DNA of 64,000 bases. Origin: Ariolimax columbianus. Taxonomy: Eukaryota > Mollusca > Gastropoda > Stylommatophora > Arionidae. A program made the translations under genes and the position numbers. This document shows positions 1 through 64,000 of the stretch, piece after piece. The stretch lies in contig JAVGWX010000007.1 in assembly GCA_036924085.1 (NCBI GenBank), positions 32,720,453-32,784,452 of the forward strand. The letters run 5' to 3'. Under the pieces are notes generated by a model, which worked only from the letters and a program-made list of their open reading frames with translations, ran no database searches and was not told the origin of the DNA. How positions within the stretch are numbered: position 1 is the stretch's first letter; each line of letters starts with the position of its first letter.

Positions 1-19
1 AGGTTCTGAATCATGGATG

Positions 20-165
20 GACAGAAACAAATCTGGGTGTGGCTCGTTCCTGGGATGACTCCTTGTCCAGTCAACCCAGCTATAAACGGGTACATGATCT
101 ATGAGTTAGGAAAGGTATAAACAGCAAGGAAGGGAACTGGCTATATAAGCTGGTCCCAACTTCTG
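20..165 (+). mobile_element. SINE fragment (3' part)
   Basis: Shares the block CAACCCAGCTATAAA and the later AGGAAGGGAACTGGC with the better preserved tRNA-headed element at 9945-10140. The tRNA-like head is missing or lies before the window. The following 39 bp satellite starts directly from the end of this fragment. Confidence 0.5.
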
Positions 166-905
166 GCAACGAGTGATGAGTCTATAAGCTGGTCCCAGCT
201 TCTGGCCATAAGTGATGAATCTATAAGTCTGTCCCAGCTTCTAGCCATGAGTAATGGATCTATAGGCTGGACCTAGCTTCTGCCATGAGGAATGAATCTA
301 TAAGTCTGTCCCAGCTTCTGGCCATAAGTGATGAATCTATAAGTCTGTCCCAGCTTCTAGCAATGAGTAATGAATCTATAGGCTTGACCTAGCTTCTGCC
401 ATGAGGAATGAATCTATAAGTCTGTCCCAGCTTCTGGCCATAAGTGATGAATCTATAAGTCTGTCCCAGCTTCTAGCCATGAGTAATGAATCTATAGGCT
501 TGACCTAGCTTCTGCCATGAGGAATGAATCTATAAGTCTGTCCCAGCTTCTGGCCATGAGTAATGAATCTATAGGCTGTACCTAGCTTCTGCCATGAGGA
601 ATGAATCTAGAAGTCTGTCCCAGCTGTTGGCCATGAGTGATGAATATATAAGCCGGTCCCAGCTTACGACCATGAGGAATGAATCTATAACGCCGGTCTC
701 AGATTATGACCATAAGGAAATAATCTGTAATGCCGGTCCCAGATTATGACCATAAGGAATGAATCTATAATGCCGGTCCCAGATTATGACCATAAGGAAT
801 GAATCTATAACTCGGTCCCAGCTTCTGGCATGAGTGATGAATCTATAAGTCTGTCGCAGCTTATGACCACGAGCAATGAATCTATAAGCTGGCCCAAATA
901 AGCTG
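150..905. repeat. 39 bp satellite array
   Basis: About 19 imperfect copies of a roughly 39 bp unit containing TCTATAAGTCTGTCCCAGC and a TGAGTRATGAA end. Variants with CTGTCC, CTGGTCC and CTGGACC are interleaved, and from about 640 a CAGATTATGACC variant takes over. Minus-strand open frames here are by-products of the repeat. Confidence 0.9.
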
Positions 906-909
906 GCCC

Positions 910-1585
910 AAACTGCGTGCAGTAGCAAGTGGGTTAACAAATTAGAGATCATTATTTATGTCTCCCTTATTAACATGTTAGGAAAGGTAATTATTTTTAT
1001 TTGTCTCTCATTAATATGTTAGGAAAGGACATTATTCAACATTTTATAATCATCTTTTAGCCATCCAAGCATAGCTGTAAAGGCCACTAAAGAGGGTTGT
1101 ACAGGAGGACAGTAATCTTATATCTAAAACAGATTGATTCAGGACCTACTACTGCAAGATCACATCTAAGGTGTTTTTTACAGGCTTCCTTCAAGGGAGC
1201 TGGTATGCTTTAAATGAAGTGGACAAGTGACAAGCCAGTCCCTTAACCACACGAGAGAAATGCTCTAATTACTACTACTATTACTACAGTGTTTGTCCAG
1301 TTTTCTGATGTCAATGGGGAGGATTTGTAGGATTTCGGAATGTAGGCAGCTTGTCTCTGCTATCACCATGCACTGAACAGACTAGGTTTTTATTTTAACT
1401 CTAGCAACAACAAAAATCTATACCTTCCTGAGGATTTAAATGCATGTCCTCGTGGTCAAAGATCGAAGCCCAGGCCGCTAAGCCAATCGAGTGCTCCAGC
1501 TGCAGACAATAAAAATGGAAACAGATAGAGGAATGATATGCTTATATGGGCTCTAAGGAGACTCATTGGTGGTGAAATAAACTTA
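910..1585. other. Unannotated AT-rich stretch
   Basis: No coding region, RNA gene or repeat family is recognisable. There is a short local direct repeat (TTAGGAAAGG near 980 and 1020) and a few ACT trinucleotides near 1270. Confidence 0.5.
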
Positions 1586-1800
1586 ACTTAACATCTTTAT
1601 ACTGGCTTAGAAGATTATGCAGAGTCTGTATACAACCAGTTTAATTTACATTTCTTTACTCTAATAACTATGCACTTACAATCTATTCTTGAATGTATTA
1701 ATTGTCTCTGCCTCCACTACTTCCTGTGGCAATGCATTCTAAGTATTCATCATTCTCCGACTAAAAAAAAAATTTCCTAATCTCTTTATCCAGATAAACT
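1585..1800 (-). mobile_element. CR1-like LINE 3' end, decayed
   Basis: On the minus strand this matches the 3' end of the CR1-type copy at 11225-11925: the segment encoding a broken 'NALPQEVV'-like phrase (here around 1700-1740), followed by the terminal GTATACAGACTCTGCA stretch near 1620-1640. Only the last couple of hundred bases remain and the frame is broken. Confidence 0.6.
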
Positions 1801-1999
1801 CATCATTTTCCCCCTTCATTACTACCATAGGAGGAATGGTTTTGATGCCTGCCAACTGACATGAAGGGCAGTGGATCGAGACCCCGTTACAACATATGTT
1901 GTTTTTCTGTGGGAGGTGAATTATACAAACATAGCCAGCACATGACATTGCGAAGCGACCTGCAGTCCCCAGCCTAAAAACTCCTCGACTTCCCTAGCA

Positions 2000-3000
2000 A
2001 AAAGAATAGTCATACAATAGCTCTTATTACCATCGTTGTCATGTAGATAGATTAGTGATATATTTTCATTGGTGTTGTCCTTAGTCTTTGATGAAGACTG
2101 TTTTGTTATAATGCAAGTTCATTTGTATATTTGCCTTTGTATATACTGACTCATCCTAGTTTATAATATTATCCATATCTTATTTTATTGCAGTGATTTT
2201 TGATTGTTGTGTTAACTTACTTGAATTATGGTTATACATTCAGTCATCAACTGTTGAGTTATGAGATGTACCTTTAGACTTGGCTTACTCCCTTTATCCA
2301 ACATGATATTCCAAGGCAACAAAGTATTAAATTCAAACAGTCCTTGGCTATTTGGTACAGAGACAAATTCTGCCTAATTTAAATACCAGGATTATTTTAT
2401 GAATACACCGAATATTCATTTTGTATTTGACTCTGTGCCAAATAGTGCATTCATTGAACTTTGTATGTTCGTTGAAATAGTACTATGCAGTTGAATATGA
2501 ATAGATAAAATAAAAGTCGACACATGGCTCCACGTGATAAGTACTTTATCACGGATTGCATTAGCGTACAAGTCAGAGGATGACATGCAGGGCAGTCAGC
2601 CAGTTAAAACCAAACATGTAAATATCTCCATATGTGTCAGTGCTCACGTTGTGAATAGTATTTGTTTAAAATGTGCCTTGTTGTTTTGCTACACTGTAAA
2701 GTGATTTCAACTTTTTTTTAAATATGATTTATTGCAAAGCATAGTTCAATTTTGATATTTTTCAGTGAAAGAAGGAGGATATAAAAGCAGTGTGTTTGCT
2801 GTTTAAATGGTTATATAATGCAGTGATGTAACATCCAAAGCATATTCAACATCTCCACTCACACTCAACTATTTAGTTATCATACAAACACCCAAATGGA
2901 ATACAATGTGAATTACCCCATTTTTATGATACATAAAACTTTAAAAATTCATGTTTTTTAATCATTTGTTCGTATTCGTATCAGGCTGAACTTGGTTTCA
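2000..3000. other. Unannotated AT-rich stretch
   Basis: AT-rich sequence with no supported gene. TTGATGAAGAC near 2088 resembles the hammerhead-like motif at 5092 but lacks the paired stem. Nothing else can be supported. Confidence 0.4.
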
Positions 3001-3094
3001 TCAAAATAGTAAAAACCCAACTTAATTGCACTTTCTAGCACTCTTTTGAATAATCGCCTGCAACGTTAACTCTCAATTCATTCCTATTTAAGGC

Positions 3095-3360
3095 AATTTT
3101 GACTAAATAAAATATTTCCTAATATCCAATCTGGACCTTTCTTTAATTAATTTGTAGCTGTGCCCTCTTGTTATTTAGGCGGTTGTATTTTGAAATACTT
3201 GTTATAGTCTAATGTATCCTTTCTGTTGATTATCTTATAAACCTGTATTAAGTCACTTTGAATTTCTATCTTTTCTAGACACTGTAGGCTGGTTTTTCTT
3301 AATCCTTCCTCATAACTGTAATTCTGGAATCCCACTATCAGCTTTGCCATGCATGGTCCC
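3095..3360 (-). mobile_element. CR1-like LINE reverse transcriptase C-terminal remnant
   Basis: The minus strand reads as the conserved tail of CR1-group reverse transcriptases: an 'AKLIVGFQNYSYEEGLRK' phrase, then 'LQCLEKIEIQSDLIQVYKIINRKD'-like sequence and a basic stretch before the stop. In active CR1 elements this region follows the RT domain and precedes a short 3' UTR. The 5' side is cut where a different LINE fragment begins at about 3344. Related pieces lie at 11225-11925 (+), 16376-16575 (-) and 1585-1800 (-). Confidence 0.75.
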
Positions 3361-3760
3361 AATCCTACTTTATGACTGCAAAACCGGGACATTACTCAAA
3401 CATGACATATCAAAACTAGAGTTCTTCCACATGCGCAAACAGCAGCATATCCTGGGCATCCGATGGCAAGACTTAATCCTACATGCGAAGGTCTCTGCTA
3501 AAACAGGCCTTCACCAAATCTTGGAAATACTGGACCACCATGTTTGGTCATGTCATACGGCTGGACCAGGAAACCCCGGCCCACAAGATACTTCATACAT
3601 TGTTCCTCAGCGCCAATAGACTAAGAAGAGACTGTCCCTGCAGAGTATGTCTCCAGCGGATAGCAGCCTCCCATCTGCTCTAGGCGAGGCGTGGAGTCAT
3701 ACCGCAGTGGTCAGTCATCGAAGTAGTTGATCGACGCAACGGGTCTTAGGTACCTACACA
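3344..3760 (+). mobile_element. RTE-like LINE ORF C-terminal remnant
   Basis: Plus-strand translation in two overlapping frames gives the C-terminal region of a non-LTR retrotransposon polyprotein: 'LYDCKTGTLLKHDISKLEFF', 'HILGIRWQD', then after a frameshift near 3500-3540 'FGHVIRLDQETPAHKILHT' and a final 'VIEVVDRRNGS'-like end. The frameshift and a stop after the leucine-rich end make it non-functional. It abuts the CR1 remnant on the left. Confidence 0.7.
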
Positions 3761-3774
3761 AACCTATTATTATG

Positions 3775-4200
3775 TCTCCAGTTTTGCCCAAGTTTCTTCT
3801 TCTAATGCTATTTTTCAAATGTCCCCATTATTTGCTTACCAGCATATGTCTTGTACTTTTAGGTGTCTTTTTGTTGGCATGTCCTATGCACCATTTCTTT
3901 AGAACAGTTGTCTGCAACATTCACTCTCAACTGATCCCAATTTACGGTAATTTTGTTTCACTGAATCCAAAAGTCTCCAGTTGTTGTCAAAGTTTCCTCT
4001 TTCACTGCTATTCTTCAAATGTCCCCATTAATTGCTTACTACGTGTATTCAAATCCAGACTTGTAATACCTAATATAGGTTTCTTTCTGATAGCATATCC
4101 CATGCACCCCTTCTTTCTGCCCCGAATCTCCAGCTGTATTGATTGTTGTCATGTCCCTTGTCACACATTTGTGTTTATCATTGAATATTTTCCATACGTT
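3775..4200. repeat. Imperfect direct repeat of about 180 bp
   Basis: The blocks starting at about 3775 and about 3970 share GTCTCCAGTT, CAAATGTCCCCATTA and TTGCTTAC with the same spacing, and 'CCATGCACC'-type sequence follows each. A 173-codon open frame crosses the area, but it is low complexity and follows the repeat, so I do not call it a gene. Confidence 0.5.
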
Positions 4201-4424
4201 TACCTAGTTCTTGTTTCCACTCCATCTGTCTGTCTTTCTCATTTTTAGTTCGTCGCTTTGGTTGTACCCATGTCACCATTTGGTCATTTCCTGTTTTCCA
4301 GCTATCGGCTTATCTGACCTCCCACTTCTTATGCCTTCCTTGTCGTGTCACTTTCTGACACTTGTATCCTGCCTCTGACAGGTGAGCAGACCTGTGATGA
4401 GTTCTCATGTGCTATCCAGCTAAG

Positions 4425-4620
4425 TCTATCTATCTATCTTCAGTCCACTTATGTCGTTAGACGTCATGGGGAGGTGCGACCTCCTTTGTTTAATTTTTTT
4501 TTTGGGGGGGGGGGGGGGATTAGGCAAAAACCCACTGGTGATTTGCCAGGTCAATCCCAGCTTCTGTTAGCCCCTGGAATATATGATCGCCTATTTTTGA
4601 GACTGATGGAGGTGGAAACG
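4425..4620 (+). repeat. Dispersed repeat, copy 1 (poly-T/poly-G inside)
   Basis: Shares TCTATCTATCT...CAGTCC, GTC(G/A)TTAGAC and GATTTGCCAGGTCAATCCCA with 11930-12060. A T9-G16 run at about 4492-4518 is embedded in it. Confidence 0.5.
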
Positions 4621-4699
4621 TAAATTAGAGGAATGTAGACCCGAAGCTTGTCAGACACCATCTAAGCCGCTCTGTTAACCACATAACCAAGACCTTTTT

Positions 4700-4982
4700 G
4701 ATATATATTCTCTGTGGGGCCAGAATCCCTAGAATAATTTTAGTAAATTTGTAACTTGAATTTTGCCCGATCAGTGGCTGTTAGGCCTGCTCTTTTCGAT
4801 TTCCAACTGCTAAGGTATTTTTAACGTGCGCGGCATTGCACTCGGGTGTTTGATCTCACTTCTCAGAGATCAGGGGAAATATTTACTGGATGATCCCGGT
4901 GGAGACACCAGGATTTGAACTCGTGATCTCCAGCACCAGAGGCGAACACCTTACCTCGAGACCACTGGCTCACCCCCATCCA
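4700..4982 (-). mobile_element. tRNA-derived SINE, family D
   Basis: The minus strand from 4980 reads as a tRNA-like head: an A-box-like segment (TGAGCCAGTGGTCTCGAGG) and a B-box-like GAGTTCAAATCC at about 4912-4924. The body contains CACGTTAAAAATACC and GAAATCGAAAAGAGCAGG. The same body recurs at 24290-24525 on the plus strand, so this is a dispersed family and not a tRNA gene. Confidence 0.7.
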
Positions 4983-5089
4983 GCTAGGTACCTTTCTTCT
5001 TTTCTCCTTTATGTGTTTGTTCATATGTCTGTTTTATGTATTCATTCCTTTCTCTATGATTTGCAAGTTCATAATTTTGTTGCCCATCG

Positions 5090-5118
5090 TCACTGATGAA
5101 GACCTTTTGGTCGTAACG
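5090..5118 (+). other. Hammerhead-like motif
   Basis: CTGATGA is followed by a perfect GACC/GGTC hairpin with a TTTT loop and then CGTAAC, where a hammerhead core would have CGAAAC. No closing stems I and III were established. Best read as a decayed ribozyme or ribozyme-like motif. Confidence 0.25.
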
Positions 5119-5129
5119 TAGGTGTTGTT

Positions 5130-6530
5130 TCTGCTGTAGCAGATCCCACTGTTTGCCTTGGCCGTGATCTAACTTAGAACATTCTCACACTCATCCACAT
5201 CATCATGACCATACTCAGTAAATGACATATCACACATCGAGTGGCATATTTATTATATCATACTCATATCATACAATGAGTAGAGAAATTACAAAAACAA
5301 TATAATACATATCTTAACTAAACATTATACTAAAACGGGAATTGTAAGCATTAGCTATTGATGGAATTCCCAACGATCTAAAAACCCAGTTCTATTGCCT
5401 TGCAATTACATCCCACACACATCGCCTTAACTGCGTCTTCAACACACCTTATCAAATACTCTTCCTCACAGAAATCCCCTCAGGCGGGCGATCTCGACAT
5501 ACTCGTTCACAATGTGTCCTTGCTTACAAACACACGTTCAGATTATCTATTAATGCAAAACTCACACACCTATTTGAGCGATCCTATTCTATCACTAAAC
5601 ATTCGTCCAACAGTCTATCAATCGCTCCTCTATCTAAGTCGGTGAGTTAAACATACTATCCACATTCAGTCTCTCTCTCTCTCTCTCACTCTCCTCCATA
5701 CAGCCTCTCTCTCTCCAGCCCCCTCAGCTAAACTTTGTCTCGAGTTATATATCCTCAAGCAAGGCCAGAGCTTGACCAATCGATCTCAGGTATGGTCATC
5801 TTCAATCCCAATTGGAACGAAACACTTTGCACACCTGTATTCTCTCGCAGCAAGCCCCGTTGCCAATTTCGTCTGTCAATCAATCTCCCCCTACCAAAAT
5901 CAGAAGGCCAGTGGTCAGTTTCTATCTGTCCACATTCCTTAACCCAACTCTGTTCTCCTTTGCTGAGACGGTGAGTGACCTTGACATGCATTCAGGTAGC
6001 TTTAAGCTTTAACATGTTCAGGCATCCTAAACTCCCCTTGCTCCGGCGGGAACTGTTACACTGCTTTTGTCTTAACACGGTATCTGAGCATAACTATAAA
6101 TGTTTTATACACGTCATTGAATAGGACCAATCTTACTGTGTTTCCTGTTCTTCATATCTCATGATTACTTTTGAGCCCTGACTACTCAGTCCGTAAAATC
6201 CCATTGCCCTGTGCTCCTGAGAAAATAGACACAATGTAGACATTTGATAAAACTATGTGCTCTAATTTAGTTATTCTATCTAAACTTTGCTGACTTGCTA
6301 ATCTTCACATTTTCTTAATTCAGTAGAGTGTGGAATATATTCATCAAATGTACTTGATGCAATACATTATGTGGGATCATAGATGTTCATTTCTAAATGA
6401 AGAAATCACTGAGTTTTCTGGGCACACAAAAGTTGGAATTAGAAAATATTGTCACAATATAATAATTCAATATGTGTCTGTCTCCTGGGTTTCCAACTTG
6501 AGGACAAACTAGATGACTGAGTGACCATAT
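5130..6530. other. No gene seen; short CT microsatellite
   Basis: A (CT)n tract lies at about 5669-5700. Otherwise no feature can be supported; the small open frames overlap on both strands and show no recognisable protein. Confidence 0.5.
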
Positions 6531-6534
6531 GAGG

Positions 6535-6960
6535 ATACTGTATGAGGACATGTTTGATGGTCCATATGGGACTTGCTAGTTTGCTGAGTGTGCTCATTAG
6601 AACACTGTATGAGGACATGTTTGATGGTCCATCGGGGCTTGCTTGTTTGCTGAGTGGGCTCATTAGAATGCTGTATGAGGACATGTTTGATGGTCCATAT
6701 GGGACTTGCTAGTTTGCTGAGTGTGCTCATTAGAACACTGTATGAGGACATGTTTGATGGTCCATCGGGGCTTGCTTGTTTGCTGAGTGGGCTCAGTAGA
6801 ACACTGAATGAGGACATGTTTGATGGTCCATCGGGGCTTGCTTGCTGAATGAACACTCATTAGAATGTTGTATGACATGTTTGATGCTTCATATGGGCTT
6901 TGCTTGCTGAATAGACTCGTTAGAATGTTGTATGAGGACATGTTTGTCTCATAAGGACAC
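6535..6960. repeat. 67 bp satellite array
   Basis: Five good copies spaced 65-67 bp, each containing TATGAGGACATGTTTGATGG, then decaying copies to about 6960 and traces to 7060. Alternate units end in CATATGGGACTTGCTAG or CATCGGGGCTTGCTTG, suggesting a higher-order dimer. Confidence 0.9.
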
Positions 6961-7069
6961 ATTCGTTATCTGAATGGCCTCATGAGGACAAGCTCGTTAA
7001 CTGAATGTCTGCATGAGGAAACTTGTTTTCTTAATGGTCGCACGAGGGCAAGCTTGATGGTCAATAGAG

Positions 7070-7620
7070 CTGCATCGAACTGAAACCTTTATTACTTGTA
7101 TGCTCATTTCTTTATTTTTGTTCTAAGTCATCTGTTTCGTAGAGTCAAGATTTTTGTACGCAATAATTTTTAGATCTTCACATAATCACAATAACATCAG
7201 AAAAAAATAACGTATGTCAAACTTATAAAATTTTTCTGTGAAAAATGAATCTTTGTTTTATATCTTATTCCTTCCTATTTCTTCTATTACTACCGCAACT
7301 CCTTTTCATTGCTTTTTTCTTCCTCTTCTCCTTCATATCCCTCATGTTTTCATTTTAGCAAAGCAGACTTTGCCGTAATACTTCTTCATAACGCAACATA
7401 GCCTAGGCACTATCAATTATTAATAGCAACCCAATGCTACTCAAGAATAAAATCCATGGCTATTTCTTCTTGATTCATCATAGATGTTTACACCATCAGG
7501 CAAGTTTCCACGATGAACTCAACCGTTGGGATACATAAGCATATGGGACTAATTTTGTTCAGGAAGTATTTAACTTGAAATTCTGGTATTCAAACAGTGC
7601 AATTATCGAAGTGAAAATCT
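7070..7620. other. Unannotated AT-rich stretch
   Basis: Nothing recognisable on either strand. Confidence 0.4.
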
Positions 7621-8230
7621 TTGCCAATTAATATCTCCTTCACACGAACATAAAAATATCACATCCAGGGTGTAAATCTTCACCAATATCTCCTTCAAAC
7701 GTAACTAAAAATATCACATCTGGAGTGTAAATCTTTACCAAATGATGTCTCCTTAACACATAACTAAAAGTATCACATCTGAAGTGTAAATCTTTACCAA
7801 ATGATGTCTCCTTCACACGTAACTAAAAGTATCACATCTGAAGTGTAAATCTTTACCAAATGCTGTCTCCTTCACACATAACTAAAAGTATCACATCCGG
7901 AGTGTACATCTTTACCAAATGATGTCTCCTGTACACATAACTAAAAATATCACATCTGGAGTGTAAATCTTTACAAATCGTGTCCTTTTCACGCAACTAA
8001 AATTATCACATCTGGAGTGTACATCTTTACCAAATGATGTCTCCTTTACACGTAACTAAAAGTATCACATCTGGAGTGTAAATCCTCGCCAATAGATGTT
8101 TTCTTCATGCATAACTAAGAGTATCGAATCCAGAGTGTAAATCTTCACGAATTGATATTTCCTTCACATGTAACTAAGAATATCACACCCAGACTGTAAT
8201 ATATAGGTACCTCCTTCACATTTAACTAAC
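7620..8230. repeat. 60 bp satellite array
   Basis: About ten copies of a roughly 60 bp unit with AACTAAAAGTATCACATCT, GTGTAAATCTTTACC and GATGTCTCCTTCACAC. The best copies are in the middle (7740-7920), with decay outward. Confidence 0.9.
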
Positions 8231-8289
8231 AGTATCACATCTAAGTATCACACTAAGAGTAGCACAGAAGCAGGGTCTTACAGTACAAA

Positions 8290-8500
8290 GACAGATGACA
8301 GGATTCAGTGTACAACCAAGGTGTACTGGTTCCATAATAGAAGATATTACAGAATTCAGTGGACAACTGGGTGTACCGGTTTCATAATAGAAGATGTCAC
8401 AAAATTCAATGGACAACTGGGTGTACTGGTCCTATAATAGAAGATATCACAGAATTCAGTGGACAACTGGGTGTACTGGTCCCATAATAGAAGTTCTTAG
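8290..8500. repeat. 49 bp tandem array, first block
   Basis: Units of 48-50 bp with AATAGAAGATATCACAGAATT and GGACAACTGGGTGTACTGG. It starts where the 60 bp array ends and resumes at 8875-8985 after an inserted dispersed repeat. Confidence 0.85.
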
Positions 8501-8870
8501 TCGACCTGTACTTCTACAGGGGCAGATGTCCTTTTGCAGGTCCAAGCTCTGGTATGAGCTGGATGTAGCTGGGAGAAGGATTTCCTGCTTAGTGGGCTAG
8601 GCTCGAGTAGCTTATTACCCCGCTACGTTGGGACACGTGACGCAAAGGATGTTTAACCGATGTGTGAGTCCATCTTAATAGACTCAAACACTAGAGCAAA
8701 TTAGACTCGCAGATTGTTAGGCACCATCTATGATGCTCTAAACAAACCACCTAAACCTGGCTGATGTTATGCCATGTCCCACAGTTAGTCGCCTCTTGTG
8801 ACATGCTCTCTGTGGGGCAGTGGTGCTATTCTTGTCCTTGTCATACACAAAGACCCCGGCGGATCAGTCA
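8500..8870 (-). repeat. Dispersed repeat F, interrupting the 49 bp array
   Basis: On the minus strand it matches 35720-36130: GGGGTCTTTGTGTATGAC, CACCACTGCCCCACAG, AGCATGTC, GGTGGTTTG and GACTCGCACATCGGTTAA in the same order. The 49 bp array continues on its far side (AATAGAAGCTATCACAG at 8880), so this looks like an insertion into the array. Confidence 0.65.
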
Positions 8871-8874
8871 GGAA

Positions 8875-8985
8875 ATATAATAGAAGCTATCACAGAATTC
8901 AGTGGGCAACCAGGTCATTCTGGTTCCATAAAAGAAGATATGACAGAATTCAGTGGGTGACCAGGTTGTTGCAGTTCAAAGACAT
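8875..8985. repeat. 49 bp tandem array, second block
   Basis: Two further units with CACAGAATTCAGTGGG and AAAGAAGATATGACAG, continuing the array at 8290-8500 beyond the inserted repeat. Confidence 0.75.
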
Positions 8986-8989
8986 ATTA

Positions 8990-9545
8990 CAGGATGTAGG
9001 TGACAATCAGAATGTTTTGATTCTATTACAGGATACTAATCCAATGCCTTCGATACGGTAAAACATCAATATCTGGGGAAAATCATGAAGGAAATGGGGT
9101 TTTCTGTGCCAAATATTGATCTCATTGAAACATTATACAAAGATCAATAAGCCGCTGTCCCAGTATCTGGGCTAACATCAGATTAGTTTGTAGTACAAAA
9201 GGGAGTCAGGCGGTTGTATCCTCTCACCTTATCTATATAACATATATGCGGAATGTATAATGAGAAATGTTCGAGAAGACGAGAACATTGAAAGTTTCGA
9301 CCCATTTAGAATTGACGGGTACGAGATTCCAAAGTAATGATGCGCAGACGACACAGTGATACTATCAAGAAGTTCAGAAGGGCTAGAGGAGCTAATTTCA
9401 GCCGTAAATGGACATAGTAAAGATCAAAACCTGTTTATAAGCATAAATAAAACAAAGATAATGACCACCGTCAAAACACCATGTCAACATAAATTTACAG
9501 TGGGTGGTGAGGAAATAGATCAGGGGGTCATTAATAGATAGCTGT
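8990..9545 (+). mobile_element. LINE reverse transcriptase remnant with ADDTVIL motif
   Basis: Plus-strand frames give pieces of a non-LTR reverse transcriptase in the correct order: 'AFDTVKHQYLGKIMKEMG' (palm block A, about 9034-9090), a weak 'KGVRRLYPL'-type block B near 9200, then 'CADDTVILSRSSEGLEEL' (block C, about 9340-9395) and 'LFISINKTKIMTTV' (block D). The conserved AFD and ADD acidic pairs are recognisable, but frameshifts and stops lie between blocks. It is a dead copy of a third LINE type, distinct from the FADD family at 28-61 kb. Confidence 0.7.
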
Positions 9546-9584
9546 GTTATATCCATCATCATTAAGTGATTCATTCCTGGAACT

Positions 9585-9870
9585 GGTTTGGGGCCCGGAC
9601 CCCATCACCACAAGTCTTTTAGTCCTGCGACCGGTTTGCAAGATCTGAATTATGTCTTTCCATTTCTACCTGTCATATTTGGCCGTCTTCCAGGTCAGCA
9701 TGTCTTCACAGCCATGTATAGCATACTTGTGTCGCAAAGGAATTTCTTGGTCTGTCCCTTTCTCTCCATCCCCGTGTTCTGTCTCTCAAGACTTTCTTCG
9801 CTGGGCCTTCATGATGTAGGTTTTAGCCCATCCTGGTCAGGAGTTGCTTTTATATCTTTTGAAGCAGCTT
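9585..9870 (-). other. Possible LINE tail remnant
   Basis: Minus-strand frames give 'DRPRNSFATQVCYTWL' and 'MERHNSDLANRSQD', which resemble degraded C-terminal LINE coding sequence. I cannot assign it firmly. Confidence 0.25.
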
Positions 9871-9942
9871 TTTTTTTTTTCACACTACAGCCTAAACCCT
9901 TTCGTTTGATTGTCTCTGTTCTGTTCACTTTATTCATCTTTC

Positions 9943-10140
9943 GGTAACACGAATTCGCTGAATGGCGTAATGGTAGAGCACTCGCATTTCATGGCAAAGG
10001 TACGGGGATCAGTTCCCGCTACAACAGCTCTAGTCAACCCAGCTGTAAATGTGTTACAGGCTGACGCCAGGGAAGGAAAATCAATCAGGAAGGGAACTGG
10101 CCAACCCACCTCATAAAGTAGTGACTTAGTACAATGAAGA
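9943..10140 (+). mobile_element. tRNA-derived SINE, family C
   Basis: A tRNA-like head with an A-box-like GGCGTAATGGTAGAGC (about 9962) and a B-box-like GGGGATCAGTTCCC (about 10006), then a body with CAACCCAGCTGTAAA and AGGAAGGGAACTGGCC. The body matches 20-165. No acceptor end and a long body, so this is a SINE and not a tRNA gene. Confidence 0.7.
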
Positions 10141-10515
10141 CTTTAACACATCAGCCCCGAAGGCAGTGTCTGCTATAGGGCTACCTTTAACGCCACCATT
10201 AACATCACATCTCAAAAGTCACAAAGTATTTCTCCTCTGTTTTATTTATTGTCCATGTTTCAGGACAATATACCCCACTGAACAAATGTATGTGGTCAGG
10301 ATTTTTGTACGTATTGTCATACTAATGCTCTCCCTTTGTCTCTAAATACGTTCTTTGCCAACACAATTCTGGTTCGAATTTCATTCATTCTGGTTGTTAC
10401 TCTTTCCTTTGATTGTTAAATGAAGATATTCTATCTTTCATCAGTTATGTCCCTTGTACCAGCTAAAAGTGGGAGCGAAGAGCTACGTTAGGGTCAAGTG
10501 GAATATATTGATTAA

Positions 10516-10755
10516 GTTCCCATCTCATTAAGATCCCATCTCATTAAGATACCATCTCATTAAGATCTTATCTCATTAAGAGCCCATCTCATTAAGATCC
10601 TATCTCATTAAGAGCCCATCTCATTAAGATCCCATCTCATTAAGAGCCCATCTCATTAAGATCCCATCTCATTAAGAGCCCGTGTCATTAAGATCACATC
10701 TAATTGAGATCCCATCTCATTAAGATCCCATCTCATTAAGATCCCATCTCACTGT
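10516..10755. repeat. 16 bp minisatellite
   Basis: About 14 units of 16 bp, ATCCCATCTCATTAAG and the variant AGCCCATCTCATTAAG. Exact 16 bp spacing, for example 10521, 10537 and 10553. Confidence 0.95.
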
Positions 10756-10769
10756 GTAATTAGGCTCCT

Positions 10770-10910
10770 GTGAACGGACTGTGTAACAGCACTCTGGTCA
10801 GCGAGGAAGGTATGATAACTGTAATCCTCATACTAGTGAGCTGACTGAAGAGTCTCGCATTGCACTACAACCAGGAGGACCGGGATCCACTTTCTTAACT
10901 ATGTCTCGTC
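10770..10910 (+). repeat. Dispersed element V, second subfamily, fragment
   Basis: Matches 45300-45420 and 21900-22000: CAGCACTCTGGTCAGCGAG, GACTGAAGAGTCT.GCATTGCACTACA and CAGGAGGA. Only the middle of the element is present. Confidence 0.45.
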
Positions 10911-11049
10911 ATGTAAATAGAGGCACTGTAAACCGTCGCCCAATAAAAATAAACAAGAATGAAATTAGCTCAGCACGAACGACTTTCGGCAACAACAACC
11001 ACATAAAATACTAGAAGAGAAATTCTCCACATTTCTCCATTGAAATGTC

Positions 11050-11215
11050 TTATTTTCCAAGTGGTCTGCCGGGGTCTTTGTGTGTGACAAGGATAAGAAT
11101 AGAAGAATAGCACCACTGCCTCACAGAGAGCATGTCGTAAGTGGCGACAAACTGTTTGACGTGGCATAATACCGGCCATGGTTAGGTGGTTTGTTTAGAG
11201 CAGCATAGATTTCGT
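11050..11215 (+). repeat. Dispersed repeat F fragment
   Basis: Contains GGGGTCTTTGTGTGTGACAA, CACCACTGCC, GAGCATGTCGTAAG and CATGGTTAGGTGGTTTG, in register with 35770-35910. Confidence 0.7.
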
Positions 11216-11224
11216 CAGGTAAGG

Positions 11225-11925
11225 TGAGTGAGCAAGTTCAGGTAGCAGTGAAAAAGGCAAATGCAATGTTAGGTATGATAAAAAATACATATTAAACATA
11301 AGAGCAAGGAAGTGATTGCCAAACTGCATAAAGCATAGTTAGACCTAGATTGGAGTACTGTGTACAGGTGTGGAGTCCTTAAGTTAGACCTAGATTGGAG
11401 TACTGTGTACAGGTGTGGAGTCCTTAAGTTAGACCTAGATTGGAGTACTGTGTACAGGTGTGGAGTCCTCGAAAGGATATAAACATGCTGAAACGGTATA
11501 TACAGAATAGCAACAAAGCTGATAGTAGGATTCCAGAATTACAGTTATAAGGAAAGATTTCGAAAAACCGGACTACAGTGTCTAGAAGAGAGAATAATTC
11601 GAGGTGACAATACAGGTCTATAAGAAAATCAAAGGAACTGATAAATTAGACAGTAACAAGTTGTTTTTTTCAAAATACAACCACCTACAAGAACAATATG
11701 ATTTAGCTTCAAATTAACTAAAGAAAGGCTCAGATTAGATATTAGGAAATATTTGTTTAGTCAGAGAGTGGTGAGTGCTAGGAACGCATTTCCACAGGAA
11801 GTAGGATGGGGACAGGGACAATTAATGCATTTAAGAATGGATTTGATGCGCATAGCCTTTAGAGCATGGACATGTACATTAAACTAGCTGTATACAAGCT
11901 GCAGAGTCTTCTAAGCCAGTATAAA
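11225..11925 (+). mobile_element. CR1-like LINE C-terminal region, decayed, with internal triplication
   Basis: Plus-strand frames read through the C-terminal part of a CR1-type reverse transcriptase: 'VSEQVQVAVKKANAMLGMIK' (about 11225-11285), 'VRPRLEYCVQVWSP' (about 11340), 'ATKLIVGFQNYSYKERFRKT' (about 11513-11570), 'CLEERIIRGDN' and a terminal piece corresponding to 'RLDIRKYLFSQRVVSARNAFPQEV'. Stops and frameshifts disrupt it. A 45 bp segment coding the REYC-VQVWSP phrase is present three times in tandem (11338-11472). The terminal block with GTATACAAGCTGCAGAG (11890) recurs at 1585-1640 and 25012-25080. Confidence 0.8.
11338..11472. repeat. 45 bp triplication inside the CR1 remnant
   Basis: Three near-identical copies of a 45 bp unit starting at 11338, 11383 and 11428 (GTTAGACCTAGATTGGAG...). 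Exactly 15 codons, so the duplication preserved the frame of the element. Confidence 0.95.
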
Positions 11926-11929
11926 ATCG

Positions 11930-12060
11930 TTTCAGTCTATCTATTTTTTCAGTCCGTTTGTGTCATTAGACTGCAGCCTTGTTTGTTTCATATTATTTGG
12001 CAGGCGATAAAGCCGCTGATGACTTGCCAGGTCAATCCCATTGCTAAGTTAAGTTTTCAA
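11930..12060 (+). repeat. Dispersed repeat, copy 2
   Basis: Second copy of the repeat at 4425-4620: TCTATCTATTTTTTCAGTCC, GTGTCATTAGAC and GACTTGCCAGGTCAATCCCA in the same order. Confidence 0.5.
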
Positions 12061-12119
12061 CTCAAATGTCCGATCGATTTTTTTATGTGGGTCGAGGGCG
12101 AGGATGATAACAAATGAGT

Positions 12120-12815
12120 TAGCAAGTAGGTGGTGCACGTGTTTGTGAACGGCTACCCGGGCAGAGTGATGTGTTTGAAGTGATATGATAAAATCAGAGT
12201 TATCGACCTGCGTCGGATGAGATGAAGAGAAGACGATGGGGAATTAGGTCACACTTTGAGGAGGGATTCTGGTAGCATTTCTAAACAGTGTCTGCACTAG
12301 AACCATGTGGGGAAAGAGAAAGAGATGTTGACATTGACACACCTTGATTGGGGGTGGGGAGGGGAGGGGGGGGGGGAATAGATGCCAATATAAAGATCAC
12401 TGACCGGTATTGGATAAAGTTGGATCGGCTGGCCGCTGATCAAAGCTCATGGCGATTTTTTCTTGAGGACCTAACCTCTCCATGGGTTAGAAGGGTTTTG
12501 ATTGATTGAATGTCTCCACATTTTGATAAAGATCAATTTGCAAGAAACATTATCTGACTCTGGATAATTACGTCGACAATTTAAATCCGTATCTATACTT
12601 ATGCCAGGAAATGACGAAATCCAATTAAGCATACTGTGAGATTTCACGAAGGGTAACAGTGGACTGGATCAGCTTCAATAGTATCAAACCCATACTGCAA
12701 CATATGCTAGACGACAACGCTAGAGCTCACAACTTCATCAGCTTAAGGAAGGCCCTGAGTCCAACATGGTATACCAAGGAGGAAGAGCGAAATTAAATTT
12801 ACTCAAAGTTTGGCT
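12120..12815. other. Unannotated; G-rich tract
   Basis: A GGGGTGGGGAGGGGAGGGGGG-like tract at about 12351-12377 could form a quadruplex. No gene or repeat family is recognised otherwise. Confidence 0.4.
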
Positions 12816-12819
12816 AAGT

Positions 12820-13035
12820 GGCATAAGCCACATGCACCAGATTGAATACCATGATTTAGAGATTGAAAGATCTTCAACATGACAAGGTTCTCTTGAATCC
12901 ATACACAAAGCCCGAATCAGTTGGATTGGACATGTTGTCTGCGTGTCTGATAAACGCCTCCTTAAGTAGGTGCCGTACAGAATGGGCAAGATACGCGTAG
13001 TGCCAGAAAACACAGTTTTCACTAGCACTTGACCC
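12820..13035 (+). mobile_element. LINE C-terminal remnant
   Basis: The plus strand contains 'ARISWIGHVVCVSDKRLLK' (about 12907-12966), which matches the W(A/I)GHV(V/A)R...RLPK signature of RTE-like LINE C-termini. A stop follows directly and little else is conserved. Confidence 0.45.
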
Positions 13036-13039
13036 ATCG

Positions 13040-13740
13040 AAGATACAGAAGAGTGTCATGTGTGTGTTTGGGTGAATGTTTGTGTGTGTGTGTGTGTGCT
13101 TGGAATTCCGTACACATTCTTAGAATATGTTATTACTCAGTAAATATCCAAACATAAATTGAAACTTCCCCACACGTGTTCAACATCTGTTCCTTCGACA
13201 ATATCTTTCCAGATTGAGTGGCTCGCTGCTTCTTTATTTTCTTAACATCTGTCATGTTGGAAAATAGTATTCAAGCCTTCGAAATGTAGGTATATAGGAG
13301 ATTAGGTACATTTCTGTGAAAAAGTAGAAAACAAATGTGAAGGTATTGAAAGAGTTGGTCGAGTAAAGAGAATTACTGACAGAAATCAGGGTTAGTCAGT
13401 AATAATTTTTTGGCCATATAACAAGACCTCCTTGTTAAAGATCAAACTAGAGGGAAGTGCAGTCGTTCAAGAAGCAGACAACATTATAAGTTGGTGGATA
13501 ACATCAAGAGATGGACTAGATAACACCTGTCAGATTACACCATTTTGGCAAGAGAGAGATCCATTGAAGGACATCCATTGCAGGAGATCCATTGCAGACG
13601 ACCTTCGATGCGGAGATGGCACTTGAACCAAATTGAATTTCATAGATGCTGTCACAATTATTGAAACGCGCTTACAAAAATGAGTCCACAAAAAAAACCC
13701 ATTGATCAATAGTAAACTCGTTCCAACCTATCTATTGCTG
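13040..13740. other. Unannotated; short GT microsatellite
   Basis: A (GT)n tract at about 13079-13099. The 64-codon open frame at 13432-13626 shows no recognisable protein. Confidence 0.4.
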
Positions 13741-15040
13741 CATGTTTGTGAAACATGGACATTGTTTATCTGACATGCCAGCCATCTAACTCGTTTTTAT
13801 TTGAGCTGTGTACGTAAGCTACTGAGGATCATGGTCAACTCTGACATGTTGCGCATTCATAAACATCTGCAATCAGCTCAGATGAGATGGACGGAACAAG
13901 TTGTTCGCATGCCAGATGAGCGCGTCCCCGAGTAGTTTTTATAGGGAGAGCCCTCAACAGGATGTTGTGTTTTATCATGCGTGGCAGACCAAGAATGAGA
14001 CAGAAATTAAATGTTACAGATATTCTAGAGTGTCATGGAATGACAGGGAGGAAGACTAACGTCTCGTCAAGCAAAATATACTAATCGAACATGTTAGTCA
14101 GGGTCAGGCGAAATATACTGATCAGACATGCTAGTCAGGGCCAGGCAAAATATACTGATCAGACATGTTAGTCAGGGCCAGGCGAAATATACTGATGAGA
14201 CATGTTAGTCAGGGTCAGGTGAAATATACTGATCAGACATGTTAGTCAGGGTCAGGCGAAATATACTGATCAGACATGTTAGTCAGGGTCAGGCAAAATA
14301 TACTGATCAGACATGTTAGTCAGGGTCAGGCAAAACATACGGATCAAACATGTTTGGGTCAGGCAAAATATACTAATCAGACATGCTAGTCAGGGCCAGG
14401 CAATATATACTGATCAGACATGTTAGTCAGGGTCATGCAAAATATACTGATCAGACATGTTAGTTAGGGTCAGGCAAAACATACTGATCAGACATGTTAG
14501 GGTCAGGCAAAATATACTAATCAGACATGTTAGTCAGGGCCGGGCAAAATATACTGATCAGACATGTTAGTCAGGGCCAGGCAAAATATACTGATCAGAC
14601 ATGTTAGTCAGGGCCAGGCAAAATATACTGATCAGACATGCTAGTCAAAGTCTGGCAAAATATACTGACCAAGACCCACATCTTGACTTCTCCGCAATCC
14701 TCCCTGGAAACAGACTGTTTTCATGGCAGCCTGGCTAACAAGGTGGGAGATCTACGTTATCCTAGTAGTGGTGAGTGAAACGCAGATCAGGCCAAGCTTA
14801 GCACAACCGCCTAGAGTACGGCGGTCCACCCTCATCAGCACGCTCGGGATGTGAGGAAAGCTACGACAACCCGACACTTAACAAACACTGTTAGGGCGCA
14901 CAAAAGAGTAATCTTAATCGTTGTGTGTATTCAACAACAACAACAACAACAACAACAACATGGAATGACGACAAACGTAGCAACACACCTAAAACTGACA
15001 GAAAACTACCACGTCTCACAGCACAAGTGAATAAGCCAAG
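13740..15040 (+). mobile_element. RTE-like LINE C-terminal remnant, split by element V
   Basis: The plus strand reads 'LLHVCETWTLFI', 'HLTRFYLSCVRKLLRIM', then 'QMRWTEQVVRMPDERVPE' and a stop, a typical RTE-like tail with a cysteine-tryptophan phrase and an RMPDERxP signature. The sequence is interrupted at 14045 by element V and resumes after the target duplication at 14959. The remnant is therefore older than the element V insertion. Confidence 0.65.
14034..14969 (+). mobile_element. Element V: composite element with internal 37 bp array, perfect target duplication
   Basis: The element occupies 14045-14958, flanked by the perfect 11 bp duplication CATGGAATGAC (14034-14044 and 14959-14969). 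It starts GGGAGGAAGACTAACGTCT, then carries about 16 tandem units of roughly 37 bp (14060-14670, AAATATACTGATCAGACATG plus TTAGTCAGGG). A unique part follows (CCTGGAAACAGACTGTTTTC, GCAGCCTGGCTAAC, CATCAGCACGCTCGGGATG) and it ends in a (CAA)n tail. No coding capacity. Copies with few or many 37 bp units occur at 20640, 24655, 34600, 44755 and, inverted, 58380. The tail and duplication indicate reverse-transcribed insertion by a LINE; which LINE is unknown. Confidence 0.85.
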
Positions 15041-15066
15041 AAAAAAAAAAGACAAATAGTCTGCTT

Positions 15067-15072
15067 TTTATT
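15067..15072 (-). promoter_or_regulatory. Putative polyadenylation signal of receptor gene 1
   Basis: AATAAA on the minus strand about 100 bases beyond the stop codon of the receptor gene. Position is plausible for the first poly(A) site; not tested. Confidence 0.4.
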
Positions 15073-15174
15073 TTAAATAGAAATACAAGTAGTAATTGAT
15101 ATGAAAATGTAATTTTAAGTAAGCTCTCTACCCCTCAATGTCTTCCATTGGCCTTTACCCTTACTGAGGTGATG

Positions 15175-15801
15175 TTAGTCTCTAAAGAAATTTGAATTAA
15201 TTTCTGACATTAATGAGGTACAGAACAATTGTTGAAATACGTCTCTGTACTTGCTACTCATGCGATGGTACACAAAGATGTTGCCTGAAGAATTGACAGA
15301 TTCCATTATAAGGGCGAAAATCCCAAAAATTATTAGGACATTTCTGTTTTTTCCTTCAAGAGAAAAGCTCGGTTCCATAGAAATAGTTAAAAACATGATA
15401 CTGATGGGGACAAAACAAATAATAAAAAGTATGGAGATTGTCGTCACCATTTTGCTGACTGCTTGATTACGAGTAGACACATTGTCAGACTGTGAGCTTG
15501 CTGTAGAGGTCATCCGCCATTTACTGTTGCTGCGGAGTTTAATGACCAGAATAGTGGTACATGAAATAATGACTATAAAAGCAACAAAAGGAAAAGTGAT
15601 GTTGTTAACTAAGAATGAAATCTTCTCTACTATCTCACGATCTTCAGTGAAAACAAGACCAATCATTGTTCGGTTTCTGTGGGGGAAATATTTACATCCA
15701 AGCCTATTGACAGCATACAAAGGGCCTGAGCTTGATATGAAAATGACGTAAACACAAGCAATGAGTATCCAAGTTCTTTGTGGCGTGATGATCGTCTTGA
15801 C
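15175..15801 (-). CDS. Receptor gene 1, exon 3
   Basis: Starts after TATCTTTAG with GTC AAG ACG ATC. Encodes intracellular loop 2, TM4 to TM7 and the C-terminus, 208 codons and a stop. Loop 3 is serine/threonine-rich (STASSQSDNVSTRNQ) and could be phosphorylated. Confidence 0.9.
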   Translation of the reverse strand, partial: VKTIITPQRTWILIACVYVIFISSSGPLYAVNRLGCKYFPHRNRTMIGLVFTEDREIVEKISFLVNNITFPFVAFIVIISCTTILVIKLRSNSKWRMTSTASSQSDNVSTRNQAVSKMVTTISILFIICFVPISIMFLTISMEPSFSLEGKNRNVLIIFGIFALIMESVNSSGNIFVYHRMSSKYRDVFQQLFCTSLMSEINSNFFRD

Positions 15802-15885
15802 CTAAAGATAGATAACAAGATCAACTTAGTGTAAATAATTATAGCCATTGAGACTGTCATTTCTGTCATTTCTTCTTCTTCTTCT

Positions 15886-15917
<32 letters not shown>

Positions 15918-18900
15918 GACTTTGTATCCTCCTTCTTCGCATTTATCACGTGGTGGCAGGGGGGGGGGGGGGAAAGGGGGGGGGTGTTATTCAATACAAA
16001 TCTTACTGCAAACAAACATGCCCTGTGCTATTGTCACTAATTTGTTTGAACCTATTTCCTGTTTTCTTGCATCAACTTCTATATCTCATTCTATGTGTTC
16101 ATTTGTCTTACTTTGTCCTGTTTCTGTAATTGCCTGGTGATATTACGTTTGGACTTACGTAATGTGTGGCCTAGTCACCACTACTGTCCAAGATTTCCTG
16201 TTTTGCCTTCTGGCCTGTCACTGACATATGTCTTCCGTAAGCTTGGTTACCGAGCCACTTCATGAAACGAAGATTTTTCAGAGATTTAACTTAACTTTAC
16301 TTTAACTTACTTAACTTAACTTAACTTAACTTAACTCAATTCAACTCAGCTCAGCTCAACTTAACCTATGTGGACCTTTATTTAATTAATTTGTAGCTGT
16401 GCTCATTTGTTTCTGTAGTCGGATGTACTTTGCAAAACATGTTATAGACTAATGTATCTTTTTTCTTGATTACCTTTAAACACGAATTAAGTCACCTCGA
16501 ATTCTCTTCATTTTTATATACCGTAGGCGGATTTTTCTAAGTTTTTCCTCATAACTGTAATTATGTAATCACATCAGTTTTGCCACTCTTCTTTGCTTTC
16601 TTTATAACATGGTAATATCCCCTCTACGCTAAGGTTTCTACAGCTGAACACATCATTCCAAGTATACTTTGTGCAGATTGACTATCCCTTTCTCTGTTGA
16701 TATAATCTTGTAGGCTATTGCTACTGAATCCATCGTGTTTCCGCTCTGTGTAGAAGTATAGACTTTGCATTGAAACTGAAACAATCTAGGCGAAGTTTCT
16801 TACAGTCAATGTAGCCCCTACAGACTTGTCCCGGAAAACGCTGCATCGACAAAATGGAATGAACTGACGAAGATTCCCTGAACCGAAATGCAGTAGGAAC
16901 CCGCGCCTGTACACTACTTGCCTTACTCACGTGGAAGTCAATAAATTGACTCCTAACTGATGTATCCCTATGCAGGAATAACTTAGGAAGATGGTGATAC
17001 AGGGATGATTGACAAGACAGGAGGAAGACAGCTTTGAGGATGGATACATAACATGAGAGAAATTATGCAAGACCACACATTTACAGCGGCCGACACAACA
17101 CAACTGGCACTACAAAGCAAAATAAATGAATAAGTTATCTGGCCAGTACAAGTGGACGGAATAATGAGTAGCATTCTTCATAGTATACTCTTCTGCATAT
17201 TAAATGTATAGCTTAGTGTATAATTTATTTCCGGTAATTGTTTTGGTATATTTATAGTATAATTTATAATGTTTTCCTCTGCGAAATACGGATGTTTCAG
17301 ACCGAAAAGTGCAAATATTGCACCTGTAAACTAACGACACAACGTATTCAGTTCTCCGGATTACATCCTGCTACCTGTTAAGCCCTATTCAGAGCTTAGT
17401 AGAGAGAGAGAGAGAGAGAGACAGAGAGAGACAGAGAGAGAGAGATTAAGAACTTACGCAGAAGAAGAAGAAGAATAGTGTATTTCTAGCATAGTGTATA
17501 GTTTAATTCTACTATATTGTGTGGTGTATTTATAACATAGTGTACAGTTCAATTCTAGTATTCCGCATGGTATATTTTTAGAATGATAGTGTACGGTAAA
17601 TATAAAGTATAATGTATAGTTAATTTCACGTATATTTCATAGCATATTTCTAGAATTGCGTGTAGATTTTTTCTTGCATCATGTATGGTATATTACTAGC
17701 AAAGTGCATAGTATATTTATAGTGTATTGCATGGTATGGTTCTAATATACTGTACATTTCTAGTATACTATATGCTATATTTCTAGTTCCGTGTAAAGTA
17801 TATTCATAGCATACCCTATAGTAATATTTTGAGTATATTTTAATTAAAGTATAGTGTATAGTAATATTTCTAGTATAGAGTGAAGCTAATTACTAACATA
17901 TAGCCATTATGTTGTTGTTATTGTTGTTCTTGTTGTTGCTGCTGTTGTTACTGTTACACCGTTGCAGCTGAGCAAGCATTTTTATGTCATTCCTATATAG
18001 ATACAAGTCTTCTTGGGCTGTTTCACTGCTTCGTACAGTGTGTTGACAAATGTCGGCAGTGCTTGTAAGAATCCTCTTCTCGTGTCCGCAAGCGCTTTGC
18101 ATTCAATGAGTAGGTTTTTAACTGCTTCAACAAGCTGAGAGCAATGTCTGCACAAGGGTAGGTGCTACGGATTGATGTGGTTCAAGTGGCTATTGACTCT
18201 GGTGTGTCCTGTTCAGAACTGAAACAGGAGACGCTGATCTCTTTTATGCAGTTTATTAATGTGATCATTACTATTTGGCTGGCACATTTAATATAAGGAG
18301 CCGCGTAGCGCAGTGGTTATCGCGCTGGCTTCGCATCTGAGTGGTCCTGGGTTCTATCCCCAGTTGAGGCGGTAATGTTTTTTCAGACCGCAATGGCACC
18401 CGGGTCGACCCAGCCTTAAATGGGTACCGGTTCAGTCCGGAAAGTAAAAGCGGCGAGGGAGAGGAGATGGCTACCGCCCTCATATAGCCGAGCCTTTGAA
18501 GTGTGAGATCACTAACACCTTACACCCCTACGGCAGTAATGCTATGGGTTACTTTACTTTACTTTACTTTACTTACATTTAACTAAATACACTGCGACCT
18601 GTTGTTTCAGTCGCCCACCTGTTCATTCATATGTCCCTAGTATTATTCTAAATGATTCGTTTCACAGGATCTTTCCAATTGTTGTTTTGAGGCTGCTCTT
18701 TCTGCAAATCTGTCAATCATCTCGTATCGTGGTAGCTCTTTTTGTCTTGGGATCCATTGCAAGGTGACATTAATCCAGTGACAGTGATAATATAGTTAAT
18801 CACCCCCCACCACCCTCCATACCCCCTCCCTCACCAAGAATATTTCCTTTTTGTTGTATGGCGTATGCTTCAAGCCTCAAGTATTTCCCAAAAGAAGACT

Positions 18901-21900
18901 GAAGCGTATGAGGTCAACAGCCACATAACGAAATATTATTACAGCAACCACTGAAATGCAGGTTTCCAAGAAATGGATATGTTTTAGTGGTAGACAGACA
19001 TACGCTTCATTAATGAAGTAAAAATGTGATTAAATGAATCAGCCATACCTAGATCAGTTTCTGAAACAAACCTTCAAAGGGGCCGTTATACACAGACATC
19101 TCTCCAGCGTGACGAAGGCTGTGATCCAGCAAGTGGTACGGGAGAATGATGCATGTAGCATACCAACCGAGCCGTAAGTGAGTTCTATGGAATCAAACGG
19201 CAGATCAGCTGTTATGACACTTGGTGTATAACTGATGTTAATCCATATTATAGTTATCAGACAGCCCAGGTCAGAGATAGCCAAACCTGTAAAAACGTAG
19301 AGTATGGAGAATATATTTTGTAACCCATAAAGTCAATCACATTGGATGTACGTCAAAGTATAAAACCGCTGACTACGGCATTAATAGAATGCGGACAGAG
19401 ATGTCTCAAACTTTCTTGTGTGTATGTCTTTCCTGATCATGTTGTTATTAGGGATACCAAATGGGCTGCATTATTACTATCAACCGCACCAATAGGGCTG
19501 ATGTTGGATGTGGATATGAATAGCATTGAGAAGTCGAATACTGGTAGTCTTTTAAATATTGACACTGAAGTCGACAAACCAGCAATCGACAATTGTGTCC
19601 GACTAGGGTTGAAAGGCCACATTGTAAGATTTAGTGTAGTATGTTGCACTAACTGACTCATATAACTCTCGGTATTTACACTTTAAGCCTTTTACTGACT
19701 CAGAAAAACTGAATTGTTTTGAGTGCATAGACGACGATTTTTGGAAGATCAGAATATATCAGACTGTTGTGGGAGATGAAATCTAAGAAACTCGTACAGT
19801 CTCTTGATAAACACATTGTCTAACATCGTACATCGCCAGATACGCTCATATCCTGTTGTTTATGTTAAACCATTGTGTTTAGTTATCTTCAAAATTCCAC
19901 ATAATTTGTATGAATAAAGTGTTTATAATGAAAAAAAACTGCCACTTATTTTCCACATTCAGCTTGTACAGTAAAACATAATTCAAAATGACATGTTTTA
20001 TTTTTTACCTCAGTAGTGAATGTATTAATGCATTGATATGACCAATTGACATGATAACTGCCATGTCTTTCCAAACTTTAGCTATGATCTCAATTTTCAG
20101 CTGGGTAGACTAAGGAATTAGCACGAGCGTAACAGAGTTAAATTGTTTTAAGTGGCATCTATCTGACTGCGCATCCCATGGCGTCCAAGACGTCTGGCAT
20201 TCAACAATCTACTCCGAACTGGCACGGACAAGGGACATCCTGCAGTCTTATTTTTTTTTTAAAGTATTGCGATATTCAGACGGGACTTCAGTTCTTGCAC
20301 GAACTATGGATTATGACTGCTACTTGAACAGTGCAAGGCCGGTAACGAAGCATTGAATCTAACGTACGCGTTAGTCGTTACGTTTAGCTTAAAGATGACA
20401 GGCGTAGTTGAATAGCTTAAAGATGACAGGCGTAGTTGAATAGCTTAAAGATGACAGTCGTAGTTGAATAGCTTAAAGATGACAGTCGTAGTTGAATAGC
20501 TTAAAGATGACAGTCGTAGTTGAATAGCTTAAAGATGACAGTCGTAGTTGAATAGCTTAAAGATGACAGGCGTAGTTGAATAGCTTAAAGATGACAGTCG
20601 TAGTTGAATAGCTTAAAGATGACAGGCGTAGTTAAAACAATTAGAGCGGGACGATGAGGCTGACGTCTGGTCAGGCAGAACACACTGATCAAACACTGTT
20701 AGCCAGGTTAGAAGAAATATACTGGCTAAGACTCTCACCTGACCTCCTCGCTGGTCGTCCTGGAAACAGGCTGTTATCGAGGACAACAGTCTGGATAACA
20801 AAGTTAGCACGCTCGGGATGTCAGGAAAGCTACTACATTATGCCACACGTTCCGTCCTTTTCAGGGTTACCAACGCATTGCGGACATTAGAAACCAACCA
20901 ACCAACCAACCAAGCAGCCAAACAATGAGCATCGATTTCTCGGTGTCTATCTTGACCGCAGTAGCAAATGCATCAACACTGAACGATCTCTACGAACAGG
21001 AGAGCTCCAGGCTGGCCTTTGTAAGAAAAGCAGATTATCTGTTCCCGCAGCTGATGGTCCCTTGACGGACTCACCTAGACACCTGAGTGGTTTCCGTGCT
21101 ATATAAAATAGAACAACTGTTTCATTCTGTGCTAGTCGAACAGTTGACTAGTTATGACCTACGAAGAGTCCAAAAGGCTTATTAGAGTCAGATACATGGC
21201 CAAGTGGGAAACAGAACATACGGCTACACAAAAAATGATGCCTATTACCAATTGAACAGAAGAGAGCAGGTCGTGGTCTTCAGACTCCGCACAGGCCACA
21301 ACAGACTGAGGTACCACCTATTCTATAAACTGAAGATAGGTGGCACTGACGAATGCACTTGTGGTACAGGGAAAATGACCGCTGAACATCTGCTGCAAAA
21401 CTGCCCGATATACCAGGACCAGAGAAAGCATGTGGCCTTCCCCAGTGGCAACACTAGACAAGCTCTATGGCAGTGTCGACAGCCTCAGGATGATCGCTGT
21501 TTTCTTCGAAAACATACAGGTTGACGTCTGACAACGTACGAAGAAGAAGAAGAAGAAGAAGAAGAAGAAGAAGAAGAAAGAAGAAGAAGAAGAACAGTTG
21601 ACTAGTAAAGACTGTGTTTGCGGTTTGTAACCTCGCCATTTAAAAGCCATTGGTACTGACTCCGCACTGGAAATAAATGCATTCAGTATTTTTAAAAGTT
21701 GGTAGGGAAAACCAAGTGTTGAAACTTTACTCGATCATTTGGTGTGGCATGGTATATGCTGATGTTGAGGATTAATATGATAAGCGGTCCTAACATTCAA
21801 CTACTCAGGCGAGGAGAGGAGACTTACGTGATTGTGTAAGCCAGGGGCAGGTGCATCGTACTGATCAAGATCCCTGGATCACGTCTATGATAGCACTCCT

Positions 21901-23976
21901 GGAAACAGTCACTTCCGTCTGGTTAACGAGGTTGGTAACGACACTGTAATCACGTTAGTGATTAGATTACTGAGGAAACTTGCATTGCATAACAGCCAGG
22001 AGAGCTAACACATACGATCTCGAGTACCCCTCAGAATGTGAAAATAGCAACTGTATTTCGTTACTGCAGAGACATGGTTACACATTTTTTTATCACAAGG
22101 AGCCTCGAACAAGATAAACAGCAATAATAACAACAGCAACAACAACAAAAACAACATCAAAACCGCCGAAAGAAAGGCTTGGCTATCAGGTCTACGGAAC
22201 ATCAATCAGTGCCCGTTTCCACTGGGCGTTGACAACCCTCGGTCTCGAACTGCCCTTTGTTACTCTCTCCAGTAGAGATTCAGGAACCGAATTGTCGTCA
22301 CAAGGTCTTCTCCATGTGTTTCATTGTCCTGCCTGTCTTGCTCTTTCTATATAGACTGCCAGAGCCCGTCTAGTTACGTTCGATGGTGCTTTTAGAAGCA
22401 CGTGTCCTATTCAAGCCCATTTCCTCTATTCCTCTAATGGTTATTGTATGATTCTTCCTCATAGGTCCTTGTTTCTCACATGTCGTGCCTCCATACTCCT
22501 AGCAACAACAACAACAACAACAACAGCAGCAGCAGAATCATGTAAACACAAGGTTAAGTTGCCACCTCATTGCTCTATGGAGTAGGAAAGGGCCCACTCT
22601 GTTACAACCACAGCACGAGAAAACCATGGGCCCGTCAAAGCAGTTCAACTTTTTGGAAGAACAAGTGTCAAAGTGATCCAGTGGCATACACTGCTGATGA
22701 CCAGTTTTCTTTCTTACTACTATACCTTCACTAATAGTAACTATTTACAGCTAGGTCGATTGCAGCGTTACTGATAATTGGATTGTGTGTCGTTCCTGTT
22801 AGTATGAAAGCCACTCCTAGAGTTAATTTAGGTTTTGGTGACGTTTCTTTGTTGACAGGTTACAGTGACTGTTCGTGCATCACATAGTGTAATTGAGAAT
22901 GTGGATCATGGTTGTAGTGCAATAGGAGGCTTTTCATTAAGCCCACCGCTGCACGGATTAAAGCGTTGATCCCCACCACGTTGATCACACAGCTGTGACC
23001 TAGATGCTAGATTTGGCTCAATTTAGTTTCCAATTGCAAGAGATGATGGGGACAACGACAGACGGTTTTTGTCTTGATGATGTAACTTGCCCTGTATTTG
23101 GAATATAGTGAGAAAGAAACTGCGTTGGTCATCAACCTCACTCTCTGATACCGAACTACCTTGGACCAGTGGCAAGACATAAGTCAAGACGACTGGAGGC
23201 AACTCAGGATGCAGGCACTCTAGTCCCATCTCTCGTGAAACCATGGGTAACTTTAAAACTTGTGGAATTCGATATTCCACCGTTTCTGTTCATCGATTTA
23301 GGAGGCGAGTACCTGACCTCTCGATCACAGAACCCCAGAGCTAACCAATACATTCGATCAAACCTGTTAAATGATTCTCCAAAATCCGGCTCTCTAACCG
23401 TTCTGCAAAACAGACTTGTATTTGATCCAAGCATTTGCCAATACATGTATGTATTGTTGTAGTACTGGTCCGTGTGACACTTTGTATTACATGATAATGT
23501 TGTTAGCCACTTCTTTGTGTTTTGTGATTTTCGTAGTACCGTCTAGTTAGTCAATACTGTATTCTTCAGTAAGATCAGGAGATTTCCCATTTTGGTACAG
23601 GGGCTACGAAGTATTCATTACATATCGACCTGCTAGAACTAGTCAAGGCAGCACACGTCTAACAACAAGATCAATTATCCTTCCAGCAACGTCTGAAGGT
23701 GTGTATATAACAAAGAAACATTAACAAACAAAAAAATATGTCTTTATTACCACAGAGACTGATAGTGACCGGATCCTTGAATCCTTGCTTGACAAAACAT
23801 ATGATATTGATTATATTGGTAGCGACTCCAAAAATATTGATTATTTGACCAACCACACCGAACAGTATCCACTGGATCAGTAAACTGGCTTCATCACTTA
23901 TTAGTTTATTACTCGATGTGTCTTGCACGATAACCGTAGTGTCTGACATATTTCCTCTATACATTTCCATGTTCAC
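15175..23976 (-). CDS. Seven-transmembrane receptor 1 (rhodopsin-class GPCR, putative chemosensory), complete, three exons
   Basis: Join of 23976-23751, 19286-19072 and 15801-15175 (minus) gives 355 residues with no stop. All introns are GT-AG; intron 1 is phase 1, intron 2 phase 0. The N-terminus is short with a possible glycosylation site (NMS, residues 9-11). TM1 lies about 33-62 with GVATN, TM2 carries the LAISD motif (Asp81), TM3 ends in ERC at 137-139 in place of DRY, TM6 contains a CFVP variant of CWxP, and TM7 has NIFVY in place of NPxxY, followed by a basic short tail. These features place it in the rhodopsin class with lineage-specific motifs. Ligand and coupling cannot be read; a chemosensory or peptide role is inferred from molluscan expansions of such receptors. 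Gene 2 at 43769 is its close paralogue in opposite orientation. Confidence 0.88.
15868..15986. repeat. (TTC)n microsatellite and G-tract in intron 2 of receptor gene 1
   Basis: (CTT)n at 15868-15918 and a run of G broken by AAA at 15958-15986. Both lie within 200 bp upstream of exon 3 on the coding strand. Confidence 0.9.
16300..16370. repeat. TTAAC pentamer microsatellite
   Basis: Repeated ACTTA/TTAAC pentamers, degenerating to ACTCA and GCTCA. Confidence 0.8.
16376..16575 (-). mobile_element. CR1-like LINE remnant in intron 2 of receptor gene 1
   Basis: The minus strand is homologous to 3130-3330: TTAATTAATTTGTAGCTGTG, GTTATAGACTAATGTATC and CATAACTGTAATT in the same order on the plus strand. 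Broken reading frame. Confidence 0.65.
17398..17446. repeat. (GA)n microsatellite
   Basis: GA dinucleotides with two GACA interruptions, followed by a short GAA run at 17459-17475. Confidence 0.9.
17475..17890. repeat. AT-rich degenerate tandem array
   Basis: Irregular units of about 25-40 bp built on AGTGTATAGTATATTTCTAG. Located in intron 2 of receptor gene 1. Confidence 0.7.
18284..18582 (+). mobile_element. tRNA-derived SINE, family B, with target duplication
   Basis: Element 18292-18574, flanked by ACATTTAA (18284-18291 and 18575-18582). The tRNA-like head has an A box (TAGCGCAGTGGTTA) and a B box (GGGTTCTATCCC). The body contains GGGTCGACCCAGCCTTAAATG and it ends in a (TTACT)n tail. 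No acceptor CCA structure, so not a tRNA gene. It lies in intron 2 of receptor gene 1, antisense to the gene. Confidence 0.85.
19072..19286 (-). CDS. Receptor gene 1, exon 2
   Basis: 215 bp between a TTTTTACAG acceptor and a GTTTGTTTC donor. Encodes the rest of TM2 (from LAISD), extracellular loop 1 and TM3 with the ERC motif, ending at APLK. Same length and phase as the exon at 59432-59646. Confidence 0.9.
19287..20385. other. Intron 1 of receptor gene 1, proximal part
   Basis: No recognisable element. The 104-codon open frame at 19342-19656 has no recognisable protein and is opposed by an open frame on the other strand. Confidence 0.4.
20386..20635. repeat. 28 bp tandem array
   Basis: About nine units of 28 bp, GCTTAAAGATGACAGTCG plus TAGTTGAATA; single-base GGC/GTC variation among units. 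It ends exactly where an element V fragment begins. Confidence 0.95.
20640..20900 (+). mobile_element. Element V fragment with two array units
   Basis: Contains GATGAGGCTGACGTCTGGTC, two units of the 37 bp repeat, CCTGGAAACAGGCTGTTATC, AGCACGCTCGGGATGT and an (AACC)n tail near 20891-20910 in place of (CAA)n. Shorter than the copy at 14045. Confidence 0.7.
21138..21606 (+). mobile_element. LINE family L tail fragment with target duplication, in intron 1 of receptor gene 1
   Basis: Insert 21153-21591 flanked by the perfect 15 bp duplication GAACAGTTGACTAGT (21138-21152 and 21592-21606). It starts at the codons for [10 protein letters not shown] and carries the C-terminal domain with the C-x-C-x8-H-x4-C pattern ([17 protein letters not shown]). 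It ends in a long (GAA)n tail (about 21539-21594). A deletion near 21225 shifts the frame after 'KWETE' and the last 30 codons are also shifted. Without RT it cannot move by itself. Confidence 0.92.
21815..22010 (+). repeat. Element V second subfamily, fragment
   Basis: Shares TACTGATCAAGA, TCCTGGAAACAG, CTGGTTAACGAGG and TTGCATTGCATAACAGCCAGGA with 45230-45440 and 10770-10910. Confidence 0.45.
22205..22500 (-). mobile_element. RTE-like LINE C-terminal remnant
   Basis: Minus-strand frames give 'KWAWIGHVLLKAPSNVTRRAL' (about 22345-22415) followed by sequence corresponding to 'NTWRRPCDDNS', a recognisable end of RTE-like polyproteins. Several frame changes. Confidence 0.6.
22990..23345 (-). 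mobile_element. tRNA-headed SINE, family E
   Basis: On the minus strand the element begins near 23340 with a tRNA-like head (GATCGAGAGGTCAGGTACTC) and a B-box-like ATCGAATTCC. It is homologous to 45580-45835 in the same orientation: CTTGGACCAGTGGCAAG, GACGACTGGAGGCAACTCAG and CCGTTTCTGTTCATCGA on the plus strand. Because the two host genes are inverted relative to each other, the shared orientation means independent insertions. Confidence 0.6.
23751..23976 (-). CDS. Receptor gene 1, exon 1
   Basis: Start codon at 23976; the second in-frame ATG three residues in, or the one in GNMSD, are alternatives. Ends CTC TGT G followed by the donor GTAATAAAG. Encodes the N-terminus, TM1 and the start of TM2. 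Sequence just upstream (CATTGTTACTAGCTA on the minus strand) is shared with gene 2, so part of the 5' leader was duplicated too. Confidence 0.88.
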
Positions 23977-24289
23977 TGATGCTTGAAGCTAGCTAGTAAC
24001 AATGTGGGAGAATGGTGAACATTCACTTTTAATAAGCTTATATTTGACTTAGGTTTAAAGAATATGTTGATTGTAAACTGAAAAAAAATCGATGAATGTT
24101 AATCTGTATATTACTATTACAAAAGGTAAATGGAATGATTTACTAAAATTAAAAAGAGTGTATATTTATTCACTTTAAAAAAATCTTATCAGGTTGAGTT
24201 CTTAAGAAGCATTTTAATTCATTTGGTTCTGTAATCTTCTCGTGCCGTTGTAGAATAACTTTACAAGTCAACAATAGGTTACCACATTT

Positions 24290-24525
24290 TATGGGGGAAC
24301 TCGGGTACAGAAGGTCGCGGGTTTGAATCAGCGCGGAGACTGGGATTTATTCACGTGGATCTTCCGGTGAAAATTCCTTTCATCTATGGGCAGTGAGATC
24401 GGACAGCAGTATTCAGTGTCGAGCACGTTAACAACTCATTGGCAGTGGGAAAACGAAAAGAGTAGACTTAACGGCCGATGTCCGTTCAAAATTAAAATTA
24501 ACAATCTACCCAAGTTATGTGTACC
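24290..24525 (+). mobile_element. tRNA-derived SINE, family D, second copy
   Basis: B-box-like GGTCGCGGGTTTGAATCA at about 24324, then CACGTTAACAACTCATTGGCAG and GGGAAAACGAAAAGAG, matching the body of the minus-strand copy at 4700-4982. The A-box half is poorly preserved. Confidence 0.65.
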
Positions 24526-24529
24526 TTTC

Positions 24530-24650
24530 CCAAGGTGGTTTGTTAAGAGCAGCTATAGATGGCGCCTAACTGTCTGCGGGTCTACTTAGCTCTAGTGTTT
24601 GAATCTATTAAGATGGACTCGCACATCGGTTAAACCACCCTCCAAGAAGG
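24530..24650 (+). repeat. Dispersed repeat F fragment
   Basis: GGTGGTTTGTTAAGAGCAGC and ATGGACTCGCACATCGGTTA match 35880-35970. It ends at the start of the next element V copy. Confidence 0.65.
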
Positions 24651-24654
24651 GGAG

Positions 24655-25010
24655 GAAGACTAACGTCTTATCAAACAATATCTACTTATCAGACATGTTA
24701 GTCAGGGTCAGGCAAAATATACTGGCAAAGACCCTCAGTCCGGCTTCCCAGAAGCCCTCCCTTTAAACAAGCTGTTTTCATGGCAGCCTGGCTAACGAGG
24801 TGAGGGATCGACGTGATCCCCATAGTAATGAGTGACATACATATGAAGCTAAGCACAGCCCATCCACCTGGAAGACTCCGGTTCACCTTCATCAGCACGC
24901 TCGGGATGTAAGGAAAGCTACTGCAACCGGCCACTTAACTTCCATTTCAGGGCAAACAAAAGAGTAACCTACTCATTGTGGGTATTCACAAACAACAACA
25001 ACACCACTTC
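24655..25010 (+). mobile_element. Element V copy with one to two array units
   Basis: Starts GGAAGACTAACGTCTTATC, has a TCAGACATGTTAGTCAGGG array unit, then CAAGCTGTTTTCATGGCAGC and ATCAGCACGCTCGGGATGTA, and ends with (CAA)n near 24990-25005. Nearly full length apart from the contracted array. Confidence 0.8.
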
Positions 25011-25011
25011 C

Positions 25012-25080
25012 AGAAACTGGTTGTATACAGACTCTGTACAGTCTTCTAAACCAGTTTTAAAACGTTAAGTTAACTTACAT
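25012..25080 (+). mobile_element. CR1-like LINE 3' terminal fragment
   Basis: AACTGGTTGTATACAGACTC and CAGTCTTCTAAACCAGTTTT match the 3' end of the copy at 11225-11925. Confidence 0.5.
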
Positions 25081-25689
25081 TTTTTTTAAATTTTCTACAT
25101 GTTAAATACAGCCCTGGTGAATGGATAGTTATCAGACGTCTTTGCCTATTATAACTAGTCCTACAAAGAAATAAATAATAAATACACATCGTAAATAGAC
25201 GTATTGGATAAATATCGTTGAAAAAATACATATATTTAGAATTGTAGAAACTGGTAATTTACGTGTTCATGTTTAAGTTTCCTGAATCATAAATTCACCA
25301 ACAAATAAATTTGTTCATGTATGAGTTAAAGTGAAATGATGTTTATTAGGAAAATAATTGTTCGCGTTAAGTATGAAGGTTAGGAGACACACTGCATTAC
25401 TGAGGGAATTTAAATATTACTAGTCGTCTGTATTGTAGTCAGCTGATGATATGCTCTTGTGGTTTTCAAGATAATTGATACCTTGGGTCAGACATACAAA
25501 TTGCTACAATCAGTGCTACGTTTAGTCTCCCATTAGCAGATACCTGACAAGTGATCGATATTTTGATTGACATGTGTACTTGTCCTGTGCTTCGATATCT
25601 GCTTCCTATTCTTCAGTTCGTGAACGAGCTAAGGCCTGATACTATCGTATCCTTCAACGTTCATCAATAACTGTTCTTTGGTAAGCGAG

Positions 25690-25935
25690 TGCATATTAAT
25701 ACAGTCAAGGGGAAGGTAATGTCAATGTCGTCTACAGTTAAGCGCAGTGTAATGTCCGTGTAGTATATAGTCAAGCGGAGTGTAATGTCCGTGTAGTCTA
25801 CGGTCAAGGGGAAGGTAATGTCCGTGTAGTCTATAGTCAATGAGAAGGTAATGTCCGTGTAGTCTACGGTCAAGTGGAATGTAATGTCCGTGTAGTCTAC
25901 GGTCAAGCGGAGGGTAATGTCCGTGTAGTCTTCTA
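25690..25935. repeat. 33 bp minisatellite
   Basis: About seven units of about 33 bp, GTAATGTCCGTGTAGTCTAC plus GGTCAAGCGGAGG. A minus-strand frame repeats LTVDYTDITF every 11 residues as a consequence of the period; not a gene. Confidence 0.9.
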
Positions 25936-26244
25936 CCTTACTTACTTAGCCGCTCCTCTTCTCACCCTGGAGTGCAGCTCTATTGCTCCTGTCTCTACCT
26001 AATGTGTAGAAAGTAATAAAGATCGTATCTCTCCCTATGACTTCTTGTGATTTTTGACTATTTTTCAAGGTGAAAATTCCGCTGGAATGGACCATACACG
26101 ATTTGAGTCATGAGAGACATTATGTGGAATACGCCTACCTAGCTGCACTCTATTCCCAAAGAGGCCTTCCTGAAAAGCGTCCAACAATGGAAGCTAGAAG
26201 TAGAGTGTGGGGTCTCATGGAGAGTACTTCAAATGCGATTCGGG

Positions 26245-26275
26245 TTTGGTCATATACTTTTTGAACACACCTCGT
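26245..26275 (-). mobile_element. Mariner-like terminal inverted repeat, solitary
   Basis: The minus strand reads TACGAGGTGTGTTCAAAAAG followed by TATATGACC, the form of a Tc1/mariner terminal repeat next to a TA target. A similar end is at 46361-46381. No intact transposase is attached. Confidence 0.45.
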
Positions 26276-26279
26276 ATAT

Positions 26280-27260
26280 AATAATTTTGACATAAACAAT
26301 GGCTGCACCATGTATACCACATGAGAACCTGCCAAAGGATATCCTCTATGGACAGCTGACCATTGAAGTTAGAAGACTCGTTCGTCCCACAATAGGGATT
26401 CAATGACGTATGCAAGAGGGACATGAAGACAGGAAGTCATGCAACATCCCATCCGAGGGCTGTGACAACATTGTTCAGGATCGAGTTGTTTGGAGACAGT
26501 CAGTGGAATGGGATATAGTGGGTACTGACGTTCTTAGAGTCCTTCTGGTTACAGAGAAAAGAAAAACAAAAGAGATCAAGGAAAAGTCAGACAATACAGC
26601 TTCCTCAGCATGGTTGTACAATCTATGGCAGGTAGCGTCACTCGCGGTTCGGCCTTTTATATTCACATCAGACTGTGTCCAAATACAGGAGACAGAACTG
26701 GACAAAACTTACAGGGCGTCACGCGCAAGGTCTACATGTCTACTGATAGGCTTACGATAATTGGACATATCACAACAAAACTCTTCCAAACCTACCCGCT
26801 GCACAAGCCTATAACAACCAAACAGAAAGATGAAGAAAAGAACCAAGAAGATGATAAATCGGAAGTGTCAAGGTTATGGACGAAAGACCCATATATTGTA
26901 TTAACGCTATTTGCTGTTAAGCATGCTGTAATAAACATTTAAAGTACTGCTATTTGGCCGATGAATCGCGGGTCGACAATCCCCACCCCTTTACCGAAGA
27001 CGTCTAAGGCAGAAGAATAAAAAACAATATTCAACTGTCATGAAGGTTATAATAACATGCATCGTTAATACTCTTAAAGATGATCGAAGTCAGAAATGAT
27101 ACACAAAAATAGTCACAACTTGACGTTCGCATGGGGTGGATCCCTTTCTGAAGCAACATAGAGGCAGCAGTGATTCTCAACGGAAAAGATGACTGAACAT
27201 CGACGGCCGGTTAGTATGTTTCAGCAATTCTTAGTTCTTAGTTCGACTTGTTCTTTGTCA
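26280..27260. other. Unannotated stretch with small open frames
   Basis: Open frames of 110-116 codons (26410-26760 and 26610-26942) overlap each other and an opposing frame. I see no recognisable domain and do not call a gene. Confidence 0.35.
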
Positions 27261-27264
27261 AGGG

Positions 27265-27870
27265 GTGGTCACCCTTGAACTGGACCTAACTCAGGATCCA
27301 GTCGTTTCTGTTGCGGGCCAGTTGTCGTCCAGTGTGATAGTAGTATGTCTGTTGTGGGGTCGTGAATGTTGTATTTTTCTAGTGAATCTCGCCAGCGAGT
27401 TGGGGGCCGTCCCCTATGTCTCATTTTGTCGCACCAGTACCACATGGTGGTTATGGTACTCCATCTTTTATCTTTTCTTCTGGATAAATGACCAGCCCAG
27501 CGGTGCTTCGAATGGTTGACGTACTGTAGGACATCATTGATGTGTGACATTCTCTGTATGTCGCTATTGTGTAGTTCGATCTGCCGCTGTTGTCTAAGAG
27601 TTATGCCCACGAGGCGTCTTTCGAGAGATGCGTGTGCTGTTCTCAGTTCGTTCTCTGCTGCTTTGGTTAGAAACCAGATTTCGCTACCATAGCAGAGCGC
27701 TGGCAGGACTATCGAGTCGAAGATGTCCGCACGTAGTCTGGTGTCCTTTGTGGCGTCTGTTGCTGTCATGATGTAGTTTAAGGTTGCTCAGCCGAGCCGC
27801 CCGTTTCCGTCTGGCGATCTCAGGTTTTATGTTTTCTCTCCATGTTGATGAGACTTCCCAGATATACATA
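27265..27870 (-). mobile_element. RTE-like LINE C-terminal fragment, open for 166 codons
   Basis: The minus strand contains a continuous frame 27769-27269 reading 'FDSIVLPALCYGSEIWFLTKAAENELRTAH' in its first part, then 'KHRWAGHLSRRKDKRW' and 'RGRPPTRWRDSL'. This is the standard post-RT region of RTE-type elements (cysteine-glycine-tryptophan phrase, RWAGH signature, GRPPTRW). An upstream frame (to about 27870) adds a short piece. The RT and endonuclease are absent. It looks younger than other RTE remnants here because this segment has no stop. Confidence 0.8.
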
Positions 27871-28128
27871 AACATATTCGTCAGCGACATAATCACTAAT
27901 TACGAGAAGGATTTCATTGAGTTGACTAGAACATAATATTCAAAATCTTGAGACACATCGAGAATCACATTAAGAATACTCACATTGATTCAAAACCTGT
28001 ACATCTGTAACAGACACACTGTATTTTCATTTCTTGTATCATCTTGTGACGGAGATCATTTATTATTATGTAATGAGAGTTCTATTATTTCTTTTCACCG
28101 CACTTTTTATATTCAAAAGGACTTTAAC

Positions 28129-29993
28129 GATTTCAGGCTACTCCAAGGGCAGATGAGCAAAAAGGTGACACTCGAGCAGGGAGTACCCCAATGGGGAGTA
28201 CTGTCACCCACACTCTTCCTGGTATATATAAACGATATTACAGAGAATATACCAAGAAGAGTCCATAGCTCAATGTTTGCAGACGATCTGGCTATGTGGA
28301 CCTCTGAAAAGAATCTCACCATAGCAAGAAATCGGATGCAGACGGCCCTAACATCGCTGGAAGAGTGGGCGAACTCATGGCTGGTCAAAATAAACGAGGA
28401 GAAAACCACATGCACAATATTCTCGCTCTCATTAAAACCCCAAAATACCAAATTAAGTCTAAATGGCAAACTCCTGCAGCCAAACGACAACCCAACCTAT
28501 CTGGGAGTCACATTTGACCGGCGCATGACATGGAAAAGTCAGATTGAGAGAAACCGAATGAAAGCCAGAGAAAGAATGGCAATCATGAGGAAACTTGCTG
28601 GCACAAGCTGGGGAGCAGACGAAGGCATACTAAAGAAACTGTACACTGGAAGAGTGAGACCAGTTCTCGAGTATGGCATTGCGGCATGGACAACAGCAGC
28701 GAAGGCGAACTTCGATAAAGTTAGCAAACTTCAAAACCAAGCCATGAGAATTATAACAGGTGGCATGAAGTCAACGCCAATTGTAGAACTTGAAAAGATT
28801 ACAAAACTGCAATCCATGACCGATAGAAGAGACTGCAGAGCCCAGCTGCAGTCAGAGAAACTCCGAAGACTGACCGACCATCCAATGCACCAGAGACTAA
28901 ACAATTTGGGAAATGGGAAACTAAAGCGGAGAAACTTTGCAGAAATAGCCAAAGCAAAGATGCACGAAGATCCCATAAACGCACTAACAACACCAAAACC
29001 CATCACTACTGTACGAAAACCTACCTGGAGGCAGGATATATTTCCAGAGGTGGTAGAAAATATACCAGGTATTGCAAACAAGAACTGCCAGACTGAAAAA
29101 GAAAGGAGAGATACTACCCTAAGCTTCATAACGAAAAGCTACCCAAGCATGGACTGGACCCATGCATACACCGACGGTTCTGTAACAAATACTACACAGA
29201 ACGGAGGGGCAGGAGCATTCCTGAACCTACCAAATGGCAGAAAAATAACACTGTCATTCGCTACTGGTAAGTACACAAGCAATTTCAGAGCGGAGGCAGA
29301 GGCACTGAGGGCGGCAGTGGAAGAAATGGTGACACACAGTGAAAATGAAAGCCATATAGTCCTGCTTACAGATGCTCTCGCCGTAGTCACAGCGCTAAAA
29401 AGCCAGAAACATACTGAGCTTAATGACTTAAGAGCAGCACTCTGCAAACTGTGCCAGCAGTCCGCACCAAAAAGGGTAGTGGTACAGTGGGTCCCATCAC
29501 ACTGCAACATCCAAGGCAATGAGGAGGCAGACAGACTGGCAAAAGAAGGTGCAAGACTACCACAAACAGATACTAGTATGACGTACGAAGAGTCAAAACG
29601 GCTTATCAAAGCCAGATACATGACCAAATGGGAAACCGAACATACTGGTTACACCAAAAACGATGCCTATTACCAGTTGAACCGAAGAGAGCAGGTCGTT
29701 GTCTTCAGACTTCGCACTGGCCACAAAAGACTGAGGTACCACCTATTCAACAAATTGAAGATATGGTGTACCGACGAATGTCCGTGCGGTACCGGTAAAA
29801 TGACCGCTGAACATCTGCTGCAGAACTGCCCGACATACGAGGATCAGAGAGAGCAGAAGTGGCCATCACCAGTGGAACTGCAAGACAAGCTCTATGGCAG
29901 TGGCGACAGCCTCAGGATGACCGCCGCTTTTTTCGAAAAAATAATGGTTACTGTCTGACTGCGAACGAAGAAGAAGAAGATTTCAGGCTACTC
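28129..29993 (+). mobile_element. LINE family L, 5'-truncated, with open RT-RNase H frame and target duplication
   Basis: Insert 28144-29978, flanked by the perfect 15 bp duplication GATTTCAGGCTACTC (28129-28143 and 29979-29993), tail (GAA)n. The frame is open to the TGA at 29956. It encodes the later part of the reverse transcriptase ([21 protein letters not shown]), a connector, an RNase H domain with all four acidic residues ([30 protein letters not shown]) and a C-terminal C-x-C-x8-H-x4-C motif. The endonuclease and RT fingers are missing. The open frame extends upstream to 27985 through unrelated flanking DNA, so the first 53 residues of that frame are not part of the element. Confidence 0.93.
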
Positions 29994-29999
29994 AACAAA

Positions 30000-31395
30000 T
30001 GGACAGTAGTATTATATGTACATTTATATTTATTGACAGTAACCTAAATGTTACACAGTATAACAAGTTCCAACTTCCAGCTTAACAATGTTCTATCGAA
30101 TAGTTGCCATTTTCCATCTGAACTGCATATCTAACTGTACACCATTTCAAATTGTACACACCAACATTACACAAGTCTAGTTTTCTAGGTTTTTGTTAAT
30201 TCGCACTCGAGGTTTCCTTGAAATATTTTTACCGGAGTTCTCTCCATCGGTCAAATATGTCTACATCCTTTTTTCTTTAGCTTGTCCTAACTAAAATTCT
30301 AAATTCAGAGTTTCGAAATCTTAGCGCTCGCTGGGTTGCCGGAATTTTCATTTCTGCCAGCAGGTCTACTACAGTAGAATGTTCTCTGATCTTCCAGATG
30401 CTTGTTTTTGTGCACAATGCTTTTCACATATCCGTGTTAGTTCTAGATGTTTCATAAGATATTTTCTTTCACAGAGCTTTTCCTATCTATTCTATCATAA
30501 AGCGTTTACAATTTATTGGTTCACAGAGCGTTTACAATGTATTGGTTCATAAAGCGTTTACAATTTATTGGTTCACAAAGCGTTTCATATGCTGGTTGCA
30601 AGTCTAATGTTTAATCGGTCGATCATATGTCAAACTTTCTAGGCGAGACAAGTACGTAAGACTTAAGTCACAAATGCTGGACTGTGTAGAATCTAATGTG
30701 TGCATGAAAAGTTGCTACCAGATTTGAAGTCGCTCTAAGCCCAGTTCATCCTTGAAAAATTCCGTGTTCTATCTTTCCGTAGCAGCAATGGCGCTGCCAC
30801 GCCCACAAACTTGCAAAAACTCGTATCTGTCCCCGATTAGCAGTGGATCTAACACCATGTCTTTCTATGTTTTCCATATCTATCCATCTGGCAAAGACCC
30901 CTTGCGAATTAAAAATAAACTTGATAGCATCTTAACCCGTTTCTAATCTATTGCTAACCTCAATATTCGGCCTAACCTCGGCTAGTGCCAGCCTGAACAA
31001 AACAACTTACGAGTGTTATTAGTTCAATCGCTATGCCGATGGCTTGATAACTTCATTCCAACCTGAACCTAACATCGACCCTTGGTTAATGGACAACAAT
31101 ATGTCTGGTCACTGTTCTCAAGTTATTCGTTCGAACAGCTGCAAAACTGAGTTAGAGTGATCCCTTAACTGCGCCCTTTTTGGACTCAACCCGATTTGGG
31201 CACTTATACGTGTACCCCAATAGAAATCATGACTCTGTCGCACATCAACCAGCATGTTATGATATCATTGAGAGAAGAAATGACTGACTCAAACCCAATA
31301 AAACATAAGGTAAGACATAGCTGTCTACTCTCTGCTGGATTATCAAAAGGAAACTCAGAAAGAATTACGGAACAAGACATCGGTGGTTGCAATTG
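30000..31395. other. Unannotated; short tandem repeat at 30490-30600
   Basis: Four units of about 32 bp containing AAAGCGTTTACAATTTATTG lie at about 30495-30595. Nothing else recognised. Confidence 0.5.
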
Positions 31396-31470
31396 TTGGG
31401 TTCTAGTCAAAGACAAACACTTGGGAACTATCAGGTTCGCAGAGGACCAGGCCATGCTCGAAAAATAATA
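31395..31470 (+). mobile_element. Possible LINE RT fragment
   Basis: The plus strand reads 'GTIRFAEDQAMLEK', resembling a reverse transcriptase block C in which ADD has become AED. Too short for a firm call. Confidence 0.3.
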
Positions 31471-31474
31471 TTCA

Positions 31475-32490
31475 TTTTCTGTGGATGTAGCAATTCGCTT
31501 TTTCTGAAGTGGAACTTATGGAAATTCCATTCCCATACTTGGTTTTTGATTTGCTAGTCGAGACCAGTAAATTTGATCTTGATGCGTTTCTAATGTACTT
31601 CTGTGTGCACACAATCGATTTGACAAGTTTTGCCATTGAGGAGATGATTTCCTTATTGCACAAGACTTACACATGAGCTATACATTTTCTTAGAGTTTAG
31701 AATGCTAATTAGGGAGACTGTCATTATCTTTCAAACCGCTGGGCGACAGCGGTCCTCGCATCAATTTGCCTAAGCAAGCGCTAGAGAGATTGAGTCAAAA
31801 ATCAATCCACGGTAAAGAAGCCTACAGTTCAGATTACCTGATAGAACATACGCTCCATGACCACAGGTATAACAACATTCCTCCCGGCGATAAACGATGT
31901 TCGCAAAACCTCGATCCTAAACGAGGTTCTCAAAAGGACGACATCGTCACTCTCCAAGAAACGCGTCTGGTCGAAAAATGGATAGCGGCTATTGAAGCTG
32001 TGCGCCTATCATGACCCGTGCATAGCAAACATCTTTTTTCCAAACGAAGCTCTAGCACAAAGTATCATGGACATACCTAACTGGCGGCAAGCTTTGTGTG
32101 CTGGTCTGCAAGCAGGGTAATCCAAGATGCGTCAAGATGCAATATCCAAACACGTAATGCGAAAACAAAGGCAACAACTGATAAAGACCGCCCTCTGTAG
32201 CGGGAAGTTCATTGTCTTCCGAGACTGATTGAATGCCAATCAATTAATAATTATTTTTCTAAATAAGTCGCCATCCTGGTCCACCGACAAACGTCAAAGT
32301 TGCAAAAGTTGTTGCATCCCGTCGAGGAACAATCAGACATCATCCTGACACACCTGCTGTTTCACATCCGGTGTCAGCATGCGAGGGATCCTTCTCGCAC
32401 ACACTATCCTATACACAAGCAGAACATGGATAACGTTTCGGACTCGGGCAATCGAAATCATTAGCATAGCGACGATATATTCCTGATTGG
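31475..32490. other. Unannotated stretch
   Basis: The 82-codon frame at 31766-32014 contains 'DIVTLQETRL', reminiscent of the endonuclease of non-LTR elements, but no other endonuclease motif is seen. Otherwise nothing recognised. Confidence 0.3.
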
Positions 32491-32495
32491 CGATT

Positions 32496-33312
32496 GACAC
32501 TGGGATCTACACAGGGATTGACACGGGGATTGACACGGGGATTGACACGGGGATCGACACGGGGATTGACACGGGGATCGACACGGGGATTGACACGGGG
32601 ATCGACACGGGGATTGACAAGGGGATTGACACGGGGATTGACACGGGGATCTACACAGGGATTGACACGGGTATTGCCTTGGGGATTGACACGGGGATTG
32701 ACACGGGGATCTACACAGGGATTGACACGGGGATTGACACGGGGATTGACACGGGGATTGACACGGGGATCTACACAGGGATTGACACGGGGATTGACAC
32801 GGGGATTGACACAGGAATTGACACGGGGCTCTACACAGTTATTTACACGGGGATTGACACGGGGATTGACACAGGGATCTACACAGTGATTGACACGGGG
32901 ATCTACACAGTGATTGACACGGGGATCTACACAGTTATTTACACGGGGATTGACACTGGGATTGACATGGATTGACACGGGGATTGACACGGGGATTGAC
33001 ACGGGGATTGACACTGGGATTGACACAGGGATTGACACGGGGATCTACACAGGGATTGACAAGGGGATCTACACAGGGATTGATACGGGGATTGACACGG
33101 GGATTGACACGGGGATTGACACGGGGATTGACACGGGATTGACACGGGGATTGACACGGGGATCTACACAGGGATTGACACGGGGATCTACACAGTGATT
33201 GACACGGGGATTGACACGGAGATGGACACGGGATTGACACGGGGATCTACACAGGGATTGACACGGGGATTGACACGGGGATTGACACGACGATTGACAC
33301 GGGGATTGACAC
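32496..33312. repeat. 12 bp minisatellite, about 68 units
   Basis: GGGGATTGACAC repeated, with the variants GGGGATCTACAC and AGGGATTGACAC interspersed. Because 12 is a multiple of 3, several frames stay open for 100-200 codons on both strands (GIDT or VNPR repeats); these are not genes. Confidence 0.97.
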
Positions 33313-33759
33313 GAATCAGTTCGTCTACGCGTTATTGTTGATGTACATCCACAGATATGGTCGGTCGACGCTGCGAGTCTTATCGTGCGGATTCGTCGAG
33401 GCTGGATTGTCGCCTTTTACAGTTCGTGCCCACCTATTTCCTGACAATACTGGCATCCACACAGGCGATACTATATACGGCAGTCATTCTTGGTTGTAGG
33501 TCAATGAGACACAGCCTTCCGCCATCAGCAACTCAATCACAGCACATTGCTTCAACCGTATTTTAATGTAGGCCGCCATTTTATTGTCTTCTGTGTTCAT
33601 GCGTCATCCCACTTTATGTCCCTTTAGTCACTTTATTCAAGGAATTTGTTCAAGTAGTTGTCCCTTGGCACCGGAGCACTGTTGTTATAGTTACGGCGTT
33701 GGAGGAAATACTTTTTAAATCGCCCTTGCATAATATTTTTTTTTAAAATAAAATAAAAT

Positions 33760-34215
33760 TTTAAAAAAATGTTTACCCCATGGGTACCCCATCTGTCGAG
33801 AGCATCGCACAAAGCACAGCCTCTGTAGCTCCAGCTTTGAGCCCTGGGATCTCCGGGGTAAAAAAATGGTAAATATCAGGCTACATCTGTGATACTCGAC
33901 GCATGGGGCGTGGGGTAAGTGTCGGCGCGGAGGGAGGTTGTGAGTGGCTTTGTCAAGACGTTGGAATTTATTCGCGCAGGAGATGTTGAATTCCAAGTGG
34001 GTAGCTGACCTATCCAATTCTTCCAGATGTCTTACTAGGGGTTGAGAAGCAGGGTACGTTATGAAGACTTGGTTCGTCCGTGTAGACGAGATCGTCAGCA
34101 TGGAGGCCCTGATATTTCTCCCTCGGCTATGTGTTGCTGGCTATGCGAGAATCCAGTCCATGGTGATGCAGAAAAGCACTGGGGTGAGGACGCAACTCTG
34201 TTGCACTCGCTGAGA
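33760..34215 (-). mobile_element. LINE reverse transcriptase remnant with ADDLVYTDE motif
   Basis: Minus-strand frames give 'QSCVLTPVLFCITMDWIL' (palm block B, about 34200-34145), then 'HADDLVYTDE' (block C, about 34100-34070) and 'LEELDRSATHLEFNISCA' (block D region, about 34030-33980). Frameshifts separate the blocks. A different LINE lineage from the FADD family. A SINE begins 60 bp to the right. Confidence 0.7.
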
Positions 34216-34271
34216 ACAATGTCTATCTTGTCAGCACGCTCAGCAGACATGAAATCACTTTAATGGTGAGA

Positions 34272-34530
34272 GGACAGGGTGGCCAAGTGGTTAAGTGGCA
34301 TGACTCACAATCCGAAGGTGCTGTGTTCGATCCCCATCACAGCACTGGCCGTTACCCCAGGGAAGCAAACCTTTAGAGAATGCAGGAGGAAGCAGACTCT
34401 TACATAACATGCAAGCTGAAGTCGGATGCACTGGGCCTACAGGCGCAAAATAAAAGCCACAGTGCAACGCACAACCCCTTGGGGGATTAGAGAAATAAGG
34501 CGAACGCAAAATAAAAAAAAAATCGAATGA
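34272..34530 (+). mobile_element. tRNA-derived SINE, family A, copy 1
   Basis: Head GGACAGGGTGGCCAAGTGG with an A box and GTGTTCGATCCCC as a B box (about 34322-34335), resembling a serine/leucine-type tRNA. The body contains GAAGTCGGATGCACTGGGCC and CAGTGCAACGCAC and it ends in an A-rich tail. Other copies are at 53650 and 57417. The AATGGTGAG/AATGATGAG flanks may be a diverged target duplication. Confidence 0.85.
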
Positions 34531-34589
34531 TGAGCATGGCGACTGTATTCATGAACTCTCTCTGCAGAGTTTTGTCTCAGCGTAGGTTT

Positions 34590-34942
34590 TAACTGGAGAC
34601 TATGGAGACTCTAGTCCAGTCAGGCACAACATACTGATCAGAACGGCGCCCCTGAGTCAATGCACTGATCAAGACCACAAATCTCTCTTCCATGTAGCGG
34701 TTCTTAGAAACAAGCTGTTTTCAAGGTAGCCTGGCTGACTAGAAGTGGATCGATGTGATCCTGCAGTAGTGAGCGCCAAGCAGATGAGGCCAAGTACAGC
34801 ACAACCGCGTGGAAGACCGCGGTCTACTTTCATCAGCATGCTCGGGATGTGAGGAAGCTACTACAACCCGCCACTTAACACCCCTTTCAGCGCACAAACA
34901 ACTAATCTTATTCAGTGTTGGCATTAACAACAACAACAACAA
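34590..34942 (+). mobile_element. Element V copy with contracted array
   Basis: CAGTCAGGCACAACATACTG, AAACAAGCTGTTTTCAAGG, TCAGCATGCTCGGGATGTGA and a (CAA)n tail at 34929-34942. The array is reduced to traces. Confidence 0.75.
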
Positions 34943-34944
34943 AT

Positions 34945-35720
34945 GTGGACTATGCTCTGTAGCGGCACGTCTCGTGTTGTCCCCATCCTATTGTAGGACC
35001 CTCAGACCGGGACACTACTGCAGCTGGCCCAGAGGTCTTCCAAATGTCCAACCCGAGGCGCATCCCTGAGCTTCATTGGTACGATCACATTTCTAACAGT
35101 CAGGTAGTCTAGCGTATTCAGTTCGCGGACATTGCTTCATAGATAGGCCACGGTTACCTACATTTGGTCACGTAGCCTACCCAAACCCGGAAGTTCTGGC
35201 CCACCGGATTCTTAGTTGGCTGTGTTGCTCGCCCCGACTCACTGGGGCGCCCTCACAACATCATGTTGAAACGATCCCAATTTCTCCAACTAAACTACAG
35301 AGCTCTTTGGAATCTTTCCACCAGACGCAGACATTGACACGAACTTCGATGCAACTAAATGTACTATTAATATAATTATTATTATTGCTATTATTATTGT
35401 TATTATTATTATTATGATACCATAAATAACAAAAGATTCAAGAGCGATGGATATATATTGGACGTTAAGATAACCTCTTTGACATTCACAGCAATGGGAA
35501 CTGTAGGCCGTCAGCCTATTTTGGTGTCAAAGTTCAAGCACACAAGACATGTAAATAGTCGCACAATATCTGAACGTAGCATGACTGTCTAATAGACAAG
35601 TGTTAGTTACACTGTTTCATATATATACATGACATGATGTTCTCATGATGTTTTCTTCTTTATGAAGCATAGGGGCACTTCTGTAGATGTGTCCTTAAAA
35701 GAAGATTGTGTGCAATCCCG
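34945..35720. other. Unannotated; ATT microsatellite
   Basis: (ATT)n at about 35368-35414. No gene recognised. Confidence 0.5.
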
Positions 35721-36130
35721 TCGTCTGCTCTAGATGCTATGGTTGCCCTAGCAATTTGTTTTACGTGGTTGCGTTGGGGTCTTTGTGTATGACAAAGACA
35801 AGAATAACACCACTGCCCCACAGAAAGCATGTCGTAAGAGACGACTAACTGTCTGACATGGCATAGCACCGACCATGGTTAGGTGGTTTGTTAAGAGCAG
35901 CAATGATGGTTGATGGTCTACTTTTCTCTAGTGTTGGAGAATATTAATATGGACTCGCACATCGGTTAACCACTCTCTGCGGCACTTGTCCCAAAAACAG
36001 TGAAGTAGTACGCCGCTTGAACCTTGCCCGCTAAGCAGGGAATCCTCCTCCCGGTTTCATCCAGCTAACGTCAGAATTGGCACCTCCACAGAATCACCAG
36101 CCCTTGTAGAAATGCAGATCGACTTAGACT
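35720..36130 (+). repeat. Dispersed repeat F, longest copy
   Basis: Contains GGGGTCTTTGTGTATGACAA, CACCACTGCCCCACAG, GCATGTCGTAAGAGACGAC, GGTTAGGTGGTTTGTTAAG and GACTCGCACATCGGTTAA, ending in CTTGTAGAAATGCAGATCGA. Other copies are at 8500-8870 (-), 11050-11215 and 24530-24650. No coding capacity, tail or duplication was found, so the class is unknown. Confidence 0.7.
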
Positions 36131-36307
36131 AAGACTGCGTCGGTAAGAAAGAAAATAATTTGAGATCACCATATTTAGCTTGTTGCAGAAACCCCCATGA
36201 ACATGTACCGTGCTGACATTTGTAGATTGTTATATATCTAGTGTTTTTCAATAAATTCGAACTTTGAACGCCTTAAGTACCAGGATGGGTACTGGCGTCT
36301 TAATTCA

Positions 36308-36347
36308 CACCCCCCCCCCCACCGCACCCCCCCCCCCAAAAAAAAAG
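36308..36347. repeat. Poly-C / poly-A tract
   Basis: Two C runs separated by ACCGCA, followed by nine to ten A. Confidence 0.9.
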
Positions 36348-36489
36348 GTCACTGGGTTCCCATAATACGAACTTGATACCTGATGACTGTAGAGGGACAT
36401 TTTATTTTTGGTTAAGGGAATGACAGGTCGATATAATTTTAAAAAAAAAAAATTAGTAACACTTAGATAAAGATAGAAGTGTAGAATAT

Positions 36490-36850
36490 ATGATAAACCG
36501 TAACCATTACCCTAACTTAACGTAAACCCTATTCCTGTCCCTTATCATAATTATAACCATAATCCTGGCGCTAATATTACCCAAAATCATAACCCTAACT
36601 TTAATCATAACCCTAATCCTAATCCCAGACCTGATCCTAACCCTAATCCTAACCGAAACTGTAATTCTAGCCCTAATACAAATTCTGATCCTAACCCAAA
36701 TTATAACCATAATCCTAACCCCAAGACTAACCCAAACTTTAATCTTAACCTTAATCTTAACTCTAAACCTTACACAAATTATAATCCTAAACCTTATCCT
36801 AACCCGAACCGTAACCTAATCCTAACCGTAACTCTAACCCTAACCCAACA
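36490..36850. repeat. Degenerate telomere-like repeat, interstitial
   Basis: Roughly 50 hexamer-like units of CCTAAC/CCTAAT, the complement of the animal telomere repeat TTAGGG, heavily mutated (ATAACC, CGTAAC, CAAACT). Longest exact stretches are around 36630-36655 and 36825-36848. Confidence 0.85.
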
Positions 36851-37384
36851 AATTCATTGCTAAGCTGGCAGGAATAAGCAGAAGTTCGCGTCTATTCTCG
36901 CAGAATATTTGACACCTAACAGTTAAAATGTTGACTATTATTTGACCTCACTACCTCACATCCAATGCTAAAAATGTATAAGTATTTTGTTTAGGGAGAA
37001 TTAAAATGCAATTATCCAAGGATGTTAATCCATAAATCCTTGTCTTCAGTTTTCACTATCAAAATCCATTCCTCTGCAATCTTGTTTTTAATTTATATCA
37101 GCATGTTACTGATTTTCAAATGCCTTATCCTGTTGTTGTTTTTGAAGCTGATCGTACACTACTCTTGGAGAATTTGTTCAACAAACTAACCTTCATGACT
37201 GTCCTTATATCACTGTGCATACGGAAGAAGGTGGCCTGGGCTATCATCACCCTAGTATAGCGCAGTGCTGCTCAGCAAACTCACCATCACCTGATCACAA
37301 TGACGAACCTCGTTGGCCAGTATGCTGCAAAAAATAATATTTCCAAGTAAACGAGACGATCATGATGTGAGTTCTTAGTCAGTA

Positions 37385-38060
37385 CGCCATCACTAACACT
37401 GGCATTGACTTTCACTCCCATCTAATATGTGAATGCCAGCCCTGACACTGACTTTCACTTCCATCTAATATGTGAATGCCAGCCCTGACACTGGCATTGA
37501 CTTTCACTCCCATCTAATATGTGTATGCCAGCCCTGACACTGGCATTGACTTTCACTCCCATTTAATATGTGTATGCCAGCCCTGAGCAGATATTGACTT
37601 TCACTCCCATCTAATATGTGTATGCCAGCCCTGACACATACATTGACTTTCACTCCCATCTAATATGTGCATGCCAGCCCTGACACATACATTGACTTTC
37701 ACTCCCATCTAATGTGTGTATTCCAGCCCTGGGCAGGCATTGACTTTCACTCCCATCTAATATGTGTATGCCAGCCCTTAGCAGGCATTGACTTTCACTC
37801 CCATCTAATATGTGTATGCCAGCCCTGACACATACATTGACTTTCACTCCCATCTAATATGTGTATGCCAGCCCTGACACTGGCATTGACTTTCACTCCC
37901 ATTTAATATGTATGCCAGCCCTGAGCAGGTATTGACTTTCACTCCCATCTAATATGTGTATGCCAGCCCTGAGCAGGCATTGATTTTCACTCCCATCTAA
38001 TATGTGTATGCCAGCCCTGACACAGGCATTGACTTTCACTCCCATCTAATATGTGTATAA
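37385..38060. repeat. 49 bp satellite array (second type)
   Basis: About 14 units of 45-50 bp with TCTAATATGTGTATGCCAGC and GGCATTGACTTTCACTCCC. Variation is mostly in the link between CCCTGA and CATTGAC (CACTGG, GCAGG or CACATA). Confidence 0.95.
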
Positions 38061-38389
38061 CTCAGTTTTTGTTCATGTGCCTACATGTGCAAATTTTCAT
38101 GTTTTTTTCTTGCTCTGGATGTGATTATTAGCATTATTCGGTGTTGTCCTGTCTTGTCTTATCCACTTGGGCCGTGTTGGGTCGTGGGAAGCGGTTGTTT
38201 TCTAATCATGGCCAGACGCGTCAACGAAGTAGTCATCCAATGGCAATTTAGAATACCCGCAACCTTTCCTATTCCTCTCGCTCTCGGTCAGCCACGGATG
38301 CGAAAACTCGATCGCCGTGCGTTATAGGCGCACAAGGGTAGCTGGTCAGGTTGCATTTCTATTCATTTTTATTCCGAAACACTTGATTC

Positions 38390-38600
38390 ACGCCTCATAA
38401 ATATTTTCAGTGTAGGATCTTGCTTCAACGATGTCTCGCACCTTTTCATTGCGCATTATGTCGTCTCTACTAGTTACGTTGATGGTTTTCCAGGGACAGC
38501 TCATCTCACGTGTCGTGATCTATTTGTCTACAGTTTTTGTTAAAGTCCACGTTTGACACTGGTAAAGGACTGCTGATCAGCATTCTTGTTGTGTACATGT
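38390..38600 (-). mobile_element. RTE-like LINE C-terminal remnant
   Basis: The minus strand reads 'VLYQCQTWTLTKTVDK', a stop, then 'MSCPWKTINVTSRDDIMRNEKVRDIVEARSYTEN', the post-RT region of an RTE-like element. It ends close to the start of a plus-strand remnant. Confidence 0.6.
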
Positions 38601-39345
38601 TTATGTAAAGTACGACAGATGGTATGTCGGGGTGGGTCCTCATTTCATCAGGCGACAGACAGGGCTGTGTTCTCTTACGACTTCTCGTTGTTCCCTACAT
38701 GAATACAATCCCACAAGAGGCAAATACAGAACAGGAAAATATTAACGAATTGCTCTTTGCAGACGACCAATGTTTGATCCACTCCAATGAAGAAAACCTA
38801 CAACGTCCTTTTGACTCACTTTATTTAAACTGTCAAAAGTGCGAGATGAATATCAATTCATCAAAAAGAGAGAGAATGAATATATGTAGAAAGCACACCA
38901 CACTTGATATTCATGTGAATGAAACACAAATAAAACAGGTAAAAGAATTTAGGAATTTGGGAACTGTTTTACTGAGGATGGCAGACTCGATAGATCTATA
39001 GAGACTAGAGTACAGAGGGCAAACCCTGTCACCTACCAGCTGTCTCCACTACTAAAACACCCCACGATTTCATTCCAAGAAATAAAGTAGATGATAAATA
39101 ATATCTTCATCTCAACTCTGCGTCAGACATGGGCATTGGATAAGATTCAGGAACGAAAGTTAGGAACGAAAGTTAGGCACGTGCGAAGTGCAGTGACTAC
39201 GAAATGGCACTTACTAACAACACTAGAACAGACAGAATCGCAAATAAGAGTATTCTGTAGAAGGTTGGAACAATTCCCTGCTTACAGTACATAGAGCAAC
39301 AAAAAATGAATTGGTTTGGCCATATTGTTCATTCAACCTCGTCTG
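38600..39345 (+). mobile_element. RTE-like LINE RT to C-terminal remnant, cut by the rRNA chimera
   Basis: Frames on the plus strand give 'GDRQGCVLLRLLVVPYMNTI' (block B, about 38642-38710), 'INELLFADDQCLIHSNEENLQ' (block C with FADD, about 38740-38800), 'CQKCEMNINSSKRERMNIC' (block D), 'KQVKEFRNLGTVL' (block E) and, after several frame breaks, 'KMNWFGHIVHSTSSG' at about 39304-39345. Homology stops there, exactly where rDNA-like sequence begins, so the chimera was probably inserted into this old element. Confidence 0.75.
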
Positions 39346-39800
39346 GTCCGTATCAGGAAACGTGGTCCGTCCGTGGTGATTTATCTAAGGCTTATAGCAG
39401 AGCTCGACAGTACGTCTCGCTGGTGGTCCGACTCTCGCAAAGAGCTTGTGACCGGCAAATGGAAAGCAGGAATCGTTGCCTCGAGGCCCTGCGTTCTCCT
39501 ACGGAGAAGGGCAGGCCGGCAGGTCAAATTGTCTCTAGTCCCAGTGAAATTCATCGCCGAGGTCGTTGGGATCCGTTCTGCACAGAGCGCTGCCATCCCT
39601 CCTCGAGCGAGCCCTGTCGGTCGGTCGTCTGGTGCGTGTGGGAGGCCCCTGTCAGGCGGTCCTAGGTCGACGGAGTGAGGGACGGGTGGAACAAACCGTC
39701 CGTCCGTCCCGTCAGTCGGTCCCTGCGGCCGTCCCAGCGAGGCTTTTTACACACCCTTCCTCCGCCGACCGGTGTGTGCTGTACGTACGTCTCCGACAGA
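39345..39800 (+). other. 5' external transcribed spacer-like sequence
   Basis: Lies directly before the 18S start and is homologous to the minus-strand sequence 55470-55930 (for example CGTCTCGCTGGTGGTC and CAAAGAGCTTGTGACCG). GC-rich with TCGGTCGGTC repeats, as expected near a ribosomal promoter transcript. Confidence 0.6.
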
Positions 39801-41080
39801 TATCTGGTTGATCCTGCCAGTAGTCATATGCTTGTCTCAAAGATTAAGCCATGCATGTCTAAGTTCAAACTGTCTCACGGTGAAACCGCGAATGGCTCAT
39901 TAAATCAGTCGAGGTTCCTTAGATGACACGATCCTACTTGGATAACTGTGGCAGTTCTAGAGCTAATACATGCTTACCAAGCTCCAACCCTCGCGGAAAG
40001 AGCGCTTTTATTAGTTCAAAACCAATCGTCGTTTCCCCTCGCGGGGTTGCGGCGTCCCCACTGGTGACTCTGGATAACTTTGTGCTGATCGTATGGCCTC
40101 ATGTGCGTGCGACGCATCTTTCAAATGTCTGCCCTATCAAATGTCGATGGTACGTGACATGCCTACCATGTTTGTAACGGGTAACGGGGAATCAGGGTTC
40201 GATTCCGGAGAGGGAGCATGAGAAACGGCTACCACATCCAAGGAAGGCAGCAGGCGCGCAACTTACCCACTCCCGGCACGGGGAGGTAGTGACGAAAAAT
40301 AACAATACGGGACTCTTTCGAGGCCCCGTAATTGGAATGAGTACACTTTAAACCCTTTAACGAGGATCTATTGGAGGGCAAGTCTGGTGCCAGCAGCCGC
40401 GGTAATTCCAGCTCCAATAGCGTATATTAAAGTTGTTGCAGTTAAAAAGCTCGTAGTTGGATCTCAGGCGCAGGCGGGCGGTCCGGCTCGCGCCGGTTCA
40501 CTGCCCGTTGTCTCCTGCCCTACCGTATGCCGGCTCTCTCCCACGGGTGCTCTTCGCTGAGCGTCCTGGGTGGCCGGCGCGTTTACTTTGAAAAAATTAG
40601 AGTGTTCAAAGCAGGCCTCGGCTGCCTGAATAATGGTGCATGGAATAATGGAATAGGACCTCAGTTCTATTTTGTTGGTTTTCGGAACTGGAGGTAATGA
40701 TTAACAGGGACAAACGGGGGCATTCGTATTGCGGCGTTAGAGGTGAAATTCTTTGATCGCCGCAAGACGAGCTACTGCGAAAGCATTTGTCAAGAATGTT
40801 TTCATTAATCAAGAACGAAAGTCAGAGGCGCGAAGACGATCAGATACCGTCGTAGTTCTGACCATAAACGATGCCGACTAGCGATCCGCAGGCGTTGCTT
40901 CGATGACTCTGCTGGCAGCTTCCGGGAAACCAAAGTGTTTGGGTTCCGGGGGAAGTATGGTTGCAAAGCTGAAACTTAAAGGAATTGATGGAAGGGCACC
41001 ACCAGGAATGGAGCCTGCGGCTTAATTTGACTCAACACGGCCAACACTGAAATGATTGACATGCCGAGACCACTTTTCTG
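39801..41080 (+). pseudogene. 18S rRNA pseudogene, 5' two thirds
   Basis: Starts TATCTGGTTGATCCTGCCAG and runs colinear with 18S through CCAGCAGCCGCGGTAATTCC (about 40389) and GTTAAAAAGCTCGTAGTTGG (about 40442) to GACTCAACACGG (about 41040). After that, about 12 bases are missing and homology fades by about 41080 in GATTGACATGCCGAGA. The start has TAT for TAC and there are scattered substitutions (GAATTGATGGAAG). Not a functional gene: the 3' domain with the decoding site is absent. Confidence 0.93.
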
Positions 41081-41424
41081 GGGTCAAATATGGAACTGGT
41101 GCTGGATTTAGACCCTCAGAAATCTGGGGTTATGCCCCCTGTGGCTCGGTTCATCTGCATCCAGTGCTCTGATAAAGGAATTGACGGAAGAGCATTATCA
41201 GGAGTGGAGCCTGAGGCTTAAATTAACTTAACACGCCAATACTGTAGAATGACTGTCAAAAAGAGAGCACCTTCGTGGGGTTTAATAGTGAACATGTGCT
41301 GGTATTAGACCCACGAAAGACAGTTCAGTCTCCAAACCCCAAAATGAAAGAGCGCCTGCTACGGTAATCTGGTCTTCACCCTGCAGAAATCGCAGGTTCC
41401 AGAAACTTGGCCATTGACAAACTA

Positions 41425-41650
41425 AAAGCCCTCTATTGATACGGTCTGGCTAATATTGAACGGGTGCTGGAAATAGACCCTCTGAAGACAGGTCAGTTTT
41501 ACCCTACTAATGACAGGGCTTTGCTACGGTAATCCTGCTAATCCCGAGAGGAGCCGCAGACATTTGGTTCACGTACTAGGCGGATAGGCCAACGGTGCGA
41601 GGTGAGGGATTACGGCCGAACGCCTCTAAGCCAAAAATCCCGCCCAAAAG
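41425..41650 (+). pseudogene. 28S rRNA 3'-end fragment, first block
   Basis: GACAGGTCAGTTTTACCCTA, CGAGAGGAGCCGCAGACATT and CGAACGCCTCTAAGCC are in the order of the 28S 3' terminus. The sarcin-ricin loop is altered (CCCGAGAGGA for TACGAGAGGA). Confidence 0.85.
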
Positions 41651-41964
41651 CAGCCCAGCACGAATGCAAAGGGAGGCTTCGACATGGTGGGGACCTGGGG
41701 GCCACGCTGCAGCCCGGCCCTGTCAAGCCGCAGAATGAGGTCTCTGCCGTCCGCTGATAAAAGCGGGCGGGAAGCTGCTCGATATTCACCCCATACGGCG
41801 ATGAGGTATGAAATCATTTGTAGAAGACTTAGTTCTCGGTCGGGTGCCCTAAGCAGTAGATCAGCTACCTCACTGCGAACTGCTGAGACCCAACCCTTGA
41901 CCATGAGATATGTCCGCTCCCTAGGCGGACAACATCTCCGTGCAAGACTAGGCTTGTCACCTGG

Positions 41965-42165
41965 TCAAATGCACTATTTCGAGAGGAATTACAGGTCGCT
42001 GACATTTGGTCCACGTGCTTGGCTGATAAGCTACCATCTGAGGGAATACGGCCGAACGCCTCTAAGCCAGAATCCCGCCCAAAATCTCAGCACCGCTGAG
42101 ATGGGAGGCTACGACATGGCTGGGGCTTGTGTCCCGGCCCGATCGAGCCGCAGGAATGCACCTGG
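41965..42165 (+). pseudogene. 28S rRNA 3'-end fragment, second block (duplication)
   Basis: TTTCGAGAGGAATTACAGGTC, CATTTGGTCCACGTGCTTGG and GAACGCCTCTAAGCCAGAAT repeat the 28S terminus. The block is bounded by the direct repeat ACCTGGTCAAATGCAC / ACCTGGTAAAATGCAC and is absent from the minus copy, so it is a later duplication of about 200 bp. Confidence 0.8.
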
Positions 42166-42717
42166 TAAAATGCACTCCTTCCTCGCTCTTTGCATCTGTC
42201 TGCTATCAGTCATTCCAATGGACGCAGAAGAGATGCAGTCCAGCGGACATTGCACCTCCTGTCCTATAGTGACAAGCTCCCGGGTGGCGGGGAATGCTAG
42301 GCGTACCATCACTGCAGATGAGCCGAGAAAATAAAGCGAGCAAAAAGATACCTCACTCATATGCATATGCCACGTTTCTGGCAGGACGTGACGATCCTGG
42401 GAAAAAGTCACACTGGACTGCCTCTCTTCCGGGATAGTACAAACTAGTACATAGTCCATCATATCATTGCCAAACGCTATAGACACGAGTAGGGAAGACT
42501 CGATAGTCCTGCAAGACAACTTCCCAAGAGAGACAACTCTGACCAAAAACAACTGCTGTCTTGCAGTTAGGCTGGGGACAGCCAAAGGCTAAGGAGGCCA
42601 ACCCTACAGAAACGCCTGTTGAAATCGGATGCACTGAGCCACTGGCTAACAAATTAAATCAGTGCAACGTAAATATCGCTGTAAACAGCGTACGATGAAG
42701 AAGAAGAAGAAGAAGAA

Positions 42718-43768
42718 TCTGCTCAGGAGTCAATATTGTTGAGTCTTTATACAAGATAATAGAAACAGACCCTCGACTATAGACTACATGGACATTTTAT
42801 TCACCTTTACTGTACTGATATGCATGCGTTTAACAAAGAATATTTATTGATGGAAGTTAACGATAATGTTGGAGTCCAACTCGCTCACGTACTTAAGAAT
42901 GACAGCCAGTTATTAAATAAACAGGACAAGTTCATATGTTATCACAATATCGACCACAGAGCAGCTCTCTAGTAGTGGAACACTTTAAACCACGACATAG
43001 ATTGCAGCAGATTGTTTCGAAAACTAAAGATATCAATTATATTCAGAATCATAAATTTGTAAAATTCGTAAGACAAATCATCTATCATAAATTTTGTCAG
43101 AAATTGTATGTCTCTAAAAGTTCATACGTAAAGTGAACAATGTTTTAAAATAATAAACGCCATGTCAATTTTATTCACATATTTGTCTGTACTGGTAATT
43201 CTTGTAAATGTAATCCTAAACACAAAAAAGACCTGGTTGTACAACTTAAATGCTATTCATTTTACAACGATTTATCTAACGTGTAAATGCTAACTTCTAA
43301 CCATTCCTACACATTAGTGAAGTGGTCATAGTAAGCAACGCAGCCTAGTTTATGTCCATTTAACGAAGAATGACAATAAACATGTGTATTAATAACTTTT
43401 GACTAGAAAATAATCTTAAATTGTGACAGCCAGTACCTGACTCCAATTGTCTGTTTTGAAGTTCTTGAACAACTACAGGAGAAGTATCCACAAACAAATG
43501 AGTTAAAATTCCTTGACTAGAAATCTACATAAAGACACCTTTGAACAGTACATAAATTAGTAAACATTTTCAAATATAAATCCTATTTTATTTTAGGAAA
43601 AAATTTGCTTTTCTTTTTGTAACAGTAATTTACATCTTCACTTTTAGAAAATGTGTCAGTCTTAAATCAACATATTTGTTTAAAAAAAATTATACATGTA
43701 TTTAACGTGAATGTACACTAATCTCACTCATTGTTCCTAGCTAATTTCAACAATTCATTAACATCCAA
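42718..43768 (+). other. Upstream region of receptor gene 2
   Basis: AT-rich, with no element recognised. The stretch CATTGTTCCTAGCTAATTTC just before the start codon matches the sequence upstream of receptor gene 1, so this part was duplicated with the gene. No TATA element can be assigned with confidence. Confidence 0.45.
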
Positions 43769-43982
43769 ATGAGTAGAGGAAATATGTCAGTAACTACAGC
43801 TGATGAGATATATTTATCGAGTAATAAACTAATAAGTGATGACGCATGTTTACTGATCCAGTGGATACTGTACGGTGTGGTTAATCAATTAATCAGTATA
43901 TTTGGAATGACTACCAATATAATCAATATCATATGTTTTATCAAGCAAGGATTCAAGGATCCAGTCATTATCAGTCTCGTTG
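43769..43982 (+). CDS. Receptor gene 2, exon 1
   Basis: ATG at 43769; ends CTC GTT G before the donor GTAATATAG (phase 1). The next intronic bases (TTTGTTTGTTAATGTTTC) match the intron of gene 1, confirming common descent. Confidence 0.88.
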
Positions 43983-46900
43983 GTAATATAGCCAAGTTCT
44001 TGTTTGTTTGTTAATGTTTCTTTGGTATACTCATACTGTAAGACATTGCTAAGACAAATGTGTCGTGTTGTTGAATGTGTGTTGGAATGACGTACGAAGA
44101 GTCAAAACGGCTTATCAAAGCCAGATACATGACCAAATGGGAAACCGAACATACTGGTTACACCAAAAACGATGCCTATTACCAGTTGAACAGAAGAGAG
44201 CAGGTCGTTGTCTTCAGACTTCGCACTGGCCACAATAGACTAAGGTACCACCTATTCAACAAATTAAAGATAGGTGGTACCGACGAATGCCCGTGCGGTA
44301 CCGGTAAAATGACCGCTGAACATCTGCTGCAGAACTGCCCGACATACGAGGATCAGAGAGAGCAGATGTGGCCATCACCAGTGGAACTGCAAGACAAGCT
44401 ATATGGCAGTGTCGACAGCCTCAGGATGACCGCCGCTTTTTTCGAAAAAATAATGGTTACTGTCTGACTGCGTACGAAGAAGAAGAAGAATGTGTGTTGC
44501 ATTGACTAGTTCTAGTAGGTCAATATTTAGTTAATAATGTCTACCCACTGTACCAAAATTGGGAATCCCCGGATCTCTTGAACACGAAAACTCAATTAGC
44601 TAAGCAGACGTAATGGGTGTGTCGTAAAAGGTAAGGAGATGGCATGAGACTAGCAACATCGTCATGTAATACACCGTGCCACACAGACCCCGGCAGTTAG
44701 AGTTCATACGTGTATTAGCACTGACTTGCATCAAATAAAAGTTTACAAGAGAATATGAGAGAGAGGACTAACGTCTGATCTGGCAAAACATGCTGATCAA
44801 ATTGTTAGTCAGATTCAGGTAAAATATGTTGACCAAGGTGTTCAACTCCCTTCAGTGGAGTTGTCTCTCGGAACGAGTCTGTTTGCATTAATGGATGCCT
44901 GACAGACGAGGTGGAGATCTACGTGATTCCCGTAGTAGTGAGTATCACGCAGATGAAGCAAATCAAACACAATGCCCTGGACACCCCTGCCACCGTCATC
45001 AGCACGCTCGGGATGCGAAGGAAAAAAAAACTTGCAACTGTAGGCCGTTATCAGTGCGCACAAATAATAAAGTTACCCATCGTAGACATTCAACAACAAC
45101 ATCAACAACAATAATAACAGTACACACGTGTATTGACACGTGCCTCCATAAAGTGAAAGTCTGAGCAGCGGAATATTTAGAGAGCTCAATTCTCATGCCA
45201 CATTTAACGGGAGTGATCGGAGTTTGTGACATAAGATCAGCATGTGGGTCAGGTAAGATATACTTATCATAGCCGATGTCTTTGTCGTGGATCCTGGTAA
45301 CAGGCAGCATTACAACAGTCTGGTCAGTGAGATGGGAATCGACACTTTAATTCCTATAGTAAAGAGTCTGACATTGCACTACAGTCAGGATGATGAAGTC
45401 CACCTTATCACGCCAGACTCGGGATGTAGGAACAGCCACTGTAACCTGCAACTAAAGGAACGTCGACAAGACCTAAATTAATTCAGCAATGAGTGGTTTA
45501 ACAGCAGCCATTGCAACAAATCCCATTTTCGTCACGCTGCAGTCGACCCAACTTAAAATGGGTATATGGCTTACTGTTGTCTTAATAATGTGATGTGCGT
45601 TGTATTTGGTGTATGGTGAGGATAAAATATGCGCTGGTCAACAATCTCACTCTTATCCCGAATTACCTTGGGTCAGTGCCAAGTCGAGACGACTGGAAGT
45701 AACTCAGGGTGCAAGCACTCTGGTCTTACCTCCCGTGAGACTAGGGAATCGCTTTAAGCCTGCGGGATTCGACGCCCACCGTTTCCGTTCATCAACGTGA
45801 GAGGCAAGTGCCTTAACCTCATGACTACAGAGACCCCCATAACCGAACTGGTCATCTAACATCATAAAAATCTGAGGCCTAGAGCAAATAAAGTAGCCGA
45901 CGACAATATGTGCCTTTGGATCATCTTGACGTTAGTTCCTTCACAAAGGTCAACTGATTTGATGACCTGTTGTTTTTCTCTGGCGGTGATTGGTTCACAT
46001 GCCACTCGACAGAGCCCAGGCCGTGAAGCCATTACTCGTGTTGTTAAAGTTATGCGTTGACGGTTGATAGACAACAAAGTGTTGGTGTAGCTTCCTGTTT
46101 AGTTTGCGCAGTTAATGTAGTATTCTCCCCAACTTCTTTATTATGTCAATGAAAAGATGTCAGCTACTAGTGTTATTGTTTGATTCTGAAGAATACTGTT
46201 TGGTCGTAAAGACGTTTGTGTTAATGTTTCTTTTTTTATTTCACAGTTATTGAGCCATGAATTTTTAGTCGACTTTCAACATATTTTCACAACAACAGCT
46301 TTTGGTCTAAGACATCATATCATGCATGATTTCAACTACTTTGTGTTCCTATATATGTATGAAGTGCGTTCAAAAAGTATCCTTCTTCTTCTTCTTCTTC
46401 ATCGTACGCAGTCAGACATCATCCTTTATTTTTTTCGAAATAAGCAGCCGTCATCCTGAGGCTGTCGACACTGCCACAGAGCTTGTTTAGTGTTGCCACT
46501 GGTGATGGCCACATCTGCTCATTTTGATCCTCGTATGTCGGGCAGTTTTGCAGCAAATGTTCAGCGGTCATTTTCCCGGTACCACGCGGGCATTCGTCAG
46601 TGTCCCCTATCTTCAATTTGTTGAATAGGTGGTACCTCAGTCTATTGTGGCCAGTGCGAAGTTTGAAGACCACGACCTGCTCTCTTCTGTTCAACTGGTA
46701 ATAGGCATCGTTTTTGGTGTAGCCAGTATGTTCGGTTTCCCATTTGGTCATGTATCTAGCTCTAATAAGCCGTTTTGACTCTTCGTATGTCATACTAGTA
46801 TCTGGTTGCGGTAGTTTTGCACCTTCTTGTGCCAGTCTGTTTGCCTCCTCCTTGCCTTGGATGTTGCAGTGGGATGGAACCCACTGTACCACTACCCTTT

Positions 46901-49900
46901 TTGGTGCGTACTGCTGGTATAGTTGACAGAGTACTGCTCTTAAATCATTAAGTTCAGTATTTTTCTGGCTTTTTAGTGCTGTGACTACGGCCAAGGCACC
47001 TGTAAGCAGGACTATCTGGCTCTCATTCCTTTTACCTGTCACCATTTCTTCCACTGCCGCCCTCGGTGCTTCTGCAACCGCTCTGAAATTTTTTTTGTAT
47101 TTTCCAGTAGCGAATGACAGTGTTATTTTTCTGCCATTTGGTAGGTTAAGAAATGCTGCTGCCCCTCCGTTCTGTGTTGTGTTTGTTACAGAACCGTCGG
47201 TGTATGCATGGCTCAAAGTAGTATCTCTTCTTTCTTTTTCAGTCTGGCAGTTTTTGTTTCCAATACCTGGTATATTTTCTACCACCTCTGGAAATATATG
47301 CTGCCTCCAGGTAGGTTTTCGTACAGTAGGGATGGGCTTTGGTGTTAGTGCGTTCATGGGGTCTTCGTGCATCTTTGCTTTGGCTATTTCTGCAAAGTTT
47401 CTCCGCTTTAGTTTCCCATTTCCCAAATTGTTTAGTCTCTGGTGCATTGGAAGGTCAGTCAGTCTTCTGAGTTTCTCTGATTGCTGCTGGGCTCTGCAGT
47501 CTCTTCTGTCGGTCATGGATTGCAGTTTTGTAATCTTCTCAAGTTCTACAATTGGCGTTGACTTCATCGCTCCTGTTATAACTCTCATGGCTTGGTTTTC
47601 GAGTTTGCTAATTTTATCGAAGTTCGCCTTTGCTGCTGTTGTCTTAACCGCAATGCCATACTCGAGAACTGGTCTCACTCTTCCAGTGTACAGTTTCTTT
47701 AGTATACTTCCGTCTGCTCCCCAGCTTGTGCCAGCAAGTTTCCTCATGATTGCCATTCTTTCTCTGGCTCTCATTCGGTTTCTCTCGATCTGTCTTTTCC
47801 ATGTCATGCGCCGATCAAATGTGACTCCCAAGTAGTTTGGGTTGTCGTTTTGCTGCAGGTATGTGCCATTAAGACTTAATTTGGTGTTTTGGGGTTTATT
47901 TGATACCGAGAATATTGTACATGTCGTTTTTTCCTCGTTTATTTTGACCAGCCATGAGTTCGCCCACTCTTCCAGCGATGTTAGGGCCTGCTGCATCCGA
48001 TTTCTTGGTATGATGAGATTCTTTTCAGAGGTCCACATAGCCAGATCGTCTGCAAACATTGAGCTATGGACTCTTCTTGGTATATTCTCTATTATGTTAT
48101 TTATATACACCAGGAAGAGTGTGGATGACAGTACTCCCCCTTGGGGTACTTCCTGCTCAAGTGTCATCTTTTTGCTCATCTGCCCTGGTACTTGAACTCT
48201 GGCCGTTCTGTTTTTGAGGTAGTGACTAATCCATTTGTACATTTTCCCACAAACTTCAGTTCTCACTAGCTTGACTCTAAGTCCCTCTTTCCAGACTTTG
48301 TCAAATGCCTTTTCTAGGTCCACCCAAACCGCTACTGTGTGTTTTTGCTCCTGGTAGGCATCCTCTATTTCCTGGGCTATGAGGATAACCTGATCATCAG
48401 TGGATCTGTGCTGTCTAAAGCCTGCTTGCTATGGAATTAGTATGTGTTTTTCTTCCAGATGCCACATAAATCTGTTGTTTATCATACGTTCCATCAGTTT
48501 GCCTGCGCAGCTCAGTAGGCTGATAGGCCTGTATCCACTTGTATCTGTTTTCTCTTTTCCTTTCTTTGGTACTGGTACAAGTACTGCGTCTTTCCATGCC
48601 TGGGGTACTTCTTCTTCTTCTGCGTACACAGTCAGACAGTAACCATTATTTTTTCGAAAAAAGCGGTGGTCATCCTGAGGCTGTCGCCACTGCCATAGAG
48701 CTTGTCTTGCAGTTCCACTGGTGATGGCCACATCTGCTCTCTCTGATCCTCGTATGTCGGGCAGTTCTGCAGCAGATGTTCAGCGGTCATTTTACCGGTA
48801 CCGCACGGGCATTCGTCTATACACCCTAACTTCAATTTGTTGAATAGGTGGTACCTCAGTCTATTGTGGCCAGTGCGAAGTCTTAAGACAACGACCTGCT
48901 CTCTTCGGTTCAACTGGTAATAGGCATCGTTTTTGGTGTAACCAGTATGTTCGGTTTCCCATTTGGTCATGTATCTGGCTTTGATAAGCCGTTTTGACTC
49001 TTCGTACGTCATACTAGTATCTGTTTGTGGTAGTCTTGCACCTTCTTTTGCCAGTCTGTCTGCCTCCTCGTTGCCTTGGATGTTGCAGTGTGATGGGACC
49101 CACTATACCACTACCCTTTTTGGTGCGGACTGCTGGCACAGTTTGCAGAGTGCTGCTCTTAAGTCATTAAGCTCAGTATTTTTCTGGCTTTTTAGCGCTG
49201 TGACTACGGCGAGAGCATCTGTAAGCAGGACTATATGGCTTTCATTTTCACTGTGTGTCACCATTTCTTCCACTGCCGCCCTCAGTGCCTCTGCCTCCGC
49301 TCTGAAATTGCTTGTGTACTTACCAGTAGCGAATGACAGTGTTATTTTTCTGCCATTTGGTAGGTTCAGGAGTGCTCCTGCCCCTCCGTTCTGTGTAGTA
49401 TTTGTTACAGAGCCGTCGGTGTATGCATGGGTCCAGTCCATGCTTGGGTAGCTTTTCGTTATGAAGCTTAGGGTAGTATCTCTCCTTTCTTTTTCAGTCT
49501 GGCAGTTCTTGTTTGCAATACCTGGTATATTTTCTACCACCTCTGGACATATATCCTGCCTCCAGGTAGGTTTTCGTATAGTAGTGATGGGTTTTGGTGT
49601 TGTTAGTGCGTTTATGGGATCTTCGTGCATCTTTGCTTTGGCTATTTCTGCAAAGTTTCTCCGCTTTAGTTTCCCATTTCCCAAATTGTTTAGTCTCTGG
49701 TGCATTGGATGGTCGGTCAGTCTTCGGAGTTTCTCTGACTGCAGCTGGGCTCTGCAGTCTCTTCTATCGGTCATGGATTGCAGTTTTGTAATCTTTTCAA
49801 GTTCTACAATTGGCGTTGACTTCATGCCACCTGTTATAATTCTCGATGCTTGGTTTTGAAGTTTGCTAACTTTATCGAAGTTCGCCTTCGCTGCTGTTGT

Positions 49901-52900
49901 CCATGCCGCAATGACATACTCGAGAACTGGTCTCACTCTTCCAGTGTACAGTTTCTTTAGTATGCCTTCGTCTGCTCCCCAGCTTGTGCCAGCAAGTTTC
50001 CTCATGATTGCCATTCTTTCTCTGGCTTTCATTCGGTTTCTCTCAATCTGACTTTTCCATGTCATGCGCCGATCAAATGTGACTCCCAGATAGGTTGGGT
50101 TGTCGTTTGGCTGCAGGAATTTTCCATTTAGACTTAATTTGGTATTTTGGGGTTTTAATGAGAGCGAGAATATTGTGCATGTGGTTTTCTCCTCGTTTAT
50201 TTTGACCAGCCATGAGTTCGCCCACTCTTCCAGTGATGTTAGGGCCGTCTGCATCCGATTTCTTGCTATGGTGAGATTCTTTTCAGAGGTCCACATAGCC
50301 AGATCGTCTGCAAACATTGAGCTCTGGACTCTTCTTGGTATATTCTCTGTAATATCGTTTATATATACCAGGAAGAGTGTGGGTGACAGTACTCCCCATT
50401 GGGGTACTCCCTGCTCGAGTGTCACCTTTTTGCTCATCTGCCCTTGTACTTGGACTCTGGCCGTTCTTTGTTTGAGGTAGTGGTTGATCCATTTGTACAT
50501 TTTCCCACATACATCACTTCTTCTTAGCTTGACTCTAAGTCCGTTTTTCCAGACTTTGTCAAATGCCTTTTCCAGATCCACCCAAACAGCTACTGTGTGT
50601 TTCTGTGCCTGGTAGGCATCTTCTATCTCCTGGGCTATGAGGATGACCTGGTCCTCAGTGGATCTGTGCTGTCTAAAGCCGGCTTGCTGTGGAATTAGTA
50701 TTCGTTTTTCTTCCAGATGCCACATCAGTCTGGTGTTTATCGTCCGTTCCATCAGCTTGCCGACACAGCTCAGTAGGCTGATGGGCCTGTATCAATTTGG
50801 ATCTGTTTTATCCTTTCCTGTTTTTGGTACTGGTACCAGTATTGCGTCTTTCCATGCCTGGGGTACAATACCCCTTTTCCAGCTTTGGTTCAGGACTGAT
50901 AGTAGTTTCCTCTTCGCTGTTTGGCCCAGCCCCATCAGCATTTCGTTTGTTATCCCGTCTTTTCCGGGAGATTTCCTTTTCTTTAAGGTTCTCGTGGCCT
51001 CTTCCATTTCATTCATTGTTAATTTTGCCATCATATGCTCTTCTGGTACCATATTGATGTTGTCGTGACCCTTTTGCTCTTCACTAATGTATGTATGCCT
51101 ATCTGCAGGAACATCAATGTGGTTTACTCTGGCATAATGTTCAACAAAGGCGTTTGCTGCTTTTTTTCCAGTGAGCGTGTTGTCACCCTGTTTGATTGAA
51201 ATTTGTCTTTTTGATGGCGTTTCATCATTCATGGCTCTGACTAGCTTCCATAGTTTGTTCCCTTCTTTGTCTAAATTGAGGCTTTCTGTTTTGTTTTTCC
51301 AGCTTTCTCTTGCTGTTTGGTTTAGAGTGTACTTGTATTTCGCCGTGGTGGATTTCAGGGCGATATTTGCCTCCATAGATTGTTTTCGCTCTGCCATGTT
51401 CCTAGCATTTGATACTGCATCTTCCGCTTTCTGCAACTCATCATTCCATTAGGGCTTATAATTTTTCCTTGCCCCTCTTAGGATGGTTTCAGTGGCAGCT
51501 TGCATTATTGCTTTGCTTAGGCTTTCCACCATGGGCTTCATTTTGTTGTTCCGTGTGTTGATGGTTTCACACAGCCCATCTGTCAGGCTTGCAAATCTGT
51601 CCCAGTCGGCTCGTTTGAAATTCCAACGTGGGAACGGCTTTGTTTCCTGTAGGCCTACTTCCATATCGATTTCTAGCCTAATTGGCATGTGGTCGCTACC
51701 TGCCAATTGGTTAAGCACCTGGCGATCTATTTTATGGTGAATGTCCACCGTGGAAAAGGCCAAATCTGGAGTAGAGGTGGTATGCCATGTTCTAGAATAG
51801 AAGCTAGGGCTATCCTCTGCCCTAATGATTAGATAGAGATTTGTGTCTATCTCCCAATCTTCCACTTCGTCACCTCTGCTGTCTGTGTCCGAGTATCCCC
51901 ATCTCTCCAAGTTGCTGTTGAAGTCTCCAACTACTATGCAGTTGGAGTCTTTGACTTCCATACTCGAGAGCGATAGGTCTTTGTTTGGTGGTCCGTTCAG
52001 GTTGAGGATGCAGATCTTCGTCTCCTGAGCCATTATGCCAATTCCTACAATTTCTGCTTGTCCGGTGTGATTGACAGATACCGCGCTCCTCGGTATGCAG
52101 TTACTGGTCAGTATAAGAACCCCTCCTTTGTGACCTTCTCTATCCAGACGGAAGGCCTGGTATCCTCTGATTGAGAATTTGTGGTTGTTGTTGAGGTGCG
52201 TTTCTTGGATACATGCCACGTCAATCTTACTTTCATGCAAGTGATGTGTTAGGCAAAGCTTTTTGTTAATGACTCCTTCCGCATTCCACTGTAGTATTCT
52301 TAGGGTCTTGTGTTTTTGGTCAATAGATGTTACCCCATAGCCATGTGACTCGACTCCACAATACATGGGTGGGTGACCACCAGTAGTCAAGGGTGGGCCC
52401 CTTCGAAGCGTGAGGCCCGGCACTGTCGCTACCTGGCGGGACTCCACATGATGAGCGCCATACTTTTTTCTGATAGGTTGTCTCGTCATCATACTGCGAT
52501 TTACGTTGCAGTGTTTCGTTAAGCCTGTGGTCCAGTGCATCCGATTTCAACAGGCGTTTCTGTAGGGATGCCCTCCTTAGCCTTTGGCTGTCCCCAGCCT
52601 ATCTGCAAGGCAGCAGTAGTTTGTGATCAGAGTTGTGTCTCTTATGGAAGTTGTCTTACAGGAATAACGAGTCTTCACTACTCGTGTCTATAGGGTGCGG
52701 TGATGATATATGAGATATGATATATGATATGGACTATGTACTGGTTTGTACTAACCCGGAAGAGAAGCAGTCCAGTGTGTCTGTATCCCAGGATCGTCAC
52801 GTCCTGCCAGAAACGTAGCATATGCATGTGAGTGGGGTATCTCTTTGCTCCCTTTATTTTCTCGGCTTCTCTGCAGTGATGGTATGCCTAGAATTCCCCG

Positions 52901-55900
52901 CCACCTGGGAGGTTGACACAATAGGGCAGATGTGCAATGTCCGCTAGCCTGCATCTCGTCTGCGTCCATTGGTATGGCTGATAGCATACAGAGGTAGAGA
53001 TCGAAGCAGGAGTGCATTTAACCAGGGGACAAGCCTGGTAATGTCATGGAGATGTTGTTCGCCTGGTGTGCGGACATATCTCATGGTCAGGGGCTGAGTC
53101 TCGACAATTCACAGTGAGGTGGCTGCTCTACTGTTTACGACACCCCGACCAAGAACTAAGTCTTCTGTTGATGGTTTCGCACCTCATCGCCGTATGGAGT
53201 GAATATCGAGCAGCTTCCCACCCACTTTGATCGGTGGACGGCAGAGACCTCTTTCTGCGGCTCGACCGGGTGGGGCTGAGACGCGAGCCCCAGGTCCCAA
53301 CCATATCGAAGTCTTCCATCTCAGTGGTGCTGAGATTTTGGGCGGGATTCCGGCTTAGAGGCGTTCGGCCGTAATCCCTCACATGGTAGCCTCGCGCCAT
53401 TGGCTTATCAGCCTAGTACGTGAACCAAATGTCTGCGACTCCTCTCGAATTGAGCAGGATTACCGTATCAAGGCCCTGTCATTAGTAGGGTAAAACTGAC
53501 CTGTTTTCCGAGGGTTTATTACCAGCACCCGTTCACTATTAGACCGGACGAATCAATAGAAGGCTTTTTTTAGTTTGTCAATGACCAGGTGTCTGGAACC
53601 TGCGATTTCTGCAGGATTAAAACAAGATTACCGTAGCAGACGCTCTTTCGCGGGGACGGCGTGGCCTAGTGGTTAAGTGGCACGGCTCACAACCAGAAGG
53701 TGCTGGGTTCGATCCCCATCACAGCACCGGTCGTTACCCCGGGGAAGCAAACCCTTAGAAAATGCAGGAGGAAGCAGATCCTTACATAAAATGCATGCTG
53801 AAGTCGGATGCACTGGGCCGACAGGCGCAAAATAAAAACCACAGTGTAACGCATACACGCCTTGGGAAATAAATAAATAAGGCGAACGCAAAAAAACAAC
53901 AACAAAAAAAAAAAAAGACGCTCTTTCATTAGGAGGTTAAAAAACTGACCTGTCTTCCGTGGGTCTAATACCAGCACACGTTCACTATTAGACCCAACGA
54001 GAGTGCTCTCAGTCTGTCAGTCATTTTACAGTGTTAGCATGTTGAGTCAAATTAGGCCGCAGGCTCCACTCATGGTGGTGCCCTTCCGTCAATTCCTTGG
54101 TCGAACACTGAATGCAGGCCAATCGAGCCACAGCGAGCGTAGCCCCAGATTTCCGATGGTCAAAATCCAGCACCCGTTCCATATTAGACCCTACGAAAGT
54201 GCTCTCGGCCTGTCGATCATTTCAGTGTTGGCCGGGTTGAGTCAAATTAAGCCTAAGGCTCCACTCCTGGTGGTGCCCTTCCGTAAATTCCTTTAAGTTT
54301 CAGTTTTTTGCAACCATACTTCCCCCGGAACCCAAACACTTTGGTTTCCCGGAAGCTGCCCTCAGAGTCATCGAAGCAACTCCTGCGGATCGTAGTCGGC
54401 ATCGTTTATAGTCAGAACTACGACGGTATCTGATCGTCTTCGCGCCTCTGACTTTCGTTCTTGATTAATGAAAACATTCTTGACAAATGCTTTCGCAGTA
54501 GCTCGTCTTGCGGCGATCCAAGAATTTCACCTCTAACGCCGCAATACGAATGCCCCCGTTTGTCCCTGTTAATCATTACCTACAGTTACGAAAAAAACAA
54601 AATAGAAACGAGGTCCAATTTCATTATTCCATGCACCATTATTCAGGCAGCCGAGGCCTGCTTTGAACATTCTAATTTTTTCAAAGTAAACGCACCGGCC
54701 ACCCGAGACGCTCAGCGAAGAGCATCCGCGGGAGGACCGGTAGACGGTAGGGCAGGAGACAACGCGTAGTGAACCGGCGCGAGCCTGACCGCCCTCCTGC
54801 GCCTGAGATCCAACTACGAACTTTTTAACTGCAACAACTTTAATATACGCTATTGGAGCTGGAATTACCGCGGATGCTGGCACCAGACTTGCCCTCCAAT
54901 AGATCCTTGTTAAAGGGTTTAAAGTGTACTCATTCCAATTACGGGGCCTCGAAAGAGTCCCGTATTGTTATTTTTCGTCACTACCTCCCCGTGCCGGGAG
55001 TGGGTAAGTTGCGCGCCTGCTGCCCTCCATGGATGTGGTAGCCGTTTCTCATGCTCCCTCTCCGGAATCGAACCCTGATTCCCCGTTACCCGTTACAAAC
55101 ATGGTAGGCATGTCACGTACCATCGACATTTGATAGGGCAGACATTTGAAAGATGCGTCGCCGGCACATGAGGCCATGCGATCAGCACAAAGTTATCCAG
55201 AGTTACCAGTGGTAACCCCGCAACCTCGCGAGGGAAAACGACGATTGGTTTTGAACTAATAAAAGCGCTCTTTCCACGAGGGTCGGAGCTTGGTAAGCAT
55301 GTATTAGCTCTAGAATTGCCACAGTTATCCAAGTAGGATCGTGTCATCTAAGGAACCTCGACTGATTTAATCAGCCATTCGCGGTTTCACCGTGAGACAG
55401 TTTGAACTTAGACATGCATGGCTTAATCTTTGAGACAAGCATATGACTACTGGCAGGATCAACCAGATATCTGTCAGAGACGTACGAACCACACACACTG
55501 GTCGGCGGAGGACGGATGTGTACAAAGCCTCACTAGGACGGCTGCAGGGACCGACTGACGGACGGACGGTTGTTCTTTCCCTCACTCCGTCGACCTAGGA
55601 CCGCCTGACAGGGGCCCGTACACACACCAGACGACCGACCGACCGGGCTTGCTGGGGGAGGGATGGCAGCGCTCTGTGAAGAACGGATCCCAACGGCCCC
55701 AGCGATGAATTTCACAGGGACTGGAGACATTTTTTTGCCTGCTGGCCTGCCCTTCTCCAGAGGGTTGGTCGGGCGAGGACAGGGCCTTTAGGCAGGAGTC
55801 CTGCTTTCAATTTGTCGGTCACAAGCTCATTGCGAGAGTCTGACCACCAGCGAGACGAACTGTCGAGGTCTCCTATAATCCTTTGTCAAAGCACCACTGA

Positions 55901-57906
55901 CTGTCAAAGTTTCTCGATACGGGTCACAGTTACGCACCTTTGCCAAGGGTACGACACCACAAATTTCGTCCCTCTACCTAGCCGGGGAGAGGCGGGCGAT
56001 CGTTTTCGGCAAGCCCGCGCTATCTCTCCGTCTGGTGGGACTCAGATCACTGTACGAATACTGGGTCAGAGTCAATCGCAGCGGCGAGAGACCTACCCCA
56101 GAAAAAAAAGTATCCGACCTTGGAGCCAGACACTTACAAATACTCACTTGGAGGTTTGAAACCATAATCTTCTTCAACATATTTTTGGGGGGACTCCACA
56201 CACCTCTTCAAGGGGTTCCGTTAATGTTGGAAGCATTTCATGAGGCCTCATTGGAACTCCCCACACACCTCGTCCAGCAGTCCCGTTAATGTTGGAAGCA
56301 TTTCATGAGGCGTCATTGGAACTCCCCACACACCTCTTCCAGCGGTCCAGTTAATGTTAGAAGCATTTCATGAGGTCTTTTTGGAACCTCACACACATCT
56401 TCCAGCGGTCCAGTTAATGCTAGAACCATTTCATAAGACCTCATTGGAACTCCCCACACACCTCTTCCAGCGGTCCAGTTAATGTTAAAAGCATTTCATG
56501 GGGTCTTTTTGGGAATGTAGTTGAGTCATCGTGTTTCGCATAATGTTGTCTAGTGACTCAAATCGGATTAATTTCAGTGGAATTTTCAGTATGTGAATCA
56601 GTCACAAATCGCAGGTAACCATATCAAGAGATTAGTGAGCCTGTGGAAATGAACATAAGCGGTAGACCAGACCCAATTCATCAACTTAAATGAAACCAAC
56701 AAACTACCGTATTTCATCTGAGAATTGGTCACTGCAGACTATTAGAACATCTATACCGACTGAAGATCTCGCACACCGATAAATGTCCTTGTAAAACAGA
56801 GGCCAGAATTCTGAAAACATTCAACAGGAATGTCCACTCTATAAGGAAATGAGATGCCAGACCTGGCCAGAGGGTGTGGAGCTGAGATAAATTATGTGGG
56901 GTATCCGCTACCAACCTGGTGAGGTATACAGACCATCATGGCGACTGGTTTGCAGATATATCATGAACAAAGATCCTGCACGCAAAGAAGAAAGAGAGCC
57001 TGGCGATCCAGAGGAATGTTGTGTTTGTCCAAGAAAGTACGAATCTGATGCGAAAAATTGGCGATTGCGTTACCATTATGGAACTGCCAAGTTCCCGCAC
57101 TGCCAAATCCTCGATCAAAATGGAAAGCACCGAAGTAATGCTTATCAGCACCTCATCCGCATGTTCTCGGGTGGTAGCTCGCGGTTCTATAAGACTAAGG
57201 TCCGTACTTGGTCAATGATTTCATTACTTTGGCTTGTTGAGGACCTATCCGCTCTCCAATAATGTGCAGCCATCTTGGAAGCGATTGCACCATTCCTTAA
57301 TCTGTGTGATTTTCATGACATGGTCAACGAAAACCTAACCTGAAGATGTTTGAGCAGTCGCGCCAGATGATAAACTGTTCCCGCTGCTTTCCGGTATCTG
57401 GTATGAACCTCTTTGTCGGGGGACGGCGTGGGTAAGTGACACGGCTCACAACCCTGATGGGTGCTGGATTCGATCCCAATTATAGCACTGGCCGTTACCC
57501 CGGGGAAGCAAACCCTTAAAAAATTCAGGAGGAAGCAGACCCTTACATAAAATGCATGCTGAAGTCATATGTACTGGGCCGACAGGCGCAAAATAAAAAC
57601 CACAGTGCAACGCACACCGCTTTTGGGGATTAGAGAAATAAGGTGAAAGAAAATAAAAAATAAAAAAACATAAAACCTGTCGCACCTGCCGTATTCTGAG
57701 AAAATTCTGGCGATGTAGCATCTCCTGAGCCTGCTAGAGAGCCACGTTCTGAGTGCTCAAATTAAGAGGCCTCGGGAGTCTGCCCACCTTCAAGAGATGT
57801 CGTCTTTGCCTCGCTGATATGTATGCTATACCTATAACAGGTTACGTCCTAAGTGGTCAAGTGATTTTGCAGTTTCTGTTCGTCGGAACTAATCGGAAAT
57901 ATATTA

Positions 57907-57963
<57 letters not shown>

Positions 57964-60900
57964 CTATTCTTTCAACACCGGCATCACTGTGGTACAAACT
58001 TACAATGGTTGATCATTTTTGGATTTTCCATTTTCTTGAATGAGATTTTACTTCTGTGCAGATCAGCATTGTTTCCGGTACTCTGAACTTGTGAGCGTTC
58101 GAGTGGTTGTTTGTTGTTGTTGTTGATGTCGCTAATGTCAATCGTGCTGGAGTAAATTACTCTTGACGACTTTAGTTTATGGCGGGTTACAGCGGCTCTC
58201 CGCACGGGACGGCGTGCTGGAGAAGATGTACCGGGTCTTCCTGGTTGTGCAATGGCAGGCTCCTCAGCTTACAATTATGAGGTACACAGTACCGACCATG
58301 ACACCGCTTCCCCCCCCCCCCCCAACTTTGTTAGCTAGACTTTGTGCTGCTCTGGAAGAGAACTTTGTGGAAGTGAAGTGATGTCTTGGTCAGTATCTTT
58401 CACCTGACCCTGACTGCCATAGTCTAATCCGTATGTTTAATCTGAATCTGACTAACATAGTCTGATCAGCATGTTTAATATGAATCTGACTTACATAGTC
58501 TGATCAGTATGTTTATCCTGGCCCTGACTAACATAGTCTGATCAGTATATTTAATCTGAATCTGACTAACATAGTCTGATCAGTATCTGTCCCCTGACCC
58601 TGACTAACATAGTCTGATCCCTATGTTTAATCTGAATCTGACTAACATAGTCTGATCCGTATGTTTATCCTGGCCCTGACTAACATAGTCTGATCAGTAT
58701 GTTTAATCTGAATCTGACTAACATAGTCTGATCAGTTTCTTTAACCTTACCCTGACCAACATAGTCTGATCAGTTTGTTTTGTCTGACCCTGACCAACAT
58801 AGTCTGATCAGTTTGTTTATCTATACTCTGACCAACATAGTCTGGTCAGTTTGTTTTGTCTGACCCTGACCAACATAGTCTGATCAGTTTATTTATCTAT
58901 ACCCTGACCAACATAGTCTGATTAGTTTGTTTATCTATACCCTGACCAATATAGTCTGATCAGTTTGTTTATCTATACCCTGACCAACATAGTCTGATCA
59001 GTTTGTTTTGTCTAACCCTGGCTAACATAGTCTGATCAGTTTGTGTTTCCTGATCCAGAATAATATTTTCTGATCAGTCTATGTTGCTTGTCCGGACGTT
59101 AGTCTCCTCACCTCGAACGAGTTGTAGAAGGTTTGGAACGCTTGTCAAATCATTCTCGATCATCACAATTTGCCCTGTCAGTCTAATTGACGTAGTGCTG
59201 TATGTATCCCTTCAGTTCACAAATATCTTCAATATGTATGCAACTGCTACTACCGCCAATAACGGCACCCAGGTAATGTCGCTGTGGGCACTCAAATTGT
59301 TCCAACTTTGCCAGTTCCTTATCGCTAGTAAAACTCAACGGCTCACGTAAATACACGAGGGGCCTTCAAATGAAAACCTCAAATATATTTTGTAGTAAGT
59401 TTTAAATGTTCGATATTCTGTATATTAACAGGTCTGGCTATATCTGACATGGGAGGTCTTGCAACTGTAATATGGATCAACATCAGTTATACACCGAGTT
59501 TCTTAACAGCGGATCTGCCTTTTGAATCCACGGAACTCACATACGGCTCTTTTGGAATGCTTCATACGTCCTTTTCCCGTATCACTTGCTGGATCACAGC
59601 CTTTATCACACTAGAGAGATGTCTGTGTATAACTGCCCCGTTGAAGGTATGTTTCCTCTTCTTCTTTGCGCTCGGTTTCGTATGCTAATTGTGCAGAAAT
59701 AGCCAAAGCAAAGATGCACGAAGATCCCATAAACGCACTAACAACACCAAAACCCATCACTACTGTACGAAAACCTACCTGGAGGCAGGATATATTTCCA
59801 GAGCTGGTAGAAAATATACTAGGTATTGCAAACAAAAACTGCCAGACTGAAAAAGAAAGGAGAGACACTACCCTAAGCTTCATAACGAAAAGCTACCCAA
59901 GCATGGACTGGACCCATGCATACACCGACGGTTCTGTAACAAACACTACACAGAACGGAGGGGCAGGAGCATTCCTGAACCTACCAAATGGCAGAAAAAT
60001 AACACTGTCATTCGCTACTGGTAAGTACACAAGCAACTTCAGAGCGGAGGCAGAGGCACTGAGGGCGGCAGTGGAAGAAATGGTGACACACAGTGAAAAT
60101 GAGAGCCATATAGTCCTGCTGACAGATGCTCTCGCCGTAGTCACAGCGCTAAAAAGCCAGAAAAACACTGAGCTTAATGACTTAAGAGCAGCACTCTGCA
60201 AACTGTGCCAGCAGTCCGCACCAAAAAGGGTAGTGGTACAGTGGGTTCCGTCACACTGCAACATCCAAGGCAACGAGGAGGCAGACAGACTGGCAAAAGA
60301 AGGTGCAAGACTACCACAAACAGATACCAGTATGACGTACGAAGAATCAAAACGGCTTATCAAAGCCAGATACATGACCAAATGGGAAACCGAACATACT
60401 GGTTACACCAAAAACGATGCCTATTACCAGTTGAACCAAAGAGAGCAGGTCGTTGTCTTCAGACTTCGCACTGGCCACAACAGACTGAGGTACCACCTAT
60501 TCAACAAATTGAAGATAGGGTGTACCGACGAATGCCCGTGCGGTACTGGTAAAATGACCACTGAACATCTGCTGCAGAACTGCCCGACATACGAGGATCA
60601 GAGAGAGCAGATGTGGCCATTACCAGTGGAACTGCAAGACAAGCTCTATGGCAGTGGCGAGAGCCTCAGGATGACCGCCGCTTTTTTCGAAAAAATAATG
60701 GTTACTGTCTGACTGTGTACGCAGAAGAAGAAGAAGAAGTATGCTAATTGTATGCCACCAGATGAGTTGCCTCCATGAAGTGACACGTCAGTCGCAGGTG
60801 CTCAATGGTTCCCCGCAGTTTGTCTTTTATGATACTTTCCCCCGGCCAGGTCTTTTCACGGGAGCTTTGATGCAGTGAACATGTTTGCAGGATGTGTTCA

Positions 60901-63900
60901 GGAGCCTGGGGTCCTCTCTGACATGTGCATTGTGCAGCCTGCGCTGCTTTGATTTTATGCATGTGTGCAATTAGTCTGCAATGACCTGTTCTGAAGCGAA
61001 AAATTGTGATATACTGTTTCCTATTCAGTCTATTGATTGGGTCCTGTGGGTATTTACTGTTTGTTTTCTCTATCGACTGTTTATATTTTTTTGGATGTTT
61101 GCCTTGACTTCTGGCAGTGACACTGGGTGGGTGAATTGTTCTCTTTGTCTTCACTCCCTGTCCAGACTGTATGTTTCAGAAACAGGTATAATTGATTTAT
61201 TTAATCATATTGTCATTTTACTAATAAAGCATTTGGCCAAAACTGCAAGATACCCATTCTCATCTACCTGCATTTCAGCAGCTGCAGTGGGTGCTGTAAT
61301 AGCTTTCAGGGGCTGAGGCTCGTAACACAAGGAACGTAAGTCATATGTTGTAACGTGCTCAGACGGTTGTAGTGGTTCTACGAAAGATTTCAAATGAGAA
61401 CCTAAAAAGTGGGATAGACATTAGAAAAACTATTTAATGGTAAATACATGTTAATATAGTTGCTAAGGATGCCAAGAGTGTCTTGCACGTGCCATCATTG
61501 TGCAGACGAACAACATGACGTCATAATTGCAGTTAAATTATGGCCGCCCCACTATTGATATGCACCAAAAAATAGCAGCGTTGGCGCGAAACCTATAGGA
61601 TTTCATCGGCGAGTGAAGGTTCAGTACGGTGATCCATTCATTTCACTCCAGCTAGTGTATTAGTAGAGTAGGAAGTTTGAACGGCTTTAGTTCTGTAACA
61701 GACTGTCAGACTGTTCCCGACCGGGTCAGTCACATAATTCACGTCGTTTTGAAACCTTCTGCTTCTGCTTCACATATGTACACATATTTGTACCGGAAAG
61801 GTTCATGAGGTAAACAAAAAGGGACAACTATTTCCTTATCTCCGTGTCGCAACAGGCCACTAAGAAGAGTGAGCTTGGGCTTAGCATCTTCTCCGTGTAA
61901 AACCTTTGCTTTAACATAGCATGGTAAATAGTCAAACCTTCATACATACACACACGCACACACACACAAGTATAACGGAAACACACGCTCGCACGTATAC
62001 AAACCTATCTAGACACCTACCTAGACACCTACCTACACACCTACATACACACTTACCTAGACACCTACCTACAAACCTACCTACACACCTACCTAGACAC
62101 CTACCTACAAACCTACCTACACACCTACCTACACACCTACCTAGACACCTACCTACAAACCTACCTAGACACCTACCTACAAACCTACCTACACACCTAC
62201 CTAGACACCTACCTACACACCTACATACACACCTACCTACAAACCTACCTACACACCTACCTACACACCTACCTAGACACCTACCTACACACCTACATAC
62301 ACACCTACCTAGACACCTACCTACAAACCTACCTGCACACCTACCTAGACACCTACCTACAAACCTACCTAGACACCTAACTACACACCTACCTAGACAC
62401 CTACCTACACACCTATCTACACACCTACCTAGACACCTACCTAGACACCTACCTACAAACCTACCTAGACACCTGCATACATGATGACGATGATAACTAT
62501 TCAATGTTGTCGATGACGACCATCGACATTATTCTTGCACCTACATATATACATTCCTTCCTGCCTACCTACCTACCTACCTACCTACATATATACATAC
62601 ATACGTATACATACACACACATACATGCACACACACACACACACACACTAACATCCACAGTGTTATTCATCTATTGCAATCGATGAAAACCACTGTGTCA
62701 TTTCATTCGATGATGCCATGCGTTCTAAGATGGCGTATACGTCTTTTCGAGTCCTGAACTGCCTGCTGCACTTGGCACGTCGCTATAGAACATCCCCTCT
62801 GCTCCAGAGTGAAGGATGCTTTAATGTGAACTGACTTGCGGAGCAATCGTCTCTCCATAGCCTCATTTTTTTTAGTTATCTGATGTCTCTGAATGAAAAA
62901 CCCTCCGTAATACTGCGTTGCCAGTCTGTGAGTTTGGTGGCGATTCGTTTTCAGACATCATGGTTAATTCCGCACTGTATCAGTGATTGCTTAACTGTAT
63001 CCTCGTACCTTTTTCCTCTGTTTATCGCTTTCTCCTTTGTCATTTTGCAATTTACCATAGAGCAGCTCTTCTGAAACATTCTGATCCGACACGCGTACCA
63101 CATGACCATCATATCTTAGCTATGGTGCCCATACCATGGTGTGTATACTTGTCCGCTTTCGGTAACACATCTGTGTTTGTCGCCGTATCCTGCCATCTAA
63201 TCTTCATCTGTTGTCACATACATTGCACATTGAATTCGTTTAATTTCTCAACATGCGACTGTAGACTACAATAGGAGCCGGTTGATGTAGAACCTCTATT
63301 TTTTGTTATACAAATCTGTAGCCGAAGTTTATCCAAGCTGCAACGGAACGATCCATGCATTCTTGCACTACATTCTCCGTATTTGAATGTAAGGTAGTTA
63401 TCCGAATCAACTAAATTACGAAGTGCCTAGCCTCGAAACCACAGCAACACTAGACTAAATGTCACACACATTTCCAGGTAATAATACTAAGGTGCACAAC
63501 TTGTCAACCATCCCTCGTTATAGACGACACTGATATTTTAACAAAACCATGACAATGATTTTGGGATTTCAGTGGTTTAACAGGTTTGCAGGAAAGAAAA
63601 TGACAAAACAGGTAGAATCGTAAATCTAAGTAAGAAGGTGGAGATGGATCTGTCACATGCTGGGTAAGTCCTAGGCCCTTATTAACCAGGAAATCTCATA
63701 AGTAAAGGCAAGGCAGACCAAATGAAAACTGCGAAAAGAAGCATAGAAGCTGATACAAGAAAACAGGAAGAAATTGGAATGAACTGGAAACAATTGTACA
63801 AGATATGAACGTTTGGAGTGGATTGGTTAATGGAATATGCACCATAATGTGAATAACGCCACAAAAAAGGAGACGAGTAGAGGAAGACTCTAAAATGATG

Positions 63901-64000
63901 AATTCATCTAAGGATATTTACGTATTTGTGTTATATATATAAAACAGAAAACTATTTATTTTAAGTTGGTCTTTTTTTATCTTATCAGGTCAAGACGATT
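43769..64000 (+). CDS. Seven-transmembrane receptor 2 (rhodopsin-class GPCR, putative chemosensory), 3' part beyond the window
   Basis: Join of 43769-43982, 59432-59646 and 63989 onward. Exon 1 gives the N-terminus with a possible glycosylation site (NMS), TM1 with GMTTN and the start of TM2. Exon 2 gives LAISD, loop 1 and TM3 with ERC. Exon 3 begins GTC AAG ACG ATT at 63989, as in gene 1, and runs off the window. No stop or frameshift is visible in the exons seen. Intron phases (1, 0) and exon 2 length equal those of gene 1. Intron 1 is 15.4 kb, swollen by LINEs, the rRNA chimera and an inverted element V. The gene may be functional; splicing across that load cannot be judged from sequence. 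TM4-TM7 are not in the window. Confidence 0.85.
44073..44499 (+). mobile_element. LINE family L tail fragment with target duplication, intron 1 of receptor gene 2
   Basis: Insert 44085-44487 flanked by the perfect duplication GAATGTGTGTTG (44073-44084 and 44488-44499). It begins at the same codon as the fragment at 21153 ([14 protein letters not shown]) and runs in frame to the family stop (EKIMVTV) and a short (GAA)n tail. It contains the C-x-C-x8-H-x4-C motif. The corresponding intron site in gene 1 lacks the insert, so it came after the gene duplication. Confidence 0.95.
44755..45118 (+). mobile_element. Element V copy with contracted array
   Basis: GAGGACTAACGTCTGATC, two diverged array units, GTCATCAGCACGCTCGGGAT and an interrupted (CAA)n tail at 45090-45113. 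Located in intron 1 of receptor gene 2. Confidence 0.75.
45230..45480 (+). repeat. Element V second subfamily
   Basis: GGGTCAGGTAAGATATACTT, GATCCTGGTAACAGGCAGC, GTCTGACATTGCACTACAGT and CCAGACTCGGGATGTAGGAA; a related but distinct variant of element V without a clear tail. Confidence 0.55.
45580..45835 (-). mobile_element. tRNA-headed SINE, family E, second copy
   Basis: Homologous to 22990-23345 in the same orientation. The head on the minus strand near 45830 contains GAGGTTAAGGCACTTGCC and GTCGAATCCC (B-box-like). Confidence 0.6.
45840..46355. other. Unannotated, intron 1 of receptor gene 2
   Basis: No element or gene recognised; TCTGAAGAATACTGTTTGG near 46185 weakly resembles the hammerhead-like motif at 5092. 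Confidence 0.35.
46359..46381 (+). mobile_element. Mariner-like terminal inverted repeat, cut by a LINE tail
   Basis: TATGAAGTGCGTTCAAAAAG followed by TATCC matches the end at 26245-26275 (CGAGGTGTGTTCAAAAAG). It stops at the (CTT)n tail of LINE copy A. Confidence 0.4.
46382..48607 (-). mobile_element. LINE family L copy A, 5'-truncated, RNase H active site lost
   Basis: Reads on the minus strand from [13 protein letters not shown] (48607) through the RT ([19 protein letters not shown]) to the RNase H-like and C-terminal domains and a (GAA)n tail at 46382. One internal stop (TAG in place of a glutamine codon, at about 48429) interrupts the RT. Relative to other copies the RNase H has lost three of four acidic residues: FRAV for FRAE, LLTG for LLTD, EEANRLA for EEADRLA. 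About 14 residues before YTDGS are deleted. It starts exactly where the tail of copy B ends. No target duplication was found. It is older than copy B by substitutions. Confidence 0.9.
48608..52560 (-). mobile_element. LINE family L copy B, near full length: endonuclease-RT-RNase H
   Basis: One frame runs from 52540 to 48632 (1303 codons) with no frameshift and only three stops: TAA (51449-51451), TGA (50790-50792) and TAG (49103-49105). Domains in order: apurinic-type endonuclease ([26 protein letters not shown]), linker, RT ([42 protein letters not shown]), RNase H ([30 protein letters not shown]) and a C-terminal C-x-C-x8-H-x4-C motif. It ends in (GAA)n. The order fits the I-like superfamily (I/Nimb type). 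No separate gag-like ORF1 is seen; upstream lies the rRNA chimera. Probably a recent insertion that has since acquired the stops. Confidence 0.93.
53338..53560 (-). pseudogene. 28S rRNA 3'-end fragment (minus copy)
   Basis: The minus strand reads AACAGGTCAGTTTTACCCTA, TTCGAGAGGAGTCGCAGACA and GGCCGAACGCCTCTAAGCC, the 28S terminus. The loop has ATTCGAGAGGA in place of GTACGAGAGGA. Confidence 0.85.
53638..53927 (+). mobile_element. tRNA-derived SINE, family A, copy 2, with target duplication
   Basis: Element 53650-53915 inside the rRNA chimera, flanked by the perfect 12 bp duplication AGACGCTCTTTC (53638-53649, 53916-53927). A box TGGCCTAGTGGTTAAG, B box GGGTTCGATCCCC, body with GAAGTCGGATGCACTGGGCC, A-rich tail. 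Confidence 0.93.
54195..55469 (-). pseudogene. 18S rRNA pseudogene, 5' two thirds (minus copy)
   Basis: The 5' end is at 55469 (reads TATCTGGTTGATCCTGCCAG, the same TAT variant as the plus copy). It is colinear to GACTCAACCCGGCCAACACTG and shows the same loss of about 12 bases after this point. Substitutions differ from the plus copy (for example GGAATTTACGGAAG), so the copies diverged independently after sharing the truncation. Confidence 0.93.
56185..56515. repeat. Tandem array of about 75 bp units
   Basis: Four to five units with GGAACTCCCCACACACCTC, CCAGCGGTCCAGTTAATGTT and AAGCATTTCATGAGG. It adjoins the ETS-like end of the rRNA chimera and could be an intergenic-spacer subrepeat; this is not established. 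Confidence 0.85.
56690..56890 (+). mobile_element. Decayed LINE C-terminal domain of another I-like family
   Basis: The plus strand reads '[20 protein letters not shown]', then a C-x-C...H...C pattern corresponding to '[20 protein letters not shown]' and 'WPEGVELR' with a stop. Same domain as the LINE family L tail, but a different family. Several frame breaks. Confidence 0.55.
56894..57262 (+). CDS. Open frame of 122 codons, unknown, doubtful
   Basis: It contains a cysteine/histidine-bearing stretch ([12 protein letters not shown], then [12 protein letters not shown], then QHLIRMF) that could bind metal, but I do not recognise a family. The last third overlaps, antisense, a mariner transposase remnant (57200-57345), so at least that part is not a conserved protein. 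No start context or splice evidence. It may be a chance frame or a fragment of an unclassified transposon. Confidence 0.2.
   Translation: MWGIRYQPGEVYRPSWRLVCRYIMNKDPARKEEREPGDPEECCVCPRKYESDAKNWRLRYHYGTAKFPHCQILDQNGKHRSNAYQHLIRMFSGGSSRFYKTKVRTWSMISLLWLVEDLSALQ
57200..57345 (-). mobile_element. Mariner transposase N-terminal remnant
   Basis: The minus strand reads '[26 protein letters not shown]', matching the helix-turn-helix region of mariner-type transposases (IKEWYxRFKxGRTSVES), followed by stops. The catalytic part is absent. Confidence 0.6.
57417..57672 (+). mobile_element. tRNA-derived SINE, family A, copy 3
   Basis: GGGGGACGGCGTGG head with a 10-base deletion in the A box, B box TGGATTCGATCCC, the body (GAAGTCATATGTACTGGGCC, CAGTGCAACGCACACC) and an A-rich tail. 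No clear target duplication. Confidence 0.85.
57908..57960. repeat. (CA)n microsatellite
   Basis: About 25 uninterrupted CA units. Confidence 0.97.
57962..58378. other. Unannotated, with C-tract
   Basis: A run of 13 C at about 58311-58323. No gene recognised. Confidence 0.4.
58380..59110 (-). mobile_element. Element V, inverted copy with expanded 37 bp array
   Basis: About 18 units of 37-38 bp on the minus strand (GACTATGTTAGTCAGGGTC, then ACATACTGATCA), in two blocks of sequence variants (ATGTTTAATCTGAAT type left of 58730, TTTGTTTATCTATACC type right). It ends at 59105 with GTTAGTCTCCTCACC, the inverted start of the element. The unique part and tail are missing. It ends about 320 bp before exon 2 of receptor gene 2. 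Confidence 0.85.
59432..59646 (+). CDS. Receptor gene 2, exon 2
   Basis: 215 bp between the acceptor TATTAACAG and the donor GTATGTTTCC. Encodes from LAISDMGGL to ITAPLK with the ERC motif; very close to the gene 1 exon. Confidence 0.9.
59680..60751 (+). mobile_element. LINE family L, 5'-truncated, with target duplication, intron 2 of receptor gene 2
   Basis: Insert 59693-60738, flanked by the perfect 13 bp duplication GTATGCTAATTGT (59680-59692, 60739-60751), tail (GAA)n. It begins at [13 protein letters not shown] and is open to the family stop at 60710-60712. It carries the connector, an RNase H with all four acidic residues ([30 protein letters not shown]) and the C-terminal Cys/His motif. 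RT and endonuclease are missing. The open frame's first residues before 59693 are intron sequence. It lies 46 bp after the exon 2 splice donor. Confidence 0.95.
60744..61395 (-). mobile_element. I-like LINE C-terminal fragment of a second family, open frame
   Basis: The minus-strand frame 61154-60744 reads '[22 protein letters not shown]' and then a C-x-C-x8-H-x4-C motif ([17 protein letters not shown]), with stop TAG at 60744. A further frame (61393-61205) may be its upstream part. It is the family most similar in layout to family L but different in sequence. The 5' part with RT is absent. Its end was hit by the family L insertion at 60739. Confidence 0.7.
61396..61920. other. Unannotated, intron 2 of receptor gene 2
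   Basis: Nothing recognised on either strand. Confidence 0.4.
61940..62480. repeat. 12 bp minisatellite (CCTA-rich)
   Basis: After a short CA stretch (61946-61968), about 40 units of ACCTACCTACAC, ACCTACCTAGAC and ACCTACCTACAA from about 62005. As with the array at 32496, the 12 bp period keeps frames open on both strands (HLPT, GRCV); these are not genes. Confidence 0.95.
62555..62655. repeat. (CCTA)n / (CATA)n / (CA)n compound microsatellite
   Basis: Adjacent simple tracts: CCTA from about 62564, ATACATA from about 62587 and CA from about 62612. Confidence 0.9.
62690..63260 (-). mobile_element. RTE-like LINE C-terminal remnant
   Basis: Minus-strand frames give '[30 protein letters not shown]', then '[10 protein letters not shown]'-like and '[26 protein letters not shown]' pieces in order, matching the end of RTE-like polyproteins. 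Many frame changes. Confidence 0.55.
63590..63870 (+). mobile_element. LINE C-terminal remnant
   Basis: The plus strand reads '[13 protein letters not shown]' and '[26 protein letters not shown]', resembling the (A)xDRxxW end of RTE/I-like elements. Frame broken. It lies shortly before exon 3 of receptor gene 2. Confidence 0.45.
63989..64000 (+). CDS. Receptor gene 2, exon 3, first four codons
   Basis: TTATCTTATCAG is followed by GTCAAGACGATT, the same V-K-T-I start as exon 3 of gene 1 (GTCAAGACGATC). The rest is outside the window. Confidence 0.8.

What the first reader, a model, noticed from the sequence alone, without database searches (positions are those of the whole stretch)
39345..56150. 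An rRNA chimera appears to be the 5' leader of a LINE
Seen: the same unusual assembly (ETS, 5' two thirds of 18S, 18S-28S junctions, 28S 3' end, spacer) occurs at 39345-42717 (+) and 52560-56150 (-). Both copies share the same 12-base loss and the same 18S break. In the minus copy it runs straight into the leader and open frame of LINE copy B; in the plus copy it ends in the tail of the same LINE family. Their positions do not mirror the inverted receptor genes, so a segmental duplication does not explain them. Inference: a LINE has captured a processed or recombined rRNA chimera as its leader, possibly with sequences from near the Pol I start.
Basis: partly seen in the sequence, partly recalled or inferred. 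Interest (0 to 1): 0.88.

Follow-up and report, generated by a model that had tools for sequence, protein, structure and literature searches.

The report
LINE with renewable ribosomal-RNA leader
A very abundant jumping gene in this (probably gastropod) genome begins with a piece of the host's own ribosomal RNA precursor, and the evidence suggests that separate lineages of the element have refreshed that piece by copying it anew from the host.

Summary
The rRNA chimera is the constant 5' leader of a LINE family (EN-RT-RNase H). Of 30 LINE loci, 27 run at least 100 bp into the leader and none shows another leader in the 1.5 kb seen. Copies followed to their 5' end start at one base, TCTGGGG, with target duplications in most and (GAA)n tails. 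The plus-strand copy belongs to a second family: a 3.5 kb non-autonomous element, leader plus LINE 3' tip.

Between three subfamilies the 5'ETS differs by 3.5-14% and the degenerate 18S/28S 'chassis' by 9-18%, but the 18S 5' part by 0-2 of about 1,220 bases. ETS and chassis group the subfamilies differently. Host pre-rRNA snapshots nearly always match the leader 18S. So the ETS+18S module evolved in host rDNA and was captured separately.

Capture is also seen directly: in 23 of 25 5.8S-bearing loci a pre-rRNA piece is fused in sense 5' of a LINE-family copy; one composite lies inside a single target duplication. 17 of 18 scored RNA 5' ends cluster at three ITS1 sites, as expected of processing intermediates.

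Pol I transcription is untested; no rDNA array was found for comparison.

The parts
48609..56102 (-). Full-length LINE copy (copy M): rRNA-derived leader, EN-RT-RNase H coding part, (GAA)n tail
   Evidence: Self-BLAST, Pfam EN/RT/RNase H, 5' end shared with 6 of 8 extended copies, tail
55470..56102 (-). 5'ETS-like module starting TCTGGGG
   Evidence: Same start in LINE, non-autonomous and T3 subfamilies; 18S begins at leader position 634
54232..55469 (-). 18S 5' part (leader positions 634-1873), nearly invariant between subfamily consensuses
   Evidence: 2 of 1240 mismatches LINE vs non-autonomous, 0 of 1219 non-autonomous vs T3; Rfam SSU
52541..54231 (-). Older shared chassis: degenerate 18S repeats, 28S 3' end, unidentified spacer
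   Evidence: Alignment and divergence; 28S match 53076-53477
53654..53902 (-). Later insertion of a dispersed repeat (looks like a tRNA-type SINE by eye) inside the leader
   Evidence: Similar copies at 34272-34520 and 57428-57675; a gap in the other leader copies aligned
51449..52540 (-). Start of LINE coding part: endonuclease frame
   Evidence: PF14529 / PF03372
50792..51436 (-). LINE coding part, second frame (no Pfam hit); this copy's frame is broken
49103..50752 (-). LINE coding part: reverse transcriptase and part of RNase H
   Evidence: PF00078, PF00075
46389..48608 (-). 5'-truncated LINE (89% identical to copy M) joined directly to the tail of copy M
   Evidence: tail-to-head junction and one target duplication GGATACTTTTT flanking the pair
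56105..56115 (-). Target duplication GGATACTTTTT, 5' side of the pair
   Evidence: read from flanks
46372..46382 (-). Target duplication GGATACTTTTT, 3' side of the pair
   Evidence: read from flanks
39338..42717 (+). Non-autonomous element: leader (5'-truncated by about 170 bp) plus LINE 3' tip CGTACGATGAAGAAG(n); no target duplication was established for this copy
39801..41040 (+). 18S 5' part of the plus copy, up to the shared loss
28145..29980 (+). 5'-truncated LINE fragment of the same family with target duplication GATTTCAGGCTACTC
   Evidence: duplication read from flanks
44087..44490 (+). 5'-truncated LINE fragment with target duplication AATGTGTGTTG
   Evidence: duplication read from flanks
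59692..60735 (+). 5'-truncated LINE fragment with target duplication GTATGCTAATTGT
   Evidence: duplication read from flanks

Best explanation
This is a dispersed endonuclease-type LINE family with no ORF1 found. Its roughly 3.3 kb 5' leader is built from host ribosomal-RNA precursor, and a non-autonomous partner (leader + LINE 3' tip) uses the same kind of tail. SHOWN: constant leader and 5' end in the copies examined; target duplications in most; recurrent sense fusion of pre-rRNA pieces to the 5' side of LINE-family copies, one composite inside a single target duplication; three subfamilies whose ETS+18S module has a different history from the rest of the element. INFERRED: during target-primed reverse transcription the RT, on reaching the element RNA's end or an 18S-like stretch inside the leader, switches to a pre-rRNA molecule and copies it to that RNA's natural 5' end. 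A switch inside 18S onto a primary or early pre-rRNA yields ETS+18S ending at the fixed base TCTGGGG. That gives a full-length element with a fresh, host-current 5' module, which can found a new subfamily. A switch onto processed intermediates yields the ITS1-5.8S-ITS2 composites, which appear to be mostly dead ends. The fixed 5' base is most simply the Pol I start or an early ETS cleavage site; renewal may matter because the rDNA start region drifts fast with its Pol I factors (recalled background; this last step is speculative).
For: Leader: 27 of 30 LINE loci (one is the window's own) extend at least 100 bp past the leader/ORF junction; none shows another leader in the 1.5 kb upstream held. 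The same first base is reached by 6 of 8 LINE copies followed upstream, 4 of 4 extended non-autonomous copies and 3 of 3 T3 copies. Target duplications: 4 of 4 non-autonomous (11-14 bp); of 6 full-length LINEs 13 bp and 11 bp found by script, 12 bp with one mismatch and one long (about 50 bp, with mismatches) read by eye, one ambiguous, one none. Modules: LINE vs non-autonomous 2/1240 mismatches in 18S against 264/2045 elsewhere, Fisher p 4e-54; non-autonomous vs T3 22/622 in ETS and 0/1219 in 18S (p 3e-11), but 227/1290 in chassis. Sites where exactly two families agree: ETS NA=T3 67, LINE=T3 18, LINE=NA 1; first 370 bp of chassis 5, 26, 29. Host 18S snapshots (L073, L075, L079): of 742 sites covered by at least two, the agreed base equals the leader at 701, goes against it at 2 (1464; 1811, where the third snapshot agrees with the leader), and 39 are split; L075 and L079 carry the LINE family's bases at both V4 differences. 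Capture: 23 of the 25 best-scoring 5.8S loci fused in sense; single duplication TTATACAGTTC around L053. 17 of 18 scored RNA 5' ends fall in three clusters (0 of 100,000 random draws reach this), so the templates were RNAs with defined ends. On the element side 5 of 21 independent joins lie at leader positions 1820-1870, close to where the module swap is inferred.
Against: No rDNA array was seen in the searches answered, so neither the transcription start nor the exact host 18S could be compared directly. Searches with the SSU and LSU families did not complete. Pol I transcription, RNA and activity are untested. L073 carries its LINE in the opposite orientation; L068 shows no LINE within 1.4 kb. 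L051 and L017 gave no target duplication, and L058 lies in a satellite. Consensuses rest on 6, 5 and 3 copies taken from high-scoring hits. The fuller T3 chassis comes from L052, L055 and L059, other copies than the T3 module (L093-L095), and L052 is 8-9% from the other two; within L093-L095 themselves the first 370 bp put LINE-NA (11.6%) and LINE-T3 (12.3%) about level and NA-T3 at 18.1%. Single copies do not decay quite evenly: in non-autonomous copies the chassis departs 0.9-2.5% and 18S 0.3-1.0%. The three cluster positions of L051, L071 and L078 were read by eye. Element-level selection on 18S, or gene conversion with rDNA, could also keep 18S uniform, although neither explains the ETS/chassis conflict as simply. 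The window's LINE pair could instead be an insertion into a (GAA)n tail.
Confidence: 0.78

Rival explanations
1. The leader was captured once; afterwards the 18S part stayed unchanged because the element needs an intact 18S domain (for example to bind ribosomal proteins or ribosomes for cap-independent translation).
For: All three subfamilies share the same chassis and the same break and loss, so one ancestral capture is likely. 18S is nearly identical between masters, and in non-autonomous copies 18S departs somewhat less than the chassis.
Against: ETS and chassis group the subfamilies differently, which one capture with constraint does not produce. Agreement includes variable parts of 18S, and the two V4 differences sort with the ETS grouping and with independent host snapshots. 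The sequence downstream of the break is degenerate 18S.
Confidence: 0.1
2. The subfamilies exchanged 5' modules among themselves (RNA-RNA or DNA recombination between elements) rather than with host rRNA.
For: Tail-to-head joins exist (window 46389-56102; L017; L021), so element-element jumps or adjacent insertions occur.
Against: After exchange, ETS and 18S would diverge alike. Non-autonomous vs T3 differ at 22/622 ETS sites but 0/1219 18S sites, p 3e-11.
Confidence: 0.08
3. DNA-level gene conversion between dispersed elements and the rDNA array renews the 18S part.
For: Would homogenise 18S in master copies.
Against: Would not by itself set the same 5' base in every subfamily nor create composites whose RNA ends cluster in ITS1. 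Single LINE copies have decayed in 18S too (1.9-3.8%).
Confidence: 0.06
4. The composites are LINE insertions into pre-existing dispersed rDNA fragments, and the leader is such a fragment by coincidence.
For: L073 (inverted LINE) and L068 would fit.
Against: 23 of 25 are in sense; L053 has one target duplication around the whole composite; RNA 5' ends cluster at three sites while element-side joins vary.
Confidence: 0.04

Closest known systems
LINE template-jump chimeras with small RNAs and 28S rRNA (mammalian L1; PMC13174262, passages read)
   Same: Other RNAs, including 28S rRNA in mostly sense orientation, joined to LINE copies, attributed there to ligation or template switching
   Different: There 18 28S/L1 chimeras. 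Here pre-rRNA is the constant leader of a family with thousands of first-look candidates and appears to have been renewed in separate subfamilies
R2 and R1 rDNA retrotransposons, SIDEs and in vivo template jumps (PMC3414825, abstract and outline read; PMC2718515, passages read)
   Same: Link between a LINE and rRNA transcripts; internally deleted non-autonomous partner using the LINE's machinery; U12 snRNA and tRNA sequences at R2 5' ends by template jump
   Different: R1/R2 insert into 28S genes. Here copies are scattered over chromosomes with ordinary target duplications, and the rRNA part travels as the element's own leader
5S-rRNA retropseudogene made by LINE template jumping in Dictyostelium; Persaeus SIDE of CR1 (PMC6740152, passages read; Szafranski 2004 seen only in its reference list)
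   Same: Template jump from LINE RNA to an rRNA; short internally deleted partner
   Different: By its title a retropseudogene, and a deletion derivative without rRNA homology; no renewable 5' module in what I read
28S-derived SINE of mammals (Longo et al., seen only as a reference title in PMC13174262; the name SINE28 is recalled)
   Same: Non-autonomous element with rRNA-derived sequence
   Different: The element here is 3.5 kb, carries ETS+18S+28S, and shares its head with an autonomous LINE family

Membership tests
Endonuclease-type non-LTR retrotransposon (LINE) | Endonuclease and reverse transcriptase domains in the coding part | tested here: met
   PF14529/PF03372, PF00078, PF00075
Endonuclease-type non-LTR retrotransposon (LINE) | Variable-length target duplications, 5' truncation, simple 3' tail | tested here: met
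   (L031 without, L016 ambiguous)
Endonuclease-type non-LTR retrotransposon (LINE) | Named clade (I, Nimb, Ingi and the like) | not tested
   RNase H suggests the I group (recalled); no reference tree was made
rDNA-targeted LINEs (R1, R2) | Insertion at one site in rRNA genes | tested here: not met
   Copies lie on many large contigs, with unrelated flanks in those inspected
rDNA-targeted LINEs (R2) | HDV-like ribozyme at the 5' end | tested here: not met
   No such Rfam match at E up to 5 in L039 and L004, which carry the 5' ends; 5' 120 nt no better folded than shuffles
Short internally deleted element (SIDE), for the non-autonomous family | 5' and 3' ends of a LINE without its coding part, moved by that LINE | tested here: inconclusive
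   Structure met: leader + LINE-like tip, tails and duplications; that the LINE supplies the enzyme is inferred
SINE | Pol III-type head and short length | tested here: not met
   3.5 kb with ETS/18S/28S head; transcription itself not testable
Template-jump chimera | Foreign RNA and LINE inserted in one event (one target duplication) | tested here: met
   Met in L053; not found in L051 and L017, ambiguous in L058; not tested in the other composites
Pol I-transcribed element | Transcript starting at the element's first base made by Pol I | not testable with these tools
   No RNA data; no rDNA unit to compare

The most novel reading that the evidence does not exclude
A LINE lineage that keeps itself transcribable by 'refuelling' from the host: each new subfamily starts when reverse transcription finishes on a host pre-rRNA, so that the element's 5' end is always a current copy of the Pol I transcript start, ETS and 18S. 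The genome thereby holds a dated fossil record of the host's own rRNA precursor and of its ITS1 processing sites.
Probability: 0.35. Interest if true: 0.93.

Novelty: new variant of a known kind. Interest (0 to 1): 0.85.

Why it matters
Many LINE insertions are 5'-truncated, and how LINEs acquire new 5' regions is poorly understood (recalled background). Here the donor (host pre-rRNA) is recognisable, replacement has apparently happened in separate lineages, and the donor's conserved 18S and fast ETS act as two clocks that separate capture from later copying. It also ties a LINE's life cycle to rRNA precursors and possibly the nucleolus, and gives fossil evidence for pre-rRNA processing ends. 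Many near-identical dispersed 18S copies could also mislead 18S-based surveys of this species.

Tried and rejected
Segmental duplication of the two window copies: rejected, both belong to high-copy dispersed families. Assembly artefact: rejected, single copies carry their own duplications and decay. HDV-like ribozyme at the 5' end: no match. Fold of the first 120 nt: z -0.64. ORF1 in the leader: 5 LINE copies share no long frame (L028 has 128 and L031 119 codons, not shared); the 4 non-autonomous copies share a 166-codon stop-free stretch without ATG, not followed up. A repeat of the start motif inside the ETS as sign of a spacer promoter: none. 5.8S as an independent mobile repeat: rejected because its borders vary on the LINE side, it lies in sense to the LINE, and one duplication flanks a composite. 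Truncation of two LINE copies at nearly the same 18S base (L024, L036) was noted but n = 2. Genuine rDNA: not found by 5.8S (40 scored of 53,434 first-look candidates) or ITS search (41 matches, 85 first-look candidates). Ten paper searches listed no paper that I recognised as describing a LINE with an ETS/18S leader (open-licence library only, no preprints; most hits seen only as listings). My notebook entry counts 24 fused loci because it includes the inverted L073; the sense count is 23.
Full report
WHAT WAS CLAIMED.

THE OBSERVATION. Rfam finds SSU rRNA at 39804-40948 (+) and 54326-55466 (-), and the 28S 3' end at 41515-41911 (+) and 53076-53477 (-). The copies align at 90% over the ETS/18S part. 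The minus copy continues without a break into a coding part with endonuclease, reverse transcriptase and RNase H matches. The window lies in a 2.29 Gb genome. Of the 120 protein relatives of the LINE listed, 10 show an organism name, 9 of them gastropods (Littorina, Elysia, Batillaria, Bradybaena) and one a bivalve's symbiont, so a gastropod is likely; the species is not known.

ANATOMY. Two kinds of element carry the leader. (A) A LINE of about 7.5 kb. A search with 981 bases of coding sequence, starting 60 bases past the first ATG, gave 6,007 first-look candidates and 40 scored matches; the best 30 became loci, one of them the window's own copy. With 1.5 kb upstream held for each, 27 of 30 extend at least 100 bp into the leader; 3 (L010, L017, L018) begin within about 40 bp of the first ATG; none shows a different leader. 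Of 8 followed further upstream, 6 reach the same first base, TCTGGGG (L025 with an internal deletion); L024 and L036 stop within 18S. (B) A non-autonomous element of about 3.5 kb: the leader, then CGTACGATGAAGAAG(n), nearly the LINE's own 3' tip. The leader search had 1,063 first-look candidates, and its 40 scored matches are 97-100% identical. All 4 copies extended downstream (L004, L005, L006, L008) start at that base and have 11-14 bp target duplications. The window's plus copy is a 5'-truncated member. For the 6 LINEs that reach the 5' base, the 3' flanks show duplications of 13 bp (L014) and 11 bp (L026) by script, 12 bp with one mismatch (L025) and a long imperfect one (L028) by eye; L016 lies in a local tandem repeat, and L031 gave none at its tail. 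The leaders of 5 LINE copies share no long frame, so no ORF1 was found.

THE LEADER HAS TWO AGES. Aligning leader consensuses of 6 LINE and 5 non-autonomous copies, mismatches are 89 of 621 in the ETS (positions 1-633), 2 of 1240 in the 18S 5' part (634-1873) and 175 of 1424 in the rest; 18S against everything else gives p = 4e-54. Single LINE copies depart from their own consensus by 2.5-6.2% in ETS, 1.9-3.8% in 18S and 2.3-4.3% in chassis; non-autonomous ones by 0.4-0.5%, 0.3-1.0% and 0.9-2.5%. So inserted copies decay in 18S too, though in the non-autonomous copies the chassis varies two to three times more, perhaps because several masters differ there. A third LINE subfamily, T3 (4,435 first-look candidates, 40 scored at 97-100%; copies L093-L095), also starts at TCTGGGG. 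Its 18S equals the non-autonomous one at 1219 of 1219 compared sites and the ETS differs at 22 of 622. A longer T3 chassis taken from three other copies (L052, L055, L059; L052 is 8-9% from the other two) differs from the non-autonomous one at 227 of 1290 (17.6%) and from the LINE's at 118 of 1313 (9.0%). Within L093-L095 the first 370 bp of chassis give NA-T3 18.1%, LINE-T3 12.3%, LINE-NA 11.6%. Sites where exactly two families agree: ETS NA=T3 67, LINE=T3 18, LINE=NA 1; these 370 bp of chassis NA=T3 5, LINE=T3 26, LINE=NA 29. So the 5' module and the chassis have different histories. Because ETS changed while 18S did not, the module evolved where 18S is constrained, most simply in host rDNA, and was acquired separately.

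INDEPENDENT HOST SNAPSHOTS. Three composites (L073, L075, L079) contain host 18S running to its 3' end and into ITS1. At 742 leader sites covered by at least two of them, the agreed base equals the LINE leader at 701; at 2 sites two snapshots agree against it (1464; 1811, where the third agrees with the leader and L075 is poorly aligned); at 39 they split. At the two V4 sites where the families differ, L075 and L079 carry the LINE family's bases.

CAPTURE SEEN DIRECTLY. A 5.8S search scored 40 dispersed matches of 53,434 first-look candidates. I fetched the 25 best-scoring of the 40 (L051-L060, L068-L082). In 23 the pre-rRNA piece is followed in sense by leader or LINE sequence; L073 has a LINE in the opposite orientation; L068 shows none within 1.4 kb. 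L053/L054 and L075/L080 look like copies of single events, leaving 21 independent sense composites. Element-side joins range from the first base (L056 and L069, both joined to the same ITS2 position) to inside the coding part (L081); 5 of 21 (L052, L055, L059, L071, L072) lie at leader positions 1820-1870, close to the 18S break. L053 is enclosed by one duplication, (AA)TTATACAGTTC; L058 lies in a satellite and is ambiguous; L051 and L017 gave none; the others were not tested. Identities to the L053 ITS probe range from 83 to 100%, so captures look spread over time and some look recent. The 5' ends of the captured RNAs fall at ITS1 map positions 206-210 (5), 254-258 (6, three read by eye) and 380-388 (6), with one at 357; 17 of 18 scored ends lie in these clusters, against 0 of 100,000 uniform draws reaching that (the longer pieces L052, L073, L075, L076, L079, L080 and the duplicate L054 were left out; L068 is included). 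Such ends are expected of processing intermediates, so the templates were most likely RNAs.

MECHANISM. The simplest account is template switching during target-primed reverse transcription. After or while copying element RNA, the RT moves to a pre-rRNA and copies it to that RNA's 5' end. Switching within 18S-like leader sequence gives a new ETS+18S module ending at the natural 5' end of an early pre-rRNA; elsewhere it gives the composites. Shown: fusion, single integration (one clear case), separate module histories, constant 5' base. Inferred: switching during reverse transcription rather than RNA ligation; identity of the 5' base with the Pol I start; any promoter role.

THE WINDOW PAIR. 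The minus LINE and the truncated LINE behind it (46389-48608, 89% identical) share one flanking duplication, GGATACTTTTT. L017 and L021 show similar tail-to-head joins. This may be a jump between two LINE RNAs, or an insertion into a (GAA)n tail; the data do not separate these.

LITERATURE. L1 chimeras with 28S rRNA (18 cases) and other RNAs are described (PMC13174262, passages), as are R2 SIDEs and R2 template jumps (PMC3414825, abstract) and R1/R2 5' junctions (PMC2718515, passages). In a study of gastropod non-LTR elements the terms 18S and ribosomal do not occur (PMC11203168, term counts and passages). Ten searches listed no paper that I recognised as describing an ETS/18S leader on a LINE, within an open-licence library and mostly from listings.

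LIMITS. No rDNA unit was available; SSU and LSU family searches did not complete. Samples are high-scoring hits, not random copies. No RNA data.

Noticed in passing
window 46372-56115: Full-length LINE and a truncated, 89%-identical LINE joined tail-to-head inside one target duplication GGATACTTTTT; similar joins in L017 and L021.
   Followed up: partly
window 34272-34520, 53654-53902, 57428-57675: A dispersed repeat of about 250 bp that looks like a tRNA-type SINE by eye, one copy inserted in the LINE leader; not classified.
   Followed up: no
L003 (from about 2610 in leader orientation): A non-autonomous copy is interrupted inside 18S by other sequence that looked like another retroelement by eye (perhaps Penelope-like, a guess; no search run).
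   Followed up: no
L052 about 700-1000 in 5.8S orientation: A 28S-like fragment sits upstream of the ITS1-5.8S piece, suggesting two successive jumps onto rRNA.
   Followed up: no
L096, L097: The two T3 copies followed downstream lack about 1.4 kb and about 145 bp near the endonuclease region, so some T3 copies may be non-autonomous.
   Followed up: no
L024, L036: Two LINE copies are truncated within 2 bases of each other in 18S (leader positions 1596 and 1598), perhaps an RT stop or RNA end.
   Followed up: partly
L004, L005, L006, L008 (positions 11-508 of the non-autonomous element): The four non-autonomous copies share a 166-codon stop-free stretch without ATG across the ETS.
   Followed up: no
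window 32492-33313, 61998-62474, 58390-59044, 37382-38058, 56196-56512: Several minisatellites with 12, 12, 38, 49 and 65 bp units.
   Followed up: no
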